Source: a virus. From it: a DNA stretch of 55,276 bases. Where the stretch lies: the IMG/VR virus record IMGVR_UViG_3300044628_001308, positions 1-55,276 of that record, one strand, 5' to 3'. The stretch's first letter is position 1, and each line of letters begins with the position of its first letter. Both the position numbers and the translations under genes were made by a program. This document shows positions 1-55,276 of the stretch, piece by piece. Under the pieces are notes generated by a model. It was not told the origin of the DNA, made no database searches, and saw nothing but the letters and a program-made list of their open reading frames with translations.

Positions 1-39
1 TGCCTCTATTAAATTTTTTATTTCATCGTGTCTATTCAT
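1..39 (-). CDS. 5' end of an unidentified gene, cut by the window
   Basis: An ATG at 39-37 on the minus strand opens a frame that stays open to the window edge. The visible peptide is MNRHDEIKNLIEA, 13 residues and hydrophilic. The start overlaps the stop of the upstream amidase gene by a few bases, as at many other junctions here. Too little is visible to assign a function. Confidence 0.5.
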   Translation of the reverse strand, partial: MNRHDEIKNLIEA

Positions 40-634
40 CTTCTATATTTTTTTTAAAATAATCAAAATCAAATGCCGGACTTAGATCCGTAACATCTGT
101 GGTGTAATTACTTCTGGTAACAATACCATCAAATTGATTCACACCATTTACTTTAGTGTTATGTCCCACACATTTTTTACTAATGTTAAAATCTTCCATT
201 AGTTTTTTACATATTAGTATGGTACTATCAATTTGAACTTCAGTATAAGGTTGCCATAAAAAATAATCTCTCCACTTACGTTCAAAAGCCTTTCCATTAT
301 AAATATTACCAATCCAGTTAATGTATCTATTTTTTAATGGTTCTTTTTCTAACCAACCTAAATTTTCCAAAGAAACCGTTATTGATTTCTTGGATATGTT
401 CTCATCATTTATATATTTGGAGTATTTTTTTGGTTCCAATAGTTCTATTATCTTACCATCACGAGTGATTATATAATTAGGAACTTTATTGTATTTCTTA
501 CCGTACCTATATTTTAACGCATTTATATAATCTGTTGCAACCCTTGAAGTGTGTGATAAAATAATTTGACTTTTATTTTTTTCCTCACCTTCATAATTGA
601 AGTCCCCGAATTTTATAACGTTTTCATCATTCAT
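32..634 (-). CDS. N-acetylmuramoyl-L-alanine amidase (endolysin), Amidase_2 / PGRP-like
   Basis: This 200-residue protein has the layout of phage zinc amidases that cut the bond between MurNAc and L-alanine in peptidoglycan. Likely zinc ligands are H28 in SHTSR, H158 in VGHN, and D183 in the DLSPAFDF motif, which corresponds to the DPGPAFDW motif of Amidase_2. The YIITRDGKI strand fits the region of the catalytic tyrosine. There is no signal peptide, so release would need a holin or another route. The start is ATG, and the downstream membrane-protein gene on the same strand ends 8 bases inside this start, so the two are probably co-transcribed. A lytic role is inferred from the family; a virion-associated lysin cannot be excluded. 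Confidence 0.8.
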   Translation of the reverse strand: MNDENVIKFGDFNYEGEEKNKSQIILSHTSRVATDYINALKYRYGKKYNKVPNYIITRDGKIIELLEPKKYSKYINDENISKKSITVSLENLGWLEKEPLKNRYINWIGNIYNGKAFERKWRDYFLWQPYTEVQIDSTILICKKLMEDFNISKKCVGHNTKVNGVNQFDGIVTRSNYTTDVTDLSPAFDFDYFKKNIEDE

Positions 635-1826
635 CGTTCTTTTTATAAACTAATCTTTTAATACCATCATCAGTTGTTGTGGTAGTTGTTGACTCACCAC
701 CCGTTCCATTACTAATCATATCATATTCAGTTTCCTCAGACATATTATCAGCAAATGTTGGTTCCCAAGTATTTACCTCAATAATATTTAATGGATCTCT
801 ATGTACTATTACAGGTACTTCAACAATTTTTTCTACTTCCTTAATAACCTCAACAATCTTCTCTACTTCCTTAATAACCTCAACAATTTTTTCAACCACA
901 ATTGGTTCAACTTGGGGGGTGACTTGGGGGGTGACTTGGGGGGTATAATTATGAAAGTAACTTTCAGGAACTTCAACCTCATCATGTATGGTATCATGTA
1001 TGGTATCATGTATGGTACTACTTTCTTTTTTATTTTTTTTAAATGCTTGGTTAGTCGCAATAACTAATGTAATTGCTAATGGATCAAATACAAAAATTAA
1101 AAGTAAAATGAAAAGGTTCGCAACTTGTTTAATATCCCAACCTGAAATCTCACTAATGTATTTAATAGATCCTAACTCACTACCTTCCAACTCAGCAGAT
1201 TCCATATTAAGTATTTCAATATCTAATTTAGTTATACTATCATTCATACCATCAATACGAGTGGATACCTTATCTCTATTTTCTGTGGTAAGTTTTAATT
1301 GATCCTCAAATGATTTACGGTTAGCATTATTTGCCTTTGTAATAAGTTGACCTGTTTTTCTATCTACAGATTGTGTTGTGGTATTGGTAGATAATCCATC
1401 TCTTAACTTTGAAATGTCCTTATCTAATACATCTTTCTCTTTCTGTTGTTCGTTTTTTATTTCAATAAATCTTGTTTTCTTTACTTCAACATTTGCAATC
1501 TTTTTTTGATTAATCTCAAGTTTTGCAATATTCCCCTGAAACCCAGTACTTAATAAACCATAGATACCAAGTGAAGTAATCAAAGATAATGTCACAAGAG
1601 CGATTGTAAGGTATATCTTTAAGACTCCGTATGTTTCTTTCCACTTGTCGTGTAAGTATGTGGCAATTGCAATCTTAGATACCTCAAGAAAAGATCCCAT
1701 AATGATTACAGGTAACGCAACCCCAACAAACACCACCGATAATCCTACCACACTATAATAAGCGGCAGTTCCTGATAGACCAAGAGCACAAAATAATAAA
1801 AACCAGGGTAAAAATTTTTCTTTCAT
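627..1826 (-). CDS. Membrane protein with coiled coil and repetitive C-terminal tail
   Basis: A 399-residue protein of unknown function. Three hydrophobic segments lie near residues 8-28, 30-52 and 68-92. A long charged coiled-coil region follows (about 100-215), then a fourth membrane segment (about 233-258). The C-terminal tail holds three in-frame short repeats: TIHD three times, TPQV three times, and a ten-residue VEKIVEVIKE unit two to three times. The tail repeat resembles one in the coiled-coil protein at 8885-9667, so the two may be functionally linked. The gene precedes the amidase and overlaps it by 8 bases, so a role in lysis or in altering the host envelope is possible but unproven. 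The start is ATG at 1826. Confidence 0.7.
   Translation of the reverse strand: MKEKFLPWFLLFCALGLSGTAAYYSVVGLSVVFVGVALPVIIMGSFLEVSKIAIATYLHDKWKETYGVLKIYLTIALVTLSLITSLGIYGLLSTGFQGNIAKLEINQKKIANVEVKKTRFIEIKNEQQKEKDVLDKDISKLRDGLSTNTTTQSVDRKTGQLITKANNANRKSFEDQLKLTTENRDKVSTRIDGMNDSITKLDIEILNMESAELEGSELGSIKYISEISGWDIKQVANLFILLLIFVFDPLAITLVIATNQAFKKNKKESSTIHDTIHDTIHDEVEVPESYFHNYTPQVTPQVTPQVEPIVVEKIVEVIKEVEKIVEVIKEVEKIVEVPVIVHRDPLNIIEVNTWEPTFADNMSEETEYDMISNGTGGESTTTTTTDDGIKRLVYKKNDE
821..893. repeat. 30-bp tandem repeat, about 2.4 copies
   Basis: Units begin at 821, 851 and 881 and differ by only a couple of bases. The unit is a multiple of three and encodes a ten-residue Glu/Val/Ile-rich repeat in the membrane protein on the minus strand, so copy-number changes would keep the frame. 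Confidence 0.8.
911..946. repeat. 12-bp tandem repeat, three copies (TPQV-coding)
   Basis: Three near-identical 12-bp units with six-G runs encode TPQV three times on the minus strand. Length changes by slippage would remain in frame, although the G runs themselves are frameshift-prone. Confidence 0.8.
983..1018. repeat. 12-bp tandem repeat, three copies (TIHD-coding)
   Basis: The unit CATGTATGGTAT occurs three times with one change in the last base. On the minus strand it encodes TIHD repeats in the membrane protein. Confidence 0.8.
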
Positions 1827-1875
1827 AATAATTGTAATGTATTTATAAATATCAATATAAGGTATTTATATAATT

Positions 1876-2295
1876 ATGTCATTACTTAGAGAATCAATAC
1901 GTAAAGTTTTAATCTTAGAAAAGAAGATTGCACAGATAGTTAGTACTATTGAAGTTACATTTAATTTAGAAGTGGATCGTATACCTCACACCTATGATAG
2001 ATCTACACGACCTGAATTAGAAAATATTGGATACAATCAAAGACCTATAGAAAGTAGGGAGATCAGAGAGATTGTAATGATGGCTAAAACTGAAATAGCC
2101 GAAAAAATAATTAACCGTGAAATAAAGGAAGGTGAACGTTTTGTGATAAAGTCAGAAAAATGGGAATTAGCCATTCCTTTAGAACCCATCCATGTTTCAG
2201 GTACAAATTGGATCTTACAAGTGTTCACCGTATTTAGAGAATCAAGAGAAAATCCATTTAGAGTTGGTAAGAACCAAATTGTAATTTGGGTATAA
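1876..2295 (+). CDS. Hypothetical protein, lone plus-strand gene
   Basis: A 139-residue protein I do not recognise. It is one of only three plausible plus-strand genes in the window. It starts with an amphipathic helix (LLRESIRKVLILEKK) and is mixed alpha/beta with no cysteines, membrane segments or signal peptide. The upstream 49 bases are very A/T-rich and shared with the divergent membrane-protein gene at 627-1826. A hairpin begins nine bases after the stop; its T-run lies on the minus-strand side, so it may serve mainly the RNA gene coming from the other direction. A complete frame with a suitable start region and no competing minus-strand gene supports coding. Confidence 0.6.
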   Translation: MSLLRESIRKVLILEKKIAQIVSTIEVTFNLEVDRIPHTYDRSTRPELENIGYNQRPIESREIREIVMMAKTEIAEKIINREIKEGERFVIKSEKWELAIPLEPIHVSGTNWILQVFTVFRESRENPFRVGKNQIVIWV

Positions 2296-2325
2296 AAATA
2301 AAACCCCCACTGGTACCAATGGGGG
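2296..2325 (-). terminator. Intrinsic terminator of the small RNA locus
   Basis: Stem CCCCCA/TGGGGG at 2304-2309 and 2320-2325, with an inner TGG/CCA stem, is followed on the minus strand by TTTTATTTT (2303-2296). It also lies just after the stop of the plus-strand gene ending at 2295, but that side has no T-run. Confidence 0.85.
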
Positions 2326-2437
2326 AGTGTAGTTTCATCTTGTCGCCAGGACAAGATTGAGGAGTTTCACCCAGAGAACATCGTGTCTCATTCCGCCGAG
2401 TTGTAAGGGTAATCTCGGTTCAACCCTTTTCGTTTGT
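2304..2437 (-). ncRNA. Candidate structured small RNA, about 135 nt, class unknown
   Basis: No protein gene lies here. On the minus strand the order is Bacteroidota-like promoter, about 135 nt of structured sequence, then intrinsic terminator. Near the 5' end an H-type pseudoknot is possible: AAGGGT/ACCCTT pairs (2423-2428 with 2405-2410) interleave with CCGAG/CTCGG pairs (2414-2418 with 2396-2400). A perfect 8-bp hairpin with a 5-nt loop follows (2337-2357), flanked by two copies of TGAAACT, and then the terminator stem. It does not fold as a tRNA. A small regulatory RNA or a structured 3' end of the upstream transcript are both possible; the dedicated promoter favours the former. The exact start is inferred. 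Confidence 0.6.
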
Positions 2438-2441
2438 CTTA

Positions 2442-2473
2442 CAAATATAAGTCTTTTATTTCAATCTACCAAA
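2442..2473 (-). promoter_or_regulatory. Bacteroidota-type promoter of the small RNA
   Basis: On the minus strand TTTG (2473-2470), a 20-bp spacer and TATATTTG (2449-2442) match the Bacteroidota primary-sigma consensus TTTG-N19..21-TAnnTTTG. It sits just after the stop of the gene at 2480-2932. Transcription would begin near 2437. Confidence 0.6.
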
Positions 2474-2479
2474 CATTAT

Positions 2480-2932
2480 TTAAATAATATTATCTTCTTG
2501 TGTAAATCCAGCTGAATCAACCTCAGGTCCATTATCAATTAACATTTCAACTTTTATTTCTCCATCAACAAATCTTGACACAGAACAGAATTCAATTTCA
2601 ACATCCTCATTAAGATTCAATTTAAACTCGTTATACTGTTCCTCAGTTTCAAATGACCCAACTTGAGTTGCCGGTGACTGATAAACTTTTAAACGATACG
2701 ATCCAAATGGATTTTTAAGTTCCGAAACTTCCATGATAAGATTATCAAAGTTATAATTATCAGTACCATCTTCGGTTACAAATTTTCCATCCTCATCTCT
2801 TTTTAATGTTTGAGCATAATGGTACCCACAATTACTACAATTTATATAATCTTCACCTGTTTTGTAATAGAAGTCACTAAACGCTTCTTGTTTACAATTT
2901 GGGCATTCAATATAATCAATTACACTTCCCAT
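2480..2932 (-). CDS. Zinc-ribbon protein of unknown function
   Basis: A 150-residue protein whose N-terminus carries two CxxC knuckles, CPNC (about residues 10-13) and CSNC (about 32-35), forming a probable zinc ribbon. The rest is acidic with beta-strand character and no recognised domain. It follows the sigma-factor gene by 12 bases on the same strand and is probably translated from the same mRNA. A zinc ribbon next to a sigma factor could suggest a transcription-related role, but this is only context. The small RNA promoter starts directly after its stop codon. Confidence 0.65.
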   Translation of the reverse strand: MGSVIDYIECPNCKQEAFSDFYYKTGEDYINCSNCGYHYAQTLKRDEDGKFVTEDGTDNYNFDNLIMEVSELKNPFGSYRLKVYQSPATQVGSFETEEQYNEFKLNLNEDVEIEFCSVSRFVDGEIKVEMLIDNGPEVDSAGFTQEDNII

Positions 2933-2944
2933 GTTTTTTATTTT

Positions 2945-3745
2945 TTATAAGTAATCAAATAATTCTGAACTTTCATTTCTTAACCTTCTAAGGGCTCTTT
3001 CCTTAATCTGTCTAACTCGTTCTTTAGTTAAACCAAAGTCCCCACCAATATCTTCAAGTGTTCTTGGTGTCCCACTTAATCCAAAGTAATCCTCAATGAT
3101 CACTTTCTCTCTGTCATCCAACACATTCAATAAAGATATTAATTTGTTCTTTAACATATCTTTAGTGTTGAAACCTGCATCAGGAGCAAGTGCGTCAGGA
3201 TTAGCAATTAAATCAACCAATGTGTCACCTTCGTCATTGATTGTCATATCCAAATCAATCATAGATGGTAATGACGTAAACTTTGTCTCCAATTCTTTAC
3301 CTGTAATAGCAATTTCTTTCTTCGCTTTGTGTAGATCCTGAACAACATTAACTGGGAGTCTGATCGTTCTCGCATTGTCATTCAACGATTGGATAATAGA
3401 TTGTTTAACCCACCAAACCGCATATGATATAAAACGTAGATCTTTATGCCAATCAAAGTTTTTAATAGCTTTCATCAAACCTAAATTACCTTCAGCGATA
3501 AGATCGGATAGATCCAAACCTTGATTTTGGTATTGTTTAGCCACCGTAATTACAAAACGTAAATTACCAACTAATAACTCGGATTCAATTTTTTCCCTTT
3601 CACGTTTAGGAGTATCATCAGCCTTCATCTTAACCGCCAGTTCTTTTTCTCTGTCAGGTGTCATTACTTTAATTCTACGAATATCTTTTAGATAATGTTG
3701 AATCTCTTCTTGGTTAATCGGAATCCCTAAATTTTTGTCTTTCAT
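2945..3745 (-). CDS. RpoD-like sigma-70 family RNA polymerase sigma factor
   Basis: A 266-residue protein with the main parts of a primary-type sigma factor. Region 1.2 (IPINQEEIQHYLKDIRRIKV) lies near residues 8-30. Region 2, including LRFVITVAKQYQNQG, DLIAEGNLGLMKAI and FISYAVWWVKQSI, spans about 62-120 and covers core binding and -10 recognition. A shortened region 3 follows, and region 4 has a helix-turn-helix around TLEDIGGDFGLTKERVRQIK (about 229-248). The sequence looks like Bacteroidota RpoD rather than T4 gp55, which lacks a comparable region 4. It should direct host RNA polymerase to phage or host-type promoters, and the TTTG/TATATTTG promoters nearby are consistent with that. Spacing to both neighbours is only 4-12 bases. 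Confidence 0.92.
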   Translation of the reverse strand: MKDKNLGIPINQEEIQHYLKDIRRIKVMTPDREKELAVKMKADDTPKREREKIESELLVGNLRFVITVAKQYQNQGLDLSDLIAEGNLGLMKAIKNFDWHKDLRFISYAVWWVKQSIIQSLNDNARTIRLPVNVVQDLHKAKKEIAITGKELETKFTSLPSMIDLDMTINDEGDTLVDLIANPDALAPDAGFNTKDMLKNKLISLLNVLDDREKVIIEDYFGLSGTPRTLEDIGGDFGLTKERVRQIKERALRRLRNESSELFDYL

Positions 3746-3749
3746 ATGT

Positions 3750-4277
3750 TTAATTAATTGTTTTTGAATATTCGTCTAATTTGTTTTTTTCTTCTTCAGT
3801 CAATGAATTGATCCCCTGATCGTTTATCTTATCTAAAAGTTCGTCAATTGTTAATGTACATACTTTTTTAGGTGCAAAACCCATAATGGTTTCTGACATA
3901 CGAGCAAACTCCTCATTACTACCAAAATCCATTTTAAATTCAAAACTTTTAGGTGGAGTTTGTTTTTTCTTATTGGTATTTCTTAACGTAAGTAAATGTA
4001 ATAAGTTGTCTTCATCAAAGTTAGATGCTACATTTTTAGTCTTTTGTGTTAGAAAATAATTAAAGTTTTCAAATTCTACAGACACTAAACATAAGAAGTC
4101 ATCAATCTCATCAACGGAGAAATCACTTGCAAAGTGGAAAATTGAATGTTTATCACCAAACATAAACTTAACTTGGTTTGATGACATAATCTTTGATAAC
4201 TCAGCCCCAATGTTTGCAGTTGTTTCATCAGGGTTTTCCATATCTTCATTGTGGTATACAAAAAGTAAGTAATTCAT
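3750..4277 (-). CDS. Hypothetical protein
   Basis: A 175-residue acidic protein with no motif I recognise. It has no signal peptide, membrane segment or cysteine cluster. The C-terminal part (LTIDELLDKINDQGINSLTEEEKNKLDEYS) looks like a small helical module common at the ends of phage proteins. The gene is four bases upstream of the sigma-factor gene and is probably translated with it. A TATATTTG element at 4307-4300 could drive it. Confidence 0.6.
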   Translation of the reverse strand: MNYLLFVYHNEDMENPDETTANIGAELSKIMSSNQVKFMFGDKHSIFHFASDFSVDEIDDFLCLVSVEFENFNYFLTQKTKNVASNFDEDNLLHLLTLRNTNKKKQTPPKSFEFKMDFGSNEEFARMSETIMGFAPKKVCTLTIDELLDKINDQGINSLTEEEKNKLDEYSKTIN

Positions 4278-4299
4278 ATGTGTGTTTTAAATTGTTTTA

Positions 4300-4307
4300 C
4301 AAATATA
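4300..4307 (-). promoter_or_regulatory. Possible -7 promoter element (TATATTTG)
   Basis: The minus strand carries TATATTTG in the 44-bp gap between the methyltransferase stop and the start at 4277. The same octamer occurs in the small RNA promoter. No good TTTG lies 19-21 bp upstream, so this call is weak. Confidence 0.25.
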
Positions 4308-4321
4308 CGAATAAAATCCAA

Positions 4322-5152
4322 TTAAACATCATAATTAGTGATAATTAAATGATTAACATTTATTTCATTACCTATTCGTCCACTATGAATTTTAAAAGAA
4401 TATTTTTTTGGGTATTCAAACTTAATATAGTCCGAATAAAGATTTCTAATAAATTCAGACCCACCCACAATCATTAAACATTTACTTTTTGTTGATATAA
4501 ATTTTTGAAACAACTCTAATTGATTATCTCTGCTAAAATTGTCCCCACCATAGTCATTAAATACAGAATCATATGGTTGGTCAATAAAAAAGAAATTTTC
4601 TTCCCCATTATATTTATCAAAAACGGATTTATAATCCCCTTCCATAACTTCCGTTCTTTTAAAAAGATTGGTATAATCCTTATTCAAAAGATCTTCAAAA
4701 TTCAAAGTTTTATATCTACCCCAAGGAACATTAAACTTACCATTTTGGTTATACCTTAACATACCTCTAAAACAAGTTTTTCTAAGATAAATAAATCTTG
4801 CCGCCTCATCAATTTTATTTTTTGGGATGAAAATTTTTTTATCTTCACTAAGTTTTTTTCCTCCACCACGAACAATATAATAATCTTCTTCTGTATTCCC
4901 AAAAGATTTTAATACATTATATATTTTTGTTGCATTCCCCAATTTTATTTGACGATAAAAATTAATTAATTCTGGATGTATGTCATTTATAACATTTTCC
5001 CCATGAAAATTTATATCAAAAAAAACTGCAGCACCTCCAGCAAAAGGTTCAATAAATCTTTTAAACTCTTTGGGGTAAAAATTAGAGAATGTTTTTATTT
5101 CATCTCTTTTACCTCCTGACCATTTACATAATGGTTTTAATTTTTTCTTCAT
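4322..5152 (-). CDS. dam: D12-class DNA adenine-N6 methyltransferase (Dam-like)
   Basis: A 276-residue protein, the usual length for Dam/D12 enzymes, which transfer a methyl group from S-adenosylmethionine to N6 of adenine. KWSGGKR (residues 10-16) and FIEPFAGGAA (33-42) are the N-terminal and SAM-binding motifs. The catalytic motif is DQPY at 191-194, where the family normally has DPPY; the flanking aromatic and hydrophobic residues are kept. The recognition site cannot be read from sequence; GATC is only the commonest for the family. The adjacent upstream gene encodes a PD-(D/E)XK-like protein, which suggests a restriction-modification pair, although a lone protective methyltransferase is also common in phages. 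Activity with the altered motif is unproven. Confidence 0.87.
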   Translation of the reverse strand: MKKKLKPLCKWSGGKRDEIKTFSNFYPKEFKRFIEPFAGGAAVFFDINFHGENVINDIHPELINFYRQIKLGNATKIYNVLKSFGNTEEDYYIVRGGGKKLSEDKKIFIPKNKIDEAARFIYLRKTCFRGMLRYNQNGKFNVPWGRYKTLNFEDLLNKDYTNLFKRTEVMEGDYKSVFDKYNGEENFFFIDQPYDSVFNDYGGDNFSRDNQLELFQKFISTKSKCLMIVGGSEFIRNLYSDYIKFEYPKKYSFKIHSGRIGNEINVNHLIITNYDV

Positions 5153-5173
5153 ATGTAATATATATTTATTTTT

Positions 5174-5785
5174 TTATAAAAGTGAACGTATTCCATTGGA
5201 CATAAGTATTTTTTTGTTTTCATTAAGTATTGTTGATACATCTACTGTTTCTTTTCTAAATTCAGAAAGAAAATCGTCAGTTATGTACAATTCTATACCA
5301 TATGGAAGATACTGTGTTTTTAATCTATTAAAATTGGATTGATTAACATCTTTTGGTTTAAGTAAAATAAATTTTACTACTTTATTTGGGTTACTTTTTT
5401 GAACTTGTTCTTTTGCCATGGTCCATTTTTTTACTTCGTCCGAAATAGGAGTGTTATTATTATGTTCAGCACCTTTAGGGTCTATAAGTAATATTTCATT
5501 TTTGGTTTCTACATAAATATCAACAGTATATCCTGACGATTGGGAATAGTTTTCAGGTAAATTAACATCAGTATATGGGATAAATACTTCCAATTCATTT
5601 TTTATGACACTTTTATTCTTAGAAATTTCTTCTGAAACTATTTTTGGTTGTCCATGCCCTTTTTTTATTGCTGCGGAGTGCAATACAGATCTAACTTCAT
5701 CCATTAGGTCAAATGAAGCATTTGCAATTACTTTTAAGGCCTCAATTTCTTCGTGTGTTTTTATCGATTTTAGTTTTTTCTTCAT
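5174..5785 (-). CDS. PD-(D/E)XK-like protein, possible restriction endonuclease
   Basis: A protein of about 203 residues from the ATG at 5785; an in-frame TTG at 5812 is less likely. The core reads YTVDIYVETKNEILLIDPKG: an Asp on one strand, then a DPK (D-x-K) on the next. This is the shape of a PD-(D/E)XK nuclease active site and is preceded by a helix containing conserved-looking Glu residues. The C-terminal LPYGIELYITDDFLSEF resembles the ends of some type II restriction enzymes, but I cannot name a family. The adenine methyltransferase gene begins 21 bases downstream, so a two-gene restriction-modification system is the simplest reading. A nuclease against host DNA, or an unrelated function, remains possible. 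Confidence 0.55.
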   Translation of the reverse strand: MKKKLKSIKTHEEIEALKVIANASFDLMDEVRSVLHSAAIKKGHGQPKIVSEEISKNKSVIKNELEVFIPYTDVNLPENYSQSSGYTVDIYVETKNEILLIDPKGAEHNNNTPISDEVKKWTMAKEQVQKSNPNKVVKFILLKPKDVNQSNFNRLKTQYLPYGIELYITDDFLSEFRKETVDVSTILNENKKILMSNGIRSLL

Positions 5786-5789
5786 AACA

Positions 5790-5823
5790 CAAATATACGG
5801 ATAATATCTCAATTAGTTACAAA
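5790..5823 (-). promoter_or_regulatory. Possible promoter of the nuclease-methyltransferase pair
   Basis: On the minus strand TTTG (5823-5820) at the very end of gp46, then 22 bp and TATATTTG (5797-5790). The spacer is 1-3 bp longer than usual, and the predicted start of RNA would fall at or near the ATG at 5785, implying an almost leaderless message. Treat as tentative. Confidence 0.3.
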
Positions 5824-8189
5824 ACTTTTGATATATTATTTTCTTTTTTGATTTTAACGATAGTATCCGACCATTGACTAATCATTGGGTTATGACTAAT
5901 AAGGAACACTTTATCAAAATATTCTTTAATTTTTTGGAAGAACTCAGATACCATTTCTAGGTTATCATTACTGATTTTTCCAAATACCTCATCAAAAACT
6001 ACAATATTTGGTTTTGGCAAAGTACATACCTTACTAAGTACCGATCGTAATGCTAATGATGCGATTGTTCTTTCATATCCTGATCCTGAAACCATTAATT
6101 TTTCAATACCAGTACTATTATCAATCATTAAGAATTCAACATCATTTTTGTCATTTATATTAATTAATAATTTAAAGTAACAACTATCTTCCATCAATCT
6201 TTGTAACTCAGAGTTAATCAAAGGCATCATTGTTTTCATAATGATTTTTGATAATCCATTCTTACCAAAGGCTTCCATATAGATTTTGTATATTCTTTCC
6301 TTCGCCTCTTCCTCTTTGATCTTAACAATTAACTTTTCATTGTTTTCAATCTTTTCATTACAAGTTTTGATTTGGTATTCATTGTTTGTAATGTTTGTGT
6401 TTTTTTGTCGTTTAAGATGATCAAGTTCATCCAACCTTAAGTCAGCCTTAATCAACATTGAATCAATCTGTGTGTTCTCTTTAATCTTATCCTGAACATC
6501 ACCCCAACGATCCAACTTACCTTTTAAAACTCCAATCTTTAAATCACAACTTTCAATACTCAATTCGTATTTTTCCTTAATAAGTTTGTTTTTCTCATAC
6601 TCATCAAAGTCTTTCTTTAACTGAACGAAAGCTTGTTCTTTGCCTGTTAAAACCTGCATTAACCCAACTTTTTGGTCTTTATGCATGATATAACCATCAA
6701 GTTCTCCAATCTTTTGTTGGGTTATTGATGCGTTCATTAACTCAATTCCACAATGTTCACATTTAATACCATCACTCACAGAACTCTTCAATTTCTCAAT
6801 TTCTCTGATCTGTGTTTCAAGTTCAATTTTAGATTTGAACACGTCATTGTATTCCTCTTTAATTTTATCGTGATCATCCTCATGATAAAATTCCTTTGGT
6901 TCAACAACATTAAGTTCATCTAACTTTTGTTTGAACGTTGTTTTCTCTCTATCAAAACCATCAATTTCTTCTTGAGTCTTAACCGGGTTCATCAAACTGA
7001 TTTCCTTATCAATGTCTCCGTGTTTCTTCTTCAACATATCATCACGATACTCTTTTCCCTTAACGATTTTATCATCAATATCTTTAAGTTCCAATTTAAT
7101 CAAATCAATTTGATCATTTAATTCACCGATTTTTGTTGTTAAAGATTCGTTATCACCTTTTAATTCTTCCGAATTATAAATGTTAGACATCTTTGATTTA
7201 TTAAATTCAGAATAAATCTCTTTACCAACTTCCTCTTTCCGTTTTAAAAACTCAAGTCCCATAAATCTTGACAACACCTGTCCTCTTGCGGTTGGTTTTG
7301 ACTCCAATAACTCCTCAAGATTCGTTGCAGTTGTAAGTATGGTCATTAAGAAATCTTCCTTGGTCCCAATGGAATTTTTAATGAACGCTTCAGTTTCCCT
7401 TCTTTGTTCCCCCGTGAAATTCAGTAAACTACCATCGGCCATTTTTTTAAAGAAGTCCAATTCTGTTTTCACATTCCATTCTCCTTTTTTAGAAAGTTTT
7501 CTTTCAATCTTTCTAAGGATAATATAATCTTCACCATCAATTGTTACCTCACCTTTAACAACTACCGAGTCTTTATCGGTAAATCGGTTAAAGATTTCTT
7601 CAGCCTTTGTAGTCTTTGTTGTCTCATTAAAGAATAAGAACAACAACAAATCAACAGAAAGAACGGTCTTCCCACCAAAGTTAGGTGGATCTGATTCAAC
7701 AACGACAACCCCGTTGCATTTATCAAAATCCATTCTTTGATTCTCACCATATGATAAGAAGTTTGAAAACTCAATGTTTCTGATATACCACTTTTTGAAT
7801 TGTGTTGTTTCAGTTTCATCCTCTTTCATTCGGTTCTCAACCATTCTGTTAATACCTAAGATATCTTCAGTATAGTTAGTATACCCTTTAGACTCTAAAA
7901 ATTTCTTTAATAGATCAAGTTGATAATTAACATCAGTTACATTAACAGACACATCAATACTTTGCATTGTGTCTGACTCAACGTTCTTAGCCTTTGTTAA
8001 CACATTCACATTGGTAGTGTTATACTTCTTTTGGAAATAATGTTTAACACTCTTAATCTTATCTTGTGTGAAATTTTCTTGTAGGTCTTCCCATACAACT
8101 TGTATTGTAGGATTTTCGTACTTTGAAAAGTCTAAATCTTTTATCATTATATTGTAATTAAATAATCTTGGTGGGTTGAACAAGTCCAT
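5817..8189 (-). CDS. 46: gp46-like recombination endonuclease subunit (Rad50/SbcC ATPase)
   Basis: A 790-residue SMC-like ATPase. After about 125 N-terminal residues comes the ABC head with IEFSNFLSYGENQRMDF and a Walker A variant around NFGGKTVLS (about residue 171). Long coiled coils flank a zinc hook, KCEHCG near residue 477. The ABC signature VSGSGYERTIASLALR lies near 700, and Walker B NIVVFDEVFGK near 733, followed by the LISHNPMIS switch. With gp47 it should process DNA double-strand ends for recombination-dependent replication and host DNA breakdown. The N-terminal extension ahead of the head is longer than in T4 gp46, and a second ATG at 8147 (MIKDLDF) is a possible alternative start. 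The upstream small gene ends 4 bases before it. Confidence 0.92.
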   Translation of the reverse strand: MDLFNPPRLFNYNIMIKDLDFSKYENPTIQVVWEDLQENFTQDKIKSVKHYFQKKYNTTNVNVLTKAKNVESDTMQSIDVSVNVTDVNYQLDLLKKFLESKGYTNYTEDILGINRMVENRMKEDETETTQFKKWYIRNIEFSNFLSYGENQRMDFDKCNGVVVVESDPPNFGGKTVLSVDLLLFLFFNETTKTTKAEEIFNRFTDKDSVVVKGEVTIDGEDYIILRKIERKLSKKGEWNVKTELDFFKKMADGSLLNFTGEQRRETEAFIKNSIGTKEDFLMTILTTATNLEELLESKPTARGQVLSRFMGLEFLKRKEEVGKEIYSEFNKSKMSNIYNSEELKGDNESLTTKIGELNDQIDLIKLELKDIDDKIVKGKEYRDDMLKKKHGDIDKEISLMNPVKTQEEIDGFDREKTTFKQKLDELNVVEPKEFYHEDDHDKIKEEYNDVFKSKIELETQIREIEKLKSSVSDGIKCEHCGIELMNASITQQKIGELDGYIMHKDQKVGLMQVLTGKEQAFVQLKKDFDEYEKNKLIKEKYELSIESCDLKIGVLKGKLDRWGDVQDKIKENTQIDSMLIKADLRLDELDHLKRQKNTNITNNEYQIKTCNEKIENNEKLIVKIKEEEAKERIYKIYMEAFGKNGLSKIIMKTMMPLINSELQRLMEDSCYFKLLININDKNDVEFLMIDNSTGIEKLMVSGSGYERTIASLALRSVLSKVCTLPKPNIVVFDEVFGKISNDNLEMVSEFFQKIKEYFDKVFLISHNPMISQWSDTIVKIKKENNISKVL

Positions 8190-8192
8190 TCA

Positions 8193-8519
8193 TTATTTTT
8201 GTTCTTCTTCTGTTGTGTCAACATCTAAAGGTACATCTATCTCTTCAATGTTAAATGGTAATTCTTCTTCATTACCCATAATTAATTCAGGGTGTTTTCC
8301 TTTAAAATCAACAATTGAATCTAAATGATCTTTATCAAAAACTTCAAATGGTACTGTACTACCAGATAAATCCACATTTAAACCTTCATTGTTTTTTAAT
8401 TTTTGAATTTGTTCTTCCATTAATTTATCAAACGCTTTTTGCATTCCTGATTTTTCTTGGTTTATACGTTTGTTTCTTTTTGCGACTTTGGCTCTGTGTT
8501 CTTTGTCTTTTTTTCCCAT
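8193..8519 (-). CDS. Hypothetical charged protein
   Basis: A 108-residue protein with a strongly basic N-terminus (KKDKEHRAKVAKRNKRINQEK) and an acidic C-terminus ending in DTTEEEQK. No domain is recognised. The composition suggests a flexible nucleic-acid- or protein-binding adaptor. It lies between the membrane-protein gene and gp46, four bases ahead of gp46, so the two are probably expressed together. Confidence 0.6.
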   Translation of the reverse strand: MGKKDKEHRAKVAKRNKRINQEKSGMQKAFDKLMEEQIQKLKNNEGLNVDLSGSTVPFEVFDKDHLDSIVDFKGKHPELIMGNEEELPFNIEEIDVPLDVDTTEEEQK

Positions 8520-8534
8520 TTTATATATTTGTTT

Positions 8535-8888
8535 TTATTTATTACTTGGTCTATTTTCTTCAAACCATTCAATTATACTATTGATTGCCCATACCGATCC
8601 TGCGGACAACATTCCATCAAAAAATACGGATAAAAACTTATTAAGTCCAATAAATTCATGAGCCGGTGAAAAATAAAATAATGATAAGACAAATCCAACC
8701 CAAGTACCTGTACATAAAATACAAGATATCAAATCTGATATGAATTTAAATGTAGGTCTAGTTAAAAAATAACCTTTATCTCCACCTGCAATTTTAATTT
8801 TATCTCTTAATCCATTGAAAATGGATCCATACACTAAGATCGTCGTCATTCCATATGCCGCGATCATAAACATTACTAATTGTATCAT
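8535..8888 (-). CDS. Small membrane protein, DUF1360-like
   Basis: A 117-residue protein with three hydrophobic segments (about residues 1-27, 45-68 and 78-100). The motif ISCILCTGTWVGFVLS in the second segment resembles the CxxCxxxWVG signature I associate with DUF1360 phage/bacterial membrane proteins, but this is from memory. Its start overlaps the stop of the coiled-coil gene by ATGA, indicating translational coupling. Function is unknown; it is too polytopic for a classical spanin, and a holin-like role is possible but not supported by position. Confidence 0.65.
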   Translation of the reverse strand: MIQLVMFMIAAYGMTTILVYGSIFNGLRDKIKIAGGDKGYFLTRPTFKFISDLISCILCTGTWVGFVLSLFYFSPAHEFIGLNKFLSVFFDGMLSAGSVWAINSIIEWFEENRPSNK

Positions 8889-9667
8889 ATTCTACTATTT
8901 AAATTGGAACCTTTCATATAAATGGCGTTTTGTAAATTTGCCGTTTTTTGTAGTTCCTGGTTTATTTTTTCTAATTCATTTATTTTATCGTTCTTCAATG
9001 ATAAGTCATTTCTTAAATTCTGTAAAGTATCTTGTAACATATTTAACTTATTATTTGTTACAGGAATGTCTAAATTACGTCTAAGTTCGTCTAATTCTTC
9101 ATCCTTCTTAGACATTTTATTTTGGAAAATATTTTCCATTTCTGTCGTTTTAGTGGAAAATTCTTCTCTAATTCTACCGATTTCGGTAGTTTTAGTGGAA
9201 ATTTCTTGTTCCAACTCGGCAATTTTTCCGCCAAGTTCGTTTATTTGAATATCATTAGTGGTATAAATTATTTTCTCAACCACCCTATCTACAGGAACCT
9301 CTTTAACCACTTCAACAATTTCAAGTGGTCTATTCTCCAACTGTTGTATTTTTAACAACAGTTCATTTATTTTAGTATCATCAGTTACATTAACAATTCG
9401 TTCAACTATCTTCTCAACTGGTACTTCCACCCGTATTTCTCGGATTACCTCAATTTCCACCCGTTTTTCTCCAATCCCACCCGTTTTTAAGTGTTTTTCA
9501 CCTTCATTAAGTGTTTCTCCCAAAAGACCAAACTTCTTAATGTCAAAACCTTGTTTGAAACAAAGGTAGATGAAATCTTCCTTATCCTCAATATTATTGA
9601 GTTCACAAAAACTCTCAACGCTGCTGAGAGTTTCTTTATTAAATATTTTGGAGTCTTTCTGTTCCAT
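8885..9667 (-). CDS. Long coiled-coil protein with Glu/Val repeat
   Basis: About 260 residues from the ATG at 9667; an upstream in-frame TTG at 9682 is less likely. The first 60 residues look globular. The rest is almost wholly coiled coil, with two copies of a block built as E-V-KEVPV-(D/E)-(K/R)-(I/V)VE-K-I followed by TDD/TND-I-INEL. The block resembles the tail repeat of the membrane protein at 627-1826. No catalytic motif is visible. It overlaps the end of gp47 by 29 bases and the start of the membrane-protein gene by 4, so the three form a translation-coupled group. A scaffold or tether role is a guess. Confidence 0.65.
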   Translation of the reverse strand: MEQKDSKIFNKETLSSVESFCELNNIEDKEDFIYLCFKQGFDIKKFGLLGETLNEGEKHLKTGGIGEKRVEIEVIREIRVEVPVEKIVERIVNVTDDTKINELLLKIQQLENRPLEIVEVVKEVPVDRVVEKIIYTTNDIQINELGGKIAELEQEISTKTTEIGRIREEFSTKTTEMENIFQNKMSKKDEELDELRRNLDIPVTNNKLNMLQDTLQNLRNDLSLKNDKINELEKINQELQKTANLQNAIYMKGSNLNSRI

Positions 9668-10418
9668 TCTCAATATCTTCAAATGATTTAATGGAGAACT
9701 TCAAAAATGGTTTTGGATTAGGTAAATCAGTATAATTATACTCCTTTGTCTCAACATCATATATACCATATCCGTGTCTACCTATACTTTCACCAATGTT
9801 ATTTTGAATGGTTGATCCAATCATATAACCTTTACCTCCTTTAATTTGGAACTCAGCTCGTTTATGAATGTCACCACATAAAACGGTTTCCAACCCATCA
9901 AACTTTTCAATATCATACGCCTCTTCACCAAACTCAAATCCAAGATCTGTTTTTAAACCTGAAATAGGTCCGTGAAATAACCCAATTTTTTTTCCATTAC
10001 CTTCAATAATGTCAGGGGGAATATTTCCTTGATATTGTGAATACACGCACCAACTAATGTTCTCATCCTCATACACACCTCTATCTCTGTAGTATACAAT
10101 ATTATGATTATTTAAAGAGTTAATGATAGGTGTAAGTGCGTCCAATCTTTCGGTATTATTTACCAAAAAGTCGTGGTTACCTGGTATAATAATTGTTTTA
10201 GCAATTGATGAACATTCAGTTAAAATCCAAGCAACAAATTCAATAAGTTCAGGTGTCATTTGGTTTTTAGAATGAACTAAATCACCCGTAAATATAATAC
10301 GGTCAGGAGACAATTCTTTCCATTGTTCAATTGCCGTTTCCAATATTGATCGGTATAAGTCGTGATCTTTATATAATCTGATATGTAAATCAGAAAAGTG
10401 TACTAAAGTTTTAATCAT
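9639..10418 (-). CDS. 47: gp47-like recombination endonuclease subunit (Mre11/SbcD phosphoesterase)
   Basis: A 259-residue calcineurin-like metallophosphoesterase. Metal-binding motifs appear in order: SDLH (D10, H12), TGDLVHSKNQ (D46), PGNHD (N81, H82, D83), then LFHGP and CGDIHKRAEF near residues 181-190. The last motif has GDIH where the family normally has GHxH; T4-type gp47 proteins tolerate this. It is the nuclease partner of gp46, here separated from it by three small genes, whereas in T4 the two are closer. It overlaps the 71-residue gene upstream by 8 bases. Confidence 0.9.
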   Translation of the reverse strand: MIKTLVHFSDLHIRLYKDHDLYRSILETAIEQWKELSPDRIIFTGDLVHSKNQMTPELIEFVAWILTECSSIAKTIIIPGNHDFLVNNTERLDALTPIINSLNNHNIVYYRDRGVYEDENISWCVYSQYQGNIPPDIIEGNGKKIGLFHGPISGLKTDLGFEFGEEAYDIEKFDGLETVLCGDIHKRAEFQIKGGKGYMIGSTIQNNIGESIGRHGYGIYDVETKEYNYTDLPNPKPFLKFSIKSFEDIENGTERLQNI

Positions 10419-10626
10419 TTTTACTTCTATTAAATGGTTCTTTTTTAAAGAGGTATCCTGAGATATCCAAATATCTCAATATCTCTAAATCACCCTCAAT
10501 TATTGTGTGAGGTATGAAAGATTTTCCTCTATTATTTTTCCTATTACCATCAATTTTAATCATTCCTATTTTGTATCCAAAACGGTTAGCTAACCATTTA
10601 ATGAATAATGCGGGGTATCTTTTCAT
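10411..10626 (-). CDS. Hypothetical small basic protein
   Basis: A 71-residue basic protein rich in Arg, Lys and aromatic residues (FIKWLANRFGYKIGMIKIDGNRKNNRGK). No known domain is recognised and there is no signal peptide. It overlaps gp47 by 8 bases. Its size and charge suggest a nucleic-acid-binding accessory protein, but that is not shown. Confidence 0.55.
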   Translation of the reverse strand: MKRYPALFIKWLANRFGYKIGMIKIDGNRKNNRGKSFIPHTIIEGDLEILRYLDISGYLFKKEPFNRSKND

Positions 10627-10633
10627 ATTTTAA

Positions 10634-11008
10634 TTATTTTATTGTTTTAACTGCTCTAGCATTAATATGTCCTTCTTTTAATGTTATCGCAATAGACCTG
10701 TGTGTAAACACCTCCATCCAAACATAATTAGAATTATACTCTGTAGAACTCCAATAATTAGTGTTAACAAAATTACCTATAAGATCCTTATTGTTATACA
10801 TTTCGTCTAATTCCTCTTTAGTTGGTAATCTCCAATCTTTACCCAATTCGTTACACTCTCTTTTAGCATTATACCATGTTACCTCTGTGGGTAAATCAAA
10901 TTGTGCAATTTCTATATTATTAAGTTTATATGTTGTTCCTATTATCTGAGATACAGATGTGAATGTAATAAAAAACAGAAGGATGGCTAATATTATACTT
11001 GATTTCAT
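10634..11008 (-). CDS. Secreted DUF1566 / Lcl-domain-like protein
   Basis: A 124-residue protein with a clear signal peptide (about residues 1-21, ending near TSVS). The mature part follows the DUF1566/Lcl C-terminal pattern: TWYNAKRECNELGKDWRLPT, then EELDEMY, YWSSTEY, and a terminal INARAVK. That domain is common in exported Bacteroidota proteins, which suggests acquisition from a host. A phage protein sent to the periplasm or cell surface during infection could alter the envelope or exclude other phages. It sits in a run of small accessory genes with ordinary spacing. Confidence 0.75.
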   Translation of the reverse strand: MKSSIILAILLFFITFTSVSQIIGTTYKLNNIEIAQFDLPTEVTWYNAKRECNELGKDWRLPTKEELDEMYNNKDLIGNFVNTNYWSSTEYNSNYVWMEVFTHRSIAITLKEGHINARAVKTIK

Positions 11009-11035
11009 AGGTTTTAATTTTTAATACTTTATTTG

Positions 11036-11371
11036 TTATTCAATACCGTCTTCTAACTCTTTCTCTGCAAGAACACTACCTAAAAATTGGTTTTCATTTT
11101 CTAAGAAAATTATATATTCTTTCAACGCTTTATTTTTATCCCTTTGGGATTGTATTTTTTTTAATTGTTTTCCTATTTCAACCTTGATGGAATCTTCAGG
11201 TAATGATAACCATAGAGTATCTACATGAGGATTTTTTTTAAGACTGTCAATTATTTTTTCTTTATCTTTTATTACTCCACTGAATTTGGTATTCGCTCTA
11301 TTATTAATAATGGGCGCAAATATACCAATAAGAATTGATGTACTAACAATGATGGTTAATAAGTTTTTCAT
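11036..11371 (-). CDS. Membrane-anchored coiled-coil protein, spanin-like in layout
   Basis: A 111-residue protein with an N-terminal hydrophobic segment (about residues 4-22, no obvious cleavage site) followed by a charged, largely helical periplasmic part (KQLKKIQSQRDKNKALKEYI). This topology is that of an inner-membrane spanin (Rz), but no overlapping lipoprotein partner is visible and the gene is far from the amidase. The neighbouring secreted DUF1566 protein lies 27 bases downstream. Function remains open. Confidence 0.55.
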   Translation of the reverse strand: MKNLLTIIVSTSILIGIFAPIINNRANTKFSGVIKDKEKIIDSLKKNPHVDTLWLSLPEDSIKVEIGKQLKKIQSQRDKNKALKEYIIFLENENQFLGSVLAEKELEDGIE

Positions 11372-11384
11372 AGTTTTAATTTAT

Positions 11385-11717
11385 TTATGTTATTGTTTTT
11401 TCAACATAAGTTGATGTCTCACCTTCAGTGAATCCTTTTTCAATTAATAATGGTAATGAACCTGGTTTACACCAAGCATATACAGTAAATCCACTATAAC
11501 GGGTTTTAACATATTCCCATCTAGTATCCCACAACATTCTAAAAACACCTTTTAGTCTATGTTCTTCGTGCACCCAAGCATCTAAAAATTTTATTTTATT
11601 ACTTTCTTCTCGTTCCATATATATGTGACCTATAATTTCACCATTTAACATGGCAATCCATGTTTCAAGTTGTTGTGCGTTACTCTTAAGGTGTATAACT
11701 TTAATATCTTCAATCAT
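11385..11717 (-). CDS. GNAT-family N-acetyltransferase
   Basis: A compact 110-residue protein with GNAT topology: a strand MLNGEIIGHIYM, a central strand FLDAWVHEEHRLKGVFRML leading into the acetyl-CoA-binding helix, then TVYAWCKPGSLPLLIEKGF, the typical C-terminal strand and helix of the family. The pyrophosphate loop normally Q/RxxGxG/A is shortened to EEHRLKGVF. The substrate is unknown. It is three bases from the 71-residue gene upstream, in a row of small accessory genes. Confidence 0.7.
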   Translation of the reverse strand: MIEDIKVIHLKSNAQQLETWIAMLNGEIIGHIYMEREESNKIKFLDAWVHEEHRLKGVFRMLWDTRWEYVKTRYSGFTVYAWCKPGSLPLLIEKGFTEGETSTYVEKTIT

Positions 11718-11719
11718 AA

Positions 11720-11935
11720 TTACATTACTATTTTTGGTGGATATCCCAAATCATCTTCTGATTTAAATGGATTTACTGGAATAGGTATATTTTGAAAAGG
11801 TAACATATTACTTTTAAATTCATTATCTTTTACTTGACCCATTTTTTCTACAATAGGAGTAATTTCTATGTGTTTATTTTCAAGTTTACCATACAAGTAA
11901 CCTTCTAACCAAATGTAAAATTCTTTATGTGTCAT
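11720..11935 (-). CDS. Hypothetical small protein (EFYxWLEGYL motif)
   Basis: A 71-residue protein opening with HKEFYIWLEGYLYGKLENK, a motif I associate with small conserved proteins in many phages, without a known function. The start overlaps the stop of the 43-residue gene upstream as ATGA. The rest is low in secondary structure. Confidence 0.6.
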   Translation of the reverse strand: MTHKEFYIWLEGYLYGKLENKHIEITPIVEKMGQVKDNEFKSNMLPFQNIPIPVNPFKSEDDLGYPPKIVM

Positions 11936-12063
11936 GCTAATTCTCTATTATAAAGGTTTACTAAAATAATTCTTGCAAACCTAAATTCTTTAACTCTATT
12001 TAAGTTTAGACCATACGCCAATGCCACACTTTTAAGGTGCGGATAAGCTTCATTTAATGTCAT
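11932..12063 (-). CDS. Small hypothetical protein, 43 residues
   Basis: The minus-strand frame from ATG at 12063 to TGA at 11934-11932 encodes MTLNEAYPHLKSVALAYGLN and a further 23 residues. It fills an otherwise empty 142-bp gap and its stop overlaps the next start as ATGA, the junction type seen elsewhere in this operon. Codon use is like its neighbours. It looks like a short helical protein; function is unknown. Confidence 0.6.
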   Translation of the reverse strand: MTLNEAYPHLKSVALAYGLNLNRVKEFRFARIILVNLYNRELA

Positions 12064-12077
12064 TTTACCGATTTCCA

Positions 12078-12296
12078 CTATTCAAAAATTAAGAATTCTT
12101 CATTTACGAATCCACAACTATTACACATATAAGTTGGAAAAGGTACGATTGTATCTTCCGGACTTCCTGTTAACAATTTAGGCACTTTCTTCAACATAGT
12201 TACTTCTTTGAAGAATCTTGAACCACACTCCTCGCAAACGATAGTTGGTTGTTCTCTAAGATTAATCTTAGGTCTTATGATGTTATCATCACTCAT
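12078..12296 (-). CDS. Small zinc-ribbon protein
   Basis: A 72-residue protein with two CxxC pairs, CEEC (about residues 19-22) and CNSC (about 59-62), which should bind one zinc ion in a ribbon fold. It resembles small zinc-ribbon proteins found in many phages, but no function is known. It follows a possible promoter and leader at 12293-12417. Confidence 0.65.
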   Translation of the reverse strand: MSDDNIIRPKINLREQPTIVCEECGSRFFKEVTMLKKVPKLLTGSPEDTIVPFPTYMCNSCGFVNEEFLIFE

Positions 12297-12382
12297 TTTA
12301 TTATATATTTAACGTTTATTTTAATTTTTTCAGTGTCCCAACTAGTGTTGGTGTACCAAATTGGTGTAATTGTCATTTCCAT
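12293..12382 (-). CDS. Possible 29-residue leader peptide
   Basis: A minus-strand frame starts at ATG 12382 (MEMTITPIWYTNTSWDTEKI and nine more residues) and its TGA overlaps the start of the zinc-ribbon gene as ATGA. Against it, the promoter at 12386-12417 would start RNA at or just past this ATG; the second ATG at 12376 could still serve. It may be a leader peptide or merely untranslated leader. Confidence 0.3.
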   Translation of the reverse strand: MEMTITPIWYTNTSWDTEKIKINVKYIIK

Positions 12383-12385
12383 ACT

Positions 12386-12417
12386 ATAATATAGTTTAAT
12401 TTATTTATTTTGTCAAA
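12386..12417 (-). promoter_or_regulatory. Candidate promoter for the small-gene operon
   Basis: On the minus strand TTTG (12417-12414), 20 bp, TATATTAT (12393-12386) fits the Bacteroidota pattern with two changes. The same stretch also reads TTGACA-N17-TATATT, the generic sigma-70 pattern. It overlaps the 3' end of the nuclease gene. Confidence 0.4.
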
Positions 12418-13259
12418 TACTTTTTCATATCCATTTCAAGAATTGTCTTAATAGTTTTTTTTGCAACTCTATGTTCAACAAATTCTCTTTCTTCCGTTAA
12501 TAACACAACAATACAACCCATCAGTTTGATATTCGCATATTTAGTACCTTCCAACATCTTTAATAATAACTTACCATAAAAAGGTAATTGTGTGTTGTAG
12601 TGACCAAGAGCATTATCAGGTAAATCTTCAAATGGTTTCTTCATTGGTTTTGTAAACTTATTCTTTTCAAAGTTTTTAGGTTTGTTTGTTTTCCAATCCG
12701 TAATCAAAATACCAAGATCACCATTTGTACCAATAATTAACCATACCTTATCGGGTTGTCCTGTATATCCCAATTCAGGGTGACCCAAAACCATCTCCGT
12801 ATCAAGTAAGATACAATTACGTTCTTTAAGTAAATCAATGTATTGTTTACCAGCAACAACCATAGTATCACCTTTTACAATCTGTTCGGCATCACATTCA
12901 TAAATTGGTTGTCTCACTTCTTTACCAATACCAAATTCTTCTAATGTATGTTTCTCTAATAAGAAGTGAACACGAGAACCCATGTTTGTGGAATATATTC
13001 CAGCAGCAGCCCATTCCTCCAACAATCGTTGTTGTTCATAAGGATCACCATTCGCCTTTCTAAATGAAATTCCTTCAGAATCAAATTCAGTATAGAAATA
13101 TTTCATCAATTTAGAAACAGAAGGAAAATCATCTCTTAATTTACCAGTTATATCTAACATAGTATATTTATGAGCGTCCTCCTCAAATGTTAATTGAAAC
13201 TCTTTTTGTTTTTCTGATATGATTTCTCTGATCTCTTCAGATATTTTTTTTAAATCCAT
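12405..13259 (-). CDS. RecB-like PD-(D/E)XK nuclease
   Basis: A 284-residue protein with a RecB-family nuclease core. GSRVHFLLEKHTLEEF gives the N-terminal helix with a conserved His and Glu. GQPDKVWLI (Asp near residue 170) and ILITDWKTNK (DWK near 187) form the metal-binding D...DxK site. C-terminal strands follow, including QLPFYGKLLL, the QxxxY helix of the family. Such nucleases act on DNA ends in recombination or on Okazaki intermediates. The gene lies directly after primase (1-base TAATG overlap), so a replication or repair role is likely. Confidence 0.8.
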   Translation of the reverse strand: MDLKKISEEIREIISEKQKEFQLTFEEDAHKYTMLDITGKLRDDFPSVSKLMKYFYTEFDSEGISFRKANGDPYEQQRLLEEWAAAGIYSTNMGSRVHFLLEKHTLEEFGIGKEVRQPIYECDAEQIVKGDTMVVAGKQYIDLLKERNCILLDTEMVLGHPELGYTGQPDKVWLIIGTNGDLGILITDWKTNKPKNFEKNKFTKPMKKPFEDLPDNALGHYNTQLPFYGKLLLKMLEGTKYANIKLMGCIVVLLTEEREFVEHRVAKKTIKTILEMDMKKYLTK

Positions 13260-14158
13260 TAATCTTTTAATTTTACGAAGTATTCGTTTATATTTCCTCT
13301 TAAATCACATACATCTTGGTCCATAGGTAAATGAACAATCTTAATTCGTTCATATAATTCACCCCCATTAAGTTCACGATATAATTTAATTGCGTTATCC
13401 CAAGCATCACCGTCAAGAGCAATAATAATGTCTCCCTTAGATTTCATATATATTTTTTCAAATAGAATTTCCGACATATGTTTACCTAACATTGGAATTG
13501 AATTATCCAAGAAGAATCCGTCAAATACACCTTCAACCAAATAGATGTCTTTATCCCAATCAATCAATCTTTCATTGAAGATTATTATATCTTTCTCTGC
13601 CTCAGGGTTTTTATATTTAAATTTACTTTTTGTGTCCCAACTACGAGCAACATAATAATTTAACTCTCCGTTACCATCGTATGATGGGACGATAATGCGA
13701 CCTGTATGACTACCACGATCACAAAAGCCAATATTATATTTCTTAATGATTTCATCTGTTATTCCCCTACTTTTTAAATAATTATATGCTTGTCTTCTTA
13801 CTGGGTATACCGGACTTGACTCCGTAAATAACGTGAACCCTTCAGGAAGTGTTAATTTTTTTGTTCGTTTTTGTCTTGGTTGTACCGTCTCAGGTTTTAA
13901 GACATTATATAGTTTCTTTAATTTCTTGTTTCCGTACTTATCAAAAAGTTTTCCCAAAGATCCGTGAGTACCATCCACATCACCACAAGACCAACATTTA
14001 TAAACATTGTTTACGTAATTTATTTCTAAATTATGTTTATTTCTATCATCATCACAGACAGGGCAATTGAAAGATATCTGACCCTTATTGGGGTAGTGCA
14101 GTCCGTGGTCACCCAAAAGGTCCTCCAATAATTCAACAATCGCATCATTTTCTTCCAT
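13259..14158 (-). CDS. DNA primase (zinc-finger plus Toprim)
   Basis: A 299-residue DnaG-type primase. The N-terminal zinc finger is built from CPVC (about residues 31-34) and CWSC (about 55-58). A linker and the catalytic core follow with YYVARSWD. The Toprim domain has DIYLVEGVFDGFFL (catalytic Glu) and IIALDGDAWDNA (DxD). It ends soon after Toprim, as expected for a separate primase working with the helicase encoded at 44001-45389. It corresponds to T4 gp61 in role. A divergent plus-strand gene begins 86 bases upstream. Confidence 0.88.
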   Translation of the reverse strand: MEENDAIVELLEDLLGDHGLHYPNKGQISFNCPVCDDDRNKHNLEINYVNNVYKCWSCGDVDGTHGSLGKLFDKYGNKKLKKLYNVLKPETVQPRQKRTKKLTLPEGFTLFTESSPVYPVRRQAYNYLKSRGITDEIIKKYNIGFCDRGSHTGRIIVPSYDGNGELNYYVARSWDTKSKFKYKNPEAEKDIIIFNERLIDWDKDIYLVEGVFDGFFLDNSIPMLGKHMSEILFEKIYMKSKGDIIIALDGDAWDNAIKLYRELNGGELYERIKIVHLPMDQDVCDLRGNINEYFVKLKD

Positions 14159-14244
14159 CTTTAGTAATATAGGTAAATTAATTCAGTTAATCAACTTCAC
14201 AAGTTTTTCATTCCCACTATATTTATACAATAGAATAAAAATAT

Positions 14245-14466
14245 ATGAGTACGCAAATTACAATTACTTCAATAACCGGAATACCATCATATGATGTTTA
14301 CGTATGTGATACAGGATACACAACTTGTATATATGTATCAACCATCAATAGTGGTAATTTACCGTATTCTTTTATAATTCCATCAATTTTTTCCTCATTA
14401 ACAAATTTTGTGGTTAAAGTAATTGATGATAATGATTGTGTGATAATAGAAAATATTAATATATAA
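14245..14466 (+). CDS. Small structural-type protein at the head of the plus-strand island
   Basis: A 73-residue protein, almost all beta-strand by composition, with three cysteines and the phrase NSGNLPYSFIIP, which resembles part of an Ig-like SprB-type repeat. It joins the following adhesin gene by a TAATG overlap, so the two are translated together. Probably a small tail-tip or fibre component; the role is inferred only from context. Confidence 0.6.
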   Translation: MSTQITITSITGIPSYDVYVCDTGYTTCIYVSTINSGNLPYSFIIPSIFSSLTNFVVKVIDDNDCVIIENINI

Positions 14467-16199
14467 TGGCATGTAATCTTTTAGGATATTTTAATTTAGA
14501 TTATGATATAGATAATATCTGTAATGCATCAGAGCCTGTCCCGTACCCCACCCCAATTTATGGTGATAGTTTAAACCTATTAAGTGGATTTCTATATTTA
14601 GACGTAGGTTGTGGTTCTGGCACTACTTTACCAGAAAATGTATATTTTAGTGATGGTAATAATATATATTATTATGATGCAGGTAAAGGTGGTATTGTAG
14701 AAATTGTATGTTGTAATTGTCCAGAATGTACACCAACGGCAACTCCAACATTAACACCAACACCAACATTAACTTCCACACCAACATTAACACCCACATC
14801 GTGCTCAATATCTTATTGTTTAGATGTTGAACCATATTATGATAATTATTATAGTGGGGGAACATATAATTCTAATAATTATTGGTCAGGAAATAACGGA
14901 TATTACATATTTTTTTCTTCATCTGAAAATTCTTGGTGTTTATCAAATACGTTAGGTGGTGATTGTTTATTATTTGGCGCTTCTCCTTGTTATGATCATT
15001 GTCCTAATTTATGTAATAGTTTTTTTAACTATGGAGCTTGTGCCACCCCAACACCAACACCGACACAATATTGTCAACCAATATCTTTTGAGGTTGCGTT
15101 TGATTGTGACTTACCTTTAACTCCTACCCCAACAATTACAAGTACATCATCTCCAACACCAACTCCAACACCAACCGCAACTGAAATTTGTGGTGGTGTA
15201 GGAATTTCAGTAGTTGTAAGTTTTTTAACACCAACACCTACACCAACAAAAACACCAACACCAACACCGACTATATCACCACAATATAATTGTAATTTTG
15301 ATGGGTCTGTTGTGTTTAATACATTTGATGAATATATTAAATGTTCAGGTAGTAAAAGATTTAAAGAATGTTACACAGGATTTTTATATTACACAACAGA
15401 TGTTGTTTTAGATCCTTTAGGTAATACACCAGATGAAGGATATGTATACCAATCATTTGTTAATGGTATATCAACTTGTATAACTTATGATGGTTTTGTT
15501 GATAATATTGCTGGTGTCTCTACTATAGTTTTAACAGATATTTTAGGTCTTGAATCAGAAGGTTCGTGTTCTGAATGTATTATTCCCACACCTACACCAA
15601 CACTTACAAATACACCAACACTTACCCCTACTCAAACACTAACATCCACACCAACACTTACACCGACAAAAACGTCAACACCAACACCAACTTTAACACA
15701 AACCCCAACGTTAACACAAACATTAACATCAACCCCTACACAAACATTAACATCTACCCCTACTCAAACATTAACATCTACCCCTACTCAAACATTAACA
15801 TCTACCCCTACTCAAACATTAACACAAACATTAACACCAACCCCTACTCAAACATTAACACAAACATTAACACCAACACCAACACCGACAAAAACTTTAA
15901 CACCAACACCAACAAAAACATTAACACCAACACCGACAAAAACTTTAACACCAACACCCACTCAAACATTAACTCCAACAGGTGGGGATAAATGGGAAGT
16001 TTCTGATTGTTGTTCATCACTTCCAAATATTATTTTAATATTACCTTCAGGAACCGTTGTGGGTCAAAGAGTAGTTTACAATAATAATTGTTGGACTACA
16101 GTTGCCTCCTCCACCGGATCAGCCGTTGGTGCCGGAGTTATTTTTGTAGGTACAAATAGTTGTTTGGCATGTATAGCAGTATATCCATGTGGTGGATAG
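14466..16199 (+). CDS. Thr-Pro repeat adhesin-like virion protein
   Basis: A 577-residue protein of small Cys-rich beta domains separated by Thr-Pro linkers. The linkers (TPTPTLTSTPTLTPT type) lie near residues 88-112, 192-202, 218-239, 255-274 and a very long one at 375-505. The cysteine-rich parts end in a C-terminal domain with SDCCSSLPN and ACIAVYPCGG. Similar linkers occur in the minus-strand structural proteins at 16940-19480 and 21920-24988. It is most likely a tail-fibre or head-decoration protein that binds the host or polysaccharide. No signal peptide is present, which fits a virion protein. It stands in the opposite orientation to the rest of the structural block. Confidence 0.65.
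   Translation: MACNLLGYFNLDYDIDNICNASEPVPYPTPIYGDSLNLLSGFLYLDVGCGSGTTLPENVYFSDGNNIYYYDAGKGGIVEIVCCNCPECTPTATPTLTPTPTLTSTPTLTPTSCSISYCLDVEPYYDNYYSGGTYNSNNYWSGNNGYYIFFSSSENSWCLSNTLGGDCLLFGASPCYDHCPNLCNSFFNYGACATPTPTPTQYCQPISFEVAFDCDLPLTPTPTITSTSSPTPTPTPTATEICGGVGISVVVSFLTPTPTPTKTPTPTPTISPQYNCNFDGSVVFNTFDEYIKCSGSKRFKECYTGFLYYTTDVVLDPLGNTPDEGYVYQSFVNGISTCITYDGFVDNIAGVSTIVLTDILGLESEGSCSECIIPTPTPTLTNTPTLTPTQTLTSTPTLTPTKTSTPTPTLTQTPTLTQTLTSTPTQTLTSTPTQTLTSTPTQTLTSTPTQTLTQTLTPTPTQTLTQTLTPTPTPTKTLTPTPTKTLTPTPTKTLTPTPTQTLTPTGGDKWEVSDCCSSLPNIILILPSGTVVGQRVVYNNNCWTTVASSTGSAVGAGVIFVGTNSCLACIAVYPCGG
15588..15980. repeat. Thr-Pro coding repeat tract, plus orientation
   Basis: About 390 bp of degenerate 6-, 12- and 24-bp units such as ACACCAACACC and CCTACTCAAACATTAACATC, encoding TPTQTLTS-type repeats. 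A tract of the same kind lies inverted at 22365-22825. Confidence 0.85.
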
Positions 16200-16223
16200 T
16201 ATTTGTGGTTAAAAATATAAGAC

Positions 16224-16253
16224 AAAAAAAATATCGTCTAAAAAGACGATATT
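16224..16253 (-). terminator. Intrinsic terminator after the resolvase gene
   Basis: Perfect 10-bp stem AATATCGTCT/AGACGATATT (16230-16239 and 16244-16253) with an AAAA loop, followed on the minus strand by a T-run. It lies between convergent genes and may also stop plus-strand transcripts, but has no T-run on that side. Confidence 0.85.
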
Positions 16254-16279
16254 CTAAATTATCGGTAAATTAAACGATA

Positions 16280-16888
16280 TTAATTCCAAATTTCCTTACT
16301 TCTCATATAACCTAACACACAAGCATAAGCATCTGTTTGGTCAAAGTTTTCTTTCTTTAAAGTATTGTTTCTTGTGTATTGCCATTGGATCTGAGGTTCT
16401 TTTTTTGCAACCAACTCCCATATGATCATTTTCTTATCAATGTCCTTAGGAAGTCCACCAAATAAAACGTGTTTCTTTTTATCGTTTTCTTGAACTAATT
16501 CAGGGAATGCGAATTTTCTTGAGTTATAAGTTGATATAAATTCAGGAACAATACCTAACACATCATATATTGTTTTACATATTAACGTATTAAATCTTAA
16601 TAAAGTTTGGATTGTATAAACATTATTAGAGTTTAATAATGGTTCTTCAATAATAACACTTACAATACCTAATTTTTTATAATCCTCTAATTTAGTTTTG
16701 AATACTTCAGATTTTAATATTAATTCTAACATCTTATTTTCCTCAGTATCTTTATTTTTAGGTCTTGGAGATACGTGAGTTAATTCTAATAAATCTTGTG
16801 TTTTAATATCAAAGAGTGCCCACCCTATTGTTTTAGTTGAGATATCTAATCCCAATACTTTAGGTGAATTTTTCATTGGTGTCCTCAT
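16280..16888 (-). CDS. RuvC-like Holliday-junction resolvase / RNase H-fold nuclease
   Basis: A 202-residue protein of the RuvC-like superfamily. The first strand LGLDISTKTIGWALFD carries D15, VIIEEPLL gives E81/E82, and NFDQTDAYACVLGYM near the C-terminus carries D183 and D186, together a four-acid active site. These enzymes resolve four-way junctions and other branched DNA before packaging, the role of gp49 in T4, to which it is not obviously related. It is followed by a strong terminator, so it ends the transcription unit coming from the structural block. Confidence 0.8.
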   Translation of the reverse strand: MRTPMKNSPKVLGLDISTKTIGWALFDIKTQDLLELTHVSPRPKNKDTEENKMLELILKSEVFKTKLEDYKKLGIVSVIIEEPLLNSNNVYTIQTLLRFNTLICKTIYDVLGIVPEFISTYNSRKFAFPELVQENDKKKHVLFGGLPKDIDKKMIIWELVAKKEPQIQWQYTRNNTLKKENFDQTDAYACVLGYMRSKEIWN

Positions 16889-16939
16889 AAAAGATTGTTT
16901 TATTATAATATAATAGTAAGATGTTAAAACTAAAGTTTT

Positions 16940-19480
16940 TTACAAATCTAACTTAACTACAAACTGTTGTATACCTTGTCTTAATACCGGTGATTGCATC
17001 TTAGAAACAACCATAACATCTTTATTACTATCAAGTAATGTAATCTCAGTAATGTAAGAATTGGATCCTTTTTTCCATGTAGGATTAGTTGTAGTTTGGA
17101 ATTCAGCAAAACTTAAATTTACTTTATACCTCATCTCATAAATTGTTGCCTGTATATCACTTTCAAATGCCCCATAGAAAAAGTACTCATCACCAAAATT
17201 AAGATTAGGTGTGGTAGTACCAAGTGGTGTTAATGGAATGAAATTATTAAGATTATAATATGGTGCGTTATTATAAAGATCAGGGGTAATAACAAATGTT
17301 GTTCCAGTTAAACCTTCTTCAGTTATATAACCATTTATTGTTGTTGTTGATAACGAACTAGTGTAGTCAATAACTTTCCATTTAGATGGATCAGGTCTTT
17401 GACCTGTTACCACTTTTTGTGCAATTACTTGGAAGTTAGTCGCAAAGAATCCATTAGGTGTGTCACAAGTAGTTGGACAATGTGTTGTTGTGGTAGTCGT
17501 TAATGGTAAGTAAGTCGTAGTCGTTGTTAATAAAGGATAAGTAGTAGTAGTTGTTAATGGAGAATAAGTTGTTGTAGTTGTAACAGGATTATATCCAGGT
17601 TGTGTTAAACATTTAAACTCAGCACCAAATCTAACCGCCACATTTTTAGATGTATCAGGATTACAATCATTATTATTACCCGTTATTTTAGAATAATAGT
17701 TAGAATGTAGTGAATTAGTGAAATTGTAAGGATTACTTAATCTATAAGTAACGAACATAGTTTCACTACTACCTGTTAAAATACCTTCAGTTGTTGCGGT
17801 AGTTAAACCACAAGTATTAGGGGTTATTAAAGACACCTGTGATGCTGGTAATGTCCAGTTTCTATTTGACTTGTATGATAATGCAGCTATAATTTCCTCA
17901 TCATCAATAATAATTAATTTACTATCAGGGAATACTTTACCAACTCTACTTGGTAATCCGTCAGCATTTGCGTTAGTGTCCCATAAGTGATAATAACGAA
18001 TACCAGGTTGATTCATATCGGGATTCTTAGTTGACTTAATATATTGAACTTGGAATAAATCTTTTCCATCAAATCCCGGAGGATCAACCCAAAATGTTTG
18101 ACCATAACAACACTCAGGATTTTTATGCCACATTAATGTTGGCATATGTAATTTAAAGTTTCTAGCTTGTCCCGTTGTGTCTTCAGGATTTGAGTTATTA
18201 TAAGGTTCTAATGCAAATTTCTCACCATAGAAGAAATCTATAGTTTGATTTGTATAATGTATAATAGCAATTGCCTTCTGTTCCTCAGGTTTAACCTGAA
18301 CAATTTCATCAAATGAGTTATAATAATACACATAACTTGTATCAGTCTGTCCTGATGTAGAATTGTATCCAAAATATTCTTTACTACCAATATAATCAAT
18401 AGAACCAAAATACGTATAATCTTCATACTCAGTAGATCTTAATCCTGCAGGACTTTCAGTCCATGGAATATTCATATTCCATACTTTAACATCAAATTGA
18501 TCAACATCACAAATAGATTCAAAATTAATAACATCATCAGCCCAATGTGGTCTAGGTGTGATACTATCATATATTGTTGTCATATTTGGTGGGTATACTA
18601 ATACTCTACCAAAACAATACGTACTTAAACCAATATAATTTGGTGTTGGTCTATCCAAAGTTACATTGTTCTCACAAATATCAATAATTCTGTATGTTAA
18701 TATTGGGAAACATGAATGAACAGGTTTAACACATGAAGGGTCAGATGGTATAGGACAAACAGGTTTATTTGATGGTGTCAAACAAGGTGTTGCCGATGGA
18801 GTTGGTGTTGGTGTTGGTGATGCACACGGGTCAAGATTAGTATTTGACGCAGTGGGAGTATTAGTTAATGTTGGTGTGGTACCTATTGTTGCCGTTGGTG
18901 TTGGTGTAGGTAAATTATCACAAGAACAATCGTATTTTGCTAAACCATCATAATATATTGTAATAAAATCTCCAATGCCAGGTTTATTGGTATTTGTTGG
19001 GTCACATATGTCTTGAATAATTGTTATTTGATTTGACCCATTTAATGTTGACATATCAACAATATAATTAGAAGTCACAACATATTTTGATCCTGTAAAC
19101 GCACTATAATTAATTGTTGATGCAGTTGTATTACCTGTGAAAAATCCTCTTAGTGGAGCTCTATTATAAACAGGTTCAATAACAGAATCCATAAATGGTA
19201 TACCATATGTATTAATATTATTGTCATCAACATAATATGGGTATTTAATATTTTGTTTGTTTGATTCAGGAGATCCAGCATTATTTTGACTATTAAAACT
19301 TGGTTCTAAAACAACACTATTTGATTGATTATAAGTGTTTGGTAATTCATTATATGACACTTCACTATCTCCAATTTGGAAATAGGATATATTAAAATTA
19401 CCTTGTGATAATTTTAACCTTCCGGTGTCAGTAATTCTAGTACTAACTAACCCTGATGTATTTTTTAATATATAACTCAT
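16940..19480 (-). CDS. Large virion structural protein with Thr/Pro and poly-Thr linkers
   Basis: An 846-residue protein. The N-terminus (VSTRITDTGRLKLSQGNFNI, then SYFQIGDSEVSYNELP) looks like an attachment domain of the kind found in large-phage tail proteins. A TPTPT linker runs at about residues 190-233 and a TTTTTY-type linker at about 637-667. Cys-containing beta domains separate them, and the C-terminal 170 residues form another beta-rich domain. No enzymatic motif is seen. It is probably a fibre or baseplate-peripheral protein. It is the last gene of the structural series before the resolvase. Confidence 0.65.
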   Translation of the reverse strand: MSYILKNTSGLVSTRITDTGRLKLSQGNFNISYFQIGDSEVSYNELPNTYNQSNSVVLEPSFNSQNNAGSPESNKQNIKYPYYVDDNNINTYGIPFMDSVIEPVYNRAPLRGFFTGNTTASTINYSAFTGSKYVVTSNYIVDMSTLNGSNQITIIQDICDPTNTNKPGIGDFITIYYDGLAKYDCSCDNLPTPTPTATIGTTPTLTNTPTASNTNLDPCASPTPTPTPSATPCLTPSNKPVCPIPSDPSCVKPVHSCFPILTYRIIDICENNVTLDRPTPNYIGLSTYCFGRVLVYPPNMTTIYDSITPRPHWADDVINFESICDVDQFDVKVWNMNIPWTESPAGLRSTEYEDYTYFGSIDYIGSKEYFGYNSTSGQTDTSYVYYYNSFDEIVQVKPEEQKAIAIIHYTNQTIDFFYGEKFALEPYNNSNPEDTTGQARNFKLHMPTLMWHKNPECCYGQTFWVDPPGFDGKDLFQVQYIKSTKNPDMNQPGIRYYHLWDTNANADGLPSRVGKVFPDSKLIIIDDEEIIAALSYKSNRNWTLPASQVSLITPNTCGLTTATTEGILTGSSETMFVTYRLSNPYNFTNSLHSNYYSKITGNNNDCNPDTSKNVAVRFGAEFKCLTQPGYNPVTTTTTYSPLTTTTTYPLLTTTTTYLPLTTTTTTHCPTTCDTPNGFFATNFQVIAQKVVTGQRPDPSKWKVIDYTSSLSTTTINGYITEEGLTGTTFVITPDLYNNAPYYNLNNFIPLTPLGTTTPNLNFGDEYFFYGAFESDIQATIYEMRYKVNLSFAEFQTTTNPTWKKGSNSYITEITLLDSNKDVMVVSKMQSPVLRQGIQQFVVKLDL

Positions 19481-19512
19481 TTAATCAATAAATAGTTTAT
19501 TACTCATTTTTA

Positions 19513-20832
19513 TTATGATGGATTTATAATTGTAACATTACAACAATTACAATTATTTAATATAACGTTTGTCATAAATAATTTAGTTGTCCCATTAACT
19601 GAATAACAGGTGACCAAAGGTGTTATTGGGTTTATAGTATTTGTAAAACTACCATTTATTATTGTTGTTGAATTAAATAATAAGGTATTCCAAGTAGTGA
19701 CATTTGTATTATTATATATTGATCCAGAATTACAAGGGTTAAACGTAGTACTTGTACTTAAAATAGGTGATGGTGTTGATATTGGAGAACCATTAACATT
19801 AACAGTAACTATATTATCGTATAAAGCGGCAGTTGGTGAAGGGGCTAATTTAAACACACTATTATGTTTTAAATCAAAAGTAATATAAGCTCCACTAGGT
19901 AATGTTGGGGTTACAGTTATATCAAATGAATTAGTCCCAATTAAAGTTAATTTTAATTGATACGTTTGACTAGGAGGCGGAGCTAATAATGTAACAGTTT
20001 GTGTTGTTGTTATATTATTTAAATCTTTAACCTTAACAACATATATACCTTGTAATAGATTAGTAAATACTGGACTTGACTGATAAGTTGTTCCTCCATT
20101 AATTGAATACTGATATGCCGGTGTTCCCCCATTTGCCGTAACAATAATACTACCATTATTACCACAGGTTGGAGAATTAACATTTATAGATAAATTTATC
20201 ATAACATTATTTACACAATTTCCTTCAGATACAGTAATTATATATGACCCTAAACAATCCCCACCTAAGAATTGCCATCCCGTTAATGGAGGTGTTGATG
20301 TATTTGAATTATATATAACACCATTAGACCATCCATCAACTAACCATTGGCTTGTTGTTCCTGTACTCCAATATATGTTATATAAATTATCATTAGATAC
20401 CCAAGTAGGCATACCATTTAAATACCCATTAAATAAAAATTGATGTATTTCAGAATTAGCTCCAATTGTATCAATAATATTCATACATAAACCACTATAC
20501 GCAGGTAAAGTAGTTGTTGTTGTGGAAGTTGTTGAGGTTGTTGTTGTTGCAGGGATTAAACTACATATTGTAGTTGCCGTAAAATCACCATAAGAATCAA
20601 CCACAGTTACGGGATAATCACCATAAGTAAGATTATCTATTGTTTGTCCATATCCACCTTGTTCCCAATTAATATCATATGGTGGTGTACCCCCACTAAC
20701 CATAAGGCTAATTGATCCATCACACGATTCTAACGTACTTGGATTTGTATTATTACATATTAACACCATTGGAAATAGAGTTAATACTTCACATTCATTT
20801 GCAGGTTTAATTGATATCGGTTTAGTTCCCAT
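19513..20832 (-). CDS. SprB-repeat virion protein
   Basis: A 439-residue protein with at least two SprB-type Ig-like repeats. The first is at about residues 15-90 (CDGSISLMVSGGTPPYDINW, ending in GDYPVTVVDSYG). The second is at about 210-285 (CGNNGSIIVTANGGTPAYQY, ending in QGIYVVKVKD). A TTTTSTTSTTTTTLP linker joins the first repeat to a central domain. SprB repeats occur in the gliding adhesin of flavobacteria. In a phage they are likely to form fibres that touch the host surface, possibly in imitation of host adhesin. The glycosyltransferase gene precedes it by 17 bases on the same strand. Confidence 0.7.
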   Translation of the reverse strand: MGTKPISIKPANECEVLTLFPMVLICNNTNPSTLESCDGSISLMVSGGTPPYDINWEQGGYGQTIDNLTYGDYPVTVVDSYGDFTATTICSLIPATTTTSTTSTTTTTLPAYSGLCMNIIDTIGANSEIHQFLFNGYLNGMPTWVSNDNLYNIYWSTGTTSQWLVDGWSNGVIYNSNTSTPPLTGWQFLGGDCLGSYIITVSEGNCVNNVMINLSINVNSPTCGNNGSIIVTANGGTPAYQYSINGGTTYQSSPVFTNLLQGIYVVKVKDLNNITTTQTVTLLAPPPSQTYQLKLTLIGTNSFDITVTPTLPSGAYITFDLKHNSVFKLAPSPTAALYDNIVTVNVNGSPISTPSPILSTSTTFNPCNSGSIYNNTNVTTWNTLLFNSTTIINGSFTNTINPITPLVTCYSVNGTTKLFMTNVILNNCNCCNVTIINPS

Positions 20833-20849
20833 TACTAATAAATAATCAG

Positions 20850-21824
20850 TTATTTATTTTTTTCTAAAAATGACTCCATTACTTCAATATATTTAATTGT
20901 GGAACTATTTTTATCCACATAATTGAAGTAACTACTATCATTCCTTAAATCCTCAATTGGATTCCTGTTTATGAAATCTCCCTTATAAAATTTTGTAGTT
21001 TTTAATTGGTCGGTTACACCTGCCATATGTAATATTGGTTTTTTATCATAAATATCAATATCATCAGTTGCCCAAGAAAAATCAAATTCATTTGTGATTT
21101 TTGTCTTATATCCCGAATTCCACATATTCCATAATAATGACCACATTTCTGCAGTCCAAAATTGTATTTGACCAGGGTTAATTGGGAATCTTTTTTGATA
21201 ATCTAACATTTGGTGATATAATGGGGTACAATCATCATAAATCTTACCCCATAATAGTGGATCCGTATTTTTGATGAGGTATTGTCCTCCACCCGAATTT
21301 TCTTGATTTTCTTTAATTATATCAACATCAATTCCAATTATATCAGCCATTTCTTGAAATAATTGTTCTTTATTTGATAATGGGTGTTGTTTCTCATATC
21401 TATCACAACAATCTTTAATGTAGTTGTAACCAATATACCCTATCGTGTCAGATAAATAAGAAATATTATCATTTAATAATTTATCAAAATCAGGTAATCT
21501 ATTGAATATAATATCAGAGTCATGAAGAAAAAACAATTTACTATTTTCAGGATATTCCTTTAACCATTGGTAAATTAAATATGGTTTAATACTTGGTATA
21601 TAAGATTTATTATCTCTGTCGTCATCATAGAAATGAACATTATACCCATAATCACATAATTCTAATGCTCCTTTTGATGGTTGTTGTTTTTTTTGTAATC
21701 CAAAAATTACATGGATTTGACAAGGTTTAATTCCTTTATCAATAAAATTATGAGTGTATAATTTTACTTGCCAATGAAAATAAGGTACGTCAGGTTGTGC
21801 AGTTACAAAAAGAATATTTTCCAT
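20850..21824 (-). CDS. GT-A glycosyltransferase resembling protein O-glycosyltransferases
   Basis: A 324-residue soluble protein. Its N-terminus (ILFVTAQPDVPYFHWQVKLY), the YIPSIKPYLIYQWL segment and the FLHDSDIIF motif (DxD near residues 102-106, for metal and nucleotide-sugar) follow the layout of the eukaryotic hydroxyproline arabinosyl- and peptidyl-serine galactosyltransferases (GT95/GT96). That likeness is from memory of their sequences, not a search. The gene sits between two structural genes rich in Thr/Ser/Pro linkers, so its acceptor could be the virion proteins themselves. Modification of host glycans or of DNA is an alternative. It has a 95-bp A/T-rich gap upstream. Confidence 0.7.
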   Translation of the reverse strand: MENILFVTAQPDVPYFHWQVKLYTHNFIDKGIKPCQIHVIFGLQKKQQPSKGALELCDYGYNVHFYDDDRDNKSYIPSIKPYLIYQWLKEYPENSKLFFLHDSDIIFNRLPDFDKLLNDNISYLSDTIGYIGYNYIKDCCDRYEKQHPLSNKEQLFQEMADIIGIDVDIIKENQENSGGGQYLIKNTDPLLWGKIYDDCTPLYHQMLDYQKRFPINPGQIQFWTAEMWSLLWNMWNSGYKTKITNEFDFSWATDDIDIYDKKPILHMAGVTDQLKTTKFYKGDFINRNPIEDLRNDSSYFNYVDKNSSTIKYIEVMESFLEKNK

Positions 21825-21919
21825 ATATTAAAAGATATTATATAATAAATAAAAGTGAATTTTATTTTAATAAGGTTTTAATAATGAAATCACATCATTA
21901 CAAGTACTTAATCATATTT

Positions 21920-24900
21920 TTAACATAAACCTTGAAAAGTATAAATTCCACCACTTTGTATACCATAATTAGTCCCATCTGAATATATTCCGTCAGGTGC
22001 TAGTGTAGTACAAGAGACATCTGAATATATTCCTAACGCCACACCCAAATCACAATGATCATCAAGACAAGGGACACTTAGATATAATGTTGTTTGTGCC
22101 GCAATACAAGCACTTAGAAAACTAACTAAATCGTACCCCAATTCAACTTGACAACACCTAGTTAATATGGATGTATCACAAATTACTGCGGGTAAGATTT
22201 GAGTAACATTTGTACTTGATTTTGTAATATCATAACATACAGTCTCTATGAGACTTCCAGTTGTACCACTTATTTCTCCGTAAGGGTAACAACAATCATA
22301 ATATTTGTATGTAGTTTCTTTTGCAATTTCTCCTTGGTAACAGTAAGGTGGGGTTGTTGTTGTTGGTGTTGGTGTTGGGGTAGAAGTTAATGTTTGAGTA
22401 GGGGTATTCGTAGGACTTTCAGTTGGTGTTAATGTAGGAGTTTCTGTTGGTGTAGGGGTATTAGTAGGTGTCTCTGTTGGTGTTAATGTAGGAGTTTCTG
22501 TTGGTGTAGGAGTATTAGTAGGAGTCTCAGTAAGAGTAGGTGTGTTTGTTGGTGTAGGAGTATTAGTAGGAGTCTCAGTAAGAGTAGGTGTGTTTGTTGG
22601 TGATAATCCTGGTGTTGTTGTTAATGTTTGTGTTGGTGTTAATGTTTGTGTTGGCGTTAATGTTTGTGTTACCGTTTGCGTTACCGTTTGTGTTGGCGTT
22701 GGCGTTAATGTTTGCGTTACCGTTTGAGTTGGCGTTGGGGTTGGTGTTAATGTTTGTGTTACCGTTTGTGTTGGCGTTGGGGTTGGGGTTAATGTTTGTG
22801 TTGTCGTTGGGGTTGGGGTTACAATACATTGATAACAAGAAATATTATATTCTAATTTTAAATTTATCACAATATTTGCATCAGATAGATAATAAATGGT
22901 TTCAGGTAAACACCCATCTATTTCAACACATTTATTATATATTTTAATTTGATTAAGTGAGTAATTAATTTCAACTTTACTTATACCACTATAACTTTCT
23001 AAAACTTCAGTGATTGCTTGACCCCACTCATAGTCAGATGGATATTCAGTTAATCCTGAAGAAACGTAAAATACTTGTTGAGTGTTTTCTCCATCAACGG
23101 TAATGTCGGCAATAAAATTTGCACTAACAATAATACATCCAGTATCATCATATGTTAAATCTTTAAAACCTTCAGCAAACATTTGTTGTATACTTCTTTT
23201 ACCAAGTATTCCTGTATTTTGGAAATTATCATTACATATATTATATGTTTGATAACTTACTTGTACATTAGTTCCATTTAAAACAACGGTTTCAGTACTT
23301 GTACATCCACTTGAATCAATTATTTCCAAACTATATGTTCCACCACTTAATGATGTTACGGTTGTTCCAGTTTGACCATTAACATTTGGACTCCAATTAT
23401 ATGTAAATGTTGGGTTTCCCTCATATATTAAGGTTGATATTTCACCATTATTACCGCATGTTGGTTGAGTTACAACTAAATCAAATAATATACTATTTGA
23501 ATCGTTAATATATAAATCTAATGTCTGACTACAACCTGCAAGATCTGTAACTGTGGCAGTATAATTCCCAGGAGATAGATTATTAAATGTTGACATTGAA
23601 GATGGTCCAAATCCTGTAATCTGATAACTATAAGGTAATGTCCCACCACTACTTGCTAATAATTGTATTGATCCATTATTTAACCCGCAAGTAGTATTTT
23701 GAGTAATTGCAGAAATTGTAAATAGTTCAGTATTATCAATTGTAATTGTAGTTTGATATGTACATACACCATCAGTTATTACCAAATCATAATCACCTGA
23801 AGATAATGTATCAAAATTTTGTACTATATTAGTAGTAGGTCCAAAAGTTGTTGTATCATTTAATGAATCTGTTAAACTATATGTGTAATATCCTGAACCA
23901 ATTAAAGTAATATTTACCGATCCCGAATTATTATTACAAATTGAATTTGTTGTGTCAATACTTAATACTTGAAAACTATTGGATGTGTTGATAGACGTTG
24001 TCCCTGATACGGTACATACTCCGGCATCTATTATGTTAAAATTGTATGTTCCAGAAAATAAACCTGTAAACGTATAATCGTTATTAAATATTATTGCACT
24101 ATCACCATTAGAACATCCAATATAATATGGCGCGGTTCCACCTGTTACAATTATATTTATTTCACCATCATTAGTGAAACAACTTGGTGGATATGTCATA
24201 AAACCACCAATACCCAATGGGTCTACACCAGTAATAGTGATTATTTTACTTAGAGAACAACCATCATTATTTGTAACTTCTACGTTATATAAACCAGCGG
24301 TTAAACCTGTTACCGTTGTTCCAGTTTGTCCATTAACACTTGTTAACCAATTAACTGTATATAAACTTGGATCAGATAAACCTGTTAAAAATATTTTACC
24401 ACTACCATTATTATTTATACAACTTCCATCGTTTACAACATAATAACCATAATCAAAAGGAGTTGAATTTGTTACAATACAAGAAGCGGATTTACCTGTA
24501 CAACCACCCCCATCATCCGCAACAACATAATAAGTTCCGGCAGAAACAGGAGGAAAAACATATTCATTACTTGTTGAATTTCCACTTGAAATAAAATTAT
24601 TATCAATATCATATAAAGTAAAAATAGAACCTGAACCATAAGAATATTGTGTTGTTGCGGTTACGGCTCCGTTATCTAAACCACAGGTAGTACTTGTAGT
24701 TTCAATTGATACGCACGTTCCTGAAGATATATGAAAATTTACAACAACATAATTACTATATGTTGAGTCATATACTTGTAAAAAATAACTACCCGAACTT
24801 AAACCTGAATAATAATAAACATTATCAACTTGTGTTAATGCAGATGTAGGTAAATTAAGGTTAGCAGTAGGACTTTCAATGGCTAACCAATTAGGAGTAT

Positions 24901-24988
24901 CTCCAGTTACAGAAAAAGTTACAACACCTAACCCTTGATTTGTACAATCTCCTGTTATTTTAAATTGATTTACATTTATAGCACCCAT
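21920..24988 (-). CDS. Multi-SprB-repeat fibre/adhesin protein with Thr-Pro stalk
   Basis: A 1022-residue protein. Residues about 1-640 form a row of roughly six or seven Ig-like repeats of SprB type, each with a C-x-x-(D/N)-NG start, a GG-x-x-PYxY centre, and an end such as [17 protein letters not shown] different beta domain follows, then a Thr-Pro stalk at about 721-874, then a Cys-rich C-terminal domain ([28 protein letters not shown]). The modular form suggests a long fibre with a receptor-binding tip. It overlaps the upstream structural gene by one base (TAATG). The Thr-Pro tract mirrors that of the plus-strand gene at 14466-16199. Confidence 0.75.
22365..22825. repeat. Thr-Pro coding repeat tract, minus orientation
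   Basis: About 460 bp of degenerate short units such as GTTGGTGTTAATGTTTGTGT that encode [11 protein letters not shown]-type stalk repeats on the minus strand. It is the inverted counterpart of the tract at 15588-15980. Confidence 0.85.
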
Positions 24989-27900
24989 TATTGATTACAT
25001 ATTATTTGAAAATTTATCCCAACATTTAATTCCAAATTACTTTGGTTACTAAATAATTCACAAGTATTACAAGTATTATTATATATAGTAACGATATTTG
25101 TTGTTTCGTCAATATAATATGATAAACCTTCATCAATCATTTGTGGTAGTGAATCATAAAGGGCGTTTAACCAATTCACTTGAGTTGGGAAACTTGTTCC
25201 ACTAACGGCATATCCATTACCATCAAAGAATTTGTAATTCACAATTTGAATACCATTTAATCTTACATCAACATACCATTCAGATGCTATACTATTAATT
25301 AAACAATCATTATTTAAATCATAACCATTATTATTTAAATATGTTGTTAAAACATCCCCTAAAACAACCCCAAATGAATTAACATTGGGACTAGAACCCC
25401 AAGGATAAATAGGACATTCAATAGCTTGTCTTGGGCAATCAACAGGTATTAATTGTCCGATAGCATAACAAGGTTTACATGGAACAAGAACAAGTTGACA
25501 ACCCATTTGTCTTCTCCATACAAACTTTTGTCTATGGAAAATTGAGTTTTCTAATTTGGTACCTGTATTCCATATTGTGGTAGCAGGAACCATTTGTTCA
25601 ATTAATTTTATCCAATAAGTACCCAAACCATTAACATAATCAATCATTGTTTGATATGTAAAATTATCGTTAGGGACATTAATTGCCTGACCTGATTCTA
25701 AGTATTTCCAATAGATAGATTGAAGGGTTGGATACCCACCTGTCTTACCATCGGTAATAAATTGTCTATTTCTAACATTAATTGTATTATGCCAAAAAGT
25801 TTGTGCAAATTCAAAAAATGTTTTTTCTTTTGGTTTTGGGCTGATTACCGTCCAATCAATCCCACCCCTTTGTGGGTATGGAGTATTTGGTGTTGGGTTA
25901 CAACGTGTTGGTTCAACATAGTTTAACCCTTGATTAGGTATCGGATAATTATATTGCCTTGACATAGTCCAAACATCATAAACCAACCCTTGAGCCGGAT
26001 TCATAAATATGTCAACATTCTTAACATTTACAACTAATTTATCACTATTAACAGGATAATATGCATTGAAGTTTCCATCAAAATTAGTTCTTAAACCAGT
26101 TTGAGTATCTGTCCAACTTTTCTTATTATCAACTATTCTACGTAATTTATAACCCAAATTCATATAAGGGAAAGTTCTATATCTTTGTAGGTATTCTTCA
26201 CCATAGTTAAATGGTAATAATGTCGTTTGGTAATTAGGGTTAGCACCTGTAAAAACACTATTCGTAGTATCTACTTGTTCCGGCATCCTATGTTGTGGTG
26301 TGGATTCAAACCAACCTCCTCCAATTTGGAAATAGTAAGAATCACTTGTTGTTGGCATCATTGGATAACCAAAATCATCTATTGGATAATCTTCAGGATA
26401 AACATTTACATCACTTATAATACTTGTTGTTGTAAATCCTGTAAATTGTTGTCCATGTATTGAGTATATATCCGTTGTATCTAAAACAGGTAATTGTTGG
26501 GTATATGTTCCTCCTGATAATTGAGCGTATTGACCATTAAACTCCTCAATATTTATTTTTTGATCCGCAATGTATATGTATTCATTAAATTCAATTAAAG
26601 CTTCTGGAGCTCCAATTAATCTTAATAATATTTCAATAGATTTTCTTGTACCTTTAGATTTAAAAAGGTATGCCGAATTTAAAATTAAGTTTCTATAATA
26701 TTGGTAGTTAAGTTCCTCAGGTGTCATACCAACCGACAAACCACTAAAATTATTACTTCCAGGGTTAAACACAGAATCCAATAATTGATCATTTGTAATT
26801 GGTGAGATATTTGGATCCCAACCTAATGTCATTGCTAAATTCTTTAACAACTGAGATGGTATATCATTTTTAATATTGTAATTAACATTATTCATGTTTG
26901 ATAATGCCGATATAAACTTTTTTGTTTCATCAAAACTTCTACCATATATCTGTAATACCTTCTCTATTTTTTGATCAGGAGTATCAAATTCTTTAATAGC
27001 TCCTGTTGTTAAAAAACGTGATATTAAATTAGTACGATATAAATCTAAGTTAGCCGCAAATTCATTTAAAGTAGTAAGATAGTTATCAAACGCCAATGAC
27101 GATATATCTAAATTCCATTGACCATTTTTAGGAAATGTGATTGCTTGTGTCGTTAAATAAACCGTACCATCCTCATTTTCTCTTGGGACCGTAAACGTTG
27201 ACGTATATATTGGAGTTATAGATCTGTTTAACAAAAATTGTTCAACCTCATCCATCGCTTCATTGAATGTTTTATTTACGTATATATCATTAGGTCTAAT
27301 AACCAAAGAATCATAAGATATAGGATTACCTGAGAATGGGTTACCTTTAACAACAAAATTTAATGTAGTGGATGTATTATTAGAAGGACTATAGAATATA
27401 AAAGGATATTCACTACCATTAATAAATAATGAATATTTTGGGTAATTTACCGTAAAATTTCTTAAAGATGAAACTTCAATTTCAAGTAGTTCAAAATTTC
27501 TATTGGCATTTGAACTATAATCAATATCAAATGGGTTTCTTAAAGAACTTATATAAACATCAAATGTTGTTTCATCCTCAACCGAATCATACAGAATGTT
27601 TGTTGCAGTTTCAGTTGTACTATAATTTGGTAAAACTGATGTAATTTCTAATGCTCCTGGAAAGAAATTAATAATATGTAAAATAGAAGTAGATACTCTT
27701 TTAACTAAAGAACCATATAATGTAAAGTTAGTAACTTGAGATAAATCAAAATTAGGATAAACTTTAAAGTTATTCGCTTGTATTACTCTTGATTCGGTAA
27801 CACTTTCAATATTTAACGTATCTAAAGATATAGGTTCTGAAAATGCTCCTATTGAAAAGTTTCTATTTTGTTTTTCAGTAATTGACGTGGTAAATTCAAA

Positions 27901-28014
27901 ATTTGCTTGCGTAAAACCACCACCATCAACAAGTTGTAAACCAACTAAGTTGTCAGAAAATGTCCCTTGACCGCTTGGGGACTGTGGTGGACAAGTATAT
28001 TTTTTTACCGCCAT
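24988..28014 (-). CDS. Large baseplate/tail protein with a gpI-like segment
   Basis: A 1008-residue protein. The middle (about residues 370-480) contains [29 protein letters not shown], and then [18 protein letters not shown] near 445-462. This pattern (a 'KGTR' helix followed by LLRLIG) is typical of the P2 gpI / tail protein I family, which forms part of the baseplate. The N-terminal 350 residues and the Cys-rich C-terminal 150 are of unknown fold; the C-terminus ([13 protein letters not shown]) is similar in style to the fibre proteins. Its place after the gp25-gp6 series supports a baseplate or fibre-connector role. Confidence 0.65.
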
Positions 28015-28016
28015 TT

Positions 28017-28922
28017 TTATACTATGTTGTTAAAACTTTTACTAAAATCAATATTGTTATTTCTATCTTGTCTAACCTCATATAATAATTCATTAAATTG
28101 ATCACGTACTTCAAATAAGTTGTATTGTTTGTAAATGTTATTAGCACTATCGTAGATTGTGTAAATACCATCATCAATAGATTTGGTTTGATTACCATAA
28201 AGGGCAATTGCCAATGTTGATATATCGTGTTCTACGATTTCAACTTCTGTAGTTATAGGATTAAAAAATGTATTAGTTATAATAATATTCTGATCAGGTT
28301 GACCAATAAATGGTGTTGCACTTGGTTTATTAGTTGGAGAAGATGATGGTGAAAGTGTACAGAAAAGTAAATTTGATGTACTTTCCACATATCTATATCT
28401 AATAGCTTTTTGTGATGTGTTTGTTAAATTTTGCACAACAGGTTCACAATAAAATGATGAGGTTATAATTCTAAAGAAATTAGGAATTTTAGTTCCATCA
28501 GAATTTAAGTATTCAACTCTAAAACCAATTAAACCTTGATTAACAAATTTATTTCTATATTGTGATGGAACATTATTTAAGTCAACCACAATACCTTTAA
28601 CATTAGGTAATGAAGATAGAACACCACAATCTGTTATTTTAGTTCTAATTTCTGCCGGTCTAATATACAATGTATATATACCTAATTTATTAAATTGATC
28701 AGCTGGTAATTTTAAGTTATATAAACCACCTAAAATTTCAACACCTGAATTACCACCAGTTGTTGCATTGTGAAAATATGGTCTTAAAATAGATTTTGCA
28801 TCTAATTTAGTTAAAACAAAGTTATCTGTTTCATCCCTTGATGGCGTATAATTCAAGATGATCTCTACGTCATCAGGACTAACGTCCGCACTTCTTATTG
28901 TTCCGTAATTACCTGTAGCCAC
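28017..28922 (-). CDS. Virion structural protein (GTG start)
   Basis: A 301-residue beta-rich protein in the structural block. No domain is identified. A short SPSSSPTNKPSATP linker near residue 195 echoes the Thr/Pro linkers of its neighbours. The start is GTG at 28922: an in-frame stop lies three codons upstream and no early ATG is in frame. Probably a baseplate or fibre-attachment protein, by position. Confidence 0.6.
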   Translation of the reverse strand: MATGNYGTIRSADVSPDDVEIILNYTPSRDETDNFVLTKLDAKSILRPYFHNATTGGNSGVEILGGLYNLKLPADQFNKLGIYTLYIRPAEIRTKITDCGVLSSLPNVKGIVVDLNNVPSQYRNKFVNQGLIGFRVEYLNSDGTKIPNFFRIITSSFYCEPVVQNLTNTSQKAIRYRYVESTSNLLFCTLSPSSSPTNKPSATPFIGQPDQNIIITNTFFNPITTEVEIVEHDISTLAIALYGNQTKSIDDGIYTIYDSANNIYKQYNLFEVRDQFNELLYEVRQDRNNNIDFSKSFNNIV

Positions 28923-28969
28923 AAGAATTTAATTTATATTTAGTTTATTTTTCCTTACCTAATAAATAC

Positions 28970-30148
28970 TTAACTAAGGTCTTTTTTGACATTAAAAAAT
29001 CCATACCCATATTTTTCTAAGTCCCCAACATTATCAACCTCACCTATCCTTTCAATATATTCTAAGGCAGAGTTTTTACCTCTTTCAATAAAAACATTAG
29101 TTTGAACCTCAGGTTGATCAATAACATTTATTAATGCTTCGTTTTTAGTTAAACCAGTCATTATTAAATCATTTTGAGTAAACCCCGATGAATACACCAT
29201 AAAAAGTGTAAAATCTTCATAATCAAAATAATCAATTTGATTTATTGTATATGCAGTATATAATCCATTTGGATCAGGACCCCATACAGTACCAACACTA
29301 CCTGTAGTTCCCGTTACCTGAACCCCTACTTTAAATTTACCACTATAAAGATTACCCTTTGGTCCATATTGCGCTAAATCATTTATAGTTGATTCTGTAT
29401 ATCCCGTTATTAAGAATGGTATTGTTGTATAATTGTAGCTGAAGAAATCATTTATGTCTGTATTTGAATCCCCACTAAAAATGTAATCATAATTGAATGA
29501 TGTTCCCGTCCAATTACCACCAGCCGGTGTAAATGTTGCGGTACCATTAGGGTTTGATATTATAACATCATCAAATGGTGTAGTAATTGTTTTAGTTATT
29601 TTTGAAATACCCCATGGTGATGTTGCGGTCATAGTTATATGATATTCACTATTTGAAGTTGGATAATTATGTGAAATTGGTGAAGTACTTGTAAGTGTTA
29701 CTTTTGGTGATCCGTCACCCCAATCAACAACATATTTCACTAAAGATAAGAATTTTATAAATTCGGTGTCCGAAGTATTATAAAAAGAATACGTATAAGG
29801 ACTACCCGTGGTTCCCGAAAATAAAAAGTTATTAATTACATCTTTTTGTAAAACCGCACCATCAAAAACCGAATAATACCCCATATCAACTGCGGTTTCA
29901 GTAAACAATAATGATATAGTTAATCCCGTTAAAAGTGAATCACCGTTTGTACCACCCGACAACACATAAGTCATACCTGTATAAACTCCAATATTATCAA
30001 CACCAGTTACACTTGTTTCCCCTGTTAATATAGGACAACAAGGATCGGTAGTATCATATACATCGGTACCACCGGTGTACTGAACCAATCTAAGATCTCC
30101 GTAAATGTTTTCGGGAGATATTTTAAAGTAATATTTTTGTTCTTCCAT
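28970..30148 (-). CDS. PKD-domain virion structural protein
   Basis: A 392-residue protein with an Ig-like PKD domain at about residues 130-190: KYVVDWGDGSPKVTL, then ISHNYPTSNSEYHITMTA, the WGDGS and HxYxxxGxY-type hallmarks of PKD folds. Other parts are beta-rich and Gly/Thr-rich. PKD domains serve in protein or carbohydrate contacts at surfaces. It overlaps the next upstream gene by one base. Confidence 0.65.
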   Translation of the reverse strand: MEEQKYYFKISPENIYGDLRLVQYTGGTDVYDTTDPCCPILTGETSVTGVDNIGVYTGMTYVLSGGTNGDSLLTGLTISLLFTETAVDMGYYSVFDGAVLQKDVINNFLFSGTTGSPYTYSFYNTSDTEFIKFLSLVKYVVDWGDGSPKVTLTSTSPISHNYPTSNSEYHITMTATSPWGISKITKTITTPFDDVIISNPNGTATFTPAGGNWTGTSFNYDYIFSGDSNTDINDFFSYNYTTIPFLITGYTESTINDLAQYGPKGNLYSGKFKVGVQVTGTTGSVGTVWGPDPNGLYTAYTINQIDYFDYEDFTLFMVYSSGFTQNDLIMTGLTKNEALINVIDQPEVQTNVFIERGKNSALEYIERIGEVDNVGDLEKYGYGFFNVKKDLS

Positions 30149-30957
30149 TATGGGTTTACGTATTCATACCATTTTATTGGTGTCAATGCCTCACCAACTC
30201 TTAATGTTGTTGAGGTAGATGACACTTCATATGTCTTGTTATTATAATCTAAGTTTACTTTGTAATAAAAATAGTCTTGGGGTAAAAAATTAAACTTATT
30301 TGGGTTTATTAATGGTTGTGGTGTATTAGTCATTACAACATATACACCTAATTTTGCATCAAAAAATTTAGATGACATATAAAATTTATTTATATCGTAA
30401 AAGTTTCTGTCCCTTAACCAATAAATGAAAAACCCTTCTTTATCTCCAATATAATCCAATTTGAATTTAGGTTTTCTAATGTCTACGTTTGGTAATAATG
30501 CGTTTAAACTTACACTCATAAATTCACCTTGTTGTACAGGTAATATTATTGTGAAATAAATTTGTTGAGTTTTTTCATCTGTTGTATCGTAAAAATCCAA
30601 CTTAAAGAATGACTTAGTAAAAGGTTTACTATAATAGTATACCTCCTCATTTGTAAAACCTTCATTTATATAGGATATACCCCAATTTGTTTGAGTAACT
30701 GTAGTTGCAGTTATTGGTGATACATTATCATAAAAATAAAATTCATAATTTATATCTGTGTTACCATCAATATTAGAATTATGTGAAAAACGACTAATCT
30801 CAAAGTCATTTGGTGACCCAATAATTTCCTTAACCATATCTTCTTGGTATTCCGAAATACTATCGTCATGACCAGCAAAATCCCATTTCATTTCAATGGG
30901 AATATCCACATAATTATCTGTGGTTGGTCTTATTATTTTAATTTTATTCACACTCAT
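30148..30957 (-). CDS. Virion structural protein, unknown
   Basis: A 269-residue protein from the ATG at 30957 (an adjacent in-frame TTG is less likely). Aromatic- and Asp-rich, mainly beta, with no known motif. It overlaps the upstream 577-residue gene by 14 bases and the downstream gene by one, so it belongs to a tightly coupled set of baseplate/fibre genes. Function is unknown. Confidence 0.6.
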   Translation of the reverse strand: MSVNKIKIIRPTTDNYVDIPIEMKWDFAGHDDSISEYQEDMVKEIIGSPNDFEISRFSHNSNIDGNTDINYEFYFYDNVSPITATTVTQTNWGISYINEGFTNEEVYYYSKPFTKSFFKLDFYDTTDEKTQQIYFTIILPVQQGEFMSVSLNALLPNVDIRKPKFKLDYIGDKEGFFIYWLRDRNFYDINKFYMSSKFFDAKLGVYVVMTNTPQPLINPNKFNFLPQDYFYYKVNLDYNNKTYEVSSTSTTLRVGEALTPIKWYEYVNP

Positions 30958-32677
30958 CAACTATAGGTTCTGCAATAACGTTTATGTTTTGTACTCCTAT
31001 TCCTTCTGGTGTTAATCTAAAAATAGTATTAACATATGGATAATGTTTACCATTCATAAATGGATAGTTAACACCAACACCATTACTATCTATATAACCA
31101 TAAGTATATAGATCTCTCCATCTGAAACTATTTGATAAATTAGAATAAAATGCGTAGTCAGGAATATCTAATATTAAATTAGAGTCGGCCTCTTCAATAT
31201 AGTCAGAATATTCTCTTATAACAATTGGACTATGGGGGTAATAATAATACCCGAATTCATTAGATGGTTGAGCATCAGTTTCAACATTAAATTTTAAATC
31301 ATTAAAGGTTATCTTATTATTATACTTTGAAATTACTCTCTCCGTTTGTTCGTAATCATTCCATTCGCAGAAATCACCATCAATGGTATCTCCTGTTACT
31401 AAATCTTCATTATAGTAAAATGGACCAACAGGTGGGAATGTATTTGAATTATATTGACCTTGAGTTATGTTTGTACTTGAAAGAAAATTACCTTGATCCC
31501 ACCAAGAATTTGGTAAACCATTATCTAATGGTTGATTAAATTCCCACCCTTGTTTCATACCTTTAGTCCATCCAAAATAACCTTTCCATAATGTAGTGAA
31601 ATATAATTCAGATATAGGTCTATTTTGATTATCACGTAGTGGTTTAATATCAATATCACAATTAAATGATAAAGTATATGATTGATTTCCCTCTTTAACT
31701 GAAACCCTATTTGTATTATTTGGAGTTATAACATCTTTTTCAAATTTTGATTTTGATTCAAATATATTTTGTTCAAATCCCGCCTTTATTAATAAAGCAC
31801 ATTCTGAATTAGTTAAAATTTTATGTTTTCTAACATAATATTCTGACATTGTTTCCCCACTATTACTTTTATTAATTATACGTTTAAATGTACTTGAGGT
31901 TCCATTTTGGAACGTGGTACCAGTAAAACCAACATTATAAATTTTAAAAATATATTCTTCACTACCAAACCCATCATCACCAAGTCCATTAACTTGGAAA
32001 ATAGTTTCACCATTATAATTAAATGGCAATTCAACAAATTCTCCTGTTAGTAACCCATGTTTCATAGGACATTTAAATGTAATATAATTAGCATTGTCAT
32101 CACTACCTGATGTTATTGTAAATGGTATTCCATCAGATGCCGCCCAAAACCAAGATGCGGTAGTTTCACTATCAATTGCAAATAATGGTTTTGTATAATC
32201 GTTACCATACGCATAACTCATATAATGAGTCCAATTATAAGTTGATGCACTTTTATTTATAAATGTTACATGGTTATTTGGTGGTTGAGTATATCCTACC
32301 ACATTATTGTCAACTCTAATAAAATCAAATTCAGAATATTGGGGGTAACCTTCCCAAGGGGTATTAGGATTTGTGGCGTAAGATATTGCGTTATTAATTG
32401 CGTTTGTATAATACAAATTATTTCTATATGGAACGTAGGTTGTTGATCCAGTGTATTCATTTTTAAATATAAATGAGTATTTAGTTACAGGTCTAAAAAT
32501 TGTTGATGATTGTCTTTCATCATCAAAAACCTGTTGTAAACTTAAATCAACGTTTCTATCAAATTCAACTATTTCTTTTTCAGTTTGTTCCAATGGAACA
32601 TCAATAAAAAGATTGGTATCACTTGATCCTTTATATCTTAAACTACCTAATACAATATTTGTTGAGTTGTCTATCAT
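30944..32677 (-). CDS. Virion structural protein, unknown
   Basis: A 577-residue protein of beta-rich, aromatic-rich composition (many W, Y and N), typical of phage tail-spike or baseplate proteins. No catalytic motif, signal or membrane segment is seen. It starts one base after the stop of the 1814-residue gene upstream. In T4 this position after gp6 and gp7 is held by gp8; relatedness to gp8 cannot be judged by eye. Confidence 0.6.
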   Translation of the reverse strand: MIDNSTNIVLGSLRYKGSSDTNLFIDVPLEQTEKEIVEFDRNVDLSLQQVFDDERQSSTIFRPVTKYSFIFKNEYTGSTTYVPYRNNLYYTNAINNAISYATNPNTPWEGYPQYSEFDFIRVDNNVVGYTQPPNNHVTFINKSASTYNWTHYMSYAYGNDYTKPLFAIDSETTASWFWAASDGIPFTITSGSDDNANYITFKCPMKHGLLTGEFVELPFNYNGETIFQVNGLGDDGFGSEEYIFKIYNVGFTGTTFQNGTSSTFKRIINKSNSGETMSEYYVRKHKILTNSECALLIKAGFEQNIFESKSKFEKDVITPNNTNRVSVKEGNQSYTLSFNCDIDIKPLRDNQNRPISELYFTTLWKGYFGWTKGMKQGWEFNQPLDNGLPNSWWDQGNFLSSTNITQGQYNSNTFPPVGPFYYNEDLVTGDTIDGDFCEWNDYEQTERVISKYNNKITFNDLKFNVETDAQPSNEFGYYYYPHSPIVIREYSDYIEEADSNLILDIPDYAFYSNLSNSFRWRDLYTYGYIDSNGVGVNYPFMNGKHYPYVNTIFRLTPEGIGVQNINVIAEPIVDECE

Positions 32678-32678
32678 A

Positions 32679-35600
32679 TTATCCTTCGGTATTTACGTAT
32701 AATTTAACAAACTTATCAATTGCAGTTTTACCATTATTTAACCCAAAATAAAAATGGAATGGAGCTCCAACTAAAACTTGATTTGTAACTTGTGGTGTTG
32801 GTAATGGTTGACCATTTACATCAAAATTAGTGATCATACCTAATTTAGTGGTTGAAGATTGAAAATATGGGTCAATATTAAAATCCAAGTTTTGATACCC
32901 TTTATGGAAGAAAGGTGAATACGTATACCAATTATTATTTTCAGACCCAAATATATTTGGTGATGTATCTATCTTCCATTGATAATGAGGGACATCTTGT
33001 GTCTTTGGAAAACCATAGTAATCTTGTATTAATGGTGATTGACTATATGTTTCAATACCAGGAGCAAACCTTCTTCTATATTTATATTCATCAGTTGGGG
33101 TTTCAAAGAATATTCCAAATACAGGTCTTGGTGGTGATTGGTTATCATCACCAAAATATATTGAGTTTGGATTAGGGTAATTTTCAAAAATAAATGGGTT
33201 AATTTTCCATTCAGAGTTTATTGATAATGCTTGAGCAAAATCACCATCTATTCTCTCCGCTTTTCTAGTACTATTAAAGAATTGGATAATACCTTTACCT
33301 TCACTATTACCACCACCTGTTGTTATAGGTAAGATTGATTGTCTAAATGTATCATTTAATAATCTAGATAAAAATCCAATTTGGATTATATCTGATGTGT
33401 CTTGATAAGAAGTAGATTTAACTTGATCAACCATATAACCATTAAAATTTGAGCTATTACATATCTCAGTAATAAACTCATCTCTAGGTCCTAAATCTGC
33501 AATTGTTGTTGGGAATTGGATTTGTTTTTCATTATAACCTAATCCAGGATATCCATTAACTATTGATGATGGCCAATTTGAATTAATCAAAGGTTTATCT
33601 TTCCCAATGAATTCTTGTGTACTTTGTTTCCATGGTGAAGATCTATAATAGAAACCATTAGTTAATTCATTAAAAACAATAACATCATCACAAAAATTAT
33701 ATGTTGGTATAGTAGACAAAGGCGCATATGTTGTGGTTTTATTAAATGAGAACATATATAATGTCCCATTTATCCAATTGTTTTGAAAAACTTGTGCAAA
33801 TACACCACGACAAGCAGCAAAGGTAATTGTAAATCTTGTTTTCCATTCTAAAAATAATTTAACATCTTCACCATATTCAGTCAAATATTTTTTATTTAAT
33901 AGACAATAACACCCACCTTTAACTCTACCTTCCGGAACAATACATTGATTTGCAGGTATAATAGATACATTATTACCAGATCCCTGATAACATTGTAATG
34001 ATACCATAGTATCACAATCAAAAGTTTGTGTTGGACTATCATATTGTTCTCCCGATATCTCAAGTGACATACCTGACCCTGATGTACCTTCGGTACCATC
34101 GGAAGTATAAAATGTAAAATTATTATTTTGGTGTACCGCAAAACCTGTTTTTGAGGTGGTAAGTCCATCTTCAGTTTTTGTAGATGTTGGTAATCGGTCA
34201 CTCCTCATAACCATTTTAGTTTTATCGTTAAAATTAACACCAGGTAATGTAGTATATCTATAATATGCCGGTGAATATAATGCAGATAATTGGTTTGATG
34301 GTACATCACCTATTTGACCCTTAGCTTCAGCTCCATTATCAGGAGTGTTTGCATTTTGACTTTCACTACCACAACTAAGGTAACCACCATTATTTTGTTT
34401 ACCTAAAAATGTACCACCCCCAATGTACGATGGTAAAAAAGCCGGTATCGTATAGTTACTTGATTGTAATATCGTTCTTGGAGTATTAGTTAATAAAGAA
34501 GATCCAATAAATTGCCATCCACTAACTGGTTGGTAATCGGCAACACTAAGATCATCCGTAGATAAATAATAATAAGGATAGTTTGAAGTAAACGCACTAT
34601 AATTAGGGTTAGATCCATCCGCAGGTCCTATATTAAAATTATATGATGGGAAATAAAGATTAGTAGTTGAGTTTGTTGTGGTGTTATGACTTGATGGTTT
34701 TAATCCTGTTGGTTGTATAGGGACATTTAAAAAATAATCCCCCTCAGGTGTTATAATATTACCATATGATTTACCAAATATCTTTGATAAATCGTATTTT
34801 ATCTTTTGTTTTGCAGTATGAACATCAACACCCCTATTTAAAATTATAATTTCAAAATCTGTATAGTTAGTCATTTGATCTAAAGCTTGTCCCGCATCAT
34901 AAGTATTATAAGTACCCTCACAACAATATATAAATTGGATTCTATGTTTTAAAAATGAACTTGTAGGAAATGTACCAGAGTTACTACTATTACCACATAT
35001 TGCCTGAAAAGCAGAAACGGTCATACCTGTTATCATCTGATAATATTCCACATCGGTAGGGTATTGAAGATCCCCAACTTCATCACCACTAATTGATGAC
35101 GGAATGTTTGAAATTACAGGTTGAGTAATTATAAAAGGTATTGTATTTCCATACGTATCATTAATATTTAAAGGGTTCGCATAAGTAACGCTTATTGATG
35201 TTTGACCTGTTGTTGTTGTACCCGTAATTGAGTTATTACCTAATAAATTTAAAGTAGCTCCCGTAATATTAACATTTCCATTGGATTTTGTTGGGTCATT
35301 AAAACTAATTGGTTTACCAACTTGCATTTGATCTTTAGTTCCTGGATTAGCTAAAAGAACTATTATTTGATCTTCAAAAAAAGTATTACCATTTAAAGAT
35401 GGGTTAACAAAACTTTTTATTCTATTTGCACCACCATAAGAATCAAAATATTTATCTCTTGTGTTAAATTCATTTAATTTTTGAGGAAAAGTTGCGGTTG
35501 TAGGAAACGCCCAACTTCTTGGGTCTTGACCACTATTATCCCAAGCCGCAAATAGGAATGGTTGTGGTGCGTGATACAACGCAAATTCATTACCAAATAT

Positions 35601-38123
35601 TGTTGTTTTATTAACCTCATTAGGGTCTGTAGATGATGATAATATATCATAACCAGAAAAAATCCTATTGTAGTCGGCAATACCTCTTGCAGCAACCTGA
35701 GGTGTAATATCTTGTTTCATTGCCGAAGTGGTTAACGATGGTAAATCACAATTTACACATGGACTTATTGCTCCAGGAAGACAATCTCCCGCATCAAACG
35801 GACCATCATTTGCCGACATTTGATCCTCAATAGGATTGTTTTGAGCATTAGGATGTTGAACATCATAAGCAGTTGGCATATTAACCGGAGCTAAAAATCC
35901 TTTATTTTGACCAAGTTGTTGTTGATTAGTATTTGATTGTTCTGACGCAATTGCATCATTAACTGAATTTTGATCAATATCATCCTCCAAAGTTGCAGGT
36001 CCGCAATCACAATCACAACTTGTACATTCAGGATAAGACATCATAGGTAAACCTATTCTTGGAAAGTTTTTTATCTTAAGAAGGTATTTTATTGTAAAAG
36101 CAATAAACGCAACAGATAAAGCGATTCTAAATAAAAACGATATTGCCTTTGCCGCAATTCTTAAAATCAGACCTAAATTAATTACAGGACCACCTAAAGG
36201 CGAAAAAGCAAACAACTCAATTAACGAGTTAATCCAGTCAATCATTTCCGATATTGCATCATAAAGGAAATATATTCCTAAAACAATTAATAAGTACTTC
36301 AACACAGGCCATGCCCACGCAATAAAGTGAGCAACAAATAATAATACTATTAATGGGTATGCTAAAATACTCATAAAGACATTAAAAATGAAAAATATGG
36401 TATCAAAATTTTTAATAATGTCGTTAGATGGAAATGTATTTATCGTTGATTTACAAGCTCTATCATCAATTTCTTTAATACCTAAGTGTCTTGCTCTCCC
36501 AACTCCATTTTTGTATCTATCAAGGAACATTGCCGTAGTATAAACTTTATTGTAGTTCATTTCATAGAATGTATCCTCACAATTAATTGCAGATATTGGG
36601 TCCACATAATCATCCCAATCTAAACTAAAACTATATGATCTCAATAAATCAAAATAACCTTGTGGAAAGAATGTAAAATCAAATTGTTGTGGTTGTGTAT
36701 TATCAACAGGATTTGAATCTATTGATATTAAATCACCAACATTAACAGGTATAACCATAGTATCACCATAATATGGTAGTCCGTTAACATAAACGGTAAA
36801 AGTGTCGGAATTAGTCTTCCCATTAAATAGTAACCCACCTTCAGTAAATGGAGGTAAGGGATCACTTGTAATATTACCAGCAGTTGTATTAAATATTGTT
36901 GAAACTGCTGAAGTTGGATCAAACGGGTCTGTACCACTGGTATTCCAACCATGTTCTTTAATATTTGGAACTAAAAAATTTGCTCTTTGAAAATCATTCT
37001 GTAACCCACCTTCATTACTCCATTTAAATTTAAATCTATACCTTCCTTTTGTTGGTATTCCTTTTGTTGGGTCATTTGATATTACTTGTTCCCCAAATTC
37101 ATTAGTTATTATGTAATCCAAATTCATTGGTACATTTGCTAAAAAAGACCCATCACCATCTATAATTTTACCATCTTGTTCAAATTTATATTGTTCAAGA
37201 ACTGGAAAATTATTTTTATCAGGGTATATTGTTTGTCTAATACCCAATATTTGTCCGGGTCCCGCAATTAATTCACATAAATTTCCTGTATTATTTTTTG
37301 GTTTACAATTTGTTTTAAGTGAATCTTCATTAGTTGTAGAAATAAGAGACCCAATAAAAATAGCGGTAGGATTAATCGTTACATTTGCTTCATTAGTTAA
37401 ATCAAAATCAACTCTTGTAATACCTATTTGACAAATATCTTCTTGACCCCAAAGAGGTGATATATCAACATTTCTATTTACTGTTTTTATCTGTGGTAAT
37501 TCACTTAAATTTGATGACGATTTGAATGTTGATCCATTAACTTGTGTTTGAGTTGCTTGACCCGCATTAATTAAATCTTGTGGTGTTAATGAAAAACATC
37601 CAATATCCGATAAATCAACATCCATAAAAACGGTTTGAGCTCCGATTGGAACTCCAAAAATCATATAATCACCACTATCATTTGTTTTAACGGTATATTT
37701 GTAATATTTGTCATAAACCTCAATGTATGTTTGGTCTATTAAAACTTCTTCTCTATTTGGAAATGTCCCTGTTGCTGAATGAACACTATATGATGGATCA
37801 TGAGGTAATAAATTATATCTATACCCTAACTCATTATTATCTGATAATGTTTTATATGGATATAATTCAGATATTGTGGGATTTAATTCATCTTCACTAG
37901 ATAATGGTATGAATATGGATACTTTCGCATTTGGTAATCCAAAACCACCATTAACAATAACTCTACCAACTACAACCCCATAGTCAGAACACACCTTTGT
38001 ATAAAGATCTGATTGATTTATTTTTAAAGATAGGATCTCTAAAAAATCAAAATCTTGGTCTAATTTTACATTGATGTATTTGTCAACCCCTACTTGAGTC
38101 CTTATTCTATATGATTTTGGCAT
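32679..38123 (-). CDS. Giant (1814-residue) baseplate/tail protein with a hydrophobic insert
   Basis: The largest complete gene in the window. Near residues 48-75 there is a carboxypeptidase-regulatory-like fold (VVVGRVIVNGGFGLPNAKVS and following). At about 568-691 comes a strongly hydrophobic stretch with four or five potential membrane helices (for example LAYPLIVLLFVAHFIAWAWP and LKYLLIVLGIYFLYDAI), ending at ECTSCDCDCG, a Cys cluster. The remaining 1100 residues are beta-rich and polar. It follows gp6, the T4 gp7 position, so it may be the wedge protein linking baseplate and fibres. The membrane-like insert is unusual in a virion protein and could enter the host membrane during DNA ejection, or be a buried core. 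Confidence 0.7.
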   Translation of the reverse strand: MPKSYRIRTQVGVDKYINVKLDQDFDFLEILSLKINQSDLYTKVCSDYGVVVGRVIVNGGFGLPNAKVSIFIPLSSEDELNPTISELYPYKTLSDNNELGYRYNLLPHDPSYSVHSATGTFPNREEVLIDQTYIEVYDKYYKYTVKTNDSGDYMIFGVPIGAQTVFMDVDLSDIGCFSLTPQDLINAGQATQTQVNGSTFKSSSNLSELPQIKTVNRNVDISPLWGQEDICQIGITRVDFDLTNEANVTINPTAIFIGSLISTTNEDSLKTNCKPKNNTGNLCELIAGPGQILGIRQTIYPDKNNFPVLEQYKFEQDGKIIDGDGSFLANVPMNLDYIITNEFGEQVISNDPTKGIPTKGRYRFKFKWSNEGGLQNDFQRANFLVPNIKEHGWNTSGTDPFDPTSAVSTIFNTTAGNITSDPLPPFTEGGLLFNGKTNSDTFTVYVNGLPYYGDTMVIPVNVGDLISIDSNPVDNTQPQQFDFTFFPQGYFDLLRSYSFSLDWDDYVDPISAINCEDTFYEMNYNKVYTTAMFLDRYKNGVGRARHLGIKEIDDRACKSTINTFPSNDIIKNFDTIFFIFNVFMSILAYPLIVLLFVAHFIAWAWPVLKYLLIVLGIYFLYDAISEMIDWINSLIELFAFSPLGGPVINLGLILRIAAKAISFLFRIALSVAFIAFTIKYLLKIKNFPRIGLPMMSYPECTSCDCDCGPATLEDDIDQNSVNDAIASEQSNTNQQQLGQNKGFLAPVNMPTAYDVQHPNAQNNPIEDQMSANDGPFDAGDCLPGAISPCVNCDLPSLTTSAMKQDITPQVAARGIADYNRIFSGYDILSSSTDPNEVNKTTIFGNEFALYHAPQPFLFAAWDNSGQDPRSWAFPTTATFPQKLNEFNTRDKYFDSYGGANRIKSFVNPSLNGNTFFEDQIIVLLANPGTKDQMQVGKPISFNDPTKSNGNVNITGATLNLLGNNSITGTTTTGQTSISVTYANPLNINDTYGNTIPFIITQPVISNIPSSISGDEVGDLQYPTDVEYYQMITGMTVSAFQAICGNSSNSGTFPTSSFLKHRIQFIYCCEGTYNTYDAGQALDQMTNYTDFEIIILNRGVDVHTAKQKIKYDLSKIFGKSYGNIITPEGDYFLNVPIQPTGLKPSSHNTTTNSTTNLYFPSYNFNIGPADGSNPNYSAFTSNYPYYYLSTDDLSVADYQPVSGWQFIGSSLLTNTPRTILQSSNYTIPAFLPSYIGGGTFLGKQNNGGYLSCGSESQNANTPDNGAEAKGQIGDVPSNQLSALYSPAYYRYTTLPGVNFNDKTKMVMRSDRLPTSTKTEDGLTTSKTGFAVHQNNNFTFYTSDGTEGTSGSGMSLEISGEQYDSPTQTFDCDTMVSLQCYQGSGNNVSIIPANQCIVPEGRVKGGCYCLLNKKYLTEYGEDVKLFLEWKTRFTITFAACRGVFAQVFQNNWINGTLYMFSFNKTTTYAPLSTIPTYNFCDDVIVFNELTNGFYYRSSPWKQSTQEFIGKDKPLINSNWPSSIVNGYPGLGYNEKQIQFPTTIADLGPRDEFITEICNSSNFNGYMVDQVKSTSYQDTSDIIQIGFLSRLLNDTFRQSILPITTGGGNSEGKGIIQFFNSTRKAERIDGDFAQALSINSEWKINPFIFENYPNPNSIYFGDDNQSPPRPVFGIFFETPTDEYKYRRRFAPGIETYSQSPLIQDYYGFPKTQDVPHYQWKIDTSPNIFGSENNNWYTYSPFFHKGYQNLDFNIDPYFQSSTTKLGMITNFDVNGQPLPTPQVTNQVLVGAPFHFYFGLNNGKTAIDKFVKLYVNTEG

Positions 38124-38194
38124 TAAAGTCTTTTTTGATAAATAGTTTATTTCCTATTTTCAAAAAATAGTTCTAATTAAAAAAAAATAAATTA

Positions 38195-40033
38195 TTAGGA
38201 AAAATTAACCGTACTTAAATTAATGACCCTAACATTGATATCTTTGTTAGGAAATCTAATTTGATAGATTTGAGTAGGTTCAGCAAAAATTGTATCAGCA
38301 ATTAATTGAATTTGTTTAGTTGCCGGATCTGAATATTTTTGAGATGTTTGATTTGACGAGTATTGTCCCCCAACTTTATTAAAGAATTCCATATCAGAAA
38401 TACTTATTATTCCATTTTCCGCTTGGATTAATCTTCTTAACTCAGATACCACAACATTTTGACCTAATTGTCTTGTTGTAGGACTAAAGTATGTTGAAAT
38501 AATATCAATGATTTTAGATACAACTGCACCTTGATTTTGACTAGCATCTAATACAACATCAACATTAACCACTAAATCAATTGGGTTTGCACTTTCTATT
38601 GAAATGTAGTCGTTAATCATCCTATAATTTGATAGGTAGTTTGCAACATTACTTTTTAATGTATTAGAAACCGTATCAGTTAAATTACCACTTGTGTCGT
38701 AAGATAACATTTTTATCTTTATCATATTATTCTCTTCCGTAATTGCAACTTTTGCTGGTGCTCCGAACTGAGATGGCATTGTTCTAATAATTGATTCGTA
38801 GTCATTTATTGTAACCGCTCTGTTTTGTGCTGAGAAGTTATAGGATACCATATTTCTTACTTCTTCAAGTGTTGGTGCGTTTGCCCCTCCAATCGCTGCA
38901 GTAACGTTATTACATTTCAATGTATTAATAACAGATCTGTTAATACTTTCTGATGGTCCATTAACAAAGAATGAAACCGTACCAATTTGATTGATTACAT
39001 TAACACCTAAATTAGTTGCTTGTCCACCACCAACTCTATATTGTATAAACAATGTTGTGTTTGACTTTAGAGCCGCACCTAAAGCTAAATTATTAGAATA
39101 TTTATTTAAATCAAATCCTTTACCTGATCTTGCAAAATCTCTAAGTTGTTCTTCAGCAGAAACATTACCACCACCAAATGTCATTTTTAAATAACCTTCA
39201 GGTGTATACTCAGATGTAAATTTAGTGTTAGTTAAAATATATCTACCAACCTTAATACCAGGTTGATCAGAAACTTTGGTTGGATCTTCAATGAATACTC
39301 TGTCTTCGGCAAGTGCCTTAACTTCATACCATCTATCGTTTAACCCTAAAAAGTCCTGTGGATTTGGAATTGTATTATACTGAGTCCCATCTTTTAAAAG
39401 GACACTTGTTATACCTAAAACATTTTTTTCAGGTAAGAATAATTCAAAGAATGGTTTCACATCGTTTGGTGTAATAACTCGTTTGAATACTTTTGTAAAC
39501 CCGTTTACAACAACTTCCCTTTTTACAATGTTGTAATTTAATATTTTACCATTAGCATCAAAGTTAGGAATTTTTAATCTATTTAATGTACCTTCAGAAT
39601 TTATTGATGAGGCAAAATCAATATCATAAACGGTTTCAAATGGTTGTCCTGCACCACTTACTTGGGATCCTCTCCTTAGAATACCACAATATCTTAAATC
39701 TTCTCTATCACCAAATGCGGGAACCGTTATTGAGAAATCTACTAATGCCACCGAAGGTCTTTGACCCGGAATTTTTAACCCGTAAGTCTTAGCGATATTA
39801 TAAACTGAAGATTTTTGTTGAGCAAATTGTAATACCGTTTCTTGAATACTCCTATCAATATTAAATTGTAGGTTGTCCGTAACGGCAGCATTTAAATCTA
39901 ACATTACTGAGAAAACCCCAGCATCGTTAAAGTTCTGTACTAAATCAGGATAATAAGTACGGGTAAAGTTAATTAACTCAGTTCTTATTCCTTGGAAATC
40001 TCTAGTTGTGTATGATATTTTTTTCTCAGCCAT
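38195..40033 (-). CDS. 6: Baseplate wedge protein gp6-like (baseplate J family)
   Basis: A 612-residue protein. The N-terminus (SYTTRDFQGIRTELINFTRT, then FNDAGVFSVMLDLNAAVTDN) is the conserved start of the T4 gp6/baseplate-J family. NVTAAIGGANAPTLEEVRNM and YNFSAQNRAVTINDYESIIR near the middle are also typical (xRAVTxxDYE). It forms the inner ring of the baseplate wedge with gp25 and gp7. Its gene starts 6 bases after gp25, in the T4 order 25-6. Confidence 0.9.
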   Translation of the reverse strand: MAEKKISYTTRDFQGIRTELINFTRTYYPDLVQNFNDAGVFSVMLDLNAAVTDNLQFNIDRSIQETVLQFAQQKSSVYNIAKTYGLKIPGQRPSVALVDFSITVPAFGDREDLRYCGILRRGSQVSGAGQPFETVYDIDFASSINSEGTLNRLKIPNFDANGKILNYNIVKREVVVNGFTKVFKRVITPNDVKPFFELFLPEKNVLGITSVLLKDGTQYNTIPNPQDFLGLNDRWYEVKALAEDRVFIEDPTKVSDQPGIKVGRYILTNTKFTSEYTPEGYLKMTFGGGNVSAEEQLRDFARSGKGFDLNKYSNNLALGAALKSNTTLFIQYRVGGGQATNLGVNVINQIGTVSFFVNGPSESINRSVINTLKCNNVTAAIGGANAPTLEEVRNMVSYNFSAQNRAVTINDYESIIRTMPSQFGAPAKVAITEENNMIKIKMLSYDTSGNLTDTVSNTLKSNVANYLSNYRMINDYISIESANPIDLVVNVDVVLDASQNQGAVVSKIIDIISTYFSPTTRQLGQNVVVSELRRLIQAENGIISISDMEFFNKVGGQYSSNQTSQKYSDPATKQIQLIADTIFAEPTQIYQIRFPNKDINVRVINLSTVNFS

Positions 40034-40039
40034 ATACTA

Positions 40040-40498
40040 TTAAATATTGATAATAACAAAATCACTACTTTCAAAGGCTTGATTTGTGACCTTATAGTCT
40101 ATTTTAATTTTTGCGGTATGTTCTTTTTCACTTATACCTTGTACTTTAAATTCTCTTTCTCCGTCAGGATTAATAAAAGTACCCTTATCTTCTTCACCTA
40201 AAGAAGCGTCGGTTATTGAAATATTTGTTATCTGTACACCAGGCATATATTTTTCAACAGAATCCCTAATTTCGCCTTCAATTTCACTAAATGTAGGCCC
40301 ATCAAGAGGTTCAAAAATATATTCATACAATCTTGTTCCAAAATCAGGAAGATAATATCTATATCCTTTTTTAGTTAATAATAAATGAATTAAATTACTT
40401 CTTACTTCCTCTTCAGTTGTATCAGAAACATCTAAATATTTACCAACGTAAGATTCCCTAAAAGGAAAATTTACCCCATATGTAATTCCATTTGCCAT
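40040..40498 (-). CDS. 25: Baseplate wedge protein gp25-like (GPW/gp25 family)
   Basis: A 152-residue protein of the lysozyme-like GPW/gp25 family. Key segments are EEEVRSNLIHLLLTKKGYRY, LPDFGTRLYEYIFEP (the LxPxFGxxLxxxxFEP signature) and EIEGEIRDSVEKYMPGVQI. It plugs the end of the sheath at the baseplate. It heads the structural series transcribed towards lower coordinates, directly after the nrdA terminator. Confidence 0.92.
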   Translation of the reverse strand: MANGITYGVNFPFRESYVGKYLDVSDTTEEEVRSNLIHLLLTKKGYRYYLPDFGTRLYEYIFEPLDGPTFSEIEGEIRDSVEKYMPGVQITNISITDASLGEEDKGTFINPDGEREFKVQGISEKEHTAKIKIDYKVTNQAFESSDFVIINI

Positions 40499-40541
40499 AT
40501 CTTATAAATATAGTATCTATGTGTTTTGAATAAATACATAT

Positions 40542-40573
40542 AAAATAAAAAATCACGACCTAAGCCGTGATTT
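40542..40573 (-). terminator. Intrinsic terminator after nrdA
   Basis: Stem AAATCACG/CGTGATTT at 40550-40557 and 40566-40573 with an 8-nt loop, followed by a T-rich run on the minus strand. It separates the nucleotide-metabolism genes from the baseplate genes. Confidence 0.85.
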
Positions 40574-40596
40574 CCCATTGTAATATAAGATTCATA

Positions 40597-43026
40597 CTAA
40601 GATGAACATCCAAAACATTCAAACTCTGAACTATCAGGTTTTTGTGGTAAATTCATATTTGAAAAATCTACTTTAGGTGTTTCTACTTTTTTAATTGGTT
40701 CTCTTTTTGTCATGTCCAATGCTAAGTGTTTCGCTCCTGTTGAAATTGCCTTTGTTCTAACGTAGTAACAAAGTGTTTTCAAACCTTTCTCCCAAGAGTG
40801 GAAGTGTGATGAAGTAATCTTTGACAATGTTGGATTTGACATATAGATATTCATTGATTGTGATTGATCAATAAATGGTGCTCTGTCTGCCGCCATGTTG
40901 ATAAGTTCTTTTTGTGAGATCTCCCAAATAGTTTTATACTTAGGGATTAAATGCTCAATTCTTTTAACTTTCTTATTATAATGTTTGTCTTCAGGATCTA
41001 AGTAGTTATTGAAATTAATGTTTTGGATTGAACCCTCATTCATAATAATTTCATTTTTCAAATCTTCAGACCATATACCAATTTTCTCAAAGTCCGCAAT
41101 TAAGTATTTATTCACAATCATAATTTCACCACCAACAACTCTTCTGTTAAACAATGCTGAGTGAGCCGGTTCAGTCATTTCAAATGATCCCGTAATTTTA
41201 GCGGAAGATGCAACAGGCATTTGTGCCGTGAATAATGAGTTACATACCCCATACTCTTTAACATCTTCTTTTAATTTATTCCAATCCCAATATCCTGACA
41301 AATCATTTTCATTCAAATCCCACATATCAAATTGGAAAATACCTTTAGACATAGGTGATCCCTTGAAGTGTTTGTATGGTTCGTGTTTACCATTTTTACA
41401 TAACTCATTACTTTCGTATACCGCCCCGTAATATATGGTTTCAAAAATTTGTTTGTTCAAGATTTTTGCCTCTTCGTCTGTAAAGATTAAGTCAAGTAAG
41501 TAAAATACGTCAGCCAAACCTTGTGTTCCGATAGCAATTGCACGTTGTTCTAAACCACCTTTTAATCCTTTTTGTGTTGAGTAATTATTAATATTTACAA
41601 CTTTATTTAAAGTTCTAACTACTTTTCTTACTTCATTAAACAACAATTGGAAATCAAATTTACCATTAGTGATAAAGTTTTTAAGTACTATTGAAGATAA
41701 TGTACAGATAGCCGTTGTTTCCTCATCTGTGTACTGATAAATCTCATTACAAAGATTAGATTGTTTGATCACACCGATGTTTTGGTGGTTAGTCTTTCTG
41801 TTTGCACTATCTTTAGAACATAAATAAGGGATACCACTTTCAACTTGTGATTCAATAATTTTAGACCAAATGTCTTGTGCTTTAACTTTTTTACCCAACC
41901 CTAAAGAAACCGCTTTATTGTAATTTTCTTCATACTCATCACCAAATGATTCTTGTAATGGTTTGATACCTGCAGTGATAATATCGTTAGGACAGAATAA
42001 ATACCATTCAGTATTGTCTTTTACCGCTCTCATGAAATTATCAGGGATCCAAAGTGCCGTAAACAAATCTCTAGCTCTCAATTCTTCAGCACCTGTGTTC
42101 TTTTTAATTTCCAATAAATCAAAAATATCTTTATGCCAAGGTTCAAGATAAATTGCTGCCGACCCTGGTCTACGACCTTGTTGGTTAAAGAAACGTAAAG
42201 ATTCATTAACTATTTTAAGGTATTTTAATAAACCACCCGCATAACCACCTGAACTTGATATTCTACTTTCTTTACTTCTAATGTTAGACATTGATAGTCC
42301 AATTCCTGCAGCGTCTGAAGAATAAGTTGATATATCCGTTAATGTATTTAACAATCCACTTCTTGAATCTGAATTATTATAGTGTAAAACGCAAGATGCT
42401 AATTGAGGTACCTTTGTGCCCGCATTAATCATAATTGGTGTTGCCTTAGATATAAGTTGATTTGATAATGATTTGTAGTACTCAACCGCCTCCACAAAGT
42501 TATCTGTAACCCATAATGCAACCCTCATATACATATGTTGTGGTCTTTCAACTACAACACCATTAGGTCTTTTTAACAAGTACATTTCTTGTAAAGATCT
42601 CCAAGCAAAGTAATCAAAATTATAATCATTATCGTGATTAATTACCTCATCAATACTATCCTCACCATATTCTTTAATTGTCTCAATCAATTTTTCATTG
42701 ATGATACCATCACCAAATAACAAATTCATAGTTTCTGAAAAACTTGGATTGGTTTCTTTATGGTATGACGAAATCGCAACTGAAGATGCCAATCTTGAGT
42801 AATCGTGGTGACTACCAGTGTAAGATGCTGCAATCTCGTAAATTAATTTATCTAATTCTTTTGTTGTTATTACACCCTCAGTTGGTACTGAGGTAATAAC
42901 CTTAATGAAAATCTCGTCTGAATTAACATTCAAACCTTTTGCTGATCGTTTAACACGATTGTAAATTTTTTGTGGATTAAACGTTACATTCTCCCCATCT
43001 CGTTTTAATATTTTAAGTGACATCAT
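40597..43026 (-). CDS. nrdA: Ribonucleoside-diphosphate reductase, large subunit
   Basis: An 809-residue class I enzyme that reduces ribonucleotides to deoxyribonucleotides. An ATP-cone is at the N-terminus (LKRDGENVTFNPQKIYNRVK). PQLASCVL (about residue 211) and CTLSSIVLKN (about 440) supply the redox cysteines. SNLCNEI (about 425) holds the catalytic Asn, Cys and Glu. The C-terminal CFGCSS tail is the swinging cysteine pair. No intein or intron interrupts it. nrdB lies 13 bases upstream, so both are made from one message. A strong terminator follows. Confidence 0.95.
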   Translation of the reverse strand: MMSLKILKRDGENVTFNPQKIYNRVKRSAKGLNVNSDEIFIKVITSVPTEGVITTKELDKLIYEIAASYTGSHHDYSRLASSVAISSYHKETNPSFSETMNLLFGDGIINEKLIETIKEYGEDSIDEVINHDNDYNFDYFAWRSLQEMYLLKRPNGVVVERPQHMYMRVALWVTDNFVEAVEYYKSLSNQLISKATPIMINAGTKVPQLASCVLHYNNSDSRSGLLNTLTDISTYSSDAAGIGLSMSNIRSKESRISSSGGYAGGLLKYLKIVNESLRFFNQQGRRPGSAAIYLEPWHKDIFDLLEIKKNTGAEELRARDLFTALWIPDNFMRAVKDNTEWYLFCPNDIITAGIKPLQESFGDEYEENYNKAVSLGLGKKVKAQDIWSKIIESQVESGIPYLCSKDSANRKTNHQNIGVIKQSNLCNEIYQYTDEETTAICTLSSIVLKNFITNGKFDFQLLFNEVRKVVRTLNKVVNINNYSTQKGLKGGLEQRAIAIGTQGLADVFYLLDLIFTDEEAKILNKQIFETIYYGAVYESNELCKNGKHEPYKHFKGSPMSKGIFQFDMWDLNENDLSGYWDWNKLKEDVKEYGVCNSLFTAQMPVASSAKITGSFEMTEPAHSALFNRRVVGGEIMIVNKYLIADFEKIGIWSEDLKNEIIMNEGSIQNINFNNYLDPEDKHYNKKVKRIEHLIPKYKTIWEISQKELINMAADRAPFIDQSQSMNIYMSNPTLSKITSSHFHSWEKGLKTLCYYVRTKAISTGAKHLALDMTKREPIKKVETPKVDFSNMNLPQKPDSSEFECFGCSS

Positions 43027-43039
43027 AATTTTTTAATAT

Positions 43040-43987
43040 TTAAAAATCTTCTTCAAACGTAATCGTTTCGTTCAATTTTGCTTTTTGGTATTCCATTGTT
43101 CTTGATTCAAAGAAATTACCTTTTGTTTCAACTGCAATTTGTTCCATGAATTTAAATGGTTGTTCAACATTAAATTCTTTACTACAACCAAATTTAACTA
43201 AAAGACCATCAACAACAAACTCCAAATATTGTTTCATCAGGTTTGAGTTCATTCCAATCAATGAAACAGGTAATGACTCAGTAATGAATTCTTTTTCAAT
43301 TTCTAAAGCCGATAACAAAATCTCCTTAATTCTTTTTTCAGATGGTTTTTCCTCACAATGGTTGTTCAATAAGTGAATTGCAAAATCACAATGTAAGTTT
43401 TCATCTTTAAAAATAAGTGTATTTGCATTACACAAACCTTGCATTATTCCTCTTGATTTCATCCAAAATATTGAACAGAATGATCCTGAAAAGAATATAC
43501 CTTCAACCGCAGCAAACGCAATTAATCTTTCTTGGAATGATGAATTATCAATCCAATCAAGAGCCCATGTCGCTTTTTTCTTAACTGCTGGTAAGTTCTC
43601 AATTGCATTAAAACACTCATCTTTTTCTTTTGGATTACTAATGTAAGTATCAATCAATAACGAATACATTAATGAGTGAATATTCTCCATCGCCAACTGA
43701 AAACCGTAGAAAAACTTAGCCTCAGGATATTGTACTTCACGATAGAAGTTCTCCGCCAAATTTTCATTTACAATCCCATCAGAAGCTGCGAAAAATGATA
43801 ATACATTCTTAACAAAAAACTTTTCATTATCTGTTAATTTTTCCCAATCGCGAATATCATTCGTTAAATCTACTTCTTCAGCCGTCCAAAACGCCGCCTG
43901 ATGCATTTTGTAGTATTCCCATATGTCATTGTGTTCAATCGGGAAGATAACAAACCTGTTAGGGTTTTCCTTTAATATTTTTTCCAT
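43040..43987 (-). CDS. nrdB: Ribonucleoside-diphosphate reductase, small subunit
   Basis: A 315-residue class I beta subunit, which houses the di-iron centre and radical. [19 protein letters not shown] supplies the first Asp. [16 protein letters not shown] gives an E-x-x-H pair, and later helices ([28 protein letters not shown]) the second half-site. The C-terminus ends in ITFEEDF, a plausible interaction tail for the large subunit. The gene order helicase-nrdB-nrdA is tight, with gaps of about 13 bases. Confidence 0.95.
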
Positions 43988-44000
43988 TTTTTTCTTAAAA

Positions 44001-45389
44001 TTAATTAGTTTTTGTTTCGTTTTGTCTTTGTTGTCTTTTTTCTAACAACTCTTTGACTCTTAATCGTTGTTTTTCTTCTTTTTGTTCTTCCAACCCTAAG
44101 AAAGTCATAGAACTATCGGTGTCAATGTCTAGCATCGCATTATCAAATTTACAATTCTCAAATACAACTCCGTCATCACCAACCCTTGATTTTGTAATTG
44201 CTATTGTTGCTAATTTCATTTCTTTCTGTTGAAGTGTTTTTGCAACCGTAATAATAACGTGACCAACTTGTGCCTTTTTAATTGATCCACCCATTTGATC
44301 AGTTGTTACAACCTCAGAAGAAATAGAACTTCTATTACCTTGTGTTGCAGTCCATCCAACTAAATCCATTTCGTGACACATAGCTTCAAATGCTCTCATT
44401 ACAGATCCTTCACTCTTCCATTCATCACCTAAATTCTTATCAGGAACAACACAGTCAATGTAATCAAGTAATACCATATCAATCTTATTACCATCAGCAA
44501 CCATCTTTCTGATTTGATTCTTAATTTGTGACATGGTTACCGTATCAGATGGTAACTTATTCATAATTAACTTATTTGGCATAGATTCCTCAATATCTTT
44601 AACCTTTTTGATAACTTCGTCTCTTTTTTCTGACAATTCATCAGGATGAATCTTAGTCCAAAGTGTATAATGTTTTCTTTGTATTACCTTTGGGTTGTCC
44701 TCAAAAAAGATCTGAAGTACGTTATTTCCTAAGTTAAATGCGTGGTTAGCAATTTTAGTTAAGATTGTAGATTTACCCACACCCGTTGGTGCTAATATAA
44801 CCCCAATCTCACCTTTAGCCAAACCACCTTTAAGTAGTCTATCAATTCCAGGTATTCCCATTGGAATTGGGTGTCTGTAGTCGTCATCAAGGACCTGATC
44901 AATGTTGGAGAAGACATCCATTGAACTTGTGTCTTTAGCTCCTACTTGTAAAGCTCCTCTAACCATTTCCTCAAGGGCATCATAGTTCTCAAATTCACCA
45001 CCATCAATGATTTTTTGAGCTTTGGTCATAACCTTTTGAAGTTCCTGTTGTTTACAGAACTTTAACGCCTTTTCCTGTACAAAAGCTACACCATCAATAG
45101 GTGCGTCCTTAATTTTCTTAATTGTATCCAATACTATCTTGGATGCAATCTCTTGTTGTAGTTCAGATTTAGTAATCTGTTCTAATGTCTCAAATGATGG
45201 TGTGTGATCATATTTTGTATAATACTCTCTGATCATTTGGGTAATTATTTTAAAGTATTTATTTTCAAAATAATTGTTTTCAATCACATCAATGATTGAA
45301 TGTGAAAAATCTTTATCTAAGATAATTTGATTAAGTAATTGTAATTGGAATGTGTTTCCTAGATACTCAAAATTTTTGTTTGTCGCCAT
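44001..45389 (-). CDS. 41: DnaB-type replicative helicase (gp41-like)
   Basis: A 462-residue hexameric 5'-3' helicase. An N-terminal helical domain (about residues 1-150) precedes the RecA-like core: [18 protein letters not shown], then [10 protein letters not shown] (Walker A near residue 201), [19 protein letters not shown] (Walker B) and a glutamine-containing TATQGNRSS sensor. The C-terminus is charged and repetitive in K/E/R. Its partner is the primase at 13259-14158. An AGAAGG stretch eight bases upstream of the ATG is one of the few Shine-Dalgarno-like sequences in the window. Confidence 0.92.
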
Positions 45390-45421
45390 AATTTTCCTTC
45401 TGTTAGTAAAGATAAATACTA

Positions 45422-45871
45422 TTAGTTTTGGATAAATTCAGGGTAAAAATAATTAAAATTTTTGCCTGAAAAAATGTCAGTCAGGTCGTTTAGTATACCT
45501 TTTAGCTTTGGGCGTAGGTCTACGGTATATCTTACCTTTGGTGGATACACTTTAGCATCAAACCTTCTCTGACAAATTGTCAGGTCTCCAACCTTAATAT
45601 AAAGGTTAAAATTTTCATCACCGTCAGTAATTGACGTATTTAAAATTTCTGGATTCTCAGAAATTTCATATTTGTTGTCTAACATATAGACCACTGATCG
45701 CATTTTCAAATCATATTCTAATTTACGACATACCATACTCATATGGTCATAAAAATCCTCAGATTTGTGGGCGTTTTTGTTAAATCCTTTAACGTTAAAA
45801 AAACGTTGTACTACAATGTTATCATTACACATTAATAGGAATTCAACTTTTGTTACATCTTGATCTCTCAT
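45422..45871 (-). CDS. Hypothetical protein between exonuclease and helicase genes
   Basis: A 149-residue mixed alpha/beta protein with no motif I recognise. Its place among replication genes, 22 bases downstream of the exonuclease gene and 32 upstream of the helicase gene, suggests a replication accessory role. In T4-like phages small helicase-loading or middle-transcription proteins occupy such places, but no similarity is visible. Confidence 0.6.
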   Translation of the reverse strand: MRDQDVTKVEFLLMCNDNIVVQRFFNVKGFNKNAHKSEDFYDHMSMVCRKLEYDLKMRSVVYMLDNKYEISENPEILNTSITDGDENFNLYIKVGDLTICQRRFDAKVYPPKVRYTVDLRPKLKGILNDLTDIFSGKNFNYFYPEFIQN

Positions 45872-45893
45872 CTTGTTTTTGTTTTTACTTTTT

Positions 45894-46904
45894 TTACTTT
45901 TTGTTTCTAAATTTTGTTTTTTCTTTTCTTGATAATTTTAAAAATGGTTTTAAAAAATTAACCCAAGAGTCATCACCTTTTGGTAGGTATTTGAAGAACC
46001 CGTCATCCATCATCATTCTAATTAGGTTTCTATGTCCTCTCCCATCGGGATCCATCGATTCAGAGTAATATTCCCTAACCATTTCTTTACCCTCTTCGTC
46101 AATTAAAGGTTCTGACAAATCTACGAGTTTTTTATTGATTTTAAAAAAATCATCACCCATGATACCTTCTTTGGTTTTTCCACTGAGTAGATTTCCTAAA
46201 ACAACATTTTTTTGTTGTTCTTTTAACAATAACTCACCCTTTGTTAAAATATCGGTTAAAGATATCTCTGAATCAAGTATTTCAGGGAAAAACTTAATTA
46301 AAGTTTTCTCACCCATTAAACTTATTCCGTCAATATTATCCGAAGTATCACCAGCAAGGATCTTAAATGTCATAACATTATAATGAGGAATTGAACAATC
46401 TTTAAATTTAATGTTGTCCCCAAATCTATAATACGACTTTAAGTTTGGTGAATAGATTAATACCTTTTCTGAGATTAATTGAGTTAAGTCTTTATCACTT
46501 GAGAATATCGTTTTCTCTTCATCTAAAGAGATTTGACAATAGTAGGCAATGAGATCATCCGCTTCCGAATTTTCAACCTCTAATTGTCTTATAAACATCT
46601 CTTCAAGATATTGTTTAACCCTTGTTTTTTGTTTGTTAAATGAATCTGTCTTCTCCTCATCATTAGGGGAAGACTTACGATTCATCTTATATTTTGGATA
46701 TATTAATTTTCTTTGTGATGAGTTTGTATCACTATCCCAAAAGACCATAACTTTATTAAAATTAGTTTCTTCTAAAAATTTACGAATTGTGTTAAGAAAA
46801 TGCCAAGTCCCACCAATGTGTTCCCCATTATTATAAAAATCCTTAACTCCGTGAAATCCTATTTTTAATAAATTGTTACCATCAACAATTAATGTTTTGA
46901 CCAT
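45894..46904 (-). CDS. rnh: RNase H / 5'-3' exonuclease of the FEN family
   Basis: A 336-residue flap/5' nuclease. Active-site acids appear in the usual order: LIVDGNNL (D8), VFWDSDTN (near residues 56-61), SEADDLIAYYC (near 120), SSDKDLTQLI (near 140) and LAGDTSDNIDGI (near 190), followed by the helix-hairpin-helix region. It removes RNA primers and flaps from lagging-strand fragments, like T4 RNase H. It lies 30 bases downstream of uvsX. Confidence 0.9.
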   Translation of the reverse strand: MVKTLIVDGNNLLKIGFHGVKDFYNNGEHIGGTWHFLNTIRKFLEETNFNKVMVFWDSDTNSSQRKLIYPKYKMNRKSSPNDEEKTDSFNKQKTRVKQYLEEMFIRQLEVENSEADDLIAYYCQISLDEEKTIFSSDKDLTQLISEKVLIYSPNLKSYYRFGDNIKFKDCSIPHYNVMTFKILAGDTSDNIDGISLMGEKTLIKFFPEILDSEISLTDILTKGELLLKEQQKNVVLGNLLSGKTKEGIMGDDFFKINKKLVDLSEPLIDEEGKEMVREYYSESMDPDGRGHRNLIRMMMDDGFFKYLPKGDDSWVNFLKPFLKLSRKEKTKFRNKK

Positions 46905-46934
46905 TTAAAATTTTTAAGTCGTTTGAAATACTTT

Positions 46935-47918
46935 TTACTCGTCAGAGTCATCATCAGATTCATCCAAAGAATAATCTGAATACCCTAATTTTGTTTCCCA
47001 ATAATCAGAATATTCTTTCTTATAGTTATCCAAAGATTCTTTTGTGTCTGTAATATAACCTTGTGGTACTGCGATGATCTTACCATCTTTATACCCAAGA
47101 CCATTAACGTGATTCTTTAATATTGAAATCTTAGTTCTAATTGCAAACGATACTTTTCTACCATTCTTAGTCGCATCAATGTGACTAATACCTGCCTTTT
47201 TCTGATTACCAAATAAGAATACTAATGATGATGCCAACCATACCGCTTCACCACCTTTAGCTTTGATTTCAGGTTGACCAAATGGATTATCAGGAAGTAA
47301 CACCCAAGGTTGATTTAAAATAACCAAAGTGTTGTAATACGGATATTCTTCTTTTTTAGATTTTGAGATTCTTGAATGAATTCCCATACCAATTTTATCC
47401 GCTAATACTTTTGCGTTGTGCATTCCTCCACCTTTACCATCAAAAGTCATCTGACAAGGTATACTACCGATACTATCCCACAAAAATAATAAACTATAAG
47501 GAATATCACCTTTTTCTTGGGCATCAAGAATATCATTAATAAATTCAGTTGCTTGTTCAATCACATCAAACGAATCATTAAAAATAAACATACCATCATA
47601 CTCACCAAGTTCGTTTTTTTCTGCCTGTAACCCTAATTCAATAGCGTGTTCCCAAGACCATTTTTTCTCAGTAATAATAAGAATAGGTAAATGTCCTTTT
47701 TTTTGAGCGTCTGCTGCAGCAAGGATCATTGCCGTTGTTTTTGAGGTATTAGAGTGACCTAAAAACATATTTATACCCCCCATAATGGGTCCCGGTAATC
47801 CAGATGACCCCAAAAAAGCCTCTCCAAGATTATAAAAACTTTCTGGTTTGTATTTTGTTTTTGTTGAGTACTTACCTTTGATTGTCTCTAAAGATATTTC
47901 TCTTTTTCTTATCGCCAT
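46935..47918 (-). CDS. uvsX: UvsX-like RecA-family recombinase
   Basis: About 327 residues from the ATG at 47918 (MAIRKREISL). The frame is open further upstream but would overlap the 76-residue gene, whose stop lies one base before this ATG. The Walker A motif is GHSNTSKT, with Ser where most P-loops have Gly; T4 UvsX is also irregular here. SLLFLWDSIGSIP is Walker B, and LVILNQPWVLL carries the sensor. The acidic tail (DESDDDSDE) is typical of RecA proteins. It should pair homologous DNA during recombination-dependent replication. Confidence 0.9.
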   Translation of the reverse strand: MAIRKREISLETIKGKYSTKTKYKPESFYNLGEAFLGSSGLPGPIMGGINMFLGHSNTSKTTAMILAAADAQKKGHLPILIITEKKWSWEHAIELGLQAEKNELGEYDGMFIFNDSFDVIEQATEFINDILDAQEKGDIPYSLLFLWDSIGSIPCQMTFDGKGGGMHNAKVLADKIGMGIHSRISKSKKEEYPYYNTLVILNQPWVLLPDNPFGQPEIKAKGGEAVWLASSLVFLFGNQKKAGISHIDATKNGRKVSFAIRTKISILKNHVNGLGYKDGKIIAVPQGYITDTKESLDNYKKEYSDYWETKLGYSDYSLDESDDDSDE

Positions 47919-47919
47919 G

Positions 47920-48150
47920 TTATTGTGTAATTGCTGAATTATATTTACGAATTTTTTCCAATGACTCAAGTTTATCTTGTGCATTAGCGAATTTTTCAAC
48001 CAACTTATCCATTTCTTCAAGATGTTGTGGGTGTTCACCAATACCGACAGGTGAAGTTAAATAAACTAATAATGTTGCTTCCGCCTCAGCGATTTCACTA
48101 CGATATTTTAAGGACAATGCCTCATACATTTTTTCTGCTATTTTGCTCAT
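47920..48150 (-). CDS. Small coiled-coil protein between gp32 and uvsX
   Basis: A 76-residue helical protein from the ATG at 48150 (MSKIAEKMYEALSLKYRSEI). A GTG at 48177 would add nine residues but lies inside the terminator stem after gp32. A second helix (EEMDKLVEKFANAQDKLESL) suggests a two-helix hairpin. It is translated immediately ahead of uvsX. T4 has mediator proteins (UvsY, gp59) that link gp32 and UvsX, so such a role is worth considering, but no sequence likeness is visible. Confidence 0.65.
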   Translation of the reverse strand: MSKIAEKMYEALSLKYRSEIAEAEATLLVYLTSPVGIGEHPQHLEEMDKLVEKFANAQDKLESLEKIRKYNSAITQ

Positions 48151-48162
48151 TTTTTTGATTTT

Positions 48163-48197
48163 AAAAAATATGGACACTCAGTATTCCAAGTGTCCAT
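48163..48197 (-). terminator. Intrinsic terminator after the gp32 gene
   Basis: A 9-bp stem ATGGACACT/AGTGTCCAT (48170-48178 and 48189-48197) is followed on the minus strand by TTTTTT. It would end most gp32 transcripts, with read-through supplying uvsX. Confidence 0.85.
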
Positions 48198-48209
48198 GTT
48201 AAAGTTTAA

Positions 48210-49073
48210 TTAGAATGGTAAATCTTCGTCAACTTCTTGATTAGACTGAGGATCAGCCTTTTTAACTTCAGACTTTACACTTCCACCCATAGAAATCTCT
48301 TCTTCTTGATTATTTGAGTAGATGTATTTTCCTGCGTCAGTGTCCCAACGTGGAGTTTCACCTCTTGCAATTGATTCAAGATATTCAACAGGTTTCTTAG
48401 AGTATACGTCCTCCCAAGTCAACTCATTGTTGACCCATGTTGATGATTGTTCAGCATCCTCATGTGTTGGTGCCGGATCGTCATACATAACAGTTTGAAT
48501 AACCGTATACGTCGCTCCTTTTGGAGTCTTTGCCTTTGTAAGTTCAAGGATTAAGTCACGACCAGTATCAGAGTCGGTAACATCACCTTTTGCTTTCCAA
48601 ATTGGAATAATTTTGTCAAGGATTCCTTCTTGTTTGTAATTGTGTTTAAATCTCCAAAATTTAACACCATCTTCTTCGTGGTCACGGTCAATTACTTTAA
48701 CAATATAAAACTTACGTGCTTTGTATTGTGTTGCTAATTGTTTGTCGGATTCACGACCTGTTGACATTAACTCGTCATATACCTCATTCAAAGGTGAACG
48801 TTCGTTGTCATTTTTTCCTGGATCATAGAACTTCTGCCATTTACCATCAACATTGATTTCGTGAAACCAAACTTCCTTAAAAGGAGATGATCCATCAGTT
48901 GTAGGTAAAATACGGATTGTTCGTTGACCTTGTTTTTCGTTATCCTTAAGGATTGCTGCGAAATACTTTTTCATTCTTTCTTCTTGTGTGAATTTTGAAG
49001 TGGAAGAAGAACCACTTTGTTTTGAACTCTCATACTGAGCCAAAACTGCATCTAAAACATTGTTTGTCGCCAT
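48210..49073 (-). CDS. 32: gp32-like single-stranded DNA-binding protein
   Basis: A 287-residue protein. After a Ser/Gln-rich N-terminus (about 30 residues) comes an OB-fold core with RTIRILPTTDGSSPFKEVWF, KARKFYIVKVIDRDHEEDGV and KFWRFKHNYKQEGI, in the order known from T4 gp32. The zinc-binding Cys/His set of T4 gp32 is absent. The C-terminus is acidic and ends in DEDLPF, which resembles the partner-binding tip (D-D-D-I-P-F type) of bacterial SSB. It has its own promoter and terminator and so is probably expressed alone at a high level. Confidence 0.88.
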   Translation of the reverse strand: MATNNVLDAVLAQYESSKQSGSSSTSKFTQEERMKKYFAAILKDNEKQGQRTIRILPTTDGSSPFKEVWFHEINVDGKWQKFYDPGKNDNERSPLNEVYDELMSTGRESDKQLATQYKARKFYIVKVIDRDHEEDGVKFWRFKHNYKQEGILDKIIPIWKAKGDVTDSDTGRDLILELTKAKTPKGATYTVIQTVMYDDPAPTHEDAEQSSTWVNNELTWEDVYSKKPVEYLESIARGETPRWDTDAGKYIYSNNQEEEISMGGSVKSEVKKADPQSNQEVDEDLPF

Positions 49074-49103
49074 TTTGTATATATTTATTAAAGGTTTACG
49101 TAG

Positions 49104-49134
49104 AAAATATAGTTATAAAAAGTAGGGTAGTCAA
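49104..49134 (-). promoter_or_regulatory. Promoter of the gp32 gene
   Basis: On the minus strand TTG (49134-49132), a 20-bp spacer and TATATTTT (49111-49104) match the Bacteroidota pattern except the last base. It lies between the upstream terminator and the gp32 start, leaving a leader of roughly 25 nt. Confidence 0.5.
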
Positions 49135-49147
49135 TAAAATATTTAAA

Positions 49148-49179
49148 AAAAACTTGAGAGGGACATCAATGTCCCTCTC
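49148..49179 (-). terminator. Intrinsic terminator upstream of gp32
   Basis: A 10-11-bp stem GAGAGGGACA/TGTCCCTCTC (49156-49179) is followed on the minus strand by a run of eight T. It ends the transcript of the 49187-55276 genes. Confidence 0.9.
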
Positions 49180-49186
49180 TAAAGTA

Positions 49187-49876
49187 TTACATCATATTTG
49201 TGTCTTCGTCGTCGTAATCATTAAATGAAGTTTCAACATCATTTGTTGAGTAATTATTAGCATCATCAGTTGTTAACACATATTCATTTTTACCCGATTT
49301 TTCCATATCAGGTTCTTTGTCTTGAAAGAAATCAGATAATTTTTGGTTAAAAGGTCCTGAATCTAAACTTCTTAGTTCTAATTTTTCTTGTGGTGTTTTT
49401 GGTCTAAATTTATCAAACTTAGTTTCTAAATTATTTATGGTTGTTACCAAACCATCCATTTCACCTAATTTTTCCTCAAGAGTTTTTAGTTGAGCAAATA
49501 AGTTATCAAAATATTCTTCTTGTTTTTGTTCCATATTTTTTTGACTCTTAACTAAATCTGTAACATCTAATTCTTCTTTGTTTTCTTCTTCTTCCCCCTC
49601 AGCACCAAGTTCTTCTACCTCAGGATCGGTTGCAATATCAACAGGTGCTGCCGGTGGAATTGGAGCAACTGCGTTAGGGTCTGCGGGTGCAGCATTAGGA
49701 TCAACAGGAGCATTAGGATCAACAGGTGGAGCTCCAGCGGCAGGATCAGGTGCTAAAGCAGGATCCGCAGGTGGTGCCAACGCTGGATCTAATGCAGGAT
49801 CAACTTGTTCACTTATGTATTTGTTAATAGAATTAAATCTACTTATTTCTTTTAATATTTTTTTATCTATTGCCAT
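49187..49876 (-). CDS. Pro/Ala/Asp-rich acidic protein, unknown
   Basis: A 229-residue protein. Residues about 25-85 are a low-complexity stretch of PADPNA/PVDPNA-type repeats. An acidic segment (EELGAEGEEEENKEEL) and a coiled coil (QKNMEQKQEEYFDNLFAQLK, about 110-155) follow, then an Asp-rich end. No catalytic motif is seen. The layout suits a scaffold, chaperone or virion-attached flexible protein. It lies three bases from the 74-residue gene upstream, in the same transcription unit as the giant hub-like gene. Confidence 0.6.
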   Translation of the reverse strand: MAIDKKILKEISRFNSINKYISEQVDPALDPALAPPADPALAPDPAAGAPPVDPNAPVDPNAAPADPNAVAPIPPAAPVDIATDPEVEELGAEGEEEENKEELDVTDLVKSQKNMEQKQEEYFDNLFAQLKTLEEKLGEMDGLVTTINNLETKFDKFRPKTPQEKLELRSLDSGPFNQKLSDFFQDKEPDMEKSGKNEYVLTTDDANNYSTNDVETSFNDYDDEDTNMM

Positions 49877-49878
49877 GG

Positions 49879-50103
49879 TTATCCGTTTAATAATTGTTTA
49901 ATTCCTGTTTTAGTTTCTACTTGGATTTTTTTGAATGTGTTCATAGTATTATCAACTCTCTCAATCAATCCGTCTTTTATTCTAAGCGTATAACAATCTC
50001 CAGTGTCTAAGTCACAAACTTCTTTGTACCCATTACCTTTATCTTTCTCTGACACTCTTGTGTTTTTACCCAAGTAGTTGTCTAAAATTAATTTTGTATC
50101 CAT
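49879..50103 (-). CDS. Hypothetical small protein
   Basis: A 74-residue protein with beta-strand pattern (VCDLDTGDCYTLRIKDGLIE) and a basic C-terminus. No known domain. It sits three bases ahead of the Pro/Ala-rich gene and 39 after the giant gene. The A/T-rich stretch TATTTATAAATA just upstream is the kind of start region common here. Confidence 0.6.
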   Translation of the reverse strand: MDTKLILDNYLGKNTRVSEKDKGNGYKEVCDLDTGDCYTLRIKDGLIERVDNTMNTFKKIQVETKTGIKQLLNG

Positions 50104-50142
50104 AATTGTTTTTATTTATAAATATCTAGTTATTCAATAAAA

Positions 50143-53100
50143 TTAATTTAATGAGTTATATATATCTATTGCTTGTTTTACTTTATTTTGTAATGTATTT
50201 TTATCTTGTTCTGTCATTTCAGTATAAACATTATCAGGTTGGATGTTAGGATACTTAGTTACATATAGTTGAACAATCTCTGCATCGGTAGCTGTTTTTA
50301 TTAAAGATAATCTATCTTTAAATTTACCAATTGCAAAATCAACAAATTTTTCAGCAGATATAAATGATACTACAGGTATATTCAAATTAGTACCTCTTGA
50401 TAAACAATAGTATTTTTTATTAGTTGTAGACGCTAATATTTGCCCATAAGTTTCAGTTAAATTAATGGTACTATAATTATTTTCATACGCCTTTAACCCA
50501 CTTGATGACGCAGAATCCAAATAAATAAACGAGAATAAAACCCCTGACAATTTTGCAAAATTATCATTTAGTTTTGTAACCCCACCACTTGTGGTTTCTT
50601 TTGGTATTCCACTTGCAACAATCCTATCTCCAAGTAGTTTTTTAAAGTCCTTATATGATATTTGAGTTGATGTTGGACTATCTAATGGTGTATATCCAAC
50701 ATAACCACTATTAATTTTATCAGAACAATCTTGATTTTTAGTTATTGTATCAGTACCGGTTACATTTGAAACCACATTATTTTTTTGGAATATTACGTTT
50801 TCAGGTGATGATTTAGATTTCTCCTCATTTGCCTTTACTTGTTCTTGTAATTTAGAAATTATATTTAAACTTAAAGATTGTATAAAACTGTCAATTTTAG
50901 GTAAACTATAAAAAGGTTGTCTTGTACCTTTAAATGTTGTACTAAATTCACCATCACTAATCTGATGAGTTACCGAAGTAATCATATATGGTCCTGAGAA
51001 CATAGGTATGTTTCTTACATTAAAATACATCATTGGTTGTATTAGAGCGTTACCCAACATATCAACAGAACATTCGTAACTTCTATTTCTATATAAGTTA
51101 TATAAAGATACGTTTTGAGATCCTGTACTTCTGTTTCTACTTTGATTTGCCATTTGATTTAACATTTCCAAAGATTCTGCAGTAGGTTTTCCCACATCTT
51201 GACCAACACTAAAGTTTTTAAATATTTGTTGATTTTGATTACTAATATCAATATTAAACCCAACTACCTTATTTGATTTATCCCAATTCTTTTTGTTAGA
51301 TTGACTTTCAACTAATGGGTTATCACTTGCTCTTCTAAGATCAAAAGCATCATCTCTAAATCTATAATCAACATTGTCCTTCATATCCACATACTGACTA
51401 GGTTTGTTTGCGTAATAACATAAAAACTTAGGTGATGTATTTCTGTAGTCCACATTTAAGAATGTGCCCCAAAATGAGTTAGCAAATTCAGTTGATCCTT
51501 CACTTCTTGGTACAGGATTTTTTTCTGCGTCTTGTGCATTATAGAAATTAGCGTAAGCAGGTAATGGGAAATAAGTAAAATTATTTTGAGTTAAAATTGT
51601 TGACACAATATCTAACATATTATTTTTATATAATGACCCTTCAATTAAATCTTTAATTTTGAAGATATCAACATAAACTTTTTGTCCAACGTCTCTACTT
51701 GCCCTATCAAATAATAAAACATCTTCAAACATTGTTTTTGATTTAAAGTCACCACCGGCAACCCACGTATCATTGAATGCTTTAAATGTCTCCCACATCT
51801 CAACTCTTGTTTGTTCTCCCTCAAGTTGTGACTTATTACCTTTATCACCTTCTATTGTAATATTTGGTAAGCCAGCTCGTACACCTGTCATTAAATTAGA
51901 AATAACATTTTTTAAGTAAGTTTCTGATTTATCAAGGTATTCATCCATAAGACCATAAAACTTAACCCCATCTACACTATTACCTAAATTTTGTACAATA
52001 GGAAGAGTAGTTGTAGTTGTGGTAACTTGTGATGTGGTATTATTTACTGTACTTACAATGAATTGATTGTCATTAGGACTTGTTGCCAAATTACCATATT
52101 GACTAATTATAATTTCATTTATTAGAGGGGTATTAATTGGATATAGTGACGCACTTGCAGGTTGTCCTGTAAATAATATTGTTCCATTAGTGTCTTTATA
52201 AACACAATATTTTTGTGGACCAAATTTATAGACCGAAATTGTTTTAGTATCTTTAAGTGTTACTGTAGTTAATAAATCACCAGGTGTTTGAGGACTTGGT
52301 ACGGGTGTCGGTACAGGGTTTGGTATTACAACGTTATTTGTTGGGACTTTAAAGTTATTAAGTTTCTGAGTTGCATATAACATAATCAACGGAGCAAAAT
52401 CTTTAACGTTTTTTTCCGTAAATTGTACATTCAAATCAATAAAGAAATCCGTAATATATGATCCATTATCAGAATAAACTAACTCAGGTATTTCGGAAAA
52501 TCCAACATATTTCTCCAACGTTTTCCATGTTTCAGGGTTTGCAGTTTTAGATTGAGCCAATGTAGTAGTTCCACCATTTGATGGTAAACTTCCTGTTGTT
52601 CCTTGATTATACCCTTGATAAGATACAGGATCAATTAAGAATTTAGTGGAGAATGTTAAGAATGTTCTTCTATCAAACATAGATGGATTACCCATTTTCA
52701 ATACAACATTATATTCTAAGAAATTAGTTAGTATCCCTTGAAAATTTGTTTTTTGTTTTTCTATAACAGAATTAATCATCCCCTCGGAATTAAGGGTAGA
52801 TGGTTTTTCAACAACTAATAATTCTCTCATTAATAATTGAAAGTTCTTGTATGATCTTTCAGATTCAGTTTCAACATCTTTATCACTTGGAACCAATGTC
52901 TTAAAATCGTAAATTGATCTACTAAAATTTAAGAACTCTTGTTCAAAGTAATCTAATATTTCCGTATCAAATGTTGTAAACATTTCCGATATTTTATCGT
53001 ATTTTGTAATATCACCATTCAATGAAAAATTCTGTTGTGTTTTCTTATCCGACAATATTTCTTTCAAATATGAATCAGGGTTTGGTTTTGTAATTTTAGT

Positions 53101-55276
53101 ATTATCAAAATAACCATAGTTTGGTGATCCCCAAAATAATCTAACCGATCCGTTAAAGACCGCAGGATTACTAGAAACCTCTACTTTCATTTTGTTATTT
53201 TTAAAACACTCGTCTTTTGTTTGATTTTTTGTATAACCAAAAGACGGCATTATAAAATATTTATCACCTTCAGTAGTTTTAACTATTGTTGACCAAGGTG
53301 TTATTTTTAATGATCTATCATTATCGTTAGGATCAAAACCACTTATTTCAATAATTTTACCTGATGAATTTGTTGTCATCACCATTTTACCATCATTAAT
53401 TAATGTTTGGATTTCAGTTTGTGAATACCCCCCTGTTGCTGAATTAGTAACATAAAAAATATTTGGTGTAACCACAGTAAAGTTTTCTCCCGTAAGTGTT
53501 TGGGTTATATCAATAATATATTGTCCAACACCTCCTGTAGTACCACTCACTTGACTAACAATTTTAGTTCCAAGAGCAAGAGTTGGTCCTGAAATAATTT
53601 GCCCTGCGGATAATGTACCACCCGTAAACGTTAAAACGTCCATTGTTGTTCCATTAACATTACACGTACCATTTAATATTGATGTATTTTGAGATATATC
53701 AACAACATATTTACCAACACCTCCTGTTGTTCCATTTATTTGGGATACAATAGTTGTATTAACATCTACTGTTGGTCCAGCTAATATTTCGCCAGGAGCC
53801 AAGTTATTATCATTAATAGTATAAACGTCTAATGTTGTTCCAACAATACTACAAGTACCATTTAATTGTGTTGCTCCCGAAAATAATTGTAATCCTTGTA
53901 AGAATACATTCATATCATCATACAACTTAGGGAAAAACCCTGTATTCATAGTTGTTGAATTATATGCAACTAAGTTTGGTGTTGCACTTACCGTATTTTC
54001 TAAAACAATATTGTTTTGTAATCCTTCAATATTCAAAGAATAAACTTTTGTTGATGCCGATGTTACGGGATCATAATTACCTAAATAATCAAAATCTTTC
54101 CAAACCTCATCTAATATATCTACACCAGTATCATTCCAAGTTTTATATCTATGCCATATGGAACCATATTTAACAACCCAAGCGTATGGTAATTTATGTA
54201 CCGCTCCGAATTTTTTAATGGTTGATAAGATATAACTTAAATCATTAGGTTCGTTATATGACCTATATTTTTCTCTAAGACTTGCTAGTGGTAAACTATT
54301 CAAGAATAGATATGCGGCTTGTTTGTAGGATGATAAATCATTTGGTTTATATCTAAAATTATACACACCATTTTGAATTGCATTTATAAAATAAGGTGTG
54401 TTCAATATTGAAGTGGTCTGAGTATCAGTTACAAATCCATCATAATTAGTGTAATTTAAATTACCTTCAGTTGTGAATTGTTCCTCAATTTTTCTACTAT
54501 TATAGAATGTTTTGAAATTAGAGGTGTCAATATTTTGACTAAATACGTCAGCCTTATAGTTAAAGTTAGTTATAGGTCTTTTCTTATCGTTAGTGTCGTC
54601 GTTATTAAAATTACAAATTGTTTTATGTGTTGTATTGTACGATAATACATCTTTAGTGTTATACGCTAAATTAACATTTTGAAGTGCCTTTCCATCTGCA
54701 AGATAATTCTGACACCAATTAAAATTAGTAATAGGATACATATCAGAAAAATCAAATTCATTACTAGAGGTTTGATTTCCTATGTAGTCTATTATTTTTG
54801 ATTCATCAGTTAATGAAACATTTGGTTGAGATCTTTCATTTGTTAAAATTTGTTGATTAAATAATTCAAAAGGTACGTTAGTTTTATTCTTAAGGTAATT
54901 TATTGTGAATTCTCCTCTTATGAATTTTTGCCAACTTTCACCTTCTCCTTGATTTGAAATGTGTCTTAAAAATGTTAAGAAATTATTTTGATCAATTAAG
55001 TATCGTTTTAGTTTTTGAGTTAAAAATGGATTATCATTACCTAAACTCTTAAGTATATTAATCTTTTCGTCTTCCGCTTCAACCATAAAGATGCTCGCAT
55101 CATATCCTGATTGTCTATTTAATTTAGAATAATAAGTGTTAACCATAATCCTTTCATAAATCTCATAAAAGAATTTTATCTCTTCTTTGTTTTGGAATAC
55201 CTCATTTGTTACAGGGAAATCAAGAGCATTTAAACTTAATCTATTTGGTCTTGTAACCACATTAGACTCATCACCA
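50143..55276 (-). CDS. Very large baseplate/hub-like virion protein, 5' end outside the window
   Basis: At least 1710 residues; the frame is still open at the window edge (GDESN precedes the first possible GTG at 55260), so the true start probably lies beyond. A 58-residue beta unit is duplicated in tandem at about residues 463-520 and 530-585, each with SQxxGTTGGVGxYxxDI. Near 1410-1447, FNVRNIPMFSGPYMITSVTH and EFSTTFKGTRQPF resemble the end of hub proteins of the gp27/late-control-D type. No lysozyme motif is visible. A role as hub, tail-needle or tape-like baseplate protein is inferred from this and from its size. Confidence 0.65.
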   Translation of the reverse strand, partial: GDESNVVTRPNRLSLNALDFPVTNEVFQNKEEIKFFYEIYERIMVNTYYSKLNRQSGYDASIFMVEAEDEKINILKSLGNDNPFLTQKLKRYLIDQNNFLTFLRHISNQGEGESWQKFIRGEFTINYLKNKTNVPFELFNQQILTNERSQPNVSLTDESKIIDYIGNQTSSNEFDFSDMYPITNFNWCQNYLADGKALQNVNLAYNTKDVLSYNTTHKTICNFNNDDTNDKKRPITNFNYKADVFSQNIDTSNFKTFYNSRKIEEQFTTEGNLNYTNYDGFVTDTQTTSILNTPYFINAIQNGVYNFRYKPNDLSSYKQAAYLFLNSLPLASLREKYRSYNEPNDLSYILSTIKKFGAVHKLPYAWVVKYGSIWHRYKTWNDTGVDILDEVWKDFDYLGNYDPVTSASTKVYSLNIEGLQNNIVLENTVSATPNLVAYNSTTMNTGFFPKLYDDMNVFLQGLQLFSGATQLNGTCSIVGTTLDVYTINDNNLAPGEILAGPTVDVNTTIVSQINGTTGGVGKYVVDISQNTSILNGTCNVNGTTMDVLTFTGGTLSAGQIISGPTLALGTKIVSQVSGTTGGVGQYIIDITQTLTGENFTVVTPNIFYVTNSATGGYSQTEIQTLINDGKMVMTTNSSGKIIEISGFDPNDNDRSLKITPWSTIVKTTEGDKYFIMPSFGYTKNQTKDECFKNNKMKVEVSSNPAVFNGSVRLFWGSPNYGYFDNTKITKPNPDSYLKEILSDKKTQQNFSLNGDITKYDKISEMFTTFDTEILDYFEQEFLNFSRSIYDFKTLVPSDKDVETESERSYKNFQLLMRELLVVEKPSTLNSEGMINSVIEKQKTNFQGILTNFLEYNVVLKMGNPSMFDRRTFLTFSTKFLIDPVSYQGYNQGTTGSLPSNGGTTTLAQSKTANPETWKTLEKYVGFSEIPELVYSDNGSYITDFFIDLNVQFTEKNVKDFAPLIMLYATQKLNNFKVPTNNVVIPNPVPTPVPSPQTPGDLLTTVTLKDTKTISVYKFGPQKYCVYKDTNGTILFTGQPASASLYPINTPLINEIIISQYGNLATSPNDNQFIVSTVNNTTSQVTTTTTTLPIVQNLGNSVDGVKFYGLMDEYLDKSETYLKNVISNLMTGVRAGLPNITIEGDKGNKSQLEGEQTRVEMWETFKAFNDTWVAGGDFKSKTMFEDVLLFDRASRDVGQKVYVDIFKIKDLIEGSLYKNNMLDIVSTILTQNNFTYFPLPAYANFYNAQDAEKNPVPRSEGSTEFANSFWGTFLNVDYRNTSPKFLCYYANKPSQYVDMKDNVDYRFRDDAFDLRRASDNPLVESQSNKKNWDKSNKVVGFNIDISNQNQQIFKNFSVGQDVGKPTAESLEMLNQMANQSRNRSTGSQNVSLYNLYRNRSYECSVDMLGNALIQPMMYFNVRNIPMFSGPYMITSVTHQISDGEFSTTFKGTRQPFYSLPKIDSFIQSLSLNIISKLQEQVKANEEKSKSSPENVIFQKNNVVSNVTGTDTITKNQDCSDKINSGYVGYTPLDSPTSTQISYKDFKKLLGDRIVASGIPKETTSGGVTKLNDNFAKLSGVLFSFIYLDSASSSGLKAYENNYSTINLTETYGQILASTTNKKYYCLSRGTNLNIPVVSFISAEKFVDFAIGKFKDRLSLIKTATDAEIVQLYVTKYPNIQPDNVYTEMTEQDKNTLQNKVKQAIDIYNSLN

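Follow-up and report, generated by a model that had tools for sequence, protein, structure and literature searches.

A pseudoknotted small RNA family of uncultured phages, absent from Rfam, and the protein gene that recurs beside it

What is made from a 184-bp gap without genes in a phage genome, when all the RNA elements that it holds lie on one strand? The gap occupies positions 2296-2479 of the window, by which we mean the whole stretch of DNA analysed (55,276 nucleotides, IMG/VR record IMGVR_UViG_3300044628_001308), and its elements all lie on the minus strand (Table 1). A first-pass annotation had proposed that a structured RNA of roughly 135 nt is produced there independently of the flanking protein genes. 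Our analysis indicates that the locus is, almost beyond doubt, a real gene for a new family of structured phage non-coding RNAs, absent from Rfam and here called R1. The promoter match, H-type pseudoknot, 8-bp hairpin, TGAAACT pair and terminator of the annotation all lie where it had placed them, and the comparison adds two conserved hairpins that it did not contain, the P3-stem and P4. Both TGAAACT copies are present, but what is conserved among homologues is only UGAAA, once in the P4 loop and once in the strand just after P5.

Table 1. Positions of the genes, predicted RNA elements and transcription signals at the R1 locus in the window
Feature	Position	Strand	Remarks
P3 gene, 139 aa	1876-2295	plus	convergent neighbour; candidate protein partner of the RNA
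Intrinsic terminator	stem 2325-2304, T-rich tail to 2296	minus	
Predicted RNA 3' end	at terminator 2325-2296	minus	
P5, perfect 8-bp hairpin	2337-2357	minus	conserved UGAAA directly after, 2336-2332
TGAAACT copies	2369-2363 and 2337-2331	minus	
P4 hairpin, RGG-UGAAANN-CCY	2360-2372	minus	loop fits T-loop
P3-stem hairpin, GAGA..UCUC	2373-2390	minus	covariation
Pseudoknot second stem	CCGAG 2418-2414 with CUCGG 2400-2396	minus	
P1, pseudoknot first stem	2427-2423 with 2410-2406	minus	AGGGU/ACCCU
Predicted RNA 5' end	near 2437	minus	
Promoter match, TTTG-N20-TATATTTG	2442-2473	minus	presumed Bacteroidota primary-sigma form
Zinc-ribbon-like gene	2480-2932	minus	borders gap; sits behind sigma gene
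Sigma-70-type gene	2945-3745	minus	

The annotation had recognised no known RNA class, and this is borne out by the Rfam scan. Rfam 15 gave no match at the gathering score in the window or the R1 homologues, its best sub-threshold matches at E up to 10 were implausible, and neither ARAGORN nor Rfam found a tRNA or tmRNA at the R1 locus. We take the GGTGAAAnTCC of R1 to resemble the cobalamin-riboswitch box, a likeness to which Rfam gives no support. A protein-coding reading of the locus was rejected because the classes differ in length by 1-nt indels.

Folding the single sequence gives only a modest gain over its shuffles (z −2.0) and is no proof of a pseudoknot, so homologues had to be compared. 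Across 48 distinct cores the R1 fold consists of P1 and the pseudoknot stem followed by the P3-stem, P4 and P5 hairpins. Among 52 homologues 96.1% of cells are paired, against at most 51% when the structure is slid along the same set, and both sides have changed in 15 pairs (144 cells) compared with 7.1 pairs (44.1 cells) in shuffles; the structure-fitted alignment A4 favours its own structure, and the MAFFT alignments A1 and A7, made without the structure, agree. Compensatory changes in both pseudoknot stems, the check that the annotation had named, are found in these homologues and in a subfamily, R1b. The outer P1 pair alternates between AU and UA, with both-side change in 17 sequences. The second pseudoknot stem is paired in 100% of cells in the 52-homologue set; L225 carries CUGAG/CUCAG for CCGAG/CUCGG, an independent compensatory pair, and R1b replaces the whole stem by UUGGUUA/UAACCGA or a variant, a stem that pairs in all members and shows compensatory variation of its own. 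Among the hairpins, the P3-stem becomes GGUG..CACC in other lineages, with both-side changes at four pairs; P4 is 99.3% paired, its outer pair exchanging AU, GC and GU and taking all four Watson-Crick types in R1b, with a GGAA loop in L136/L142 and a longer stem in L150 as exceptions to its loop; and P5 has both-side changes in seven of its eight pairs. The predicted pseudoknot is strongly supported by this comparative evidence, not by single-sequence folding.

Loci retrieved through the zinc-ribbon and sigma proteins yielded 33 distinct R1 homologues, and two added pattern scans extended the family to about 90 IMG/VR contigs, all of them from uncultured metagenomic phages. R1b (L257, L351, L352, L382 and L384) was found by a pattern on the 3' half of the RNA. 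Pattern scans of GTDB genomes gave no R1 with the first pattern and six matches, judged to be chance, with a looser one; DNA similarity searches of the named-phage and plasmid collections returned no R1 homologue. Two DNA matches, H1 and H2, were rejected as homologues, covering only the promoter stretch or sequence beside it, and sub-threshold model matches in L093, L333 and window 48327-48428 were put down to chance. Of the 20 large contigs in this group, 11 carry R1, each a single time, and it was not found in the others, which reach 304 kb; among related phages its distribution is patchy and it can be dispensed with. Where it is kept, it changes slowly. In relatives with 78-82% identity of their sigma proteins, agreement is 41% at fourfold-degenerate sigma sites, 80% in the RNA and about 95% in the first 38 columns of the RNA alignment, the pseudoknot half, a contrast that places that half under strong purifying selection.

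The form TTTG-N20-TATATTTG, which we take to be that of Bacteroidota primary-sigma promoters, matches the whole window 15 times against 4.4 expected in such AT-rich DNA, so that a match to it is, by itself, unspecific. Within 1-16000 no other site looks as strongly terminator-like as the one at the end of R1, which nearly all R1 homologues keep. The centre of this terminator (window 2304-2325 and homologues) is palindromic and covarying, GGTACC in 35 and GGCGCC in 6 distinct copies, as for a putative two-way terminator or dimer contact. How the family as a whole may be transcribed depends on where a copy stands. Of 53 classified copies, 32 have a stop codon no more than 25 nt from their start (that of the sigma gene in 22, c12 in 8 and the zinc-ribbon gene in 2), and none of these has a TANNTTTG (−7) box within 40 nt upstream; the box lies 19-31 nt upstream of 15 of the 21 intergenic copies, compared with 3% of random windows, and also stands upstream of R1b copies. 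In L136/L142 both neighbours of R1 are on the opposite strand. The structure is the same in the abutting and the intergenic copies. R1 is a unit kept in different transcription settings, and neither constant independence nor an existence only as a 3' UTR fits the family. The independence from the flanking genes claimed by the annotation is matched here by a promoter match and a terminator of the locus's own and cannot be generalised, 32 of 53 relatives abutting a stop codon; conservation only as the 3'-UTR tail of the neighbouring gene, which would have spoken against that claim, is contradicted by the 15 intergenic copies with a promoter box. In this phage R1 very probably forms its own transcription unit.

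Which gene accompanies R1 also depends on the setting. A P3-family gene stands tail to tail with R1 in 17 of the 21 intergenic copies as against 4 of the 32 abutting ones, and it is convergent with R1b in all five cases; the loci of four of these were retrieved by RNA pattern alone. No sigma gene was seen in the examined DNA of those four; the fifth, L257, has both sigma and P3. Nor is R1 adjacent to a sigma gene in the L136/L142 lineage. The link with transcription control that the annotation had thought conceivable is weak in view of these loci, and the tie to sigma seems to be one of position. What recurs beside the stand-alone copies, in a stronger association than that of sigma, is the P3-family gene, convergent with them. 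A small RNA faces 38 of 41 distinct P3 genes (R1 25, alt1 6, s1 5, s2 2; none for three), a count biased because part of the P3 loci were retrieved through the RNA. Mapped on the P3 tree, RNA class changes 8 times, against 15.3 when shuffled and a possible minimum of 4: it is clustered, not fixed. Of 12 R1-bearing records 8 lack P3, and all four P3-bearing large records searched have R1; opposite the P3 homologue of LR745206.1 stands a protein gene and no RNA. As a separate observation, the linker after the pseudoknot (window 2394-2391) reads GGAA in most R1 copies and AGAA in some, and the AGAA copies occur, in the contexts listed, only where P3 is absent, which may reflect shared ancestry.

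The other RNAs seen alongside deserve a description of their own. The second structured family, alt1, is about 130 nt long, has the same promoter form as R1 and is often convergent with P3 (L099:3842-3976, L100:3842-3976, L063:5519-5657, L297, L325, L327); its single-sequence z is −3.2 and it has no Rfam match. Short RNAs of the s1 class contain two hairpins: GTTCTT..AAGAAC, whose loop TGTCAGAATACATT is conserved, and that of the terminator, in whose loop GTCAGAA is repeated (L319:3780-3884, L303:4215-4321, L299:3780-3886, L265:3815-3922, L324:3780-3886, L110:3800-3870), and the R1b terminators share the GTCAGAATAC loop with s1. A further short promoter-driven class, s2, has GACCTATTTGTC.. and a terminator and is convergent with P3 (L093:5530-5632; L296 before 3883). 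Finally, L100:4010-4190 and the DNA upstream of R1 in L189 and L194 contain a promoter match, then an RNA-like stretch in which a T-arm-like GGGTTTAAATTCC occurs, and last a terminator, in tandem with alt1 and with R1.

The P3 protein was modelled with moderate confidence (mean pLDDT 81-82). Its sequence contains an H-x3-R motif whose His is invariant and, in a late strand, a Thr that is conserved, and a Foldseek search of BFVD gave a weak match to a RegB-type viral endonuclease model (E 2.5e-4, TM 0.38). One member matches DUF4258 (E 0.0011), which is listed among the BECR-fold families (PMC11980606). Comparison of the P3 profile with that of RegB was negative (probability 1.2%), fold comparison with the PDB gave no significant match, the deeper P3 model included, and no ToxN/AbiQ-type Pfam match was found; the first two of these results speak against P3 as a RegB homologue. 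Since the RegB and PDB comparisons give no support, an RNase activity of P3 is a lead and not a result, and P3 is possibly a small endoribonuclease. P3 of the window and the c12 proteins (L139, L149, L205) also have in common an N-terminal amphipathic stretch of LLRESIRKVLILE type, which we presume to resemble a T4-type capsid-targeting peptide with its LxE cleavage site.

Comparison of the homologues thus shows the predicted fold, the constraint on its pseudoknot, its unity across neighbourhoods and a recurrent gene order. A model based on these data is that R1 is a real non-coding RNA family, has its own transcription unit here and acts in trans; we put the probability of all three together at about 0.6, and action in trans, taken by itself, seems probable. 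The host primary sigma would start a non-coding RNA of about 135 nt at the locus's own promoter, transcription would stop at the terminator, and the RNA would present its nearly invariant pseudoknot to a protein and work as RNA in trans. The likeliest such protein, judged by the recurrent tail-to-tail gene order, would be the product of the convergent P3-family gene, a partnership that we propose tentatively; P3 could be a small endoribonuclease that R1 inhibits, scaffolds or directs. It is a bolder and doubtful step to see in R1 and P3 a new type of two-gene RNA-protein cassette, in which a convergent pseudoknotted RNA controls or equips a phage endoribonuclease and the RNA slot is open to at least four unrelated classes (R1, alt1, s1 and s2). 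Since 32 of the 53 copies abut a coding gene and have no promoter box, action in cis would be possible there.

The tie between R1 and P3 invites another explanation, to which we give even odds: the two may do no more than use one and the same bidirectional terminator in an insertion hot spot, and have no functional connection. At least three other RNA classes occur in the same place, three P3 genes face none, R1 is often found without P3 and RNA class has changed several times on the P3 tree; yet the tie recurs amid quite different other genes (L136/L142, L150/L178 and R1b), and the class labels change less often than in shuffles (8 against 15.3). The abutting copies, 22 of them behind sigma and all lacking the promoter box, suggest instead a cis-acting 3'-UTR element of the sigma operon that protects or processes the mRNA, its promoter gained later in some lineages. 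We consider this unlikely, given the promoter box of most intergenic copies, the L136/L142 copies between opposite-strand genes, the four R1b loci without sigma in their examined DNA and a structure that is the same in both settings. Similarly small is the chance that R1 serves as a decoy for a toxin or for a defence protein of the host, resembling an orphan antitoxin and independent of P3. Its patchy, dispensable distribution would suit such a role, as would the pseudoknot mimicry that phages use against ToxN (PMC5086642), but neither a host target nor a host R1 copy emerged from the pattern scans of GTDB genomes.

The readings that assign R1 to a familiar mode of RNA action fare worse. That it might be a 6S-like regulator of phage or host RNA polymerase or of a sigma factor, in line with the link to transcription control that the annotation suggested, is very unlikely: R1 is usually located behind the sigma gene, but lies away from it at four R1b loci and in L136/L142, and it has neither an Rfam 6S match nor a long open hairpin. 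We attach hardly any weight to a riboswitch or attenuator that would control W627 downstream of the terminator; an aptamer-like fold followed by a terminator and a W627 gene on the same strand after 25 of the 32 abutting copies are what it would predict, but opposite-strand P3 follows 17 of the 21 intergenic copies, no W627 relative was seen at L136, L142, L150 or L178 and Rfam gave no riboswitch match. A self-cleaving ribozyme has next to no chance, since the core, nearly invariant and with conserved unpaired bases as it is, can have a whole stem exchanged, as in R1b, and no Rfam ribozyme matches at E up to 10. The probabilities of these alternatives and that of the RNA family are not mutually exclusive.

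The present work adds a structured phage RNA family that Rfam lacks and whose pseudoknot is backed by covariation. The data further suggest that large uncultured phages have a hot spot for small RNAs, at which one promoter form is common to several RNA classes and one protein family keeps turning up next to them; the RNA-protein hypothesis that follows is concrete and needs only two short genes in a laboratory strain to be put to the test.

Among known phage RNAs, GOLLD and ROOL are non-coding RNAs of unknown function (PMC12286853), and R1 resembles them as a stand-alone structured phage RNA. The promoter form TTTG-N20-TATATTTG also stands before tRNA genes in a stretch of a 634-kb phage that holds a GOLLD RNA (L134; LR745206.1 418537-421587). 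However, R1 has about 135 nt as compared with 400-800, matches neither their sequence or structure nor their Rfam models, and is not beside tRNA genes in the window. From 6S RNA it is set apart by the missing Rfam match and by lacking a long hairpin with a central bubble. The sigma-abutting copies share their 3'-UTR setting with the L17 downstream element, a structured RNA of bacterial 3' UTRs (PMC2864571), but R1 is another RNA, with no Rfam match, and many of its copies are genes in their own right. P3 is a candidate relative of T4 RegB and DUF4258 proteins by its H-x3-R His, late-strand Thr, RegB-type Foldseek match and single DUF4258 match, but the profile comparison with RegB was negative and the PDB gave no significant match. 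The RNAs of type III toxin-antitoxin systems (ToxI, CptI, TenpI) are closer in kind, as H-type pseudoknot RNAs beside a small protein gene, possibly for an RNase, and as RNAs whose classes vary, like those beside P3. Their definition includes tandem short repeats (PMC5086642), which R1 lacks, having one pseudoknot unit per RNA and one R1 per genome; the antitoxin lies upstream in the toxin operon with a terminator between, whereas R1 has its own promoter and a convergent gene; P3 has no similarity to ToxN, and orphan R1 copies are common. As these defining genetic features are lacking, we do not file R1 there. AbiF is a phage-encoded protein that directly binds an adjacent structured RNA, RCd22 (PMC12373285); on the present evidence its protein family and RNA are unrelated to P3 and R1, between which binding is a prediction, but there too a structured non-coding RNA adjoins a phage protein gene. 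The nearest working analogue for R1 would be an RNA that binds its partner protein directly, as type III antitoxins (PMC5086642) and RCd22 with AbiF (PMC12373285) do.
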